Shown in pieces: positions 1 to 64,000 of a DNA stretch of 64,000 nucleotides; within the stretch, counting starts at the first letter, position 1; each line of letters begins with the position of its first letter. The DNA is taken from positions 1 through 64,000 of the forward strand of contig CDMY01000484.1 in NCBI GenBank assembly GCA_001179505.1, read 5' to 3'. The DNA comes from Vitrella brassicaformis (Eukaryota; Sar; Vitrellaceae). The position numbers were made by a program, and so were the translations under genes. The notes below the pieces were generated by a model that was given only the letters and a program-made list of their open reading frames with translations, did not search any database and was not told the DNA's origin.

Positions 1-403
1 AGCAGCCAAGCGAGCCATAACACGGACGGAAAAGCTGCCAGCGAGCTGAGTGGAAGAGGGTGTAGAATGGTGTGTATGCTGTCTGCGTAAGCGGACACTT
101 CTGCTTTTGTTTTCCGTACCTGATCCAGTCGCCTACTGCGATGATCCAATAGCATGTCGCTGGAGAGAGCTCGCCTTTGCTGGCTGGCGGCATGGGCACC
201 TTGCGCTTGCTCAAGCATGCATGAAAGGAAAACGGCCTGCATGATACATACATGCCTGAGACAAACGTATCGGTGTGCAACGACATACATGATGGATACC
301 ATTCCAGGCTTGGCATTTTAGCCTCTCCCAGCACAGGTGGCAGACCCAATAAGAGAGCGAATCCCAGGAGGAACAGCAGAAAGCTGCACACACGCATCTC
401 CAT
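1..403 (-). CDS. Open exon with hydrophobic N-terminus, runs off left edge
   Basis: Reading leftwards from an ATG at 403 the frame stays open to base 1 (about 134 codons). It begins MEMRVCSFLLFLLGFALLLG, which has the shape of a signal peptide or a single membrane helix, followed by a Cys-rich segment with no family I recognise. It is either the first exon of a separate secreted or membrane protein or one more membrane exon of the glucan synthase gene to its right, which is on the same strand and ends in membrane segments. A splice acceptor-like ATGCAG lies near 240, so the open frame may include intron sequence. I cannot choose between these readings. Confidence 0.3.
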   Translation of the reverse strand, partial: MEMRVCSFLLFLLGFALLLGLPPVLGEAKMPSLEWYPSCMSLHTDTFVSGMYVSCRPFSFHACLSKRKVPMPPASKGELSPATCYWIIAVGDWIRYGKQKQKCPLTQTAYTPFYTLFHSARWQLFRPCYGSLGC

Positions 404-907
404 CTGTGACCATGCAGAGTATCTTATCTATTATGGTAACCACATAATCCCGACAGAGGAGAGGATCACCACACTGCTTAGCGTCAGCCTCTCCGCGCTG
501 GCTGCTGTCGAAGGAACGTCTTGGCGCAGCATCGTGGAATTGGTCAGCAGCTGGCTCCCCTCTTCTGCTTCCTTCGTGGAATTGAGGAGCACGTTTCTGT
601 GCGACGACTTCTGACAAAACACATTTTACGATATGGACAGTATAACGTGTGCGTGCAGTCGTACATACACAATGCATTGATGAGGAACACTTCCTGAGCG
701 AGTTTACAAATCTCCGTACCTGCTGCTGCGCCATTGCTTCGGTACCAGTACTGTTGCCTTCCACGTGCCAGGCGGGGGGCAGCTTGCCCTGCAGCAGATC
801 CATCACCTGAATGTCGGGACGCATGCACGGATGAATTTACACACCGCACACATGGTCTTACATCCCGCGTGTGGCTCTGGCCAGGGGGGACCACTGGCAT
901 CGGAGCC

Positions 908-3900
908 TCAGGAGACGCAGAGGGGAGCCCTGTACAGGCCACAAGTACATGTATATGTTCTGTTGCAGCCGCTGTTCCCTTTACCCCCCGTTCCGGTGAT
1001 AGCGGTGAAAATGATTAGGTCAAGTAGGGCATAGGATATCAGGTGCTTCAAAGATTCACCCACGGCTGCACGACGTGCAGACGACGGGAGGGACCCTGGA
1101 AAGTCAGTGCACACATATGCATATAGGTACATACACGAATCTTTGCATCTACGCCTACCCTCAGGCATGTCAATGAAGTTAAATCCGACGAATATCGGGA
1201 AGCCGCTGGCCGCGAAAAATGAGTGCACCGTGGACAGCAAGATTAAGCACATCAAAAGCAAATACGCCGGAAGAGAGGAGCTGGCTGTGGTGCTGCTGCC
1301 ATAGAGGAAGTGCAAGCCCACGGCCGCGCTCGCCATCATTAAGAGGGATAGCGCCTGAGTAGCACACATAAAAGCATCCAGACATTTACTTGCGTCGATG
1401 TTACCTGCCCCACAAGCCCAGCGCAGAATAGCTTTTTGACTTGGACTCGCCTACTGGCAACGGCCCAACCGAGAGCAGACACACCTGACGTACGCAACAC
1501 ACTCGTATGAGCTCCTACTCCTTCTCTCCTGCAAACTCACCGTAGCAGAGTGCCCAGACAGAGAAAAGCACGGAGGGCAGCCAGCCATTGTGGAGAAAAG
1601 CATATGACTGAGGGGTGGACGATGTGAGTGCTGCAGGAAAGGTGTATGGAGAGAGGGACAAGGCCAATGCAAATATGATGTGGCCAGAGGCAGGCGCCAA
1701 ACAGTAGCCCACAAGTATCAACCAATTCCTGTACCAACATGGATAAAAAAGAGTGTATCACGCGTGTGTGCATGTGTATGGATGCAGCGAGCCTACCGTA
1801 CAGCCACCTCTCCTCCGAATGCCTGCCATGCCATCAGCTGCACCAGTGACTGACGTATGCTATGAGGGAAGGAACGGTCGATACTTGAGTGGTGCATGTC
1901 CTCTTCTCGGTGCTTGTTGTCTGCACACATTCAATTGTGCATTGTGCACGCACCGGGGATACAGGATGCGATGTAGATCCGCCCATTGTATGCTCTCACC
2001 TCCCTCCGGGATGTCTCCCTGCGAGCCACAATGCGGAGTACCGAAGCCGAATTGGTACAATGCATGTGCCTGCTTGACTACAGACGCCATGGTGACCTGC
2101 TTGTGCTTGTGGTGGCTGGGGCCGGGGGTGTTCTCCACAGACGTACCGTCATCTGACACGTTATCAAAGGGAAGGCACTTAACCTCTGACAACCTCACCG
2201 GGCCTTAACCTCACCTTGCCTTTTCTTCTGCCCCAGCATGGCGACCAGCCACGAAACGCTGCCCCTATCCCTCGTCTGCACTGGCGTATCAGGAGGCCCA
2301 GGCGCAGGGGATGCGACACCGCTATCGGGGGGGTCGGGGCCTTCTACCTCGGCCTCAGTGGCGGACGTGCTCTGCCTGCTCTTGGATGGCTGCATCTGCT
2401 CCAAGTGCTGAACCAACAGGTCATCTGTGACCCCCTCAGCGAATATCATCTCTTCCAGGTCCAGATCCGATTTGATGTCGTCAAGCTCACAGGGAATAGG
2501 GCACGAGCTAGGTCGGCATGTGTCGGCGGCTTCTTCAAACATCGGGTTTGCGATCGCCTGAGACACAGTATACATGCAATGTTCGTAACTGTGCCGCCTG
2601 CATTCTCACAGTTACAGGTGCGTCGTCCGCTGGAAAAGGAGTATTGACGACTGAATTGTCTCGATGAGCACAAATTGCAGACCTGACACACCATACGAAG
2701 GCGTGGTGCTACGTACAAAGGGATTAAACATACGCTCACTTGTACAGTCCGGCAAGCTGGTGCTGCCAGGGGCATAAAGGGAATGACGTGCTCACCGCCT
2801 CCTCAGCCATCTTCGATAGCTCGCTGTCAGACGCCGACATGGCTCGACGAATCGACGCTAACACACAAAATGAAGTGATGTACACCTACACCTTTACGTG
2901 ATGTGCACATACGCACCCTGAAGGCCCGCTCTCATGTCTGTATCGTCGACCACATCGCCCGTCTGGTCGCGAGCGGGAAAGTAGAAACCGGGTACCTTAC
3001 CTGTCACGACATACATTCAAAACAGCGCACACGCGCTTCCATCCGGCAACATGCAGACTACCGAGTCCTCCGACGAGCGAGGCGACCGCTACGCTGCCAT
3101 GCCATGCGAACTCGACATCGACGTAGCTACAAAGACAGACGAGCTCACGCACACATTTACATCTGTGTGTTGCGTACCCGAAAGGCTCGCTCCGTGACGG
3201 CATGATACAAAAGTCAGTGGCCCACTGCAGTGATGGAGGAGGCCGGAGAAAGTGAGCAGCCACATACAGACGACCTTCGAACGCACCGGATGACTGCGGA
3301 AACGCACCATTGTGCACAGATACATCCTCATACACCCGCTCTCACCTTCAGTCTTTCCAGCTTCCTGCGGGCGTATTCCCCGTATGCGTCGCCCACCGGC
3401 CCGATGCACACCAGCTGGGACAAGGGAAATGTATGCAGCATCCACCGAGCTACATCAGCTATTAGATCGATGCCCTTCTGGTGCACCCAGCGACCCACAA
3501 ACACCCAGACTTTTGCTCGAGGATTCACTACAAGGCCTACATTAAAGATACCCAAGAGCGTGGTGTGTGTGTTTAGTGTAGGCTGGACACACATGATCGA
3601 TCGGTTACTAGATACCTAGTTCTCTCTGCGCCAGCTCTTTGTTCTCGGCCTTCAGGACCATCAAGCGTACGCGTGAGGAGCGGCGGTCGTCAGTAGTCCA
3701 TACGGGCCGCTCCTGAGACAAGGCTCACTCGCGAATGGATGCGTGTGCAGTGTACTTGCATCTGTACCGATTCTGGAACAGGGTTCGGAATAGCATCCAC
3801 TCTTGCGAGCTGCTTTCGGAAAAGCGACATCGTTGCCCAGCTACGTACACACAAACGTACGCGAAGGTAGGTACATTCAAACGCATATGTACGTGGGTGT

Positions 3901-6900
3901 TGCTGTGTGCAGACGTACAGCTCATGTGCGTAAGGTGCCGATACGGCCGACACGCCAACCCCCCCTTGGTAGCGGCAGCAGTAACGAACGAGAGCGGACA
4001 GCATATTGAAATGACCTGTCCATAGAGATCCGTAGATACGCATATGCATGTATCATGAGGTGTGTCTGTACCATCGTGTACAGCGTATGTTTGTATGATC
4101 TTCTTTGGGAGCGCGAACATTGACGCCAAGCGATCTAACGCCTTGCTATTGGCCTGCTGAAAGATCTGTGCACACGTTGAAGCAGAGTGTTTACACATGA
4201 GTGCCTGCGTTCGTACGTGTATACCTCTCCCTGGTACTCGGCGTTATGTAGCACGACCATACAGGGCACTCTGCCGATGGGACGGCAGTAGAGAGGGGCT
4301 AAACCTGGACAGAAGCATTGATGTGTGGCGAAATAGACCTGTGCGATAGGCATGTGCGTGTGCATACGTGTGTACCGCTGTGATAGTCTGGGCAATGAAA
4401 GATGTCACAGAGTTCGCTCTCAGGAGGCAGAGGGATCACATTGTCTTGATGTAGCTGTTGAGAAGGCAAATGTGAATGTGAAACAAGTAAACGTACACAA
4501 CATACGACGATGTTAAGAGCAACTGACCTCCCTGTCTTTGTCCTTCCCGTCGCCTTTCACGTAGACCTGAGCACGTTCACACAGTACTGGTCCCACACGT
4601 TCACACAGGATGGGTTGCGGCCACCTGCATGATTGCGCCCACACATTGGTTCCACATGGAGAAGAACGTCAGAGCCCCGCGGGATGACAGACCATTAGGG
4701 TACACTGCACCCTTCCTGCATACATGCTATGTGCAGACCCTCACATGCGCATGACGCTGCGGGCCAATACGCACTTGCACATGGCCGAGAAGATGGGGTG
4801 CTCGCATCGTAGATAAATAACGTGTGTGCCTGTGGGCACACATAGATCGCCCAGGCACAGCAGGCATCACGCTACTTGTGCAAATACCGGGTGTACTGTG
4901 ACTCTCGGCGAGGCTCTCTCTGCGACAAGACCGTATACATAGACACTCAGTGCGTACACACTCATGTACCTATCTGTCGCGGGGTCGCTGCTGTTTGAGC
5001 TACCACGATGAGCATCCAGGTCCAGACCTGCATCAGACCAATACACGTGCAAACAAGCACCCTCCTCGTATGATGTATAGAGATGTACCAGGTCGCACGC
5101 TGGCATCGCCAGTTGTGCACGTGTTTTCGTAGCGCCATATCTTTATCATGTACTGATTATCTGTATCCGTGCGTGGATTCACAGAGAAGATGTGCATACG
5201 TTCGTACCCTCTACAGTGACTTTGACTGTCGGGCAGTATGGATCGAGTCGCCAGTCTGGGCCATATTCAACACCGCCGGCAGACGGGAAAACAAACACCA
5301 TATCACCTGCAAATTGAGTCGTGCATGACTTGATACACTCACATATATATTATGTCTGTGTGCTCAGGGAGTTGCGTACCAGGATGATGTCTGAGCATGA
5401 TGCCGATGACCTTTCCGAGTCCACCGGCATTGACAGAGACGCCCTTGTCGGGGATTTGGTGTTCTGCGTATGTATGTGTGTGTGCCATGTGCATGTCTAC
5501 GTATGCGTATGTGTTAATATGAGAATATGATACAGTGCATATGCTCTATACTGACCTATGCCGCTGATGAATATATTGTAGCGAGTGACTGGCGGCGGAA
5601 GCGAAGACGGACGAGCAGCTGACAGCATCCAGAAAACACCCAAAGATGTGAAATCCATAGAGATACGTAGGGTCTCTCGGTTCACATCTCTCGACAGGGC
5701 CGGACACGACAACGACGTTTGCCATTCTGCGGCAGTGGGCGACAAGCAAGACCACCATGGGGATCAGCAGGTGGAAACAGAAGCTGCCAGTGAGAAAAAT
5801 TCACATGTTGAAAATTTTCACATGCTGCCGTTCAGGCACACATGCAGATATATCAATCGCTCACAGCGTCATGACTCCTGTGTTGGACATGACGCTGGTC
5901 GACAAGTAGGCAGCAGACGTGTGCAGAATTACAGCCGACTCCTCGGGCACAGTCATGTCTGTGTAAACCCACATAGGTGTTAGTGAGGGTGGGCGTCTTT
6001 CCGTGTCGCACCTTTGATCCGTCCCTGCACGTCGACATAGACAAGCGCGTAGGCCTTTCCGCAGCCGCGGGAGCCCCAACGAGCTAGCGCCAGATTGCAG
6101 TACACTCCCTGTTCACAAGACAGATATATGCGTAGATATAATGTAGATACGTGATTATGCTGGTATGTGTGCGTACGCACTGGTGGAAGCTGGGTATCGA
6201 AGTTGTAGCGCATTGCCGCTTCCTGCCCGAAATTGACCACTAGCCACCTGAACACCATGTTCATACGTTCTCACGAATACCCCGCATGTGTACTCTGGAT
6301 GATAACGAACCCCTTGTTCCACGGCGGCTGGTCATTGCCGCGACCAAATGACAGAAGGTTCTGTGCGGACATGTATCCATGTAGAGGTATGTACTGATGG
6401 ATACGTGTGTGCAAACCTTTTCAACGCCGGGCCTCCCGTGTTTCGGATGCAGAGGCATGTACTGGTTCACGTTGTGCAACGACACATGGTCCCTAAGCTC
6501 GGCACGCCAACCTACATGTGTGAAGACGGAGACGTACACGGCCATTGTCATATGTAGAGACACACAAAGAATGTAAGCATATACCTGCCATGTTCCCGAT
6601 CATGGGTAGCTTGTGCTCGCAGTTGAAGTGAAGCCCATCGTCGTGAAAAGTAGGTGTCATGTCCCAGCCACGCAAACGAGAACTAACACACAGTCCAGGC
6701 ACGTGAATCAGCCATGTCTTAATGTGAAGCAAACCGTATGTCCTGCCACTTGAGTGGATTGCCCCCGGTGTCGATTTCATCATAATCCATGCAGGTGACC
6801 CTCTGTGTACCGCCCACATCAGTCCTGTAGACACATACAATACAAATGCTCAGCACCACATTTGTATTCGATGCGCACCTGGGTGGTCCGACCCAGCCAT

Positions 6901-9511
6901 GCGTCTCTTCTATGCGCCCATCTGGTAGGCGAATATATTGGCGGGACCACTCGTAGGAAGACAGCACTCTGTGTTCGAAGGCATGTACACCCCGTGTATG
7001 TGAAGTGGATTCTCCGTGTACGTCAGTGTGCGCACCGTGGTGTGCCGTAGGGCATAGCAAGAGTGAAGACATTAGCGAGGGCCCACAGATTGGGGTGATT
7101 GTAGCTTGTAAGCGCGTCAAGCTGAGCGTATGTACTTGACCTGTCTGCATCCACTCTCCGTGTACAAGCATCGGTACACCCACCTCACATGCGTCCAGAA
7201 GCGTGATATTTTCATGCTTTTTCCGCTGAATTTGCGAATCGCCGAAATCTGCGTATGCACGAATACATGTCAGGGCACGCGTACACGTGTATATTTGCAT
7301 GGCTGAGCCGATACACCTGTGTCAGCTGATTCTCTGAGTGTCATTTTCGACAGCCTAGTTGATGAAAGGTCAGAGAAAGCGATGCCTGAACGTGCATAGC
7401 TGAGAACGCACGCGTTTGAGACTCATGTGCGTGTCTACCCAGGTGTATTCGGCTGGATATTTCTGGACTGGCACTGGCCTTGCCTAGCCGAAGCTGCACG
7501 CATACACATACCCGTAATTCTGCATACGTGTGCATATTGTGTGGCTTCACCATACGTACGGATCACGCAATATGCCATACCTCGGCGTTCGGCAACTTGC
7601 ACGCGATTGGTGGCCTATGCATGAACTGGAGTCTCTCGTTGTCATGGTTTGTCACGAAAAGCAAAGCACTGTCGTACGCCAGGAAGTTCGCACGACCTGC
7701 ATCGCTCACGTCGAGGGCATGAATGGAATGAATACAGGAGAATGATCGTATGTCTGTGTGGGCGTATGCGCACGGACCGGAGAAAGGGAGCATGGCTGGC
7801 GGCGACAAGTACTGTGGCAGATACTTCAGTGGTGGGCACTCCGACGGATGCTGGCCCTGTGTGTAGCGTCGTCGTACAAATATTATTAACAGAGGTTCAG
7901 TGTGTATATGGGTGTGTATGCAAACCTGTGCCAACCGGGTCCTATGACACAGTGTCAGCCCCGTAATGCGCTCACTCCAGTCGAAGAAGGTCACTTGACC
8001 CAGACGCGAATAGTCAGTATAACGGAGACCGGCCTAATGTATACGGTCACAGACAAATGAGGACGCCTCACACATGTGTGCGCACCTTCGGCCGTGGATC
8101 TGACACTTCTAGCAGCAGCCTTGGTCGCGCCTTGTCGGTGCATGGGGGAAATGACACCCCAGCCGAGGTACGTGCCACAATGTCGGCTGTCGTGCATGTG
8201 CCAGTGGAACGGATCCCTACATGTTTTTACGTCTTTGAATGGGCATACCTCTGACCACTGGTGCTTTTAGTGTGCAGTCATTGAGACCGAAGAGCTCTTC
8301 CAAATCTTCATCCCACATGTGCTTGGCTGAAACACAGTCAGACGCAGACGTGCGTTTGCAAAATATATACACACACGTACGGACCTGCGTCAACACGGAA
8401 GCCGCTGATACCGAGCTCAAGCAGTTCTCGAATGACCCTGCGTTGCAGCGATCGCACCTGCACGCAAGATCTGAAATTGTGACGTGCTAAATGTACACAC
8501 ATGCGTCAGTGTACATTGGGAGAGGCGGTCTTCAGGTCCGGAAGCCCCAACAGGCTGACACAGCATCGCACCAGAAACGTTGTGTCCTCGCATCCAATTG
8601 CGCGCGTGCAACAATTGCCTGCAGTCTTTGATCTTGACGGGATCGATGTCACTCGGAGGAATGTAGTCCATGCTGTGTGTTTACAGACGTGCACACACAG
8701 CTGTGTGCGCGCGCAGCCATACACACGTATGTCATGCAGCAAAATACGAACCTGCAGTCATGAAAGTCGTTTCCGGTCAGATTGAGGTCAGGATAAGACA
8801 GCAAAGGGGAGCATGTCCGGGCCTGTACACACACGGCAGAATACATGTGAAAAATACGCATCTGCATATGCCCGCGCCTTCGGATCGTATATCTTCTGTT
8901 CCGGCCTGCATGGGACAATCCGGAAATGATCGGCAGCATCCGTATCGCAACATTGAAACGCTGCCAGGTTGTTCAGCACAACGTCAGCTATTATCTGCAA
9001 GTATACACAAGTGTACGTACACTTGTACGCAGCCACATGTATGTGTACCTGAATGCCCACATCAGCGCACTTCTCTACAGCCCTTCTGAGCGCCTCCACA
9101 TCGCCACTCCGGGACGTGAGATTGTAAGATATTGGCTGGTACCTTTCCCACCTACAGACATGCAAGAAACAAGAACACACACGTACCATGCATAAGTCTG
9201 ACAACTACATCAGATACCATGGGTAGCTGATGGTCTCGCCAGTGGCCGACGCGATTCCCTCGAGAGGCGGCAACGAGCGATGACTGTGCACCGGAGACAC
9301 CTGAACAGGTAATAGTGGGACACGTCTTCGAAGAGAAGACTATTACCTGGACGGCCTTCCACCCATCTGTGGCAAGCCCAGGGCACTCGGTGGCTATGTC
9401 GTCATAGGGCCACTCAAACAGTTGCAGCACAGCCCCTTCCCAGTAACAAAAGACAGGAAAGACACATACGTGAAACAGCACCAATTGTAAGAGCAGCAAC
9501 AGGGCCTCCAT
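908..9511 (-). CDS. Alpha-1,3-glucan synthase-like protein (GH13 + GT5 + membrane segments)
   Basis: The family (fungal Ags1/Mok1) makes alpha-1,3-glucan at the cell surface: an outer GH13 amylase-like domain, a GT5 glycogen-synthase-like domain and a multi-span membrane domain. Exon 1 starts at ATG 9511 with a signal peptide (MEALLLLLQLVLFHVCVFPV) followed by LQLFEWPYDDIATEC, a GH13 opening. Splicing 9346-9301 gives VQ-VSP, and the next junction gives PWWERYQPISY. Further exons carry ADVVLNN, GFRVDA at 8403-8386 (nucleophile region) continuing as AKHMW after an intron, and FVTNHDNER at 7658-7632. GVYCNL and a CGK motif near 6.1 kb mark the amylase C-domain. The GT5 part follows with VLHNAEYQG (4253-4230), VWVFVGRWVHQKG (about 3.5 kb) and MPSRSEPFG (3204-3178). 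A linker near 2.2-2.6 kb leads to hydrophobic exons at 1.7-1.5 kb and 1.36-0.95 kb. Introns are short and many. The 3' end is not fixed and may lie left of 908. The domain order is seen; the enzymatic product is inferred from the family. Confidence 0.85.
9007..9026. repeat. 20-bp perfect palindrome in a glucan synthase intron
   Basis: ACAAGTGTACGTACACTTGT is a perfect 20-bp palindrome inside the intron that follows the exon ending in VGIQ (about 9.05 kb) and precedes the exon beginning IIADVVLNN. Several other introns of this gene are rich in alternating TAC/GTA/CA/TG sequence. Confidence 0.75.
9301..9346 (-). repeat. Intron 1 of the glucan synthase gene, built as an inverted repeat
   Basis: This 46-nt intron has GT at 9346-9345 and AG at 9302-9301; removal joins the amylase opening to VSPVHSH in frame. 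CAGGTAATAGT at 9306-9316 is the exact reverse complement of ACTATTACCTG at 9339-9349, so an 11-bp inverted repeat spans nearly the whole intron and includes the last exon bases. The transcript could fold into a hairpin that brings donor and acceptor together. Confidence 0.7.
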
Positions 9512-9621
9512 GTTCTTCTTAGACGAACCCGTATGGAAAAAACAGGGAATCGGGAAAAGACGGTTTATTTCCATTTATTTCTGATGTTCTCAGCTGCATC
9601 TTTCCTCTCGACTCAAACGAA

Positions 9622-10072
9622 GTCTTGTCATTTGCATGGTCTCTCTGCCTGAAGTAGCCCATCACGTGTCGTTGCCCGCCATGTCTTTTCTTTTGCGTGT
9701 GCATGGTTACGCGTGTGGTTATACTTCGGCGTGCCTCTATGCATTGAGACCAGACTCTTGTCATTCATGCATCGATGCTGCCTCCTGTCCGTGTGTGGGA
9801 CCCTTCTTGCCTCTCTCTGTCTTGCTTGCTTCCCCTGCCTTCCCCCTGCCTTCCCCCTGCCTTTCATGTCCTCGTGCTCGAGTGCTTGGTGGTAGGGGTG
9901 AAGCGGCTGGTGATGTCTTGTCATTGGTGTGGTCTCTTCTGTGCGGTAGCCTATCACGTGTGGTCGCTGCGCCACCATGCCCTTTCTTTTGTGTGTGTAT
10001 GCATAATGCCACGCGTGTGGTTAGACTTCGGCGTGCCTCTCTGTTGCGACCATACTCATGCCATTTCAGCCA
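9622..10072 (+). repeat. Diverged direct repeat, two copies of about 150 bp
   Basis: Copies lie at about 9622-9770 and 9915-10072. They share, in order, a GTCTTGTCATT start, a TGGTCTCT block, TAGCCYATCACGTGT, CTTTTGYGTGTG, ACGCGTGTGGTTA and ACTTCGGCGTGCCTCT. The spacer is a pyrimidine-rich stretch with repeated CCTTCCCCCTG. They are probably an old tandem duplication of a dispersed repeat. Confidence 0.7.
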
Positions 10073-10137
10073 GTGCCGCATGTCTGTCTGTGTCTTTATC
10101 ACCGCGGCGGGGCTCCCTACTCTAGCTGCTGTCAGTG

Positions 10138-10211
10138 AGGCTTGGCGGGTCATGACGCCGACGCGGGGGACGCCCCGCTAGGCGTCATGATGCATGCATG
10201 GCGCCAAGCCT
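10138..10211. repeat. Three nested inverted repeats (cruciform-like)
   Basis: AGGCTTGGCG at 10138-10147 pairs exactly with CGCCAAGCCT at 10202-10211. Inside it, TCATGACGCC at 10150-10159 pairs exactly with GGCGTCATGA at 10181-10190. In the loop GCGGGG pairs with CCCCGC. The outer right arm is separated by a short ATGCATGCAT tract. This could be a cruciform-forming site or the remains of a small foldback element. Confidence 0.7.
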
Positions 10212-11556
10212 TGACACTGCCTTCTGTCTTCCTCTGCCAGCCCAGCCAGGACTCCCTCTGCATGTGACTGCCACTGCCTATCGACTTAGATCACACCGTG
10301 CTGCCCACTGATCCACTACTATACATGCTGGCCGCTAACTCTGTGGAGTGTGTCACGAAGGGAACGATATAATGGACAACATGCAAAGATATGAGACTCA
10401 GTGCTGTGTGAAGGGATGGAGCGCACCTTAGGTATCGTCTATCATATGTTGCAGGGCCTCATGGCCTGACTGGCTGTTTCCTTCTCTCTCCCTTTGCTAT
10501 CTTCCTGGCTTCCTTGCAGATGGGTCCCGTGTGTATATGGTGGTGTACTCATGTGATTGGCTGCTTGTTGCTTTGGTGGCTCAGAGGGCGCTCATTTTTC
10601 TACTTCCCCCTTCTGGCTTCGGTACACTTGCCATGGCTCTTGCTGGGCGACAGCGCTCGTTCTTGTGTATGTAGCCGGAATCGGTGTTTGTCAACGCTCT
10701 ATAAGGCAGCCAGTGCTCTCTGTTGCCATCTGCTTGTCCGCCGGTGCTAGTGTAGGGAGGGGTAGACAGGCCGTGTGCATGCTTTGCATGTACATGCTGC
10801 TAGTTTAGTGCGTGAGACGACAGGATCCCTCCGGGGTTACAGACACGAGTCTCGTTAAACACAATAACCAACCAACCAAACGTGAAGCACGAAGACTTTT
10901 TGACGCATTGCGTGTCTGTAGTAGTGCAAGCAACACGATCGGGGTCTTTGCATCAGTGTCGGTAGCTCCTGAGGAGGTATTTGCTTGCTTTCACTCTGAC
11001 GGTTGCCAACTCTATTGACATTGCTAAGGTGATTCACAATTGGTGATTAATCAATTGAATCACTTGGATCACTTATGGATGAATCATATAAACAATTCTA
11101 TAATGTGAATCGGACGAAGGTCGATGATGAAGGGCGACACAAAGTGTCTGGCCGGCTGGGAGGTCGGCTGGAGGTCACTTTCTTCTGGAGGAGGTATGCC
11201 AGAAGTTCACAAATGGGGGGAGCGGTATGCAGGTATACCGAGTCAGGATTTGCCACAGGAACTGAACAAGGGGCCGAAGGGAACAAGTGCATTCACGGAG
11301 TCTCATCCCCTCACGAGTGAATGCAATAAGGTTCAGAGACAAACAGATATCCCTGTACCCTTATTCTCAGCAGCTTCCCATATACACAAGTAGACGCAGA
11401 ATGAGAGATTACAGACCAAGACAGGGCCACAGACAGCCACTAAGATATCTAATGGAGTGCAGGTACAGGTGGAAAAAAGTATGTACAGGTACAAAACAGA
11501 TAAGACACAACACTCGACAGATACAAGACTTGTCCACATGTCTGCCTACACACGGG

Positions 11557-14500
11557 TCACTCACTAATTGCAAATTGCTTCTGCGCTCGGCAGAAGCTCC
11601 TACATCTTGCTAACGCCACACAAGTGCTCGTGCCCGCATGTTCCTCCATGATCCTTCTTCTCGGCGGCTTCGTATTCTTCTTGACCTCCGTAATTTCCCG
11701 CTTTGGATCGACGGCCCACACGTCAGGTGATGCGCCAGCCACGTGGAGAATGAAGACGCCCTCCCCTTCAGAGGCAAAAGAAGGTGCGATTGCACGCTCC
11801 TTCCTCTTGCCCATCGCACGCATCCGTCGACCTGGCAAGATGTCAACGTAAAAGTTCTCGTTCCGCTTCAGATCAAACTCGCGTCGTTGAATCCGGTTAA
11901 GCCCAGGCGGGTAAGCCATCCCAGCATCTCCCGTGGCGACGTCAAGGTAGGGCGGTGTGCCCCATAGTTGCTCCTCTTCTCCATCGTCATCGTCACTTGC
12001 CATGATGCCTCCGCTACTTCGGCTTTCTGCTGCTGCATTTACTCGTTTCGTCACCGCTTCCCTCTCCTCCCTTATCTTCTCCACCTGTGCTTTCGTTGTG
12101 TCCTGGACCAAAACGTCTTCCTTCGGCAGGCAGTCGCAGTGCACCGGTCGAGGGGTCGAGGGAGGGATCACACGATCCTTCCTGAGTGTCTGGAGCTGCG
12201 CGTTGGGCAGGATGGCAAAATGGGACGAAACACTTCTGTCGAGGTATTCAAGACACTCGGAGCCGTTACAAAGCCTGCCGCAAGGCCTGAAGTCCTCTCT
12301 GCACCGTTTTTGGTCTTCTCTCGGAAGCGACTGGTAGTTGAGATATACCTGCTCGCCGTTCTGAAAGACAAGAAGCATTTTACAGAGCTGTTGGATGTCT
12401 GTTGAGGTCCGAATGCACGTACCAGGCCGTGTCGCGGTGGCGGCATGACCTTCATAAGATCGATGACAGACTGGAGAAAATTGCGGGAGAAAGCTGACTG
12501 TCGCCACATCATCACACTGCAGGCACGTAGCGAGCAAAGAGGGTGGACATGTCGCCCACTCTTCCAGCTTACCCTGAATTGAAGAACCATGCAGTGACGT
12601 CTGACGTTAGGATGGCATCTTTGTCCGGATTTTCAGCTATGAAGTCCTCCAATCGCTTCTCACAGTCCATGAAGAGCGTATCCTGAATTGGCAACGCCGT
12701 GTGGAAGGGCAGTGAGCAGCCCGCCTGCTTACCGCATCTTTCCACACAACCCACTCGAGGTCCATGTCTGGATCGGTGAGCAAGTTAAAAATGGCCTCCA
12801 GCTTGGCACGATACGCACCCCCTGAGGCAGTCACCGTACAGATGTGATCGTGGCTCATTCGTTCTGTGTCTTGCGTGTGCCCACGGTTGCCGAGCTGTGG
12901 AGCGCTGACATCCAAGGTAATACTCTCATAACCATGGAGTGCCGCGTACCTGTGGGGCATTGTTTGAGGGGGCTTCCACCTGATCCGTGCTTGCATCGAA
13001 CTTACATTCGTTGGTTCTCGAAAGCAATTTCGAGATAGTCAGGCCTGGAGTAGTCTGGTGTCGAACGAAAGGCACCCGTTACAATGGCTATTTTCGACGG
13101 TTTCGTTGCTCTTGACGCTTTGCCGCTCGCAGGCGCCGAATCACCGGCTATGTCGACAGATGGGGAGCAAATCCATTCTCCATTGTTACGGATCCCCTCC
13201 TTACTATCATTGAGCTGTGCGATGCCGCCGGCCGCCGTTGGCTTCGGTATGATCGCTCGAATGGATGAGGGCTTCGGCACGGGAAACTGATCTTGCGGCA
13301 GCAGGCTTGCCAGCATCGTCAAGCAGGCGTCTGGACGTCGTTCTGGCCTCCTTGGAGATATTTCATGCGAAGAGGGGGACGACGAAAGGCTCAACGTGGA
13401 CAGGACAATCGAAGCGTCTTCGTGCGAGACATAGACTCCTGCTAGGTACGGGCATGTCCGTCGTACGGGCCTGTCCGTCTCGTCGTAACTGCATGCTGAA
13501 TGCTAGTGGCGGTGCTGCGTACCTGTCTGGTTGTCGCTCGCCAAACGTGCAATCACCCAATTTAGCGCAACATCCTCGCAATCCATCTCACGACTTATCA
13601 CGTCAAGCAGAGCCCTGTGGCACCACATGCAGCATAGCAGAAGGAGCCGGATGGAACGGAAACGTGTTCGCGTGGCTGTGATGCATACCTCGGCAAGACG
13701 CGTGAGAAGGCCATGAGCAATGAGGTGGGCACCATAGCAAGCCCAGGAAGCAGCAAAGAGGCCCTCTCAGAGGCCACCTCATAGCTGTAGGCAAGCCCCG
13801 TTTACTGTTTTGATTGTCTTGTTTTATCCTTACCTGTACGTCGGAACGTCGGCACCGTCACACTCTATCATGGATCCTCCCAGTCCTTCGAAAGACACCA
13901 GTTTGTCAGGGAAACGGATCGCGGCAGAGACTAGGTACCGCACGAGAGCTGGAAGCATCAAAATAAAGGAAGAATGAGGGGTAAATGGTCATGTATAGCT
14001 TCCTTACGGCAATCAATGGTTCGGTCGTCGTCGAGAAGCAAAACAAGGGGTGTCCTGACGGCCGCCTTTGAAAAGGACCACCGCTCTGCTGTGCGTCGCC
14101 TTCCGAGTAGCAGACGCAGCTTTCTCGGCGAGGAAATGGGGAGTGATGCTAAGTCGACGGCTACTCTCCTCCCTTTCGGATCTCCATCTGACTGCCAGTC
14201 GATCAGGACTTCCTTGACCTCTGGACATGACTGCGCACTAGGGAGCGATCGTCTCAACCATGGGCCGGCACTTTCAGGCGTCGACGTGAGCAGAATGGTT
14301 ACAATATCCTGTGCGTACGGAGGAAATCTGATCAGAGGGATGTGAAAATGCTGGCATATTCACACCTTGGACACAGTATCCGGAAGGGTTCTGTTCAAAA
14401 TAACCAACTCAACAGAAGCTTCGTGACCTGGCTCGTCTTTGACATACTCCACCAGACATTCTCCTGGTTCCCATTCTTCGAGAGGGGGGATGTCCTGCAC

Positions 14501-14803
14501 ATGCTTGAACGTCTCCTCATTTTCATCTGTGTCTCCTTCATCCCCTTCTTCGTCCTCTTCCGGCTCCTCTCCGAAGAGCGACGACAGTAAGCCTCCCACG
14601 CCTCCCAGGAGATCACTGTCAACGCCAGACACATGAAGAGAAGGCTCCGCCGAAGGGTGCCGGTGTCCACCAAGCCGACGAGGTATCAAGCCAGGTGTCA
14701 CAATACCATGAAGCGCGAGGCCAATGAGCACCAGACCTATCGCCAACGTACTTAGCGACCCCACCACCCTGTGAGGAAAGCTTCTGCTCTGATTCTCCCT
14801 CAT
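11557..14803 (-). CDS. Type II membrane glycosyltransferase with GT64 and GT34 domains
   Basis: Starting at ATG 14803, a short basic N-terminus is followed by one membrane helix (about residues 13-33), then an acidic stem. The exostosin-like GT64 domain follows: DIVTILLTSTPES, then LLLDDD (14039-14024 region, the metal-binding DxD), an exon with RFPDKLVSF, an exon with YSYEVASERASLLLPG, and MDCEDVALNWVIARL, as in EXT C-terminal domains. The donor at 13522 and acceptor at 13439 join phase-1 ends (NQTG|VYVSHED) and the same frame runs on into a GT34 domain: KIAIVTGAF, ENQRM|YAALHGYES, then WKDA|DTLFMD, whose DxD is completed only after removal of the 50-nt intron 12732-12683. NSG|VMMWRQSAFSRNF and FILHVAGASPDVW complete it; the stop is at 11557. 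Likely Golgi/ER-lumenal polysaccharide or glycoprotein synthesis. Which sugars are transferred cannot be read from the sequence. The fusion is inferred from frame and splice-site agreement. Confidence 0.75.
12388..12422 (-). other. Predicted 35-nt intron in the GT34 domain
   Basis: GTACGTGC at 12422 and CCAACAG ending at 12388 would remove 35 nt between CTG and CTC in phase 0. This links the frame encoding MMWRQSAFSRNF to the frame encoding LCKMLLVFQNGEQ. Without it the first frame ends at 12168. The length is inferred only from keeping the reading frame. Confidence 0.5.
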
Positions 14804-16521
14804 CCAGTTGGTTTTCTGCTCGCCCTATCACTGAGCAGAAAAACGCCAGTCGGAGCGACTGCCCTTGTCAACGACTGTCTCACGATAGACACAAACAAAC
14901 GAATGGACGAACGACCGAACGGCGAACGATGAACGAACGCACGAACACACGAACACACTTGACACACCTAGCTGCTGCTCACAACTGGTCTGAATCTGCC
15001 GGTGCCGATGATGGGAATCAAGGACGAAACAACGAAAAACGAACGAAACAACTGCTGCACACGGGATGCCGGCAATCGGCGATGAGGTCAGGATGATTCC
15101 CCCGTGGGCCGTCTTGTGGCGGAGATGACGAGACACGGATCACCTCAGCCGCGGGATGTCCGAACGGACGCTGCAGCAGCCACGATAGAGGGCGGGAGAA
15201 GATGGAAGGTGCCTCTATATGCCGTGTTCTTGAACGCTTTGGCTGTCCAGATCGCCGATGGCACGAAGATGATCAGCACGAAGGGTCATCCGCACGAATC
15301 ATGGCACGCTGCGTGAGATCACGCAGCGCCCTCTCTTCTGACGACTCGCAGCATTCACGGCACAACCGGCCACATGCAGGGTCTCAAGAAGGCACACAAA
15401 CGCGTGATCTCACAAGGCACGAAACTCCAACGAATACTCAGACAGGATACACAGAAGAGGGGGGCGCTACCCTGGGCTACTTGACCGAACGACGCCGAAA
15501 AGCTTTTAACGCCCCCTACATGCATTCTAGCTCGCAGCTCCCGCTTATCTACGCCACAGTCTTGTGTAGGGTTCGTGGGGTTTGTCTGCGGCGATCTTCT
15601 ACGGCGATACTGTAGCGGTGCGGCTGTGATGGCCAAAGACCCCATGATAAGCCAACAGCACACCACATACAGTGCGTGTCTGTCTGATCCGATCTGAGTG
15701 TCCTCTCGATGCATCGATGTGTCCATCCGAGCATCTGTAGCCAGTCAGGGTGTCTAGTGGTAGAATTTGGGTGTGTTCGAGCCCCAGCGGGGTCAGCTGA
15801 GGAACGCATGCGCTCGTGTGGCCAGCCAGGGTTGCCAAGCCTGGCCTATCGGCCTGTGTGTGTCCGTATGGGTGTTGTATGCATGATGACATACACTGTG
15901 CATGGATCCATGCAAGGAGCAATCAATGAAGGGCTGCGCCTTCAGATACACACGTATATGGACACAAGTCTGTCGTCCACACCATGTATCCCATCCGTCA
16001 GTAGTCGCAACACGCGCACCACCATCGATGACCAATCTAGCCATCAGCAGATGGACGATAAGGGAAGAGAGAACCCACTCGCCCACGGCGCAGTCGGGTC
16101 AGGAATGCACACGACGACGCAGTTCGTTTCATGAGAGACCGACAGACTCTGCCTGCCGTTGCGCTATGAGTTAACGTATGTCACACATGCACACGGCGAA
16201 CATGTGCCCACGGCACCATGAAACGCCAGATCTCCGTCGCCATCGTGTGCACCAGGCACCACGATGCTCAGATCCGCCATCCCGGCATGTGCTCCACGCA
16301 CCATGATCAAGACCTCCTCCAGAACGCCTCACAAACGTGGCAGGGACTCATAGATCTGACGGAGAAAGCACTCCGTGCTGTCGGCTGACCTCTCATGGCC
16401 CTCCAGCGCCCTCTCCCTCATCGACGACTAGCCTGCACACCACACAAACACGACCCGCACACAGCCATCGAAGGAGGAAGTACATCTCTCCAACGCTGAC
16501 CGACCACCTCAGCCAGGGAAC
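14804..16521. other. Intergenic region
   Basis: The first 250 bases are rich in ACGAACGAAC-type repeats upstream of the GT64-GT34 start. I see no exon with family features. A truncated tRNA-like sequence lies at 15741-15797. The rest is unique sequence with only short unremarkable open frames. Confidence 0.5.
15741..15797 (+). pseudogene. Truncated tRNA-like sequence (tRNA-Gly-like, no anticodon arm)
   Basis: TGTCTAGTGGTAGAAT matches a tRNA D-arm/A box of the Gly type, and GTGTTCGAGCCCC matches a T-arm/B box. They are far closer than in a real tRNA, with no room for an anticodon stem-loop. It is probably a tRNA pseudogene or a tRNA-derived SINE head with an internal deletion. Confidence 0.45.
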
Positions 16522-16523
16522 TA

Positions 16524-18383
16524 CAGTCCGGACCGCGTAAGTGGGTCAGTACACAGCTGGCCCACTTACGCGTCTGACCCGCTTATGCGTACGTACAGAG
16601 CTGACCCACTTATTTTCCAGCGACTTTTGAAGTGATTTCTCGCTGTGAATGAATCACAAGAGCCTCGCAGAAGCCCATTGACTCTTTTTTTTTCTCTTGC
16701 TCAAAGTCACTCAAAACGACGAAAAACCGGTCTGTTCTCTCATTCATTCAATCAGTCCTTGGATGGCTGCGAAAGCCCTTGGATGTCTCCGAATGTTTGA
16801 TTCATCGTTGATCTCCACACACGCCACGCAAAGTGATGCAGCCTGAGTGATTTTGCAAGAAGATTCGTCGTCGACACATGCACTTGGCGTCATCAACGGT
16901 GTCTAAGGGCCCATGATGGCACTAAAGGCTGTCGCGCCATAGCATGTCGCTGCCTATATGATTGGTCCTTGGTTTTGGCCCATCGTATCCACGCTATGTT
17001 TTGATGGTGTTTGATGCGATATTGGCCATGGCTCAGTGCAGTGGGCCGAGCTCCAAGCTACCGTTACACGGTGCTGTAGCTCGCAGTCCTCGCTTGACCA
17101 TGGCGGATATCGCACTACGCCTGGGCATCGTGCACTACGTCACAGGTACAGACACGTACACCGCATGATCTCTACTACACACCCGCACATCGCTCTCCTA
17201 TGTCGGTTGGCTTCAGAGTGCCTTTGGTGCGTATTCGCTGCGTCATGCGGATGGACTGCCATCGTTCGTGGGTCGTAGCTCACTTGTCGGTATGGACCTA
17301 CACTCCACCTACTCGCTGAGCCACGTCCATGCTCCCTTCTGGCTTGTATTGCATCTCATGGTGTGTGCAGGTTGGTTTGTGTGTATCTGTGGTCTTGGTT
17401 GTCGTTTGGGTGCTCGAGACACACTACCTCCGTCTGTTGGTACGCACCTACACGTGTGATGCGGACCATCTGGCTCATCACTCACTGTGTGTCTTTGGTG
17501 GTACAGGGTATCATGTTTCGTTGTGCCTGACGGGCAGTACATCCTGCGGGGTTCGTTATCCATCACGTATGGTACGTTGCCTGCACACACACGCCATCTC
17601 GTGTGGCACCCACCATCCATCTCTCTCTCTCTCTGTGGATGTTTGGCTGGTGGTGCAGGGTGACTGTATGTTGGTCATGGGTTATGTTGGTTGACTGGGA
17701 TGAGCATACAAGTACGTCCCTCGCCCCTCCCCCATACATACACTTGTATGGTCCATCCTCACCTCTGTTGTGTGTGGTTGGTGTCATGTGTGTGGTATGG
17801 TGGTGGTGCAGTTTTGCGTCGTGACATTCGTTGGACTTCTGCGTGTTATTCACTACACGGTGTTGGTGACCGTTGATCGTTACGTCAGCCTTTCGGCACT
17901 CCCGAAACGTTCACTCACCGGCACACACATCGACTATACCGATTTCGACAAAGGCATGAACAGCAAGCATAACAGGAAGCAAATCACATAAATCATGCCG
18001 CCCCGCCGCCTGCAGCNNNNNNNNNNNNNNNNNNNNNNNNNNNNNNNNNNNNNNNNNNNNNNNNNNNNNNNNNNNNNNNNNNNNNNNNNNNNNNNNNNNN
18101 NNNNNNNNNNNNNNNNNNNNNNNNNNNNNNNNNNNNNNNNNNNNNNNNNNNNNNNNNNNNNNNNNNNNNNNNNNNNNNNNNNNNNNNNNNNNNNNNNNNN
18201 NNNNNNNNNNNNNNNNNNNNNNNNNNNNNNNNNNNNNNNNNNNNNNNNNNNNNNNNNNNNNNNNNNNNNNNNNNNNNNNNNNNNNNNNNNNNNNNNNNNN
18301 NNNNNNNNNNNNNNNNCAGCCCTGCTGGCCCACATACGCAATTGACCCGCTTATGCGGTGACCCACTTACGCGGTCCGGACTG
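16524..18383. mobile_element. Non-autonomous pogo/Tc1-mariner-type transposon
   Basis: The ends at 16524-16548 and 18359-18383 are perfect 25-bp inverted repeats starting CAGTCCGGACCGCG. Both are flanked by TA (16522-16523 and 18384-18385), the target duplication of the Tc1/mariner superfamily; the terminal CAGT is typical of pogo/Tigger-like ends. Just inside each end the motif GACCCRCTTAYGCG recurs: about 16558-16571, 16572-16587 and 16604-16614 on the left, and two diverged copies at 18325-18357 on the right. The interior has no transposase-like frame, but 300 unknown bases (18017-18316) hide part of it. It most likely moves with a transposase encoded elsewhere. Confidence 0.8.
18017..18316. 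other. Assembly gap, 300 N
   Basis: Exactly 300 N inside the transposon; the same length as the other two gaps, so a placeholder of unknown true size. Confidence 0.95.
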
Positions 18384-18385
18384 TA

Positions 18386-20521
18386 CCCCAGCACGACGCC
18401 TCGCGCCCAGACCAAGCCAGATCCTTCATTACCACCACGCCGACGGTGCCTTCCGGCCTCCGCCACCACGTGTCCACCACGAGATGGTCCATCTCGGTCA
18501 CCACCGGCGCTTCATACCTCAGATCTGGCTTGCTGCCTCAGCCTCACGTGCCTGCCTTGGTGGTGGTTGGGTCCGTCATGTGTGTATTACCGTATGGGTG
18601 TCAGGTTCGTGACGACGGGGAGAGCCTCCAGGCGCCAGCCAGCGAGCAGGTCCTCACCGATGCCGACAAAACCAACAAAGCTTTGAAGGAAATCGAACGA
18701 AGTCAGAAGGTCCACGCAAAGCCGACGAATGCGCACGAAATGGATGGATGGATTCCGGCTAATTATGCAAGCTATGATCTACACAAACTCGGCTAGGCTG
18801 AGGCACGCTAAGCCCTCAACTGAGCCCCCAGTCTTCGCACTTCTCTGGACACTCCTTCTCCTGACAAGGCGGCTGCGTCAGCATCAGCAGTCCCTCGCCA
18901 CTGCAGCGACGCCACACGCCATCCGGTCCGTATCCTTGCCAGTGCGACAGCCATCAGCACGCCAACCAGAGCGCACAAGGCTCGCCAGAGACAGATGGAC
19001 AGATGGACCCTCCTGGCACCCACCAGGTGACTTCAGTGAGGAAGATGGGTGTGCACGTGCGCTGAGGACACCCGCTGTATATCCTTGCTGGCAGGGGAAA
19101 GGCAGCCGCTCAGCAGCTTGCTTTCCCCGTCCTCCCGAGCAGCCTGCGGGATGCCACGAGGGTGGGCACTCTTCCTGTGAGTGGGTGCGTCAAGGACACG
19201 GGTGGACCGGTCGGTACGTGCGCCATTGCAAGCACCACATCGGCTCATGCACGTCTGCATGCAGCCTCCCGTGCTCCTTGATGTGTGTGTGCGTCTTGCA
19301 GCCATGGCTGACAGTGTCAAGCCGGCGAGAACGACAAGAAGAGGCGGTATTTGCAATGCTCTCGAGGCCAATGCAAAGGGTGGGCCAACAGGTGCACGAA
19401 TGCACGCTGGTTGCATATGAAGGCCGTCGCCTCACACCGATGTCTTCGAGTGCGATATCGAGTATCGAGTATCGCGATCGGCGAAGCTTCCTTCGTCCGT
19501 TTTCCGACCAACCCAACCCGTTGAACTTTTCCCTGTGATATATATATTCAGTGTTTCTGGCCACTCCCAGCCCTTCGGTCGTCTGTAGCCTTCACTCCTA
19601 TCAGCTGCAAGCCTATCTAGTCGACCACTTTGAAGGATGCAAGTTCCCTTCTCGGTCGGGCTGTCGGGACTCGCCACGCATTCGCCGCTCCGCGCTCCAT
19701 CTGCCACGCTCCTCCGAAACACCGTCAAGAATGGATAGATTGTATCCGGATTTCCTGGGAACACATACAGCCACATATATGCATGCATGACAACAATTCA
19801 ATTCATCTGTGTTTTTCTTGGTGTGCCTACATTTCCTTCTTCTACGCCGTTCTCCTTCCACATCGTTCACAATGCATCCACGGATGGATGGATGGATGGA
19901 GAGTTATTGGATGGACGGAGGCATGCACGCGCATGGTGAGTGATTGAATGAAGAGGCATGCAGATGCGAAGCCCCAATAATGGAAAGCCAAATTAGATGT
20001 GGAGACGCACAATCTTACCCTTAACCACACCACAAAATCAAAGCAGCAGCGGTTTCACGAAATGTCATTCATTCATTCGGCGTCGTCATGAACACACCAG
20101 GCATTCATTCGGACGAAGCGAGCAGCACTGCAGAACACCCTGCAGAGACCAGGGCGGCGACTCCGGCTCATCAAGGTTTTCCTTGGCTACCCCTGGGTTT
20201 CACAGAAGCGCGGGGAAAAAGGCGCCGGCGCCCTCCTTGTTACTTGCCGGGCTGCGAGCGGTGTGGTGTGTCGGGTTTATGTTTGTGGGGGTGCGTGTAC
20301 GCGTCTATCTTACATGCTCAGTGTCCGTGTCGTGTGTGCATAGGTCGGATCTTGTCTTCCTCAGTCTAAACACACACCAGACCTTGAATCGAAGTTCACT
20401 GGAAGTCACCAGCAGACCAGACGTACCTCTTGTTGTTACGGCACACACCAGACCATGCGACACTGACCGGCGGCCGGAGAGCGTCATCAGTGGTGGCCGT
20501 TGCGGCTTCACTTTCCCGTAT
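18386..20521. other. Intergenic region, nothing convincing
   Basis: Several open frames cross this stretch on both strands but none shows a family motif, a coherent signal peptide or consistent splice sites. A short TGGA microsatellite lies near 19.88-19.91 kb. Confidence 0.4.
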
Positions 20522-21521
20522 ATGCTGACATCTTCGCTGACTTTCTCTTTCATTAGCGCCTCTGTTCTGCTCTATTTCGCTGTATTCTCTGGACGACACA
20601 AGAAGCTGAGCAGCGAAAGACGGCGTTTGGTCTCTTCATCTTCTGGCGGTGTTGCTGCCAACAATGGCAATGAAACGCTCTCCAGTGACGTTCCGCTGAT
20701 GTCGTTCCACGATATGGTGTCCTATCTTGACGGTGTGATGGCGTCTGTTGAGAGTCGCTCCCGAAGAGTGGGAGCGAAAAGATGGTACCCATCTTCCACA
20801 TTATTAATTCATACCTGACAAAGCAGCGAAATTTCGCGACTGACGATGCCGTCATAGCAGAGCGAAACGGGTTGGCGAGACAGCTGGCGTATACATTGGG
20901 AGCGCACGAAATGAAAATCCGGCACAGCTGACGTGCTTTGAGGGAGAAGCGGGATGTGTCACGCTATGAGGCCCTCAAAAGGGAGGAAGGTACTTCTTTG
21001 CCCTGACACTCAGGAACGCGGAAGAATCACTGGAAGAGCTGGTGCTGCAGGTGCTCGACGTCATCGACTTTCTGGGGCCCGGTAATGTCTATTTGTCCAT
21101 TTATGAGAAAAGCAGCGAAGACCATTCGAAGGACTTTCTGGTCGGCATGGACCTTCTCCTCACTCTGTTCCATGCGCATCATGGCATCGTAACTGACACT
21201 GAGGGGCGACCATCCGACGTCAACGCAGTCGAGTACCTCGCCAAAAAGCGCAACAGGGCGCTCGAGCCTTTGATGGATGGAAACAGCGGTCCATTCGACA
21301 GGGTGGTCATCCTGGATGGCCTCGTTCTTGAGTTGCTACACGAGGCTAGCACGCAGGGGGCTGACATGGCGTGCGGCACCGACTTCCGATTGCTAGAGGG
21401 CGAGAATGAGAAAAGGCGTCGTCTTGGATTCGCATGCGCTACACGGATGTGGCGAGAGCGCGAGACTCTGAAACAGGGAGCTGGACCAAAAGGACAAATA
21501 TGTGCAGTGAGCTGTGTGTAG
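20522..21521 (+). CDS. GT69 (CAP59/CMT1-like) glycosyltransferase, probably incomplete
   Basis: The family comprises fungal alpha-1,3-mannosyltransferase-like enzymes needed for capsule polysaccharide. ATG 20522 starts MLTSSLTFSFISASVLLYFA, a signal-anchor for a type II membrane protein, with a Ser-rich stem ending at about 20.8 kb. After a region that needs at least one intron (an in-frame TGA lies near 20.97 kb), the catalytic exon reads RYFFALTLRNAEESL, then FLGPGNVYLSIYEKSSED, EYLAKKRNRALEPL, FDRVVILDGLVLE and MACGTDF, the usual GT69 order. The frame ends at 21521 just before a GTGCGTGC microsatellite. The expected C-terminal part (the WDxxG-like and CWNG-like segments) was not found downstream, so the gene is truncated or its last exons are not recognisable by eye. 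Confidence 0.7.
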
Positions 21522-23123
21522 ACAGCGTGCGTGTGCGTGCGCGCGTGCGTGTGTGTGTACACGTCTCGCGTGTTGTTTCGCTTATCCGCATGCTCGCATG
21601 CTACTCAGGTTCCTGCTCAAGTGTATCTCACATCGAGTAGTCTTGAGGGTCTTGGTCTTCCGGCGTCGCTCTTGTCATCGTCTTTCTACTCTGCGTTTGC
21701 GCGAGCGCACCAGCCAGGTCTGTGCATTCAAGCCAAGCTCCCGCACAGCCTTAAGTGTGCGGGGGTTGCCGTCCCTGTCGATGTAACGTGAGGGCTGTTA
21801 GTTGTAACCCAACCGCCTCTTGGTCGGGGATTGCTGGGGTCTTGAGCAAGCTCATGACCAAATGCTCACTGAGACGACCGTGCAGGAGACCTATGAGAAG
21901 AGATAAGCCAAAGAAGCAGACGTGACGGATGCATTAAATGTGCCTATCTGCAGAATGCGAAGAATCTGGCGTGAGTTTCCCTGTGACCTGCGATAGAGAA
22001 GAGGCGCCGAAGTGACGCGAGTGCATCGGTAGACGAAAATGAGGCAGACAAACAGAATAAGTGCTATACTTGGGCCTCACGGGGACGGATTTGTCGAAGA
22101 CCGGCTTGCGTTGGATTTGCTGCTCATTCAGATTCAGTGTTTAAGTCTGTTACACTTGGGCAAGTCTTGGGGCAGCACATTGAATTCGCTTTCTTCGCAA
22201 ACGGACTTTTTCTCAACGTGAAACGGACTTTTGTGATGATCGAGTTCATTGAATGAATGGATTCGAACATGCATTCACCCAACACATGAATGCGATCAGT
22301 CACATGCTATCTACACCGCCTTCTCCTGTCAGTCATCCGACTTGTCTGCGCTTCCCATTCTCCACCCGTCGCCGCTGCTGCTGCCGACGATGCTCCTCCG
22401 TGCCGTCCTCCTCCTCCTCTGCCTCTGCCTGCAGTCCTCGCCTTGGCCTTCGACGCTGCTGCCCTTGCTTTCTGCTTGACTGTATTCTTCTGCTTGACAT
22501 TCTGACGACGCCGCCCCGTGCAGAGGGTGTGTATTGGATATTCGAGAAGGGCATCCTCCTCATAGATCCATCCATGGGCCCTCGGGACATTGCAACTGAC
22601 CGGGTCAGGCTATAAACAACGAACGGGGAGATCCATGGGTGGGTCCATATTGTGTGTGTGATCTGCAGGTGGCTGACATGATTGGATTGGTGACCTACCC
22701 GACGGCGAGAACCCAGTGAGGCAATGGATTCGCGAGGCCATGGTGTGCTGGAAGGGCCTGACAGCGTGCCCGACACAGCTCTCCATAACCGACGGCGCAC
22801 ATGGTGTTGCGTCATGGGGCGTCATTCACGTAGCCACGCTCACCATCACAAGCACAAGACACGTCGTGATATACTCAAGCAGGCGGCGGCGATGAAAACC
22901 AGCGACAGCGTCGGCAGCGATAGCTGCGGATGTCAGCAAGGCGAATAGCACATCCATCCAGCCATGTGCGTGTGTCAGCTTCGCCGCGTGTCTGTCAGAT
23001 CAGTTGAAGACGTTGTATACTTTGAACCAGCGCTTCAGCGAGGCCACGCTCGAATTCATCACCAAGCAGCAGCTGACGGCCGTCAGCGAAGCAAGACCGT
23101 CTTCAAGGGCGTCCCCAGCAGCG

Positions 23124-23230
23124 TATTATTATTATTATTATTATTATATATATTTATATTATTATTATTATTATTAATTTTCTTTCCTTTCTTCTTCTTC
23201 TTCTGCTTCTTCTTCTTTTTCTTTTTTTTG
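23124..23230. repeat. TTA microsatellite followed by T/C-rich tract
   Basis: An uninterrupted run of TTA/ATT triplets, a short TATATATTTATA interruption, a second TTA run, then TTCTTC/TTTTT sequence to about 23.23 kb. Open frames through it encode only Leu/Ile or Phe runs. Confidence 0.9.
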
Positions 23231-24552
23231 TGTTTGGAACTGAAGCGTGACACATGTACAAATATACACAGTCGCCTTCTGCGTCTGCATCACAGCTAGC
23301 CATAGCCGAACGAAAGGGACACACGCATGACATGCAGAGAGAGAGAGAGAGACTCGGAAGCAATAGCTCGGAAGCGAGTGCAGAGGGCGTGGATGCTTAC
23401 TGATTGTTTTTCGTTGTCGATGTTATGTGGTGACCTTGTGTTTCTGAGTGACCAGTCGACTTGAGATTGCATCCACGTATGCACGCACGGTTCTTATCCT
23501 ACATTCAGGCACACACCCATCACTCAATCCTACTCATCTCTCTCTACCTAGTCTACGGACTCAGGGCAGGGGCGCTGCTCCAGCAGCGGCCGTCGCAATG
23601 GGTGCTGGCACGTGTGCTGGCACGTAAATACAGACGTGCAGAGATGGGAAGATGCGGCACCAAAGGAAATGCACATCATATGCCTGTACCGTTCATGACT
23701 GACCCCCATAGACCTCCTGTGCTCCCTTGCCACCACTGTTTCGTACGTTACTGGAGGCAGCACTGCTCCCCACTCATGAGCCGGCAAAGGCAGCTGCTGA
23801 CGTCAGCGCTCCCCGACGCCGACGAGCTCCGCGGCAAACACGGATGCGCGGTGCCTGGCGGGGCATGGTGGTGCGAGGTGGCGAGGGCTGGTGTCTCCTG
23901 AGCCGCTGGCGGTGGGCTGGGTCAGGCCGCTGCCGAGTGCCAGTCCTTTGTCGATGGCAGCCTTGAGCTGTTTGGTGTGCGCCCGGAGCTCCGGCAGGGA
24001 GGCCGGCTCTGGTCCCTCCCCTGGCCCTCCCTCCCTACCAACGTGCGTGCGCCATCTATGGAGCTGCTGGCCACACCGTGTGCGCTATCTGAATATGTTC
24101 ACAAACCAGCAGGGAGATGGGAGATGCGCTGCACGTGGTGACAACTGAATTCAGCCGCTGAAGCGTGCGCTGGCCAATCACAGCCGACCGCTACAGACCC
24201 ATTCGGAGATCCTGATGGCTCATCTGAGCCAATGAATGGCCAACCTGAGCGGACACGCACACACAGAGCGAGGAAGCGGTGAGGGCTGTGTCGGTGAAGC
24301 ATCTCCGTTGCAGACATCCATGCTCGAACGCGTGTGCACACGAGATCTATCTGATCTGACGCCAGCCACGCGGATACGAACGATGTGAGATACACACTGC
24401 AGAATGCGGCTCATCTGTTTGATTGCCTTTCCCGTGTGTATGACACATACAGAAGGGAGACACGGCACTCCATAAGGCTGCATACGGTGGCCAATTTGCA
24501 GTTGTGTCTCAGCTGTGAGCGACACAGTTGAATGACGCCAATGTCTCATCCA

Positions 24553-24612
24553 CTCTCTCTCTCTCTCTCCCTCTGTCTCTGTGTGTGTGTGTGTGTGCGT
24601 GTGTGTGTGTCA
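24553..24612. repeat. CT then GT microsatellite
   Basis: A (CT)n tract runs directly into a (GT)n tract with one GC interruption. Confidence 0.9.
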
Positions 24613-25682
24613 TTCTCAAAGGCTCGAATGCGGCGGCGGTGCTCTGCTGGACATCAGAAACAATGATGTGAGTGACGGCTAAACGAACGCACAGAAAGGC
24701 TGCTTGCAAGTGAGACTTCATCGAGCACACTCAACGCCGCCCCCAAATTTGTCACGCCATAAGATGCTTGCGTATTGCTATAGCTCTGTTGCAGCTGGTC
24801 CGCCGCTCCTCGCCTCTGTTTGTGTCGCACCAGTAGCGATGGGAAACTGTGATGTAGTATGTATCTGTCTAACATTCTCTATGTCGCCTTCTTATGGCCT
24901 TGAACTTTCTTCTTTTTCCTTTCTGGTCGCGTCCCTCCCTCTCTCCCTCCCTCCTTCCCTGTCTGTCTCCCTTAATGCCTCTCTTTATGCTTCCCTTCTT
25001 ATCGACTTTTCCTGCCTGCCACGCTCTGTGCCTCCCTTTTTATTTTTGGTGTCGCGCACGTCTCAAGTGGTGGGTTTCTTTTGCAGAAACAACGCTTAGG
25101 AAGAAATCCATCGTCAGATCTATTTTCGTTGCGCTTGAAGCCGACTCCAAAGGCAAATTAGGGCCGCGCCAGTGTTCCGCTCAACATCTGGCTCTGACGA
25201 GGGGAGGGGGAAGATTGCGACAAACAGAAGCCCAGAAAAACCCTGAAAAGCATGAGTCTGAGATCTGTTGGTCGACGTGCTTCTGACCCGCTCACACGTC
25301 CTTAATGTATCATAATCAGTGTCCGAACGAAGATCGATTCGCGCCTTCTGGCACATCCAATCGCATGTAAAGTACTCAGACACATAGCCGTAGCGGGATC
25401 GCCCTCATGCGCTTTCTCCTCGATCAGATATCCCCGAAGCACAAATCAGTGTGGCGAAAATCTCCTTGCTCCCTGGGATAGCCCGTCTTGTGCGTTTTGT
25501 CCGGTTGTTCTTCGATGTCTGGACAAACAGACCCGCCAGTACACAGACAGAAGTTTACCATGTTTCCCTGCGACGCACCGAAAACGGCCATTGATACCAA
25601 GTCACGAGAGATTTTCAGAAATAACGGTATGCGTCCGAGTAACGGTCCCATACGTAGTCATACTCAGGCCCAGTGTACATAC

Positions 25683-28600
25683 ATGATGCCAGAAGTATTT
25701 GTTGTCCAGCCTTTGGTTATTGCGTCCTTCGTGCTGGTATCGCCTGTGCTATCAGCGTCACCTGTAATCAGGAAGCGACACCAGGGAGACGACAACAAGA
25801 AAGGTGAGCTAGTAAGAGAGGCGGCCACTCAATCAGCGGCCGCATGTGTTGAGCGTTTCGGCTGTCTTTGTATGCAGCCCCCCTGCTCCCCCTCTGTGTT
25901 CCTTCTGATCCGTCGTTTGCGGGCAGAAGGTTCGCCGTGTGCCATGAAGACGGGTCCCTGTTCTTGCCCGAACCGCGTCCTGCAGTCCGGCTGTCTGTCT
26001 CTTCCACGTCACATCCCCCTTACGAGAGGCACCCGTATCCGACATTCTATCTCAGTGGCTCAACATCTAACGCTACCTTCGACTTGGTCAATGAGAGTCC
26101 TGAGAGGTCGTCAGGCAGGCTCTATCCCAAACTGGAGGGCGACGCGGAGGCCTTCACCATTTCTGTGTCTGGGAGGGATAATCACTTTATCGAGGACATC
26201 AAGCCAAATCAGGTTGCCAACATCACTGTCAGATGGAACGGCGGTCAGACTCGAGAGGGAGAGGGGACTGGACAGGATGATCGCGAACAAGGGCCGAGGA
26301 CCAATGTTGCCTTCCTTCGCATTTCGAGAGACGTGCGTGAGTGAGGCTGACCTGGATAGAATTATCGATTTGTCTTCCCTTTGTTGGCGCATCTTCTCGG
26401 CATCAGGTGTGGGTGCTTCTTATAGGAAGAATTCAGCCTCCACCAATGAGGCCGACAGGTTTCTCAGAGATCGGCCTTCCTCGTGGAGAATCCCTACCTG
26501 CCTTCCTCGACAACCTGGTGGCGGTCGGCAACACGGAAGCGCGGGAGCCTTTGGCAGCGCTTCGTGCATCCATCGAACGAATTGTCGTGGTAGGAACATC
26601 GTCACCTGCAACCGAGGTACGCTGACAGAGTCAGCTGGACCCTCATCTCGATGGCCTTCCATCGCTGTGTGTCCTTTTCTCGGTCAAGTATTCACCTGTT
26701 CCCCGTCGTCCCAGCAAGGTTATGGTGCCAGATGCCGTCCTCGCAGCCCTTGTTCCTCGCGACTCGCCGCCAGTCTTTCTAGCACCGGACACCCTCCTTC
26801 ATCCTGTCATGACTGTCCACAGGGTCGCAGTGGATTATGACGGCGATGGCCAGGAGGCACTTCTACTTGACGTAAAAGATGCGACTAATTTCAATCGACG
26901 GTTCGTGCGCACCGTGTGACTCGACCGCCTGTCTGCCTTGTAGGCCACTGGATCGCATACGCACGAGTGGGGGGGAAGGGTCACACGGTACATATTCGAG
27001 GTCGACGGAAGTGTTCAAGAGGAGACTGTAAGCGGAGAGGCACCGGTGGTCGAATGTGAGAAGGTTCGGCTTCTCGTTCTGTTGCAGGAATGCCCTGAAG
27101 ATGAGAAAAACTGCGTGCGGGAGTTGTTTCCATCACTTAGCATCGGTGAGCACACGTCAAGGTTGACCATTGGAGACCAAGAAGGGCGTTTGCTATCCGG
27201 AGAGGACCACGTCGTCCAAGTCACGACGATAGATGAGGTCCCGGGCTGTGCTCTCTCACTGTATCCCGCGGACACGGGCAAAGACACTGTGTCGGAGTGG
27301 CTGCATAGCAATGCCGGGGCTCTCATTTCTGATCCATTGCACCAGAAAGAAGAGGCCCTGCGGCCTCAGTGGGTGACCGCCAGTATCACAGCTGCTGGCG
27401 ACGGGCGAGACCCAGACGCCCCGCAACCATACGAATCGTGCCGGATCGTGCCCGATCGAGCGGATTCCTATCTTGATTCACAATTCAAGGAACATATGAT
27501 CATACGGGCCATGGTCGGAAGTGGGAGGAACGACAGATGTTAGGCGTCATTTCTCACATGGTCGTACTCTCTACTGCTGGCCTCTGTGTCAGGGAACGAT
27601 CGAAATACTCGATGACGGGTCCCTTGACTCGATGAAGCTGGATGTGAAAGGAGGGGATGACGTGGCGGTGTGGATCAATGGCAAGGAAACACAGCTCGCC
27701 AATGACACTCGAACGATCCACCTGTCTCGGCCCGACAAAAAGGATTACGACAAGCGAGTGAGTTTCGAGGTCCGGTGGCTTGTGGGGGAGGCGGGATCGT
27801 CGCCAGATGGCGTGCGGCTTGAGGTCAAAGGAAAGAATCGTTGGTACATGACCCACGGCCAGCTTGACTGGCCGCCTTTCATCAATAAGGTAACTCCAGA
27901 TGTGATGTCCCCGAACGGTGGGCAAGAAATGATTATTCATGGAGTAGGCTTCCTCAATCCAAAGGTATGAAGGTATTTCCTTTTGACACGCTAACCACAA
28001 AGCAATACTCGTTGCTGCGCCTCCTTCTGTTCAGAGTTTAAAGACTGCGAAGCTCCTCCTGAGTGGCCGTATGGTGAAAAGAGACGAAGTGCCAGACGGT
28101 GGCAGAGCTGAGGCAGGAGTGCTGGAGTGGAGCGGCACACAAATCACGTACCGAACACATCAGGTCAGACTCCACTTATACAAAGGGTGGGTCGCCGTCC
28201 TATTGTCTTTTTCTCTTACAGATTGACGAGACCGGTTTGAGTCACCTTCAAGTCGAGACAAGCAGCGGGATATCCAATGCGTACCCCGTGAAAGTCTCGG
28301 CGGCTGGGCAAATGGACGACATCAAGTACAAGTCGCCAAAAACACTTCTCAGGGGACTTTTTAGTTTTGTGGATCGGCACGCAGCTCAGCAGGAGGAGAG
28401 CAGGATCCTTGATCGATTATTTGACGAAGAACGGTCTGGTGGAGAACAGAACACTCGGGCAGAATGGCAAAAAAAGAGAGATGCCGTTGTGGGTGGCTTC
28501 GGATTGAGAGGTGCATGGGGTCCTGATGCGAAGACCTTCTACGTAGGGACAGCTGATGGAAATCTCATGAGTGTGAGATTCACGGCCAACGACGAGATAG

Positions 28601-30985
28601 ATCCGCAGTCTCTGAAGTTCCACGACACGATCAAGAAACAATACCCCGATCATTCCCTTATCGGCATCGCATGTATGTAGCAGGGCTCGCAGATAAAAGG
28701 AGGGGCTTGTGCACATCGACCGACTCTCGTGCCGTTTCTCTGCGGTGCTCTGCAGTCGACCCACTTCGCGATCCGTCCGATCCGCACCTATACGTCTCAC
28801 ACGCACCCATATATTACTGGGCAAGCGCAAAAGGCCCACAAGGAGCACGGCGAGAGCCTCTCTGTGCTATATGGCTTCAGTGGAGGAAGGGCATCACATG
28901 CTTTGAAGGAGAGAATGGCTACGCTGCCTTTATGGCCAAGATCTCTCGTCTGACTGGTCCTGACTTCTCGGTCCTGGAGACGGTTGTGGAGGGCCTTCCC
29001 AATGGGAACAGTGACCATAACGTGAATGGCATCTATTTCGACAACGATGGCAGTCTGTACGCATGCTCCGGGAGTGCGACGAATGCCGGATGGCCGAGTA
29101 ACCCCTTCCACAATACTATCATTATACTATTGTCATATCATCACCTCAGACTGTATGCTCGGTGGGCTGCCCGAGTCGCCCCTGACTGGGGCGCTCCTGA
29201 AGGTACACGAACAATGGAGGATGCTGAAACTAGTCATGCGAGAGGTGCATTGATTGCCATTTGGTTCCCCAGATAGATGTTCGCAATCCAAAGCTGACCA
29301 ATAAGATCGAGTATGTCTACTATAAGACACGAGAACTTGTTGAGAAGCCAAATCAGGTTTGCCAGACAGAGGAAGGCTGACTTGTCTCGACTTTTTGACG
29401 GTCTGCAGGTGGAGGGCGATCGCTATGATCTGGCTGATTCTGCGGTTGGCATTTTCATTTGGGCCAGTGGCTTACGGAACATTTATGACGCTACCTATAC
29501 AACAAAAGGTGCGCCCGTGGCGAGTCGTTGTGTAGGTACATGAGGGGATTCAGGTATGTCTATCGGTCTTTCCGTCTGTCCGTGTGAAAAGGCGAAACAT
29601 ATATTATCATGAACGGTAAAAGCATAGAAGCACCAGGGCAACAGGAAACACGCAGTTTCTTTTGTGCGTGTGTGTGTGTGTGTTCTTTTGTGTGTGTGTG
29701 TGTGTGTTTCTTTTTTTTTGTGTTTCTTTTTTCTTCTGACTGCATTAGGCCCCAACAATTTTCTCGGAATGTGTGTGAACGGCGAGCCGCAAAGCAATGG
29801 CTGTACTGCTGCGGACTTCGACACATGGTAACCATAAATCGTCGACCGCAATGTGTGTGTCTGTGGTGTATCTGCGGATTATGTTCTCTTCTGCTCATGT
29901 TAGGGATGAGATTGAAAACCTGAGTGAACAAAGGATTGTCCGCAACCCTCTTTACCTGCCCAAACCTTACAAGGTGCCGAGAAGCGACAAGCTCAAGAAC
30001 TGCCAGCCAGTCATACGCCCACATTTCAAGACGCCCGATAGGATATTTCGAAGTTTCGAGGGCGCGCACCACGGTCATCCTAATCCAGCCAGAGCGAGAA
30101 ACACGAATGACACGAAACAGTGGTAGGCAACCACGTGTTCAACTGGTATTGTCAGCTATTACGGGACCTGCCGATGGTTGTGATTGGCTAGGTACCATCA
30201 CGTATTGACACCGGATATGGAATACACTCCAGGCTGGGAAATACCCTCGCCAACAGTACGCTGAAAGAGAAGAGCGACGGTAGCTCTCTGTCCGATCATT
30301 ATGTACATGTCGCTCTTTCGTCATATCAGACGGGAATCAGTGAGTACCGGGGGACGTGTTTCGGCGGAAAGCTCCGTGATGATATGCTGGTCTCGAGGTG
30401 GAGAAAAGGAATCTACTTCCTCGACTTGCCCGACGATGAAAACGCCAATGAAAGCATTGAGTGGGTTGAAACATCTCACAGTTCACAGTAACTTCTGTAT
30501 GTGTGTCCATACAATACAGGATCCTGACGAGTGACACCGGAGAGCAGAACCTTAACATTGTCTACGGACCCGGTTGCTCGATAGTCATCGTGTCATTTGT
30601 CAAGGATGAGGTGACGATCATCACTCCCGAGGAGGAATCGCTGGATAAGTTCGAAGCGGAGGAGCTAGCGGCGGGCACTGCTGTAATCTACGACATCCTA
30701 CCATGGCGAGCACCTACACAATTCGACATTCCCTTCACCGTTGGAGGACGCAGATTTAAGAAAGAGAAAAAGCCAGCCGCGGTCCGCATAGGTGGCGTCG
30801 AGGCCGAAATTAGTTCGTTTGATGACACCCGCATCGAAGGGATTATTCGAGCAGGGCATACGAGGGATAAGCCCGCAAAGAAACTCGTTGATGTCGAAGT
30901 CATCTTCTCTGATCATACAAGAGCACTTCTCAAAGAAGCGTTCATGTTTCTCAATGCACCTCCGCAGTCAGACCATGACTTGTAG
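25683..30985 (+). CDS. Secreted multidomain protein: IPT/TIG-like regions and glucose/sorbosone-dehydrogenase-like propeller
   Basis: ATG 25683 (a second ATG follows directly) begins a signal peptide, MPEVFVVQPLVIASFVLVSP, ended by a GTGAGCT donor at about 25.80 kb. Exons then encode a beta-rich region with YPTFYLSGSTSNATFDLVN, a Cys-containing region with ECPEDEKNCVREL, and an IPT/TIG-like segment, VTPDVMSPNGGQEMIIHGVG, near 27.9 kb. A propeller follows: GLPNGNSDHNVNGIYFDNDG and ACSGSATNAGWPSN near 29.0 kb, FIWASGLRNIYDATYTTKG near 29.46 kb, and GHPNPARARN near 30.08 kb, all matching the ASGLRNPYD and YGHPN-type signatures of the glucose/sorbosone dehydrogenase fold. YGPGCSIVIVSF and a C-terminal beta domain lead to the stop at 30985. 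Short introns separate the exons; one near 29.66-29.73 kb is a GT microsatellite. A role in surface carbohydrate binding or oxidation is inferred. The exact exon list is uncertain. Confidence 0.65.
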
Positions 30986-31834
30986 TGAGTATGGATTGTT
31001 GAAGCAGCATATCTCTAAGTTTTAATAGTTGTTCGGAACTCGCCTCAGCCTGCTGAGGGAGGCACGCTCATACCTTCGATCCCGCGTCCGTCCACCGCAA
31101 AATTAAATCAAGCTCGCTACCCCCTCGTATGAAGATGCTCTCCTCGGGCGCCAACCTCGTAGGCGGGAGGGATGCGCCCTCCTCCGCAGAAGTCAGGCCC
31201 AAGCTCGAGCCCCCTTTCGCCTTTCACAGGATAAAAGGATGAGAGAGGGAATTAAGGAAGTAGAGAGACAGGGGAAGCAACGGAGAAACCCGACGGAACG
31301 TGTGCCTGTGGGGGCAGAGACGCTCCTCCTTCCACTCCGAGTGCTAAGCTGATATACAGCCAGGGGGCTGAGATGATGTAGAAAGCGTCAAACGACTCCA
31401 CTTGAAGTAAAAGCTCCGCACCTGACGTGGACAACCGGCGCAAGATTGGCGCGTGCCGCGGACAGCGCAGCGAGAGACGACAGATAGTCGCCTTTCGGGC
31501 ACCTGCGTGTCGCAAGACAACACAGCCCATGCCCATGGCCGTTCCAGCAGTAGTGGTATGGGGCTTCCAGTAGGCACGTGATTCTGGTCACAACGACATG
31601 TCTCCAGCTTTATGCATGCGTGCCGGGCACTCCTGTCTTTCCCTTCCTCTCTGCACGTGTGCACGGATGAGTGTATTGGTGTCTTCTTTGACTGTTCGTC
31701 CGGCTGCTGGCGATCATCTAAGTACACAAGATACATCCATCCGTTTGTGCATCCATCGCCTGATTCTTTTTTCATCCCTTGCACTGTCAAATGATGTGTT
31801 GATGGTGTGTTGAGGTCTTGCGTGTGTATCTACT

Positions 31835-32178
31835 GGAAAACTGGCACATTCATTGGAAAACTGGCACATTCATCGGAAAACTGACACATTGATTGGAAAA
31901 CTGGCACTAGGCAGTGGAAAACTGGCACATTGATTAGAAGACTGGCATCAGGCAGTCGACAACTGGCATCAGGCATTGGAAAACTGGGTCAAGCAGCAGA
32001 AAACCAGTTTTCCGCGTCGGATCGCCAGTTTTCCACGTCAGAGGGCCAGTTTGCCACTCAGGGCGTCAGTTTTCCACGTCAGATATCGATCACCAGTTTT
32101 CCGCGTCAGAGGGCCAGTTTTCCACTCAGGGCGTCAGTTTTCCACTGCAGAGCACCAGTTTTTCGGGCCCCTGGCTCA
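31835..32178. repeat. Inverted array of 20-21 bp units with GGAAAACTGG core
   Basis: Eight or so 20-21 bp units beginning GGAAAACTGGCACATTSATT follow one another from 31835 to about 32000. The orientation then flips, and another eight or so units carry the reverse complement core CCAGTTTTCC to about 32178. More CAGTTTTCC-type copies appear at 33.30-33.37 kb beyond the gap. The whole 31.83-33.37 kb block may be one mobile element with repeat-rich ends. Confidence 0.8.
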
Positions 32179-32334
32179 GTTTTGTTGCAGGGGGCCTGAA
32201 ATGAGGCCGTAGAATCTATCGGATCTGCTGTGCATGGATGATGCTTCGCTGGAAAAGGGAGGGAGGCCTCCTAATTTCTTGCCAGCATCGTGTTTCTGGC
32301 CGAGGAAAATGACTGGCCGGCCAGCTTGATACTC

Positions 32335-32405
32335 CCCACGTGGTATGGCATATCCCACGGGGGATGGCATATCCCGCGGGATACTTGTATCCCACGGGAT
32401 ACAAG
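32335..32405. repeat. Cluster of GGGATAC/GTATCCC palindromes
   Basis: CTTGTATCCC and GGGATACAAG face each other across AC, preceded by two GGCATATCCC units followed by CGGGGGAT or GCGGGATA. In all reading frames the block gives a repeated YPxGY-like peptide, which is a by-product of the repeat. Confidence 0.7.
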
Positions 32406-32584
32406 GTCGTCATTTCTGCTCATTCCGCTTCATCTGGTCGGAACAAAATCATCGCTCTCGATTCCCTTCTTGTCTTCAACAAACATTCCATCGTTGTTTG
32501 TCTTCATCGATTTTGCTCCTCGAGGCTCACCCCGGGCTGTCTTTGGCGCATCCCCTCATCAAATCTCCCCCCCCCCCCCCCCCC

Positions 32585-32884
32585 NNNNNNNNNNNNNNNN
32601 NNNNNNNNNNNNNNNNNNNNNNNNNNNNNNNNNNNNNNNNNNNNNNNNNNNNNNNNNNNNNNNNNNNNNNNNNNNNNNNNNNNNNNNNNNNNNNNNNNNN
32701 NNNNNNNNNNNNNNNNNNNNNNNNNNNNNNNNNNNNNNNNNNNNNNNNNNNNNNNNNNNNNNNNNNNNNNNNNNNNNNNNNNNNNNNNNNNNNNNNNNNN
32801 NNNNNNNNNNNNNNNNNNNNNNNNNNNNNNNNNNNNNNNNNNNNNNNNNNNNNNNNNNNNNNNNNNNNNNNNNNNNNNNNNNNN
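32585..32884. other. Assembly gap, 300 N, flanked by poly-C
   Basis: Exactly 300 N between C runs of about 15-16 and 15. The C runs probably caused the break in assembly. Confidence 0.95.
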
Positions 32885-34475
32885 CCCCCCCCCCCCCCCG
32901 GCGAGGTCTCTTGGCCGTGAGGTCATCAACACATCGCTCGGCGGGCTTGTTGGTCGACGGTTCTATCACACCAGCCCCTTGTGTCTCGTGCCTCCTCTGC
33001 TGATTGGCGCCTCCACGCGTAGTGAACAAAGACGGGGAAGAACGGGTAAAGGGATACAACTGACATTTCCTCGCTTTGAGACGTGTACATTTGCGTGTTT
33101 TTGGATTCGTGCGTGTGTGGCAGTGTGCCATCGACCCCTACCTCCGTTGACTAGGTGCCTGCGGTGTACGTGACACCAGGTCGGCTTGATTCGTGTGCTT
33201 GTCGTCACTCAATTTTGATTGTCTCTCATCGACAGGTCAATCAGCATCGAGTAAGCGCTATTTCATGGCGTCCTCTAACCCCCAAGCAACCGGGCCGACA
33301 TCAGTTTTCCGCATGGGGCCCCGGTTTTCCGCACAGAACACGGTTTCCCACCCCCCTGGGTCAGTTTTCTGGCTATGCAGCGCTTGTAGTGCTGATGTGT
33401 GAGACCTCTAAAGAGGAGCAGAGCGATCACAGGAGCGCACGCTGAAGTCTGTTTTCATCTGAGAAAAAGTCCGTTTCAGGTGATAACGAATTTTGGGCGT
33501 CAGGAGCGGCTGCAAGGAGCTCAGGTATGACATTGACTGGCTGCGCCTGTGTCAGTGCTGAATGCGCCTGAGGTAATCGGAGGCCATCAGAGCGGGAGGC
33601 GGACCTCACGGATCCGGGATGTGCTCGCCAGAGTCGCGGTTGATTACGGGTTCCTCAGGGTAAATGGCATGTACGGCCTGATGGGACGCCGCCTGTGGCT
33701 TCGTAACAGCGAGTTATACGCCCGTGAGGAGCCGAGTCGCCTCGCTGAGGGCGATCTGCTGAACGGGCTGCAAGAGAACACTCCGTTGAGGATGTTCTTG
33801 TGAGCTTCCGTATGCGATGAAGCAGAGCGACACAAAAGGAGACATGGTGCACGTGCGGCCATGCTCGCTTCGTGTGTCTTGGACGGCCGAACGAAAGCAA
33901 TGAGAGAGTGTGTCATTGACTTGTCGTTTCGTGCCTGGTCGACGGCGTGTTACGCGATAGAGAGAAGGCAGTGATTTTTCCTTCTTGACGGATGGAATGT
34001 CTCTGTATGTTACGTATGGCTTCATGGCATCCCACCAGCACTTCGCGTCTCTCTTGTCAGCTGAGACTCAGACCTCCCTTGTGAAGGTGTGGTGAATGGT
34101 TGCGTATATGATGCGATGCGATTGGTCATCCTCATATTCAGTAATGAGCTGGGCTGGAAGTAGACATGCGTCGAATGCAATGTCTCTTATCGTGTGTCGG
34201 TCGGATTGGTTTGTATTTGACGATCGATCAATCCCTCTCGCCCACACGACCCCTTACATACGCTCGCGAACCATTCGTGTGACGATGGGTCCTCGTTTGT
34301 TGATTGTCTTCTTTGTACGTCGCTCACACATCACGATCCAACCCCATGACACCACCTCTGTTGTACGCCCGTATGCCGGAATGCCTGATCTGCATACCTC
34401 ATTGCCTCCTTGCGTGTGGCTGCCTGCCGTCTTTTTCTTACCAGCTGCTAGTGGCTGCCAGGTGTGACTGTTCGG

Positions 34476-34664
34476 CCTTTCTTTGCTTTGCCTTGCTTTG
34501 CTTTGCTTTGCTTTGCTTGTCTCCTCTCCCTCGTCACCTTTGGCTTTTGGCTTTGCTTTGCTTTGCTTGTCTCCTCTCCCTCCGTGTCCTTCACCTTTCG
34601 CTTTGCTTTGCTTTGCTTGTCTCCTCTCCCTCGTCTTTCGCTTTGCTTTGCTTTGCTTGTCTGG
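34476..34664 (+). repeat. Tandem repeat of TTTGC blocks with TGTCTCCTCTCCCTC spacers
   Basis: About four units, each a run of GCTTTGCTTTGCTTTGC followed by TTGTCTCCTCTCCCTC (the last unit ends in TTGTCTGGGGCC). On the minus strand every frame gives a KQSKAK-type low-complexity peptide. A related but less regular CTTTGCTTGG/CTTCGCTTTGC patch lies at 37.52-37.65 kb. Confidence 0.85.
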
Positions 34665-36439
34665 GGCCCCGTGGGGCCAGATAAATTCGAAACCCCGGCG
34701 GTAGGTGGGCGGGGGATGCACACGACAGCTCTAGTCCTTTTTCTTCCCCACTTTAGTACATTTCTCTTTCCTTGTTCGTGGAAGAATGACAGTACATACA
34801 TGCGTTACTGGCTACCTGCATGCATAAGTTTGAGTTGCGTTGCACTGTTGCGGCGATGGAGAGCTGGGACATAGACGTGGCACCGAAAGTCGGTCGTGAG
34901 ACGTCATGGTTCGACGGTGTGTCAGAAAACAGGGCTCTTTTGTCAATGTACAGACAATGCATTGCCGTCCATTGCCCTTCTTGTTCCGATTGGTACTGGT
35001 TTGCGCCGGCAAGCGCTGAATACGAAGTGACTGACTGAGGAGCCGTCTGAGACTTGTACGCGATGATTGGGATTTGTAAGTGAAGCGAGAGAGATGCTCT
35101 GCTTACTCGGTATGCCGACCGACCGAGACAAATCCACCCTGTCCTATCTAGTCAGTTGATTGATTGGTTGAATGATTGATTTACTGGTTGATTAATTGAT
35201 TGGTTCGTGTACGTACAAGCTCCGACTGTCTGTCTCTGTGAATGCATGTGGTGCATCTGCCGACACTGTCTGGCTATTTGTCTGTATGAATTATGTATGC
35301 ATGTCTCTATGTGTTGTGTGTAATCTTATGTCTGTCTTATGTGCGCGTGCGTGTATGTGTGTAAGCGTGAAGGCAAATGGACTGTGTGGATAATACAAAC
35401 GAGTGTTATCTAGTTTGATGTGTGAAGGACATCGGTTTGCGACAGAAGAACATGGCAAGGAAGCTGTGATTCAACGTGTTGCAACCCAAAAGTTTTAAAT
35501 CGTCCTTTTTTGCGGCTTTTAAAATGCGTTACTTGTTTATCGGATTTCTTCAAAGTCTCTCCTCAGTTTTTCATTTGTTTGCGTTGTTTTTAAATATTTT
35601 TCGGCGGTTTGCCGGTTTCAAAATATTTTTTGGCACATTTGGGACGTTTTAAAAATGTGCGATCAGGGGAGGAGGCTTCCACGGGGTGTCATCACTTCTT
35701 CACGGATGATCAGACAAGAGATCGTGCTCGCAACGGATGAAATGACATAAACGGAGCAGAGAATGTAAAAAAAGGGTATATGGATGCTGTAATTAGAGCT
35801 CGGATAAGTTTGATGCACGGAAAGGAGACATCTCGCTCCTCTTAAATTCGGGAACGGATTTCGAAGCTGGGGCAGTGCCAGGCCTGGGAAGGGCCCTCCA
35901 TCTTGGATCATCACAGTGTCGGCTTTCCGTCAAACCTCTACTTTCTCTCCTTGTTGGGTCTTTGTTTAGCACGTAGGCCTTTACACGAGTGAGCAGGGCA
36001 TCTTTTTCCCTCTCTGGCGAACCCCAATCATCGCAACAAGCCGTGTCTCAGAGTGTTTCAGACGACTCTTTAGTACTCTTTAGTTAGTCACACCATGTGG
36101 TCTACTGACACAACTGAAATCGTGGTTATTGTATAGAAGAGACTTGGCACTTGACAACGACACACAAAGGAAAGCTCTCAGGCACAGAACACTGTGCAAC
36201 TTTCGGCTTTTACACGGGCCTGGCCGGGGGTAGCGCTCAACGGAGGGCAAGATGAAGCACATGCGTGGCTGCAAAAGAACAGAGCGGGGTGCGAAATCGT
36301 GCCTGACGGGATCCACACGTTTGACAACCCACGATGCACACCGTTTGGTGGTTGGGGTTAGTTGGGATGTGTAAACCTTTATTGGTTGGGAGGCGAAGAG
36401 AGCGACGGCCACATGCGTGTGGATCGAGCTGGGAGAGGT

Positions 36440-37200
36440 GTATCCAGATTATAGCTTGACGGCTGCGTAAACTCGGAGAGGAGAGCGAGCCCGCTCGCGT
36501 GTGAATACAGCATAGCGAGATGTATCATGCATTGACACAATCGTGCTGGTTCTCCTTCTCAAGACGGTCCAGGGCGATGGCCTCTGGCGTGCAGACACAA
36601 CATGACAAGATGTATCAGACATACATGCTTTCGCATCGAATGCATCACAATCCCGAGAGAAATCAGCAGAACACCCCGAATTCCGTGTAACCAACATCAC
36701 TTTTCGGTGGTTTTCGGCACTTTTTGTTGCGCCAAGGAGTGGGCGCAATTGCAATTGGAAGCAAACTCGTTTCTCGCAGTGTCCGTGCGCATATATTTGA
36801 TCAACCAGATCTTAAAGCGTGTGCATGGAGATTGCGTTGCAACTAGTCAGCGATTGTTAGCGATGCGCAAGTTTTCAGCGGCTATGGTCTCGTTTGCGGG
36901 GCCGAAGAGCGACGGCCGCTTGCGTACGAACAGAACGTAGAGCAGTGTGCCGTGGACGATAGATTGTGTTTGGCTTGGGTTGATGGCTGTGTAAACTTTC
37001 AGTGACCGGTTCTTCTTTTTGACGGAACGAAAAGCCATTAGCGCTTGCGTGTGAACACAGCGTAGCGGAATGTACCATGCATTGACACAGTCGTGGTGAT
37101 TTGGGTTGACGGCAGCATGAACTTTCGGTGAGTGGTTCTCGTTTTTCACAGAACACAGAGCGATGACCGCATGCGTGAGGACAGAGCTGATGGAGCAGCA
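36440..37200. repeat. Degenerate satellite, units of about 130-140 bp
   Basis: Diverged units share GGTTGACGGC, AACTTTCGGTGA, GGTTCTC, a run of T, GCGTGTGAACACAGCGTAGC and ATGCATTGACACAGTCGTG in that order. The clearest are about 36.95-37.09 kb and 37.09-37.2 kb, with weaker ones at 36.46-36.55 and 36.57-36.65 kb and near 36.88 kb. On the minus strand the units keep partly open frames with a repeated peptide (around HTQALMAFRSVKKKNRSLKV), so an origin from a coding repeat is possible but unproven. Confidence 0.55.
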
Positions 37201-37832
37201 CTCACACACAGGGTTGCGCGTCGAACGCAGCAGAAACCGGAGAGAAAACATCAAAAAGCCTATTTTCCGGGTTTTTTGCGGCCGTTTTTCGCGCGAACGC
37301 GTGCACGGATTTGAAGCTCGAAGCAAACTCTTCCTCGCAGTGACCCCCTCCACAAGCATCACAAAGCAGATCTTGAAAAGACCCCCTAGAAAAAAAGTTG
37401 GGTCAAAATTGGGTTATCGCCTGTGAAATTGGGGTCGTATAACCACCCTCCAGCTCAGCTTTCAGCCTAGAGCAACATCCGTGAAACTGATCTGAGCTGT
37501 CGTGTGCATTTGTTACCAAGCTTTGCTTGGCTTTGGCGAGCTTTGCTTGGCTTTGTCATGGGACCCTTTCGGCTGGCCCCCAACTTTTCGCTCAGTGTTT
37601 TCAGCACAGAGAGGGCTTTGCTCTGCTTCGCTTTGCTCTGCTTCGCTCATTGACCCTCCAGAGGAAAGGTTCGTCCGTTGGTTGGCTTTGCTCAGGCCGG
37701 TTTGCTGGGTTTGCTTTGGGGACTCCGTGGCGTACCAATCGGCCAAAGGAGCCGGCGTGTTTGAATGAATTGGATGAATGGAAGTCCGTTTCCCGGGATC
37801 AAACATGTACACATGCATACACATGCAAAGAG

Positions 37833-40404
37833 ATAGTGAGGGGTCTTCCTCTCGCTTTGGTCATCTTGTTCGCATGGAGGCTTACGGAGCAGGTTGCTGC
37901 AATAAGTGAGCTGGAGGTGTCTCGACGCAACACCGAGCAGCTGATACCGGCTCTGAAGGCGATGGGGATAGACCCAGCAAAAGAACAAAACCTCAGAAGG
38001 GACAACAAAAAGGGCCACAAAGACCCACGTCTGTCACCCAATTTGGCAGCTCTGTGGAGCGCTACCCCCTTTGTCTATGCACATCCCCTGCCCAACGCTG
38101 TCCTCGTCTCGCCCCATACGACCATTGGGTTCAGGTCGCAGGATGGCATGAAGGAGGATACCATTTATGACAAGATTGAAGTGAACGGGGAGGTGTCGGG
38201 AGACCACTCGACCGGAGAGACGCTTCTGCTTGATGATGGACGCACTGTGCTCTTCAAGCCGGTGGACACATTCACTCCTGGAGAAAGGGTGCTTGTGAGC
38301 GTTAAGGCTGGTATGGAGACGACGGAGGGAAGCACCCTGCCTTCCGCTGCATGGAATTTCACAATGTCTTGGAGGAAGCTGGACACTTACAGCGCATACA
38401 AGGCAGCGCAGCCCCAAGTGGACGAAGAACATACGGACTCCCTCACTCTCGGGTTGCTTAAGAAGATCCAGGACATTTATTGGCTGGATGGCATTTCGAA
38501 GAATGAGACATGGGACGAGGAAACACGGACTGATGGCTCATGCAATGACGCGTCCAATTGTGATGATGTCGATACGTTTGCTGCCCCTAACCCTGCTTAT
38601 TGCACTCTTTCAGAAGGGTACCCTCGAATGCGTGTGACTCAGATGGGCGACATATCCACGCTTGCACCTGGGTACGTGTTCATATCGAGTGGTACGGACA
38701 CCGATAATTCGAGAGGTATGGAGATTATAATGACGTCAGAGGGCGATCCCGTCTTCCACGCAGAGAAGGGGTCCGCACTCTTCTCACCAACGCCTGAGGG
38801 GCAGCAGCTTTTCACAAGGGAAGGCCCGCGTATCCGTCTTGTGGGACCTGATTACAGGGAGACAGCTTCATTCTCAGCGCAGCACGGACAGGTCATCAAT
38901 GGGCACGAGTTTCAAGTGGCGAAGAATGGCAACGGCTTACTCTTCGCGTGAGTAGTGTCTTAACTTGGGATGATGATGTTTTCGTAGTGTTTTATTGGCT
39001 CTCAGATATGACGTGCAGCCGCTGGACACGACGAAGATTCGTTCGAACTTAGAGAACGGCGGCAAGAAAGTATGGGCCATAGGTGTCGTCATACAGGAGG
39101 TCACATCACAAGGTAAACAGAGAAGCATGTAGTTGTATGCGTTAAGTCTCGTCGTATGCTTCTGATTCGCATGAGATACTTCTTATGGACGCGAGAGTAG
39201 TGTATATAAGAAATTTAAATAAGTTTTCTCGGTATATATGCTCCTTTGTCTCCATAGGTCACGTCTTGTTTGAGTGGCGAAGTTGGGATCACACACCGAG
39301 GATCTTCTGGGAGACCCCGTACATTGTCATAAGACACTCGGGAGGCAGACTCTGGGATCTAGGACGTAGGCCTGGGAACATGTATGTGGTTGTGCCTGCG
39401 TTTGTGAATGCCTGTGGCTGTAATTGTGTGTATCCCTCAGACGCTAATTCTTTGGAGGAGACAGATGACAATGGTGTCATACTCTCTCTGCGAGCGCTCT
39501 CACAGGCAATTAAGATCAACCGGTACGTCAGTGTGCACCACACGTACACCGATCGGATCCATCATGCGCTTTCGATTATACAGCGACACCGGAAAAATTG
39601 AGTGGCGTCTTGGCGGCGAAAGTGGGGACTTTGAAATTGTGGACGATCCCCACGGCAGATTCATAGGCCAACACGACATAAGGGCTCCCGGTGGCAATCG
39701 GATCACTGTGTTTGACAATGCTCGTCTGAGACCTATTTTAGTCCCCGTCAACTACCCCTCTTACAACAGCTCCCGTGCTGTTGACTACCAGCTTGAATTT
39801 GACCGTCAGGGGCGTCCAACCGTGGCAACGTTAGTGAACGAGTATGAAACAGGCGTAAAGTCAATTGCATGGGGCAGCTACCGGCTTTTGCCGAATGGCA
39901 ATCGAGTCATCGGCACAGGTTTGGCGCTTGAGCAAAATCCCACATACATCGAGGTAACAAAGAATGTGAAAAGGCGAGACGACAACATCGTATTAGACGC
40001 TTCCTTTGGCAATTCTCGCTCAGATCAACGGGAAGAGCGACGCTCTGCTGACAATTCACTCATCACACTGTGTATATCGCGCCATAAAGGCAGACTGGCG
40101 CGGGCTTCCCTCTTGGAAGCCCACAGCTCTCCTGGACAACAACAATCCAGACAAGATCGTTCGCTTGCACTTCAGCTGGAACGGGGCTACTGAAGTAAGC
40201 AAGTGGCGGATACTGATCGGAGACACAGACAAGCCAACAGAGGTGCTGGAAGAGGTGCCAAGGACACAGTTTGAACACTGGGTTGAGGTCCCTGATTCAG
40301 CAATTGAGAAGTGTACGTACCTTCAAGCTGTGGCAATTGACGCAAAGGGGAGAAAGCTGAATCGGTCAGCGGTCGTTGCATCACCGGCCTGCACAAGTGA
40401 ATAA
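37833..40404 (+). CDS. Arylsulfotransferase (ASST)-family protein, copy 1
   Basis: The family transfers sulfate between phenolic compounds in bacteria; eukaryotic members are mostly uncharacterised secreted or membrane proteins with a beta-propeller. The long first exon encodes a hydrophobic leader, then RRNTEQLIPALKAMGIDP and HPLPNAVLVSPHTTIGF, closely matching copy 3. The codon where copy 3 has its ATG is ATA here (37833-37835), with no in-frame ATG near, so the start is either lost or in an upstream exon. Downstream exons encode YDVQPLDTTKIRSNL, HVLFEWRSWDHTP (39.26 kb), NSLEETDDNGVILSLRAL (39.45 kb), GKIEWRLGGESGDFE and FIGQHDIRAPGGNRITVFDN (39.6-39.72 kb), all ASST signatures. The last exon gives LHFSWNGATEVSKWRI and ends CTSE at 40404. 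An intron near 40.0-40.08 kb is needed to change frame. Confidence 0.7.
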
Positions 40405-41079
40405 TATTTTGGGTGTGTGGATGCGACGTGTACATGCGTCACTGGGATGGTCACGTTGCTTGCGCAGTTGAAGCAGACCATGCCTGGTTCATGTTGTGCA
40501 AGGAGAAGCAGCACGCTGCAAAGGCTTGGCCCGGGGTCATATGGCTCCGCCACTTCTTGAAATCGCAGACGTGCATTTTCCGAACAGAAAAGTCAACGTC
40601 AACGCTTAATTTGACTTTGAAATTGAACGTTTGTGCTGCGTTGTGCCATTGACTATGCTGCGTGCGATCAAGCCAGAAGGTGAGATTAGCTAGCAGACCT
40701 TTCGTGGGCAGTGACTCTGTCGCTGGGTAGGTAGCCTGCCCACCTGGGACATAGCACTGCGTGCGACTCACCATGGTTTAAGTAGCGATGCCTACACGTA
40801 ACATACATCCACACGTAACATGCATCCACCCATATATGTCACGCTGCATGTGCATGCTCATGTCGTGCTGTTTCGGGCTAATCAGGACGAGGAGCCTTTT
40901 TCGGGTGGTCGCTCTCTAGGTCACGACGGGTTAGGTCACGACACCCAGTCGTGACCTTGATAAGCCACCAACCGGTGAGAACCTCCTCTCTTGGAACTCA
41001 TGCACACAACATGAGGTATGTGATAACACTGACATGGTATCTGTGTCGTCGTTCTCGCCCTGTGAGGCGTCGCTTAGTT
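40405..41079. other. Spacer between ASST copies
   Basis: No coding features. An inverted repeat of AGGTCACGAC and GTCGTGACCT lies near 40.92-40.96 kb, with GGTGGTC and GACCACC-like outer sequence. Confidence 0.45.
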
Positions 41080-41620
41080 GTGATGATAAGGGCAGCTTTA
41101 TTGCCCCCAACTCTGCTTACGGTACCCTCGGATGCGTGTCACTCGAATGGGCGACATGTCCGAATTAGCAACTGGGTACGTTTTCATGCTGACTTCATCA
41201 TGACGTCCGAGGGCGATCCCGTCTTCCACGTGGACCATCGGTTTAGACTCTTCTCACCAACGCATCAGCGGCAGCTCGTCTTCAACGAGAATGGCCGACT
41301 TATCCGTGTTGTTGGGCCTGATTACAAGGAGACAGCCATTCTCTGCGCAGCACGGACAACTCATCAATAGTAACGAGTTTCATCTGGCGAAGAATGGCAA
41401 CAGCTTATTCTTCGGGTGAGTCAGTCCTGACTTGGGATATACTATGATGTGTTCGGCACATCAACAAACGCCCTCAGATACGACCTGCAGCCACTGGACA
41501 CCACGAAAATAAAATATAAATTAAATAAATTCGTTCGAGCCTGGAGAATGGTGGAAAGGAGGTGTACACCGTGGGTGTCGTCATACAGGAAATCACACTG
41601 GAAGGTACTGTCAGGGTCGG
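41080..41620 (+). pseudogene. Degenerate ASST-family copy 2
   Basis: The DNA aligns with copy 1 around 38.58-39.08 kb: the GGTACCCTCGGATGCGTGT block, ATCATGACGTCCGAGGGCGA, TCCGTGTTGTTGGGCCTGAT, CTGGCGAAGAATGGCAACAG, and then a second exon starting TACGACCTGCAGCCACTGGA. The frame is broken by small indels and stops, the N-terminal third and all C-terminal exons are missing, and a partial AT-rich insertion disrupts the second exon. It is an unequal-duplication relic between two longer copies. Confidence 0.75.
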
Positions 41621-41699
41621 ATAAATGGGACGCTGCTTATATGGGAAAATCGTTATATGGGAAATGTCCCATTTAACCGTTGTGACCGTTGACGCATTT

Positions 41700-42430
41700 T
41701 CTAAGCCAGTGACATTCATTCATCGTGAGCCATCGCAATCACCTGCATGATGTCCAGCGTGCCTCACTGATCACTGTGAACCGAATTTCACCGTCGAGCA
41801 CCCACAAACAATCGAGATCGGGGCCGCCAAAGCGGGCCCAGCGAGCACGACAGAAGCAGCGAGGGAAACAAGCAACGGAGCAGCATGAGTGGCTCTCCTC
41901 CGAGCACTGGGAAGCATTTGCAGTGAAGCAACGAGTCGACAACCATTGTCAGACGAGCAGCAGGCCGCCTGCGGCCCTCCTCAACGCGGAGTGAGGAGTG
42001 CTTCTCTCGAGAGCCTCTCCGCCTCTCTGGAGAACCATAGACGTCATCATCGCATCGTCTGTTCCCCCTTTGAATAGCCATGAGTGTTGTATATACATGG
42101 AAACGTACCTTGACCCAAGGGTTCTTTCAGTCCCCTGGGGTCAAGGTACGTTTCTATGTATCTACAACACAAACGCACACTTTGCAGACACGCAGAAGGC
42201 GCATCTAGACACAGCCAAGCACGAGACATGCACCACAATGCGAGACATCGGCTTGTGCGGAAAACAAAACCAACAACATGTTGCAGGGTGAACTAATTCA
42301 GTGCATGAACTCCTCAAATCTCCTCTCTGTTGGATAACGCTTCGCTAGAAAAGGGAGGGAAGGCCCTCCAGCGAGTAACACCCTACCCCCCCAGGGTTTA
42401 GAGGTTTACGAACCTGTTACATGCGCCCCT
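41700..42430. other. Spacer upstream of ASST copy 3
   Basis: No gene seen. It contains a strong 83-nt hairpin (42086-42168). A sequence at 42331-42370 (CGCTTCGCTAGAAAAGGGAG) resembles one at 32236-32272, suggesting a dispersed repeat. Confidence 0.5.
42086..42168. repeat. Long near-perfect hairpin (foldback)
   Basis: The left arm from GTTGTATATACATGG at 42086 and the right arm ending CATGTATCTACAAC-like at 42168 pair over about 36 bp with three mismatches, closed by a loop of about 10 nt (TTCTTTCAGT). The arms include GAAACGTACCTTGACCC and its reverse complement. It is too short for a transposon gene; a foldback MITE or a small-RNA precursor is possible. Confidence 0.8.
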
Positions 42431-42470
42431 CTTGTGACCCTAACCGACTTATCGGTAATTCTTGTCTACA

Positions 42471-45455
42471 ATGGCCCCACGTTTGTTAGACAAGTTGTGT
42501 ATTCTTCTTCTTCTCTTCGGGAACACTAACGCTATCACTGACGATGAAGTGCGACAACAAAACACGGAACAACTTCTGAGCCAACTGAGAGCCATGGGCA
42601 TCAACCCCACAGCGGGACCGCCGAAGGCCGGAGACGAAGAGGACCTGAATATCCCCGAGCCCTCGATGAACCTGGAGACTTTGAGGAAGGAGACCCCATT
42701 CACATACAGCCACCCCTTGCCTAACGCCGTCCTCGTCTCGCCGTACACAACGGTTGCTTTCAGAACGAAGGAGAAGGTGGACAAAGACAGCATCAAGGAC
42801 AAGATAGCCGTGCAAGGGGACGTGTCCGGCGACCACGACGGCGGCACGCGGTTACTAAGGGACAACCGCACTGTGTATTTCACACCAAAGGTGGCATTCA
42901 TGCCCGGTGAGAGGGTGTTTGTCAAGGTAGAGGCGGGAATCAAAACTACCGACGGCAACTCATTGCCCGCTGCGGACTGGAGCTTCACAATGTCATGGAA
43001 CAAAATGGACACGTACTCCGTAGGAAAGGCCCGGAGGCCCGCAAATGCCACCGATGATGCTTCGTCAGACGAGACACTGGACATATTCAGGAAAGTTCAG
43101 GACATAAACTGGCTCCTGGGGATTCCTGACCTCACCCCAGACGAAAGGAGCGGGACAGAAGTTGACGGCTCTGCTTGTGATGAGTCGAAGGAAAGGGAGC
43201 TCGGCGCCCCTTATTACATCCCTTCCTGCTCGTACGCACAGGTTTTCCGGCCACCAGGTCACTCTGTTGAGCACCAATGGGTCTGTTGGTGCCCTTAGGT
43301 ACCGTACGCTACCGAAGAGGTACCCACGTTCCAAAGTGACACCTGAAGGTGATTTGGGGAGGCTGTCACCGGGATACATCTTCACTTCCGTGCCAGCGCA
43401 GGTCATCATGACGTCGCTAGGAGGTACGATCTTATCCAAGTCGCTAGAAGGTCCTTACTCCCAATCCCCNNNNNNNNNNNNNNNNNNNNNNNNNNNNNNN
43501 NNNNNNNNNNNNNNNNNNNNNNNNNNNNNNNNNNNNNNNNNNNNNNNNNNNNNNNNNNNNNNNNNNNNNNNNNNNNNNNNNNNNNNNNNNNNNNNNNNNN
43601 NNNNNNNNNNNNNNNNNNNNNNNNNNNNNNNNNNNNNNNNNNNNNNNNNNNNNNNNNNNNNNNNNNNNNNNNNNNNNNNNNNNNNNNNNNNNNNNNNNNN
43701 NNNNNNNNNNNNNNNNNNNNNNNNNNNNNNNNNNNNNNNNNNNNNNNNNNNNNNNNNNNNNNNNNNNNNCCAAGACCCAGTGTTCTTCGACAGAACGTCA
43801 GGCCTGTTCAGAGTTGAGGTCACACCAGACGGCCAACTGATGTCGTCTTACACATGTACAAGCTTCGGCGAGGATTACAAGCAGCGTCGTGTTTTCCATG
43901 TCCAGCACGGAGGCAGTAAGCGATATATCCTCAGTAATAAAAAGAACGCAACAAGTTGCTTTGCTCTGCCAACAGAAAAAGATCCCCACGACTGTCGGCT
44001 GACGCGAAACGGAAATGCCTTGCTGATCATGTATGACAAATCTGCCAATTCTTTCATATTTACATGTGTTCTCCCGTGTCCAGCTACGATGTACAGCTGT
44101 TAGACGTAGAGAAGTTCAATCCAGAAGCAACCCTTCCCAAGGCTGGTGAGTGACGAACACTGATGGATGTACAAACTCTTGTTTTCTCGTGTGCATTTGT
44201 GCCTCGTTCCTGTCTTGCGTGGTATCAGCCGTCGGCGCAGTCGTCCAAGAAGTGGGATCGACAGGTAGGATCATCGTGCACAAGGAAGAGGGATGAAACC
44301 TTAGCTTTGCCGTACCCGAATGCGGTCAGGTGAGGTGATACTTGAATGGCGATCTTGGGATCATCTACCGCGAAGCCTTTGGGAGAGCTGGTTTCTACCG
44401 AAGGAAAAAGTGTTTGACATGTTTCATCTTAATGCGCTGGAGGAAGCTCGCGATGGGAACATCCTGCTTTCGTGAGACTTTTGTCTTGCTGGATTTGAGG
44501 ATGAGCAAAATGGTTTTCCGTTCTTTCTCAGAATGAGACGGACCTCACAAATTGTGAAGGTGGACAGGTTCGAAAGCACAGTGGTCATTTCATTTCCAAA
44601 CACTGAGTGGTGTGTGTCGGTGTGTAGGGATACTGGCGAAGTCATGTGGCGTCTTGGCGGGAAGGCGGGCAACTTCAGGTATGAATTGAGGTGACTCGGT
44701 TCGAAACAGTGCTTGCTGTGTTTTCTTTGAGGATTGTCAACGACCCAAAGGGTCAGTTTTTGGGGCAACACGACGTGAGAGACCTGGGGGAAAACCGAAT
44801 CAGCGTGTTTGACAACCAGCACATATACATCAAGTCAAATGACTACACATCACACGATGAGATGGATCGATCACGAGGTGCTGAGTATGATTTGCTTTTC
44901 AATCGTCATGGCCGTCCAAAGGAGGCCCGGTTGGTGAACGAGTATCACATAGGCATCACGGCTGGCGCACTAGGCAGTTACAGGCGGATGCACAACGGCA
45001 ACGGTGTTTACTGCCTGGGGGTAAGTTTGGAGAAGGGAAAGCTAGTCAACAATCCCTTTTACATCGAGACGGACCCGGACGGCAATCTGTTGACAAAGAT
45101 GGAGTGGACTCGGTTTCATTTTACCGGTCGCTCCGTGAAAAGCCAGTGGATTGGCGAGCCTGACTGGGACCCATCAATTCTGCTAGACTCAAACAATCTC
45201 ACCAAGACCCTGCGCCTTCATTTTTCGTGGAACGGTGCGACTGAAGTGAAGAAATGGCGAATTTTGATGGGGGAGAATGAAAACAAAACCCACTTGACAG
45301 ACGTGCTCGTAGAAATCGAGAAGACGCAGTTTGAGCACTGGGTTGATGTGATCGAGGGAGCCAAGAAGTGTCAGTACTTCCAGGCTGTGGCGATTGATAA
45401 AAAAGGAGAGGAGATGCGCCGATCGCCAATAGTTCAGACAAAGCCATGCAGTTGA
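42471..45455 (+). CDS. Arylsulfotransferase (ASST)-family protein, copy 3
   Basis: ATG 42471 begins MAPRLLDKLCILLLLFGNTN, a signal peptide, then RQQNTEQLLSQLRAMGINP and HPLPNAVLVSPYTTVAF. The first exon ends TGCTC|GTACGC at about 43230; joining it to the acceptor CCCTTAG at 43298 (about 68 nt removed) gives SCSYRTLPKRYPRSK, matching copy 1. A 300-N gap hides the next part. After it FHVQHGG, LTRNGNALLIM, then YDVQLLDVEKF, VILEWRSWDHLP and FHLNALEEARDGNILLS (44.33-44.47 kb), TGEVMWRLGGKAGNF, FLGQHDVRDLGENRISVFDN and LVNEYHIG follow in ASST order. The C-terminus has LHFSWNGATEVKKWRILMG and ends KPCS at 45455. It looks like the intact member of the cluster. Probably secreted; the substrate is unknown. 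Confidence 0.8.
43470..43769. other. Assembly gap, 300 N, inside ASST copy 3
   Basis: Exactly 300 N. The coding frame on the right (QDPVFFDRTSG) continues the expected propeller, so an exon or part of one is missing here. Confidence 0.95.
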
Positions 45456-46800
45456 AGCTTTCTATGAGACAACAAACAAGGCAGGCACGGAGAGAGGGAA
45501 TTCGGGTTCAAAAAGGAGGAAGCGAATGGCCGCACCAATCTTTATAAGTATCTACATCAATACCTTGACCTTCAGACGGAACGCACCAGCGGTGCCGCTC
45601 AGTGTTCTGGCGGCCCTCCGTACATGACTAATGCGCGCGTCCGTAATCGTAGGAATGGGATATGGAGTCAGTGTCGGGTAAGCTTGAGTCTGTCCAGTAG
45701 TGGGAAATGATGCAGAGAAGACAACAGAATAAGCACGCGTCAACCAAAAAATACAGACTCTACTATACACACATGTTCGCCGACCACTCGGCATAGCAAG
45801 TTGGCTGACAAGAAACGTCACATAGAACAAACAGCTTCCACTCCAACAGAGGGCCAATGCCCTCTGGGAGATGTGTCGCTTGCAGCGGGGAGCGGGATGT
45901 GTTGCTTCGATGATGTTGCGTCTCTACCGGCGGTGCCATACATGTATGTACCGGGGAATCAGGAGGAGATCTTTCTCCTTGACGACTATGGGAAACAGTA
46001 GTGGAAGCTGTTTGTCTCACAGAAACAGACTCCTTATCATTGAAACAGACTCGAGAATGGCCATGCAGTGCATGATTCACACCAATAGATTCACACTTGC
46101 TTCACACTTGCATTCTTGGACCTATATATACGGACACGCATATGGATAGAGCCAAATTGTATTCAACTCCAAGCGGCTGATCGACCGACACACACAGACA
46201 ATGCATGCACCGCCTGCGCCCTGCCACCCCTATCCCTTCTTTCCACGCCCTTTCGACTTCGTCGGTCTCATGCGTTTCTGCACACACAACACACAGCACA
46301 CAAGCAACGCACAAATATGTGTGTCACGAGGTTGGAGGCCTGGACGGTGCGCGGCTCACAGCGGAACCTAAGAAACCCTACCCTGAACCGAAGGGTTTCG
46401 AACCATCCGATCAACCCCTTTAAGTGATATGACGTGTTGCGTGCATTCTGTGCGTGCGAACTCGTTTTTCGTCTCTTCCAATCTGTTTGTTTCGTCCATT
46501 AAAGCCTATCCCATTTCCACCACATACGTCCATCATCACTCACGCATCAGTTTCGCACACAAACACGCACAGAGTCTTACGCATATACACACACACTCAC
46601 GAGATGACGTAAATTCCCAAAACCGCCATCAGACTGCTCTGTATAATCGGGGACGCAGTTTACAGACGCAGAAAAGAGCATAGGCACCAATCGGCATGCA
46701 TATATACACACCCCGCCCGTCTCACTTGCTCAACGAGTCTCTCCCTTGTTCCTCTACCTAACCCGCCTTCCTTTACCCTCTCTCACTAGTCACTGGCTAG
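45456..46800. other. Intergenic region
   Basis: No gene seen. A GGTTCGAAACCC B-box-like word lies on the minus strand near 46.39 kb, without a convincing partner A box, so a tRNA is not claimed. Confidence 0.4.
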
Positions 46801-47530
46801 TCATTCCTGCATCGGCACAGCTCCGTCTTCGCCGTCGTTGTTGTTGTTGGCGAGCGGGTTGTTGGTGTTGATGTAGTATTCCGCCCTCAGTTGTTGCATC
46901 GTCTTGTTCTCGCAAAGCTTTTTGACGGCGTTTCGTGCACAGATGGTCTGCAACTTCTGAGACACACAGCAGAGGGACACCAACACACGCATCTCTCTAT
47001 CTGTCTGTTCTCTCTCTGTCTAATACATACACACCTGGATGAGTTTGATTCTGGTGCAATTGAGGCAGATGAAGTTGTGCTCCGTCATTGCCTGTGCCTG
47101 TGTCGCCACTTTGAACACCAAGTGGACCACGTCATTATACTTGTAGTGCTTGTAGTTGTCGGCACTCCCGTGGTATTTGCACACCCGTGTGTGACAGCTC
47201 ACGCACACCTTACAGCGAGGGCTTGCTGTCTTCTCCTGGCATCCAGGGATGGAGCAGGCCAAGCCCTTGGCTGTTTTGATGCCAGTAGGTCTTCTCTTCT
47301 TGTTGCTGTTGCTGTTGGTGTTCTCACTCCCTTCTGGTGGCTGTTTGCGGGGCACCTCCTTCACACACCCCTCAATAATCTCCTCCACCTCTTCCTGCCA
47401 GCGGGAGTGCGGGAAGGGGCTGGCATTGCGGTCAATGGCTTCGCTGTGGTAGAGGGGGTGTATGATGACGGCGTGCAAACCCATAACTAGGACAAAGAAG
47501 GGGAGGGGGGTGTCTTTCGTCCAGGTCATT
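46801..47530 (-). CDS. Unrecognised Cys-rich protein, two exons
   Basis: From ATG 47530 the frame reads MTWTKDTPLPFFVLVMGLH, a Lys/Arg-rich segment ending KKRRPTG, then a cysteine cluster (C-x4-C, then CKVCVSCHTRVCKYHG) and a late CLNC pair. The donor GTGTGTATG after KLIQ at about 47.03 kb and acceptor TCTCAG at about 46.96 kb join it to KLQTICARNAVKKLCENK and an Asn-rich tail ending at 46801. The cysteines look like a zinc-binding module of the kind found at the end of some DDE transposases (piggyBac for example), but no catalytic domain is seen, so this is only a possibility. The frame is open further upstream to about 47.78 kb, through tRNA-like sequence, which I do not count as coding. 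Confidence 0.45.
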
Positions 47531-47721
47531 GTGACGTCAAACAAGGGAAGGAAACGGGAAGGCGGGTGGAAAGAACAACAAAGGCGGGAACCGTTGAGCA
47601 AGAGAGAGGGCGTGGCGGAACCACAAACGAGAATAGATACGCAAAAGCAGAAGATATCCGTCACGGCGATTAAATGATGCCTTGCTTGCTTGTCCAGATC
47701 TAGCGAACCCCCGCATTTACC

Positions 47722-47800
47722 ATGGCCACTATACCTCAGGTGGTCGGGTGCCTTATTGGAATCCACATGTCGTGAGTTCAACCCCTGTCGGGGATGGATA
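47722..47800 (+). repeat. tRNA-like SINE head
   Basis: TATACCTCAGGTGGTCGGGT resembles a tRNA A box, and GTGAGTTCAACCCC a B box about 40 nt later, the normal spacing for an internal RNA polymerase III promoter. The stems do not form a full cloverleaf. It is likely the head of a tRNA-derived SINE; the tandem repeat that follows could be its body. Confidence 0.45.
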
Positions 47801-47828
47801 CACGGAAATTTACACAGGACGGTTAAAC

Positions 47829-48045
47829 TGCTAACGGACAGTCTCTAAAAGAGAGACTGGACGGGGTTTAGTGCTAACGGCCGTGTAACGCAGGGATGTG
47901 GAGAGATAGGGCAAGCCTGTTAACGGACAGTGGAAAAGGGGACGGGGCTTGAAGGACAATGGAATGTGGAGGGATAGGGCAAACTTATTAACGGACAGTG
48001 GAAAACTGGACGGGGCTTGAAGAAAATGGAATGAATGGTGGAATG
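47829..48045 (+). repeat. Three tandem units of about 60-90 bp at the host/element border
   Basis: Each unit carries TAACGGACAGT, GGACGGGG(C/T)TT and (in the first two) TGTGGAGRGATAGGGCAA. Units start at about 47829, 47919 and 47987; the first has an extra internal segment with TCTCTAAAAGAGA. The composition is host-like; AT-rich sequence starts just after, at about 48.1 kb. Confidence 0.75.
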
Positions 48046-48282
48046 GGTGGAAAAATGGAAGGGCAAGGAGGAGGGGAGAGGGAAAGAAAAAGATGGAGTA
48101 TGACAAATCGTATATATTCTACTTTCAATATTCTATGAATTAAAAAGTCATACCAATATAGATGTTTAATAATTTGATTCAACAATTGAAAAAAAATAAA
48201 AATACAAATAATGATAATAGTAATGATGGAAAAATACTTTACCAGTTTTATTTAAAGCGTCTGAAAAATGCGAAAATAAAAG

Positions 48283-48323
48283 ATGCGGAGCAGGTGGCTC
48301 GGCGGATAGAGCGTGCAGTCAAT
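48283..48323 (+). pseudogene. tRNA 5'-half-like fragment inside the element border
   Basis: GCGGAGCAGGTGGCTCGGCGG followed by ATAGAGCGTGCAG looks like a tRNA acceptor strand, D-arm and start of an anticodon stem, but the sequence turns into A/T repeats without a T-arm. It is a GC-rich island in AT-rich DNA. It may be captured host sequence or the broken insertion target. Confidence 0.4.
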
Positions 48324-48341
48324 ACAAAAATGAAATGAAAA

Positions 48342-48382
48342 TAATTATATATAAATTAATAATTATATATAAATTAATAAAT
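48342..48382 (+). promoter_or_regulatory. AT-rich tandem repeat with TATATA upstream of the ATPase
   Basis: Two copies of a 21-bp unit, AATTATATATAAATTAAT plus AATA-like linker, end just before ATG 48386. The TATATA in each matches the motif found before most genes of the element. Confidence 0.55.
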
Positions 48383-48385
48383 GAG

Positions 48386-49048
48386 ATGCACGAAAAAATA
48401 CGGAACTGCCGAGAGCTATTCAATAAGATCGCTAACGAGAAGAAGTGCTGGATACTGTTAATTACGGGAAGAATTAATACGGGAAAGACCCTGATTGCAC
48501 TATCATTATATCGGTATCTGCGGGATAGGAATAAGTTTGATGATGAGCTTATAGTGACGGTGCAACCTGAATTGTGGTTAAAGAATGGCGTGAAGCGTCA
48601 TAAGGTTTTGACCAAAGTAACAGAAGAGCAAATCAAGGCGTTAGCGGAACATCAAGAGAAGACAAAGAAGCGAAGACGAGTGCTTTTAATACTTGACGAT
48701 AGTATTGCTACGATGGACGACACGAGAAGTAAAGAATTTGAGAGATTACTTACTATTGTTAGACATATGAATGTCAGTATTGTTCAGATAAGTCAGTCTG
48801 TAAAAAGAGTATCAACATTAATAAGAAGCATTTATGATTTTGCATTTTTATAACGCCAATGTGGCCATGGTAGTCTGGCAATTCTTCACGAAGAGATATT
48901 CAATGATGGCAAAAAAAAATCAGAATTTTATAAGTATTTTGATAATGCAACAAATAATTATTGTTTTGTTTCAGTAAATGCACGTAGTCCAAACACAGAA
49001 ATAAAGGAGAATTACTGTGATTATAAATCGTTTGGGATTATAGAATAA
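48386..49048 (+). pseudogene. FtsK/HerA-type (A32-like) packaging ATPase with in-frame TAA
   Basis: In viruses of this class this ATPase pumps DNA into the capsid. The preferred start is ATG 48386 (MHEKIRNCRELF); an upstream in-frame ATG at 48335 lies in AT repeats. Walker A is LITGRINTGKT and Walker B is RRVLLILDDSIATMDD; SIVQISQSVKRV is a plausible sensor region. A TAA at 48851-48853 stops the frame, but the same frame goes on for 64 codons (CGHGSLAILHEEIF ... KSFGIIE) to a TAA at 49046-49048, and this stretch looks like the natural C-terminus. So the gene is one substitution away from a full-length frame of about 220 codons. It converges on the next gene with one base between them. Confidence 0.75.
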
Positions 49049-49049
49049 A

Positions 49050-50006
49050 TTAACGTGGGACTTGTAGTAGCGGTTGTATGTTATCTCCTATTCTTGGCCC
49101 TCTTGTCGTTCTGTGTGTCGTTGGTGGCTGATAGGCTGGTGCAGGAGGGTTCCATTCAGGTGGAATATTAAGCGGTGGCTCTGGTGCAGGAGGTGGTATT
49201 TGTCTTGGTCCTGTTTCAGGTTCTGGTTCATAATTGGGTGGAAAATTAGTTGGTGGTTCGGGTGCTGGTTCGGGTAATGCAGGAGGTGGCGGTTCAATTG
49301 GTTCAGGTTGCGGTTCAAAAGGCGGTTCTTCTAATGGTTCAGGCAAACCTCCATCAGCGGGAGGAAGTTGAGGTGGAGGAGGAGGTGGTGGTGGTTGCTG
49401 TGGAGGTGGAATATAGCGATGATTAATTAATTGATCTTGTATTTCATCAGTATCCGCAACTTTAAGAACCTCTTGAACAGATAAATCAACATTAGCATTC
49501 TTACCCAAGAATTTTTCAAAAAATGATTTAATGGTTGGATTATTTAAATCTGATGAATAAACATTAAAGCCATTATCTCTACTATTTAATGCACCTTTAA
49601 GTATATCATTTCTTTTAAGTATATTCATGAAAGCATCAAGTTTGTTTTCTTTATTAAGTTCATTCACATTAACAAGCAAAGCACGATTATCTTTAAAATT
49701 ATAGAAGGTATCTTTATCCCAAGTAAATCCTTTTTTCTTGTCAATGGGAGGGAAAGTAAATAGCATTTGTCCTTCTTCTAGTTCAGGTGGTATGTCAGTA
49801 ACTTTGTGTAGACTAAATAAAGGTGCTTTTGTTTTTGGTAATAAATTTTCAGCCTGTGATTTAAGATAATCTAGGCCAGCATCATAATTTTCTCGCTCTT
49901 CATCATTCATTCCCCAGTACAAATCGTGTAGTTCTTTTAATTGTGTTGAATTATTAGTCATGTTATAAATGGTTTGAAAAAGTGTATCCTCAGTAAAAGC
50001 ACTCAT
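49050..50006 (-). CDS. Proline-rich structural-type protein of the element
   Basis: 318 codons. The N-terminal 200 residues are an ordinary hydrophilic domain (MSAFTEDTLFQTIYNM, later LDYLKSQAENLLPK) with no family I recognise. The C-terminal 115 or so residues are Pro-rich, beginning IPPPQQPPPPPPPPQLPP and continuing with PEPxP repeats, ending QPLLQVPR. Pro-rich tails are common in virion accessory proteins, but no function can be assigned. It is preceded by TATATATTTATC and stops one base from the ATPase end. Confidence 0.75.
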   Translation of the reverse strand: MSAFTEDTLFQTIYNMTNNSTQLKELHDLYWGMNDEERENYDAGLDYLKSQAENLLPKTKAPLFSLHKVTDIPPELEEGQMLFTFPPIDKKKGFTWDKDTFYNFKDNRALLVNVNELNKENKLDAFMNILKRNDILKGALNSRDNGFNVYSSDLNNPTIKSFFEKFLGKNANVDLSVQEVLKVADTDEIQDQLINHRYIPPPQQPPPPPPPPQLPPADGGLPEPLEEPPFEPQPEPIEPPPPALPEPAPEPPTNFPPNYEPEPETGPRQIPPPAPEPPLNIPPEWNPPAPAYQPPTTHRTTRGPRIGDNIQPLLQVPR

Positions 50007-50040
50007 ATTCTATATATTTATCTCTTTATTTTTTTTTTGC

Positions 50041-50607
50041 CTACTGTCGCTGGTTTATCAGAGCTTGACCAAGACGCAAGTTCGGGTCATTATAAGTTTG
50101 TCTCTGTGTCTGCATGGCTAATTGACTTAATTTATCAGGCAGTAGTTCGTTATACATTTTAAGTTCAGCAGAGGCGATAGGGTTAATAACAGCCTGTGCC
50201 ATAGATACAGCTTCACTTTCAGTATATCCAAGTCTCATAAATTTAGTAATGTAGTATATTTTGACACTTTTAATGTATGACCGAATACGGATAAGTTCAT
50301 TGAGTTTATTAGTTAAATAACCTTGTGGTTGAGTAACAGAACGAATATAATTGGTCAACCGAATAATTTGTTTGTCAATATTCCCACTGTCATTAACAAT
50401 GGGTTGAGCGTGATAATCAGCATTTGCATGACCCAATCCTTGCATAATATTATACAACTCACTATCTTGAATTCCATGAGGTTCAATTGTGCTGTCTCTG
50501 GTTGCTCTTGCTGTCTGACCCTGACGCACTACTGGACGTAATTGACTTACTGCATTGACAAGACCCTGAGGATTAATTTGAGTTGCTGCTGGTAGTGCTG
50601 CTGCCAT
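50041..50607 (-). CDS. Hypothetical protein of the element (188 codons)
   Basis: MAAALPAATQINPQGLVNAV start, mixed helical sequence with SELYNIMQGLGHANADYHAQ and a Gln-rich C-terminus (LAMQTQRQTYNDPNLRLGQA). No recognised domain. It lies between the Pro-rich protein and the capsid gene on the same strand and has TATATATA just upstream, so it is expressed like its neighbours and may be a virion component. Confidence 0.75.
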   Translation of the reverse strand: MAAALPAATQINPQGLVNAVSQLRPVVRQGQTARATRDSTIEPHGIQDSELYNIMQGLGHANADYHAQPIVNDSGNIDKQIIRLTNYIRSVTQPQGYLTNKLNELIRIRSYIKSVKIYYITKFMRLGYTESEAVSMAQAVINPIASAELKMYNELLPDKLSQLAMQTQRQTYNDPNLRLGQALINQRQ

Positions 50608-50673
50608 CTCTACTTAATTAAGTTGTATATATATTTTTATAAAAAAAATAATTAATTGTATTCAGTTTAATAT

Positions 50674-51927
50674 TCACTGCAAAATAGTTAATTGACCTGA
50701 CGAAGGGACGCATTGAAGTAGTTGGTAACTATAATTTACAATATGAATTGTGTAATCTTCTGCTGTTGGAGAGTCAAACGATACCGATATTCTCTCATTC
50801 CCAGTCAATTTTTTGTAGCCAAAGCTAGATCCTGACAAAAGTGCTATTGGTGCCCGAGTTGAGAAAGAAAAGAAATAAGTATTCGGATTTTCAAGAAACG
50901 AGCTATTTCGTAGGTATTTATCAAAGTATTCATATGCCATGACACTTCTCTTAAATGCACTGTTGACTTCACTGGCATATGATATGATATTACCTGAACT
51001 ATCTTTTAGAACAAAACTTTTAATTGCTACATTATTATCAATTATATCATCACCAGTAGGTGAAGGTTTAGTAATGTAAAATAGAATAAATGCAGAACAT
51101 GAAGTAAAGTTAATGTATTTATCCAGCCAATCAGTGGTTCCAATAGGAATGTGCATCTGGGCTCGCTCTGGAAGCAGAATACGGTAATGCTTGATATTGC
51201 GATTGGCAAGGATTGCGGACTTAATTGACTTGTTAAAGTCTTGGAAAAAACACCAGAGACGGCAGGATTCAATACCTCCGCCAGTTGGAGACGTCCCGTC
51301 ATAAACAAAACTATCATCAAGGCTTCGGAACTTAACAACAATACGCAATTTTCCTTTTAGGAACATAAGGGGAAGGTCAGTGTTAAAGAAGACGCTACGA
51401 AGTGGAAGGTAATATGTCAGTCTACTGTTCGTGTTATCGTCTGCTCTCTCCACTGCTGTCCCCATTCCAGCGAATGTATTAATTGTATCCAATGCTTCCG
51501 AAGCATGTGATAAAGCGATCGCCCAGTATAAATCTTCCCCATGAAAAACCTTTAACATATGAGTTCCATTGCCACTAAAAATTGTGACTTGGTCAATAAA
51601 AAGAGGTACTTTATTGTAATACAATCCATTAGCAGTGCCTCCTGTCTGTGAGAGTTGCGACAGTTTTATCTCAAAATAAGCATTCAAAAGCATATAACTT
51701 TCCTCAATTTCCCATACAGCAGTATTGGAAAAATCGGGAGTTCCCGATGTCTTTTCATACACCCTAAATTCTCCCTTATTCCACTGACTATTTGCCGAAA
51801 TATTAGACTTTGCCAGATTGAAGACTAGACCGCTTTTTGATTTCTGCGGAAGATGACGAAATTTATTAAGGGTTGCATCAACATTTTCGGGCATATTCAA
51901 ACTTTTCTGAACAGCAGATTTAGACAT
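50674..51927 (-). CDS. Major capsid protein, double jelly-roll type
   Basis: 417 codons, normal for compact double-jelly-roll capsid proteins of polinton-like viruses. The N-terminus (MSKSAVQKSLNMPENVDATL) is polar. The two beta-rich halves include WEIEESYMLLNAYFEIKL, VPLFIDQVTIFSGNG, then LPLRSVFFNTDLPLMFLKGK followed by LRIVVKF, a strand pair typical of these proteins. The second half ends NERISVSFDSPTAEDYTIHI and NYSYQLLQ. The frame is intact, the only large structural gene here without a lesion. TATATATA at 51961-51968 lies about 34 nt upstream of the start. Assignment rests on strand pattern, length and neighbours. Confidence 0.8.
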   Translation of the reverse strand: MSKSAVQKSLNMPENVDATLNKFRHLPQKSKSGLVFNLAKSNISANSQWNKGEFRVYEKTSGTPDFSNTAVWEIEESYMLLNAYFEIKLSQLSQTGGTANGLYYNKVPLFIDQVTIFSGNGTHMLKVFHGEDLYWAIALSHASEALDTINTFAGMGTAVERADDNTNSRLTYYLPLRSVFFNTDLPLMFLKGKLRIVVKFRSLDDSFVYDGTSPTGGGIESCRLWCFFQDFNKSIKSAILANRNIKHYRILLPERAQMHIPIGTTDWLDKYINFTSCSAFILFYITKPSPTGDDIIDNNVAIKSFVLKDSSGNIISYASEVNSAFKRSVMAYEYFDKYLRNSSFLENPNTYFFSFSTRAPIALLSGSSFGYKKLTGNERISVSFDSPTAEDYTIHIVNYSYQLLQCVPSSGQLTILQ

Positions 51928-51960
51928 ATTGATTTTGGTTTCTCAATATCCGAACGAGGA

Positions 51961-51968
51961 TATATATA
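51961..51968 (-). promoter_or_regulatory. TATATATA motif upstream of the capsid gene
   Basis: TATATATA followed (plus-strand view) by AAAAAATAATAT, about 34 nt before the capsid ATG. The same motif precedes nearly every gene of the element at a similar or shorter distance. Confidence 0.5.
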
Positions 51969-51998
51969 AAAAATAATATAAAAATAATTAATTAATTA

Positions 51999-52487
51999 TC
52001 ACTCAACGGGTGGAACTTCGGGTGCCATCGCTCCCTCTTCAAGTTTTTTTGCTATTTGTTCGCTAATCATATCACCAGCATAATGTGCCACAAAATACAC
52101 CACAACAAGTGAATAATCAGGATCTTTACTAAACAAAAGCTCATTTGCCATTCGTGCGACTACACCCCGTAAAGCACCTACCATTGCTTTATTTTCAAGT
52201 TTCAGATTTAGAAATATCGGGCTCATAAGTAAATCATTTACAACATCTGAATAAGTTGATAGAAGACTGCTTAACCCTTCGTGGACATCTGCTGATAATC
52301 TGAAACCAGCAATATATTTATCTGCTCTTCGCTTTTTATACGGGTTTATTTTACTCAATGACCAGACCAGTGATGAAGTGACCAGACTTTTCATATTCGC
52401 CTTTACAAAAGTTGTTGCAAAATTTGTGTATGAACTTAAAAAATCAAAAGAAGACCCACCTGTTGCTTCTTCTTCTAATGTTGTCAT
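51999..52487 (-). CDS. Hypothetical protein of the element (162 codons)
   Basis: MTTLEEEATGGSSFDFLSSY start; a basic patch NPYKKRRADKY in the middle; a helical C-half (VGALRGVVARMANELLF, VVYFVAHYAGDMISEQIAKK) ending PEVPPVE. No domain recognised. Upstream GTATATAAAA motif is 8-15 nt from the start. Confidence 0.7.
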   Translation of the reverse strand: MTTLEEEATGGSSFDFLSSYTNFATTFVKANMKSLVTSSLVWSLSKINPYKKRRADKYIAGFRLSADVHEGLSSLLSTYSDVVNDLLMSPIFLNLKLENKAMVGALRGVVARMANELLFSKDPDYSLVVVYFVAHYAGDMISEQIAKKLEEGAMAPEVPPVE

Positions 52488-52529
52488 TACAATTGTATAT
52501 AAAATAAAAGAAAAAGATAATTATTTAAT

Positions 52530-52802
52530 TTATGTTATAGTTCTCACACTCTCAAAAATTCCCCACAATCTGATAGTTAATGCGATTCCTACCACAGATA
52601 ATAATACAATTGTAATATACGATAAAAATAACCTGCTTCCATCTCCTTTTCTGGTCTGACTTGGATGAAGTTTCGGAGCGGATTTACTTAACATATTACT
52701 TGTCGTTGCATCTATCGCTTCATAAATTATCTCGTAAATCTGATCCAATACTGGAAGTAAAACTTCTTGTGTGATAAACGACCCGATGCCAAGTGAGGAC
52801 AT
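52530..52802 (-). CDS. Small membrane protein of the element (90 codons)
   Basis: MSSLGIGSFITQEVLLPVLD amphipathic start, a basic SQTRKGDGSR segment, then one clear membrane helix (LFLSYITIVLLSVVGIALTI). Unrecognised. Small single-span proteins like this are common in polinton-like viruses and may sit in an internal membrane or help exit. Confidence 0.7.
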   Translation of the reverse strand: MSSLGIGSFITQEVLLPVLDQIYEIIYEAIDATTSNMLSKSAPKLHPSQTRKGDGSRLFLSYITIVLLSVVGIALTIRLWGIFESVRTIT

Positions 52803-52839
52803 AATATGATTATATTATATGATGAAAAATATTAATTTA

Positions 52840-53643
52840 TTATCCCGCAGTTATACTATACAATTTATAAAGTCTAAAAGCAAGACCTAAACCGAGAATT
52901 GAAGCATAATATCCGACAACCATAAGATAAAGATTTACAAAAGGATCCTTATTATACTCTGGATCGTAATATTGTTTAATACCTGAATATTTACTTAAAC
53001 CCATCATTTTATCAATAAGATGATAGTATAAATGATATGTAAAATCTAAATAATCATACAATAAGTAAAATATTGTAAATAATCCTTTGTTTTTACTGCC
53101 TGACCAGTCAAAGTCTGGTGTGTCATCATCATCAAAAGGGTTATTGTTTTCATAATCAAAATCATCCCCATATTTAGGTATATCGGTCGCATCTCCTTCT
53201 TCTGTCTCATCCCATACTAATTTTCCGTCATCATTACGTATTATTTTTTCTCGTGGTAATGTAGAAAAATCAAAACCATCTACATGAGCATCAGGTGAAT
53301 TTCCAGTTGCCCCTTGAAATTCATTACGCCATTTTTGCGAAACATCAGGAGGGGCGTGTGTATCTACTTTTCTCACCACATCTTTCCATAGTCGTTCGTT
53401 TTCTGCCTTACCGAATTCAAAATTCTCAAAACGCCATATTACGTAATCAGTTCTTGCCATTGGAGGAGCGTAATTAACGTAATCCCAGATAGATATACCA
53501 AGTGCTTCATGACCTTTCATATATTGCTGTTGTCTTGGTGAACTTGTTGGTTCAGAATGAGTCGCCATTAAGGCAATCCAGTTCCAATTTGACCATCTTG
53601 ATCTTATATCTTGTGATGTTTCTGGACTTTCCCACGATGACAT
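52840..53643 (-). CDS. Hypothetical membrane-associated protein of the element (267 codons)
   Basis: The N-terminal two-thirds are soluble and Trp/Asp-rich (SRWSNWNWIALMATHSEP; FDYENNNPFDDDDTPDFDW). The C-terminal third has two hydrophobic segments (LFTIFYLLYDYLDFTYHLYY; NLYLMVVGYYASILGLGLAF). No family recognised. It lies between a small membrane protein and the fibre gene on the same strand. Confidence 0.7.
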   Translation of the reverse strand: MSSWESPETSQDIRSRWSNWNWIALMATHSEPTSSPRQQQYMKGHEALGISIWDYVNYAPPMARTDYVIWRFENFEFGKAENERLWKDVVRKVDTHAPPDVSQKWRNEFQGATGNSPDAHVDGFDFSTLPREKIIRNDDGKLVWDETEEGDATDIPKYGDDFDYENNNPFDDDDTPDFDWSGSKNKGLFTIFYLLYDYLDFTYHLYYHLIDKMMGLSKYSGIKQYYDPEYNKDPFVNLYLMVVGYYASILGLGLAFRLYKLYSITAG

Positions 53644-53656
53644 TATTATATACTAC

Positions 53657-55440
53657 TTAAAATTCTTTACTTCGTGTTGCTGTCTCTTCAAATGTAATAT
53701 GACCATATACTGCTTTTTTTAACTCGTCTATCTGTGCCTGTTGCTGTTGGACACATTTTATTAAAAATGGTATAAGCGACATATATGATATACTTTTGCT
53801 TCCTTCTTCTCCATGCACTATGTCAGGTATTATTTTTTCTACCTCCTGTGCGATTAAACCATACTGCTTTTTTTCGTTAGGATGTTCCCGTAAATCATAT
53901 GAAACAGGGTTTAAGTTAAACATTTTGTTGTAAATTAATAAGGGTTCAATGTTTGTTTTTAAACTTATATCGCTATGAGTTTGATAAGATTCTGCTTGCA
54001 CTTTTCTATTAACCATTAAATGAGTGCCTCCCGCACCACCAGATAAATTAGCATCTGCGTGCTGATTTTCATAACCAATTAAGCACCTAAATAAATCACT
54101 TTCCCATCTACACCTCATATGGAGACCTCTGGTGACCGCATCATCAGTATAACTACATGCTAAACTTATACAATATGCTGTGCCTATTCGCCTACCTGCC
54201 ATATGTCCAATGGATACATTCGCTCTTGAACCAGCATACGCACCTTGTCCTATTGCTATGCAGTCCTGACTTTCTGATTGTGCACTTCGTCTTATTGCTA
54301 TATCCTCCCAAAAACCATACGTACTTGCTGGTGTTTTATTGGTTGCTCCTAAACCAATTGCTATTTGTTCGGTATTTTTCTGGACAAAACCCGATGTATC
54401 AGGGATAGATACATTTGAGTTTAATACATCGCTTATTGCTGTGTTATGTAAGTAAAGTTGTTTGCTGGATGGATTACACACACATAATCTATCAGTAGTT
54501 CCTGACCCAGAAGAAACCCCGAATATAACGCTATTAAAAGTTTTTTGTGCCGTAATAGTCTGTGTCGTGTTTGTCGTCATCATGTTGCTAATATTCACAT
54601 TGGAATTCAGGCAGTCCGAGATTTTATAATTAGACCTCAATAAACTTAAATTATCAGTGCTATAAGCATATAAATACCTATTCGCATCAGCATAACCAGA
54701 AGAATTTAACCTTAATTGTAAATTACTAAATGTTTTCTGTCCTGTAATATTCTGTGTCGTATCTGTTGTTGCCATATTACTGATATTCACATTCTAATTT
54801 AGGCAGTCAGCGATTGTATGAGTGTATTTTAATATTCTACCATCACTGCTGGAAATACCAGCGATAGGGTGTGCAGTTGAATTTGTAGAATAAGCATTAG
54901 TCATAAATAAGTCTTGTGAAGACCAATTAACCCGACCACTAAATGTCTTCTGCCCCGTTATGGTCTCCGTGCCAGCGAGACTACAATAATCACCCAAGTC
55001 AATCGCATCCACATTGCCTTTCAATATTTCCCAGTCATTAATACTTTTATTTGATGGAATAAGACGATTGTTATTGTCAAAGACACAAAAATGGTTAGTA
55101 GGTTGTGGATTTTGTGGAGCATTTACAATTATATGCTCAAAAGTCTTTTCTCCTGTAATAGTCTGCGGATCTGCAAGATGCATAAAGTCTCCAATTTTGT
55201 AGCTATTAATCGCTAATTGTCCGACTCCATTTAGTGAAAATAGATTATCAGTTTCGGCAGATGAATTAATACGATAATTTACAAAAGAAATTGATGAATT
55301 GTTAAATGTTAAATCACTAAAAGATTATATCTTGTTCTCCTTGTTTTTTTTGATAAAAGTGGTGCTGTGTAAATCCTCACCGAGAGAAGAACCACCTGAA
55401 ACGAATTGCTTACCCCACAGAGACGAAATGGTTGATACAC
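53657..55440 (-). pseudogene. Fibre-like protein with QTITGxKTF repeats and C-terminal S74 chaperone domain, broken by stops
   Basis: The intact C-terminal frame (53657-54790) ends in an intramolecular chaperone/peptidase S74-type domain: SDISLKTNIEPLLIYN, then LREHPNEKKQYGLIAQEVEK and a coiled-coil tail. Such domains trimerise phage and viral fibres and then cut themselves off. Upstream, TAG at 54796-54794 replaces the Ser codon seen at the matching place of the next repeat (DCLN-stop-NVNISNM against DCLNSNVNISNM). The same frame continues to 55183 and beyond. A further TAA at 55327-55325 separates it from a possible N-terminus (QFVSGGSSLGEDLHSTTF). Four repeats share a (T/Q)xTITGxKTF-like motif at DPQTITGEKTF, TETITGQKTF, TQNITGQKTF and TQTITAQKTF. 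No ATG is visible at the 5' end. Likely a receptor-binding fibre; the host target is unknown. Confidence 0.7.
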
Positions 55441-55449
55441 TATATTATA

Positions 55450-56533
55450 TTAAGAAAGAGATAAAATTAATTCATATGGTGTATTCATTTTCAATGCTCT
55501 CCCTTTGTGATCCGCCCAAGATATACGAATTCTACTAACATTCATCGGATAATTAAATGTAATCTCGTTCTCACCACGTCCAAAAACAATAGCAGACCAC
55601 ACATTATCAATCGGTATAATAAAAGATGAAAAAATACTACCATCTGCTGACATAGCATCATAACCACTTTGGTCATTAAACAACATTGTAAGAAAAATTG
55701 TTTTTACGGCAAGATTCACGGAGTTAGGAAGTTTCACACTTTTATTCCATGTTGTTGTCCCCTTGTTTTCAATAAAATTAGCAGGTAATCCTATTAGTTC
55801 AGAATCAAAATTAAATGAGGGATGACGACCATTAATACGAAATGAATAATCATTTTCTGCGCATGCAACGAGAAAGGGACGTCTGCGCTGTCCACATGCA
55901 GCCGACGATGTGACTGCCGGAATCACAAGCGCCTCTGCACTAACTGTGTCTGTCTGCGTGGGGGAGGGAGGGGAGGGTTTGCGGGACTGGGGTGTGCTGA
56001 TGGGGCGGGGATTGATCCCTCCTCCCCTTGAGCCTGTTTGACTCTGCGTGCTGATGGGACTGTATTTGTATGAGTATCACGGACACACAGACGAGTGTTA
56101 CGGTTAATGACAGTTTCTCCCCATAATCATTTTCTTCAACGAAAGTTAAACGATTAGTTAATTCATCTAATTCAATTTTTATATTTTCACTTCTTGAATC
56201 ATCAGTAAATACTTCCTGACTTTTCAACTGAATCGCATTTTGAAGGTCTTTAAGACTATAAAACCCTTCATCTAATACAATACGATAATCTTTCGCTATA
56301 TTTTTATCTACATACGGGTTTTCTGACCATGGAGTTGAAACGACAGGCAAAGTAATAACAAGACAATCATTAACTCCCATTCGGATATTGAAAATACTAT
56401 TTGGAATATTGTATAAAACTAATCTTACTTTTCTTACACCAGTATAAGCATGTTTCAGATTCAACACGAAATTAGAACTATCTATATCTCTGTTCTCATC
56501 ACGATGACTTGAACTAATATATAATAAACTCAT
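55450..56533 (-). pseudogene. Penton-like minor capsid protein, split by a 277-bp insertion
   Basis: The first part starts at ATG 56533 with MSLLYISSSHRDENRDIDSS, then VRKVRLVLYNIPNSIFNIRM and FYSLKDLQNAIQLKSQ, the usual N-terminal pattern of Polinton/PLV penton proteins. It runs in frame to ENDY (56123) and then into GC-richer sequence. The second part, from ENDYSFRING at 55858 onward, ends LKMNTPYELILSLS at 55450. Deleting 277 bases (one 13-bp repeat copy plus the insertion) rejoins the two frames at the same codon position, giving 268 residues, a normal penton size. Whether the transcript is spliced is unknown; otherwise the gene is dead. Confidence 0.7.
55859..56122. mobile_element. 264-bp GC-richer insertion flanked by a 13-bp direct repeat
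   Basis: ATAATCATTTTCT occurs at 55846-55858 and again at 56123-56135, directly bordering this segment, as expected for a target-site duplication. The inside is clearly richer in G and C than the element around it and includes GGGGGAGGGAGGGGAGGG and two GTGCTGATGGG copies. No terminal inverted repeat is evident. On the minus strand it offers GT donors (CC|GTAACA at about 56.10 kb) and AG acceptors (GGACAG|CG, GCGCAG|AA), so it could act as an intron. Confidence 0.65.
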
Positions 56534-56545
56534 GACTATATGTTA

Positions 56546-56731
56546 TTAACGAAAACGTAGAAATAAAAATAAACCAAGTATTACCACACTTCCAAGAATC
56601 ATGTAAAAAAAGAAACTACTTCCACCACTACTTTTAGTCTGTGTTCCTGATCCAACATTTCCCTCACCTTCGGGGTGTTCAGTTAGATTCGTCAATTCGT
56701 CTATAATATCCTGCGAGGGTTGTTCTGACAT
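56546..56731 (-). CDS. Small tail-anchored-type membrane protein (61 codons)
   Basis: MSEQPSQDIIDELTNLTEHP, a Gly/Ser/Thr linker, then a single membrane helix (SSFFFYMILGSVVILGLFLF) and a basic end LRFR. Unrecognised. TATATAATTATATATAATAA lies directly upstream of its start. Confidence 0.7.
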   Translation of the reverse strand: MSEQPSQDIIDELTNLTEHPEGEGNVGSGTQTKSSGGSSFFFYMILGSVVILGLFLFLRFR

Positions 56732-56768
56732 TGTTGTATATAATTATATATAATAAAAAAATAATTAA

Positions 56769-57767
56769 TTATGGAACGTCAGATAGTTTTTTTGTTGATT
56801 TGTAAATATTATTATTGGAATCAATACAGAGAATATTTAAATCAGTTCCTGTGGTTTCAGGAATATTGTTCAAGTCCAGACTTTTAGATATTTTAACATT
56901 TCCATCCGCCATTGCCCAAAACTCGTCGTAAGTCTTACATATAGCGTAATGTGTCCCGAGACCACCGATATAACTATTATTCAATACAGAATTATCGCTT
57001 ACTAAACGCCCGATATGTATTTTATCGTCTATTTTTGTATAATCAGGTAGTAATGTTGCTAAATCACCAATTATAGTGTTAAATATATTACCATCTACAT
57101 AATGCCATATACGATTACTCGCTGTATCAAAACTTATGCCTTGTATATTATCTTCACCAATTTTCAACGGAGATACAGACCCTAAATTTACTACTCTGTG
57201 TTCTTCAAAAATATCATTTAGCTCTACAATAGGCAAGAAATCATTATAAATTCTTACATCTTCAATCAAGCATTCATTATTATTCTGTGTGGATAATTCC
57301 AGTTGTCCTGCGTCGCCAGCGGAGTCAAAAAAATCATTATTAAAGGTTATTCTTTCGTTTTCTAATAGAAAATACTGATCTTCAATATCTACAATCGCTT
57401 TATTTTCATCTATATACACAAAATTAATTTCTCCATTATCGCCGTTATAACTTAACCCCATGAAAAACCAATAATCTTTCGCTGTATTATGAGGAATATT
57501 ACTTGCTGAATTATTAATTTGCTTACTCAAAGCACTATTTCCAGTCCTTAACCATATTCTTTTGTTATTATTATCTACCATGAAACGACGCCAATTAAAT
57601 GTGCTTCCAATATATGTTACTAATTCAATATTTCCACTTCTACTTTCAAGATGCTTAAACCATAAACACCAAGTTAGTTTTTTAGGAGAAGTATTATGAA
57701 TATCTGCTTCTAATCCACGAGCAAAAACCACCTTCTCATTACGAGAAGCAGTTAGAGTAGCACCCAT
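56769..57767 (-). CDS. LamG/concanavalin-like domain protein
   Basis: The start MGATLTASRNEKVVFARGLE at 57767 is preferred over an upstream in-frame ATG (57791) because TATATATATCGT sits just before it. The first 200 residues look like a LamG-type jelly-roll: TWCLWFKHLESRSGN, YIGSTFNWRRFMVDNNNKR, DYWFFMGLSYNGDNGEINFV, ECLIEDVRIYNDFLPIVELN. The C-terminal third has IHIGRLVSDNSVLNNSYIGG. LamG-like folds bind carbohydrate or protein. In a viral setting a surface attachment role is plausible, but this is inference. It resembles the protein encoded next to it and may be a paralogue. Confidence 0.65.
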   Translation of the reverse strand: MGATLTASRNEKVVFARGLEADIHNTSPKKLTWCLWFKHLESRSGNIELVTYIGSTFNWRRFMVDNNNKRIWLRTGNSALSKQINNSASNIPHNTAKDYWFFMGLSYNGDNGEINFVYIDENKAIVDIEDQYFLLENERITFNNDFFDSAGDAGQLELSTQNNNECLIEDVRIYNDFLPIVELNDIFEEHRVVNLGSVSPLKIGEDNIQGISFDTASNRIWHYVDGNIFNTIIGDLATLLPDYTKIDDKIHIGRLVSDNSVLNNSYIGGLGTHYAICKTYDEFWAMADGNVKISKSLDLNNIPETTGTDLNILCIDSNNNIYKSTKKLSDVP

Positions 57768-57796
57768 TACGATATATATATTAAAATACATAAATT

Positions 57797-59265
57797 TTAT
57801 GTTGCGACACTACCTCCTATGCGGTCAGTTACAGAATTTTCACTATCACCAAGGTTTGTAGCACCGCCATTATGAATGAAATTATACCAGAAAAGTGGTT
57901 GCTTACTCATTCCTGATTGATTAATATTTATATCAGTTTTTACTCCGTTTCTATACAGACTACACACTACTAATTTATTATCTTTAATGAATTCTACACG
58001 ATTATCATTAGTGCCATAACATAACAATGCTTCTTTGCTTGTATCATCTAATGGTTTAAATCTAAATGCGAATGTAACTAAATTAAAATTGACTAGTGGT
58101 AAATTACCGATTTCTATACATGAATTTGATGTATTATTTTTAAAATCTAATTCTCTATCATTTACAACATTAATAATATTCACAGGATAAGCAATAACTC
58201 CATCTCTCCATAAAACACTTAATTTCAATACACCATCTTCCACAGCATAGTTAGGCAACTGATTATACGAAAAATAAATGTTTTCTAAATCATTAAGTGT
58301 TACATCAAAATTAACCACATTTTTATCTGATGTTAAACCTAATACTCTACTCTGTTTATCATCTCGTTCAGTTTCAAGATTTTCAAGGTCAGGCACCCGC
58401 CCTAGTCGTTCAACCCCATGCTCTAATCTTTGAAAATTAACTACCGAAGTATGGAGTCTCGTAGAGCAGTAAAAACTACCTACATATGAATGATTAAGTA
58501 ATGAATTACTAGAATTATGCCCGATTTCAATTTGGTTATTGACTGGTATTGTAGGAAAAGAATATGGTAAAGTAATTTTATTTACTACATCTTCTATTCC
58601 TTTATCCAACCGACTTGAATAGCAGTATAAATCATTATTATCCGCATCATAACTAATTCCAATAATATTTACTTCATTCGCTAATAGACCAGTTTTTATT
58701 ACTACTATCTGTGCGTCATCTCTATTCAATCTCACTTTTACTGCGTTGTTTTCCTTAAAAAAATTCAAACATATTGCCATAAGTAAATAACGCTTCTGCT
58801 AAATTTAAGTCAATCGGTTTGAAATAAAAAAACAAAAGTTATGGTTTTCTGTAAATGAAGTGGAAGATTAGAGCATAAAATATAATCTGGTGAAGTATCA
58901 GTGAAATCAATTAAATTATCAGGCGTTATAGGTTTAGATGTTGAAAACTTATTTAATGGATTTATGAAGTGAATAATATCATCTACTTTACCATTTCTAA
59001 ATTTATCTTTCAGTATCAGTTTATCATCCATGATTTCTGTACCCGAAACAGAGCGAAATGAAGCACACAAAGCATCTACTAATACGCCTGTTTTAAATGT
59101 CCTTTTTATTTCGTTATTTTCATCAATAATTGCTATATTATGTTTGTATTCGTCGTAATATTCTATCTCATCTCCTATCTTAATACCTTGTAAATTTTTC
59201 TCTACAAACAGATTATCACACACAATATTATCAGCATCCAACCATTTACTTCTATGACGGGGCAT
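57797..59265 (-). CDS. Second LamG-like protein, broken by two one-base frameshifts
   Basis: ATG 59265 (MPRHRSKWLDADNIVCDNLF), with TATATATTAAATT just upstream. The frame shifts in the 7-base A/T run at 58826-58832 and again in the 7-base run at 58757-58763. In each case one base fewer would keep one continuous frame through FYFKPIDLNLAEALFTYGN, which matches RFKPLDDTSKEALLCYGTND later in the same protein, so the protein carries two related LamG-like units. Other parts include NNQIEIGHNSSNSLLNHSYV and CIEIGNLPLVNFNLVTF. It ends GGSVAT at 57797. Both breaks are at equal-length homopolymers, so a sequencing or assembly error is as likely as real decay. Confidence 0.65.
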
Positions 59266-59284
59266 AATGATATTATATATTAAA

Positions 59285-59866
59285 TTAGATATTCTTATAT
59301 TTTTCTGACAATTCTTTTGTTTTATTTTCACTCGGCGGATTAGTCATTAAATTAGATATCGCAATTTTTATTATTGAAAACATTATTAATCCTACTAATT
59401 TGACATGAGGCGACACTTGTATTAGTTGCAGATTCTCAACCAGTAATGTTCTTAACGCTACACTAATATTTGGGTCATCATGCATTTCTTTTGCTAAACC
59501 ATCAAGTTTTAACCAGTAAAAGCAGGTATTATTTTCTCTATAACTTTACCAAAATTATCAATAATATAGGTAGATGTATCATTTACTGTATTGGTCGCTA
59601 TATTTGCCGAAATTCTGCAATACTCTACTCTATCTTCAAGTTCTTCTTTACTTATATCTTTTTTCAGTTTTGGAAACTCTTTATTTGGAAAAAGTAAGCA
59701 ATAGCTGTCATATTTTGCTTTTAGCATGTCCATTTCTAATGCATCTTCAAGATTAAAAAGACCTCTCGTCTTCATTTATTTTGAGCATATCTGACGTATC
59801 AACATCATCAGTTGATTTCTTAATATCTTCAATTACTTTATCAAGAGCTTTATTACTCCGTGGCAT
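59285..59866 (-). CDS. Hypothetical protein of the element, two homopolymer frameshifts
   Basis: ATG 59866 starts MPRSNKALDKVIEDIKKSTD. The frame shifts in a T5 run near 59.76 kb (into FNLEDALEMDMLKAKYDSY) and in a T4 run near 59.52 kb (into YWLKLDGLAKEMHDDPNISV). The C-terminus has a hydrophobic helix (VKLVGLIMFSIIKIAISNLM) and ends KELSEKYKNI at 59285. Charged helical sequence in the middle, DISKEELEDRVEYCRISANI, is unrecognised. I read it as one protein of about 190 residues because the pieces abut without spacing. Confidence 0.6.
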
Positions 59867-59941
59867 TCCTATATATTATTGTATTTAAGTCTAATTTCAC
59901 TAAGATTTTTTTTGCAAGATTTATATATACAATATTTAACA
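59867..59941. promoter_or_regulatory. Divergent intergenic promoter region
   Basis: ATATAT at 59871-59876 lies 5 nt from the minus-strand start at 59866, and TATATATA at 59922-59929 lies 13 nt from the plus-strand start at 59942. The 75-bp gap has no other feature except a T8 run. Confidence 0.55.
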
Positions 59942-60214
59942 ATGTCAGATATTAATTTAAATCCACCTGTTCCTCCTCCTTTACCTAATATGAACGAAAA
60001 TGAAAGCAATATTGATGATATGATACAGGCGTTAGGTGAAAAACTAAATGCAGAAAACAATGGTAATATCATAAAAAATAAATCATTACTTTCACAACTT
60101 GACTTATCCTCTACAATAAGCACATCATTTGGAGTCATACTTGGAAGTATTATAACTATATATATACTCTACAACTTCTCCAAAAAAAATCATTTCAGTA
60201 TCGCAGAATTTTAA
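59942..60214 (+). CDS. Small membrane protein with Pro-rich N-terminus (90 codons)
   Basis: MSDINLNPPVPPPLPNMNEN, a helical DDMIQALGEKLNAE segment, then one membrane helix (TSFGVILGSIITIYILYNFS) and a short basic tail. Unrecognised. The start follows TATATATACAATATTTAACA. Confidence 0.7.
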   Translation: MSDINLNPPVPPPLPNMNENESNIDDMIQALGEKLNAENNGNIIKNKSLLSQLDLSSTISTSFGVILGSIITIYILYNFSKKNHFSIAEF

Positions 60215-60438
60215 ATTATATGCAACTTTGCTAATTGAATTTCTAATTGTTTCTGCTCTTTGACTAATTCATTATATTTATTAATCAAAGTTGTGTAATT
60301 ATTGAACAATTTATCATAGTCTTCTTTCATTTGCTGATAAGCAACATACTTTGAATATACCATTCTTTGTCTCTCTTTTTGATATTGCCTGTTTTTTTCA
60401 GCATCCCACTTTGGTTTCTTTTTATTATTATTATCCAT
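60211..60438 (-). CDS. Small coiled-coil protein (75 codons)
   Basis: MDNNNKKKPKWDAEKNRQYQ, then heptad-like sequence through YDKLFNNYTTLINKYNELVK and EQKQLEIQLAKL. The basic N-terminus suggests nucleic-acid contact, but no family is recognised. Its stop overlaps the end of the plus-strand neighbour by 4 bases. Confidence 0.65.
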   Translation of the reverse strand: MDNNNKKKPKWDAEKNRQYQKERQRMVYSKYVAYQQMKEDYDKLFNNYTTLINKYNELVKEQKQLEIQLAKLHII

Positions 60439-60472
60439 ATATTTATATATAAGAACTTATACTTCAATATAA
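60439..60472. promoter_or_regulatory. Divergent 34-bp promoter region
   Basis: ATATTTATATATAAGAACTT lies between two oppositely oriented start codons (60438 minus, 60473 plus); TATATAT is at 60444-60450. Confidence 0.55.
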
Positions 60473-60877
60473 ATGTTTTCTCCTGAATTCATAGAACTAT
60501 TTAAGGAAAAGACCGAGAATTTGCAGAAGTTTATTAAAGAATATGTGTATGATAATATAGACAAAGAAAAGTTGGATGAGTTTGTGGTTGGTGAATTACC
60601 TGATCAACTAAAAGAACATGCTAAACAGGAACTCAAACAATATCCTTATGATGAACTATTAGATATGAAAATAACTGATGACTTTGTCAAAAAAAATGTA
60701 ATGAGATGCCGTTTATTTTTAATGATTATATTTCAGCCTATTATCAAAGAAAACAAGTTAGAAGCATACATGGATAAAATACTAAATAATTTAGACGATA
60801 AAGGAGAAAATAAAGACTTTGTTATTAGTAATCTTTGTAAATATATATCCTTTTATTCAGATATTTGTTCAGGATGA
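60473..60877 (+). CDS. Hypothetical protein of the element (134 codons)
   Basis: MFSPEFIELFKEKTENLQKF; highly charged helical sequence with EHAKQELKQYPYDELLDMK, then a hydrophobic RCRLFLMIIFQPII segment. No recognised domain. Its TGA overlaps the ATG of the next gene (ATGA at 60874-60877), so the two are probably translated together. Confidence 0.7.
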   Translation: MFSPEFIELFKEKTENLQKFIKEYVYDNIDKEKLDEFVVGELPDQLKEHAKQELKQYPYDELLDMKITDDFVKKNVMRCRLFLMIIFQPIIKENKLEAYMDKILNNLDDKGENKDFVISNLCKYISFYSDICSG

Positions 60878-61200
60878 GTTGGAATCCGATAGACTGGGGT
60901 AAAGATATAGTATCAGGTAAAGCGCCACAACTGCCTGGAATGGGGGGTAGTCCAATAAGTGGTGGAGGAAGTGATAATCCATTAGAAGATGGTGTGATGG
61001 GAGAAGTAATCAAAGAAATAAGAAAACTTATTGAACCTATTGTAAATAAGATATTAAGTCCTATCCAGAGTATTATAGATGATGTTATTTGTTTTTTTAA
61101 TCAGATATGGGAACTTCTATTATCAATTTTGGGGTTCATATATATAGGTGCTTTACTTGCTTTTGCTGTTTATGCTTCCGCTTTTATTATAATTTTATAG
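60874..61200 (+). CDS. Gly-rich membrane protein (108 codons)
   Basis: MSWNPIDWGKDIVSGKAPQL, a Gly/Pro-rich stretch (GMGGSPISGGGSDNP), an amphipathic helix (EIRKLIEPIVNKILSPIQSI) and a long hydrophobic C-terminus (LLLSILGFIYIGALLAFAVY). The amphipathic helix plus membrane anchor resembles membrane-active minor virion proteins, but this is only a general likeness. It overlaps the upstream gene by ATGA. Confidence 0.7.
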   Translation: MSWNPIDWGKDIVSGKAPQLPGMGGSPISGGGSDNPLEDGVMGEVIKEIRKLIEPIVNKILSPIQSIIDDVICFFNQIWELLLSILGFIYIGALLAFAVYASAFIIIL

Positions 61201-61216
61201 ATATATATTTAACAAA

Positions 61217-61571
61217 ATGGATCTCAGCCTTGGACTTGAAAATATGTTTAAAAGGGGCATTAGATGTCTTATTTGGTCAGTTTTTTAAATTATTAGATCA
61301 GTGGTATAGAGGAGCAATAAAAATATTAGAAACAATATTTGGCACAACTTTTCCAAAAGAAGTAAAAAGTAGGCAAGATTTTACATTAAGTGTTATGACA
61401 ACTGTTATTTTAGCTTTTGTGATTAAGACAAGTTTTCATTATCCGTATTCACGTCGGGCTATAATTAAAGTTCATCATAATCTTCACGCCGTTTCTCTTT
61501 TCTTTCCGTTCTCAATCCAAAACCTTTTTGCTTGGCAAAAGCTCTGGTTCCCATTCGTTGAGGTTGTCTAG
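61217..61571 (+). CDS. Small membrane protein, one homopolymer frameshift
   Basis: ATG 61217 (MDLSLGLENMFKRGIRCLIW) follows TATATATTTAACAAA. The frame stops in the T6 run at about 61.285 kb; one T fewer would lead into KLLDQWYRGAIKILETIFG and a membrane helix FTLSVMTTVILAFVIKTSF. The open frame then runs over the integrase 3' end, which is on the other strand; the true stop in an undamaged copy may be earlier, near 61.46 kb. Unrecognised. Confidence 0.5.
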
Positions 61572-62562
61572 ATTCAGTTATTCTCTGCTCTCGCTCTCGC
61601 CTCTCTTGCGTAGTAATTGGCATAGGTTGAACATTTCTCTCTACTCCCTCTGCATCTACTTTCAATAAATCAGCTCTCATATAAAACTTTCCATTTACTT
61701 TATACGGCATCATTGGCTTATTATCATTGACCTCCTGAATTTCAAATATTTCTTTTGAGAACGTAGGCTTAAATCCTCTGGTAAACACATTTTTTACTAA
61801 TTTGATTCTTACTTTATCACCTTTACTTAATGGTATTTTAATATGCTCTCTGTGTGCTCTCTTAATAATATTCTTCATGACTTCTTCCTGATTTTCCGCC
61901 TTGACAGCATTATTAGGTGCCATTTTAATTGTTGTATGATAAGATGAGTTATAGTTGTTTAATATATCATTTAATATACTGATCCAAGATTTTGAGTTTT
62001 TACTTTTCAGTGCTTTATTCATCATTAATTTAATCGTTCTGTGCCACCGTTCAACAAACACAGACTTACTTTTTGAATTCAGTAATATAATATTATTCTG
62101 TCTACAATATTCGCTAAATTCACCTAAAAATTCACTGCCTAAATCTGAAAAAATATAATTTGGTTTACCAAGTTTTGTCTGTATGACTTTGAATGCTTCT
62201 ACTATTGTTTTTGCCTGTTTATCTTCAATAGGCACAGCCCATGCTTTTTTAGTAAATACATCTATGCAAGTCAATAATCCAATGTGTCCATTATTGAGAC
62301 GAGGGTTAGGCAAAAAAACAAGGTCAATCTGGAATTCAAAGCGTTTGTGTGGAGCAATAAAACTAAATCCTTTTGCTCGTGTAACTTGAGTATAAGTTTG
62401 CTGTATCTCTTGACGACTTATAAACTCTTTCACATCTTTTAATGTTATACTGGCATCCTGCTGTTTTGCTTTACGATGTAATTGCATAGCAGATTGAAAG
62501 CCTGTTGCAGGAGAGTAATAAATATCTCTTAATATTTTCTTTTGATTATCTGATAGTGGCAT
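61465..62562 (-). CDS. Retroviral-type (DDE) integrase of the Polinton/PLV class
   Basis: 365 codons. The N-terminal region MPLSDNQKKILRDIYYSPAT and the helical segment ITLKDVKEFISRQEIQQTYTQ match the pre-catalytic part of Polinton integrases. The catalytic triad is visible as Asp in FEFQIDLVFLP, Asp in YIFSDLGSEF and Glu in VFVERWHRTIK, with 30 residues between the second and third, slightly shorter than the usual 33-35. The C-terminal part has GDKVRIKLVKNVFTRGFKP and FEIQEVN, a small SH3-like domain, then a basic tail rich in Arg. It inserts the element into host DNA. It is 7 bases downstream of the polymerase stop on the same strand, with TATATAT between. Confidence 0.85.
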   Translation of the reverse strand: MPLSDNQKKILRDIYYSPATGFQSAMQLHRKAKQQDASITLKDVKEFISRQEIQQTYTQVTRAKGFSFIAPHKRFEFQIDLVFLPNPRLNNGHIGLLTCIDVFTKKAWAVPIEDKQAKTIVEAFKVIQTKLGKPNYIFSDLGSEFLGEFSEYCRQNNIILLNSKSKSVFVERWHRTIKLMMNKALKSKNSKSWISILNDILNNYNSSYHTTIKMAPNNAVKAENQEEVMKNIIKRAHREHIKIPLSKGDKVRIKLVKNVFTRGFKPTFSKEIFEIQEVNDNKPMMPYKVNGKFYMRADLLKVDAEGVERNVQPMPITTQERREREQRITESRQPQRMGTRAFAKQKGFGLRTERKEKRREDYDEL

Positions 62563-62569
62563 AATTATA

Positions 62570-64000
62570 TTATATATTTACGTAATTAAAAGGGAACCAT
62601 TCACCAATTACTTCATCAAAATACATTTTGTCAAATGGTGACTTTTTAAATGTTTTCTGTATGTCAGTATATAAAATAGTAAACGGATTGACACCACTTA
62701 AAATTTGATTTTTTGTTCTTCGTGTAGCAATTTTTGTAATTCTCTTATTAAGGTATATTTTTGTTCCTTCATTTTGGAAATACATATCAGATGTTATGTA
62801 ATATTCATCATCTTGTTTCACTTCTATATCACGAAGGTTTATTTTTGAAAAATACGTATCTCTAATACTTTGTTTCTTTCCTGTTTCATACCATTTTCCT
62901 TTTGCGTCTTTCTTTTTTTCAACATATTTTATTTCATCAAAAGTTTTATAACATTCACCTTTCCTTTTTATCGGAAATCCTTTAATTCGTTTCTTCCCGT
63001 TGTCATTAAAACAGATTTCATTATTCATATCTAAATATTCTACAACATAACATTTAGGGCTTTCAAATCGTGCCTTTAATATTAATGCTTCATTATCAAT
63101 ATCATTAGTTAACTCACCTAATTCTACATTCTGAACAATGCATTCAGCTAATTCCTTTCCCACTTCTTCTCTTTGCTTTGCTTTGTTAATTTCTATTTGC
63201 TCTTCTCTTTTATCCTCCTTAACTTTATTTCCATCCTCATCTCTATCATTAATGATTTCTTCTATTTTAAATTTGCCGGATGCTTTTATTTTTGCAAATG
63301 CTTCATAGGTGATATACAGACTATCGGTATCTGTGTAATGAAAAACAGGTTTTTGAAGTGTAGGGTCAATCATTTTCATAAATTGTAACATTATTCGTTT
63401 GGCGTAATCTAATATAAAAGTTCCAATGTATGATGGTTTTGTAATTTTTCTTTTCTTTTCCTTCTTCTGACCTACCACCATTAAATATCCATCTTCCGCC
63501 GTAAGATTATGACTTTGAAATCTATAGTCTCTCCGAAATTCAAGATATTGTCTGTATGAATGTATAATTATTGTTTCTTCCTGATGTGCATGTTGCAAAA
63601 ATTTTCCATATAAAGCATTCATTAACAATTTATACAACGACCTTTTCCCCTTATTTCCCTCCCTACCTGCTTGCTGTTTTTTCTCATATAAAGGTTTGAT
63701 GTAAGATAAAAAGATGTCAGCTTTTTTTTCCCAAATATGGCATTCTTCGCCTTCAACAGATTCAATTTTATAGCCAACGCTCAAAGCATCTTCAATCTGA
63801 ACATTTGTATAATATCCTTTTCCTTCATGTAAATCCCAAATTAATCCATTATTTTTCGTTTTCTTTGCTAATATAGGAACTCTTATATTTTGTGGCGGTG
63901 TGTATTTTATATAATATATTCCCAATTTTCCTTTGTCAAACTCTTGTTTTGGTTCAATAATTTACTGCGTGGACCAATTGGATATTCAAATTTTGACATA
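62570..64000 (-). CDS. Family B DNA polymerase, C-terminal part, one frameshift
   Basis: Polymerase motif B is visible as YKLLMNALYGKF and motif C as FHYTDTDSLYITYE, both in good agreement with protein-primed family B enzymes. KPSYIGTFILDYAKRIMLQF lies between them. A long Lys/Glu-rich thumb with EEIINDRDEDGNKVKEDKRE follows, ending FPFNYVNI at 62570. Upstream, MSKFEYPIGPRSK (read from 64000) shifts frame at an AAA run near 63.962 kb into IIEPKQEFDKGKLGIYYIKY; one extra A would join them. The exonuclease and motif A regions lie beyond the window. It replicates the element, probably from protein-primed termini, which is inferred from the family. Confidence 0.85.

What the first reader, a model, noticed from the sequence alone, without database searches (positions are those of the whole stretch)
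48100..64000. Endogenous polinton-like virus in the host genome
Capsid, penton, packaging ATPase, DDE integrase and family B polymerase lie together in AT-rich, intron-free DNA within a GC-richer, intron-rich genome. The accessory set (S74 fibre, paired LamG-like proteins, many small membrane proteins) may mark a new lineage.
Basis: partly seen in the sequence, partly recalled or inferred. Interest (0 to 1): 0.7.

Follow-up and report, generated by a model that had tools for sequence, protein, structure and literature searches.

The report
Decaying polinton-type virus in alga genome
A stretch of AT-rich DNA in a single-celled eukaryote's genome is the decaying remains of a small DNA virus that once inserted itself there, and an intron-bearing zinc-finger gene sits beside it and beside several of its relatives in the same genome.

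Summary
The finding holds. At about 48.1 kb GC falls from 53% to 33%, and the AT-rich block runs past the window to about 67.7 kb of the 68.1-kb contig. It carries an A32-type packaging ATPase, a viral B-family DNA polymerase, a retrovirus-type integrase, a phage-like S74 fibre, and candidate (unproven) capsid genes. Polymerase plus rve integrase makes it polinton-type in the stricter published sense. The host is probably Vitrella brassicaformis (inference from a nuclear, split form II-like RuBisCO gene).

The element is inserted and decaying. The polymerase lies in several frames, the ATPase ends early, and host-repeat DNA with a 13-bp duplication interrupts the minor-capsid candidate. Eight contigs, this one included, carry related viral pieces. 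Against the best-preserved sister, protein identity ranges from 36 to 96% by gene, with dN/dS 0.05-0.17 in four genes: a mosaic of viruses that were functional when they diverged.

Least expected is a GC-rich, intron-bearing zinc-finger gene at the element's edge. Of seven contigs matched by this gene, six have viral DNA on its 5' side. Cargo, preferred target, or a duplicated old insertion are not separated. Endogenous polinton-like viruses are a known kind.

The parts
48096..64000 (.). AT-rich viral block inside the window; goes on to about 67,720 of the contig
   Evidence: GC 0.329 against 0.528; viral genes; continuation in L001
46801..47529 (-). Gene1: host-like zinc-finger gene beside the viral edge, two exons (47035-47529, 46801-46956) and an inferred GT-AG intron
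   Evidence: ORF; exon 2 by eye and from the blastn match of window 46872-46989 to C29; 8 matches in 7 contigs; no Pfam family. No RNA data
47530..48095 (.). Spacer between gene1 and virus, host-like GC
   Evidence: as a 571-base query it has only two short weak matches elsewhere, in C139 and C29; alignment
48162..48338 (+). Small viral ORF, 58 aa
   Evidence: Translation; stretch conserved in C553, C29 and C139
48335..49048 (+). A32-type packaging ATPase; frame ends early at 48,853, and the rest follows as a separate ORF in the same frame
   Evidence: Pox_A32 8.9e-10; two ORFs; both match the C553 copy
49050..50006 (-). Pro-rich 318-aa ORF, unknown
   Evidence: no Pfam family below 0.01; relatives in C553 and C139
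50041..50607 (-). 188-aa ORF, unknown, 96% to C553
50674..51927 (-). Candidate major capsid protein, 417 aa, uninterrupted here, in two frames in C553
   Evidence: Position and strand pattern by eye only. No hit in Pfam, PHROGs or PDB; model unusable
51999..53643 (-). Three unknown ORFs (162, 90, 267 aa)
   Evidence: 54%, 48% and 36% to C553
53657..54775 (-). Fibre protein with C-terminal S74 chaperone domain
   Evidence: Peptidase_S74 8.4e-13; PHROG tail fibres, best 1.1e-19; no match in C553
54794..55324 (-). Fibre-like ORF with repeated segments
   Evidence: BppL_N 25.0 bits, just under cut-off 25.8; DNA repeats D1 and D3
55450..56542 (-). Candidate minor capsid (penton) gene, interrupted by repeat DNA
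   Evidence: Motif recalled, no database support; ORF pieces on both sides
55850..56130 (.). Piece of a dispersed host repeat (limits rounded), 13-bp duplication on both sides
56546..59343 (-). Unknown ORFs (65, 340, 327, 151 aa)
   Evidence: no Pfam family for the larger three
59285..59775 (-). Unknown gene in two frames here, one ORF in C553
59816..61571 (.). Small ORFs on both strands, some with hydrophobic ends
   Evidence: several match C553
61465..62562 (-). Retrovirus-type (rve) integrase, 365 aa, uninterrupted; C553 copy has a stop inside
   Evidence: rve 9.1e-08, 32.7 bits against 32.6
62570..64000 (-). C-terminal part of the B-family DNA polymerase; the rest lies beyond the window in other frames
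   Evidence: DNA_pol_B_2 matches at C300:63374-63958, 64345-64620, 64633-64881

Best explanation
This is an endogenous polinton-type (polinton-like) DNA virus in the nuclear genome of a protist, probably a photosynthetic alveolate. Shown: its gene set, its continuity with host-composition DNA, related pieces on seven other contigs, low dN/dS against its best-preserved sister, and host-repeat DNA inserted in it. Inferred from the gene families: the virus copied linear DNA with a protein-primed B-family polymerase, packaged it with an A32-type ATPase, bound cells with S74/BppL-type fibres and used its rve integrase to enter the chromosome. Related viruses exchanged modules while still functional, and the copies then decayed in place. 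I see no sign that the host now uses the viral proteins.
For: GC step. A32, S74, rve and PolB_2 above Pfam cut-offs. Related viral pieces on 8 contigs including this one. Host-repeat pieces with 13-bp (C300) and 12-bp (C553) duplications inside viral genes. dN/dS 0.046 integrase, 0.078 188-aa ORF, 0.102 ATPase, 0.172 polymerase C-part between C300 and C553. One 2.5-kb tract is 90% identical in DNA and stops beside a capsid candidate that is only 50-54% identical in protein.
Against: Capsid and penton calls have no database support. rve passes its cut-off by 0.1 bit; the C683 integrase does better (43.0 bits). No cysteine protease and no terminal inverted repeat was seen; the far end is missing. 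Seven IMG/VR scans found no relative. The C553 contig, read whole, has no match to the S74 fibre or the penton candidate.
Confidence: 0.88

Rival explanations
1. Flanking gene, reading 1: gene1 and its spacer belong to the element as terminal cargo.
For: Of 7 contigs with gene1 matches, 6 have viral DNA on its 5' side. The spacer is alike between C320 and the C553 group although the viral modules beside it differ. Gene1 dS between C300 and C553 (1.58) is near that of polymerase (1.21) and the 162-aa ORF (1.45), as if it diverged with the unexchanged parts.
Against: C303 has a shortened gene1 and no viral match in the 9 kb read, of which 3.9 kb is N; gene2 lies at C91 with no viral match in 10 kb. 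GC and intron are host-like. No terminal repeat seen beyond gene1.
Confidence: 0.35
2. Flanking gene, reading 2: gene1 is a host gene family whose 5' region is a preferred integration site.
For: Gene1 has host GC and an intron; viral DNA always lies on its 5' side in the 6 contigs; virus-free copies exist (C303; gene2 at C91).
Against: Nearly no virus-free copy among the matches; PMC8547959 (passages read) reports no sequence-specific integration for related virophages. In C683, gene2 lies between the virus and gene1.
Confidence: 0.3
3. Flanking gene, reading 3: one old insertion beside a gene1 copy, spread by duplication of the locus.
For: C553, C29 and C139 share the whole junction at 76-88% DNA identity.
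Against: C300 has a near-identical ATPase module (dS 0.26) but a far more diverged gene1 (dS 1.58). C320 and C683 carry diverged viral modules.
Confidence: 0.3
4. An intact latent virus whose stops and frame changes are assembly errors.
For: Integrase and capsid candidate are uninterrupted. PMC10120064 (passages read) found that many such stops were assembly artefacts. Low dN/dS.
Against: Host-repeat piece with target duplication inside the penton candidate is not a base-call error; several genes are broken in both C300 and C553.
Confidence: 0.06
5. A contaminant or mis-joined viral contig.
For: The element reaches almost to the contig end, where assemblies often fail.
Against: Dispersed host repeat inside two elements with target duplications; degraded relatives inside long contigs C29 (176 kb) and C139 (121 kb).
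Confidence: 0.02

Closest known systems
Polintons (Mavericks), Polintoviricetes
   Same: B-family polymerase of the organellar/viral type, rve integrase and packaging ATPase together
   Different: No Ulp1-type protease seen among the ORFs scanned; capsids unproven; terminal repeats not reached
Endogenous polinton-like viruses of protists, including those with S74 and BppL fibres (PMC12220804) and the Vitrella element named in PMC12721341
   Same: AT-rich islands, A32 ATPase, S74 fibre, BppL-like segment, nested retroelements, decay
   Different: Zinc-finger gene of host style at the edge of several loci; not found described, but only one paper search addressed it
EMALEs, endogenous virophages of Cafeteria (PMC8547959)
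   Same: Several diverged copies, recombination, retroelements inserted in viral DNA
   Different: No sequence-specific integration was seen there; here 6 of 7 gene1 contigs have viral DNA beside gene1

Membership tests
[quoted passage not shown]
   DNA_pol_B_2 above cut-off; protein priming itself not tested
Polinton (Maverick) | Retrovirus-type integrase | tested here: met
   rve 32.7 bits against 32.6; C683 relative 43.0
Polinton (Maverick) | A32/FtsK-type packaging ATPase | tested here: met
   Pox_A32 38.9 bits against 22.8
Polinton (Maverick) | Double jelly-roll major capsid and jelly-roll minor capsid | tested here: inconclusive
   No hit; model pLDDT 33.8
Polinton (Maverick) | Ulp1-type cysteine protease | tested here: inconclusive
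   No such Pfam hit among the viral ORFs scanned; not every ORF was scanned and the element is incomplete
Polinton (Maverick) | Terminal inverted repeats and 5-6 bp target duplications | not testable with these tools
   Far end not on the contig
Polinton-like virus, strict usage (PMC11071308) | Mostly without PolB and rve integrase | tested here: not met
   Both present; the paper's wording is 'mostly', so this does not exclude the wider usage
Polinton-like virus, wider usage (PMC12220804) | AT-rich insertion with capsid, A32 ATPase, integrase, PolB markers and different GC from host | tested here: inconclusive
   All but capsid met; capsid unproven
Virophage (Maveriviricetes) | Virophage capsid, protease and dependence on a giant virus | not tested
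   No virophage model or helper-virus data was used

The most novel reading that the evidence does not exclude
The viral elements of this genome carry at their edges GC-rich, intron-bearing zinc-finger genes of host style (gene1, gene2, and a zinc-finger/RING gene in C648), shared across diverged element lineages. They would be a module built for expression in the integrated state, for instance to control the provirus or to act on the host or on rival viruses, while the AT-rich, intronless genes serve infection.
Probability: 0.25. Interest if true: 0.75.

Novelty: new member of a known kind. Interest (0 to 1): 0.4.

Why it matters
It describes a mosaic family of polinton-type elements in what is probably a chromerid alga, a photosynthetic relative of apicomplexan parasites (host by inference). 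The held library has one paper with both Vitrella and polinton. If the zinc-finger genes are cargo or a preferred target, they give a handle on how such viruses choose and use their place in a host genome.

Tried and rejected
Relatives outside this genome: seven scans of IMG/VR with single proteins or alignments confirmed none; tblastn against phage records gave none for the capsid candidate and one polymerase ORF. These scans need short conserved peptides and miss distant relatives.

Fold: the single-sequence capsid model was unusable (pLDDT 33.8), so no fold search was run; the gene1 model was also weak (42.6).

RNA genes: no Rfam or tRNA hit in the window. I first took a spot near 48.3 kb for a tRNA-like piece; it is the small ORF. 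A second tRNA-like spot between virus and gene1 was seen by eye only and is dropped.

Host name: two 18S searches failed; RuBisCO was used instead. That nuclear form II RuBisCO points to chromerids or dinoflagellates, and the size of the Vitrella genome, are recalled.

Host use of viral genes: ATPase ORFs in C29 and C139 are shortened, and part of C29 is inverted. dN/dS for C29 is 0.13 against C300 and 0.11 against C553; for C139 it is 0.06 (46 codons), 0.35 and 0.36 against C300, C553 and C29. I do not see a case for domestication, but the low ratio of C29 leaves it open.
Full report
WHAT IS THERE. The window is C300:1-64000 of a 68.6-Mb assembly of 705 contigs; C300 is 68,077 long. GC is 0.528 for 1-46,800 and 0.329 for 48,100-64,000. 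The AT-rich block goes on in L001 (GC 0.287) to about 67,720, where a repeat of GC 0.586 begins and runs to the contig end. As assembled the block is about 19.6 kb and open at the far end.

GENES. From the host side: a 58-aa ORF, an A32-type ATPase, a Pro-rich 318-aa ORF, a 188-aa ORF, the 417-aa capsid candidate, three unknown ORFs, an S74 fibre (PHROG tail fibres), a fibre-like ORF with BppL_N just under cut-off, a penton candidate, further unknown ORFs, the rve integrase and the B-family polymerase. Beyond the window lie the rest of the polymerase and a 316-aa ORF in which I read a vOTU-like stretch by eye (no Pfam support); PMC11071308 (passages read) describes a vOTU domain in such polymerases. 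Two further ORFs there look rich in Cys pairs. The capsid and penton names rest on position and recalled motifs. For the 417-aa ORF Pfam and PHROGs gave no family, PDB one chance hit at E 0.26 and none with a two-sequence profile; for the penton candidate only weak unrelated hits.

HOW BROKEN. The ATPase frame ends early compared with C553, and the rest follows as a second ORF. The polymerase lies in several ORFs and frames in both C300 and C553. The gene at 59.3-59.8 kb is in two frames here, one in C553. The penton candidate is interrupted by a 0.26-kb piece of a host repeat with a 13-bp duplication on both sides; in C553 a 0.45-kb piece with a 12-bp duplication interrupts another viral gene. 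The repeat has 41 listed matches in the genome (176 candidates, 40 scored); pieces also lie in or at viral DNA or contig ends in C320, C327, C648 and C683. The piece in the penton candidate is about 99% like those of C683 and of the C300 contig end, and 92% like that of C327, so this damage looks young. Duplication length suggests a non-LTR retroelement; an ORF beside the C327 copy gave no Pfam support. Integrase and capsid candidate are uninterrupted in C300; both are broken in C553.

RELATIVES IN THE SAME GENOME. Eight contigs hold viral pieces: C300, C553, C29, C139, C648, C320, C683, C327. In the 8 and 10 kb read, C29 and C139 keep only the ATPase end, to the counterparts of window 49.4 and 49.8 kb. 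Against C553, protein identity is 95% for ATPase, 96% for the 188-aa ORF, 89-92% for integrase, 60-75% for polymerase pieces, 50-54% for the capsid candidate, 36% for the 267-aa ORF. Window 48156-50678 is 90% identical in DNA and ends beside the capsid candidate. dS runs from 0.26 (ATPase) through 0.43 (188-aa ORF), 0.91 (integrase) and 1.21 (polymerase C-part) to saturation (capsid candidate and one small ORF); dN/dS is 0.102, 0.078, 0.046 and 0.172 for those four, and 0.245 for the 162-aa ORF. I read this as exchange of modules between viruses then functional. The C553 contig, read whole (25.3 kb), has no match at E 1e-3 to the viral ORFs between 53.7 and 58.8 kb, S74 fibre and penton candidate included; only the repeat piece matches there. 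A 341-aa ORF in C553 holds relatives of both borders of that stretch.

THE FLANKING GENE. Gene1 (46801-47529-) has two exons with an inferred 78-bp GT-AG intron and a C-x4-C-x10-C-x2-C-x4-C-x2-H finger (counted by eye in C300, C683 and C648). A genome search gave 8 matches in 7 contigs: C300, C29, C553 (two), C139, C683, C303, C320. All but C303 have viral DNA on the 5' side. In C139 about 2.4 kb of other DNA lies between; in C683 gene2 lies between. C29 and C139 copies contain stops, and C553 is matched in two pieces of different frame. Exon against spacer identity is 0.885/0.822 (C553-C29), 0.871/0.806 (C553-C139) and 0.851/0.854 (C29-C139); the last pair speaks against constraint in those copies. 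Gene1 dN/dS is 0.23 (C300-C553, 83 codons) and 0.29 (C300-C683, 136 codons) at dS above 1.5. Gene2 has 4 matches in 3 contigs: C327 and C683 beside viral DNA with an alike junction (72% over 953 bases), and C91 without viral match in 10 kb; dN/dS C327-C91 is 0.35. C648 has, beside the ATPase end, a spliced-looking gene with an AN1-like finger below cut-off (21.2 against 27.9 bits) whose outer neighbourhood is 89% like C91. C303 has a shortened gene1 and no viral match in 9 kb, 3.9 kb of it N. C553, C29 and C139 share one junction and are not three independent events. Cargo, preferred target and duplicated insertion remain open; no terminal repeat was seen.

HOST. A RuBisCO gene in several exons lies on a 669-kb contig; the PDB entries nearest to the exon-bearing ORF tested include one named form II. 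From recalled knowledge this points to chromerids or peridinin dinoflagellates, and genome size to Vitrella brassicaformis (my estimate 0.8). PMC12721341 (section 16 and passages read) names a Vitrella element in its capsid tree; I cannot tell whether it is this one.

COMPARISON. PMC12220804 (passages read) reports S74 and BppL fibres and nested retroelements in PLVs; PMC8547959 (passages read) reports retroelements in endogenous virophages, a probable recombinant and no sequence-specific integration; PMC10120064 (passages read) warns that stops can be assembly errors. The viral features are thus known. On the zinc-finger association I ran one paper search (one listing, not read), so I make no claim that it is unpublished.

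VERDICT. A known kind of element, well supported, with one unexplained association worth a specialist's look.

Noticed in passing
window 37491-45455 (+): Repeated host gene pieces: Arylsulfotran_2 at 39408-40193 and Big_5 in two ORFs, with internal DNA similarity: a small tandem family near the element.
   Followed up: partly
window 20970-21521 (+): CAP59_mtransfer-type glycosyltransferase piece (E 1.6e-26).
   Followed up: no
L008 against L016: The polymerase stretch is inverted relative to its neighbouring viral segment between C320 and C327.
   Followed up: no
L016 2257-4083: A Ty1/copia-type reverse transcriptase (RVT_2, 1.2e-31) lies directly beside gene2 in C327.
   Followed up: no
window 55.85-56.13 kb; L001 4223-4577; L002 2.67-3.11 kb; L017; contig ends of C320, C648, C683: The same host repeat recurs in or at viral DNA. 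Many listed copies also sit at contig ends, so an enrichment is not shown.
   Followed up: partly
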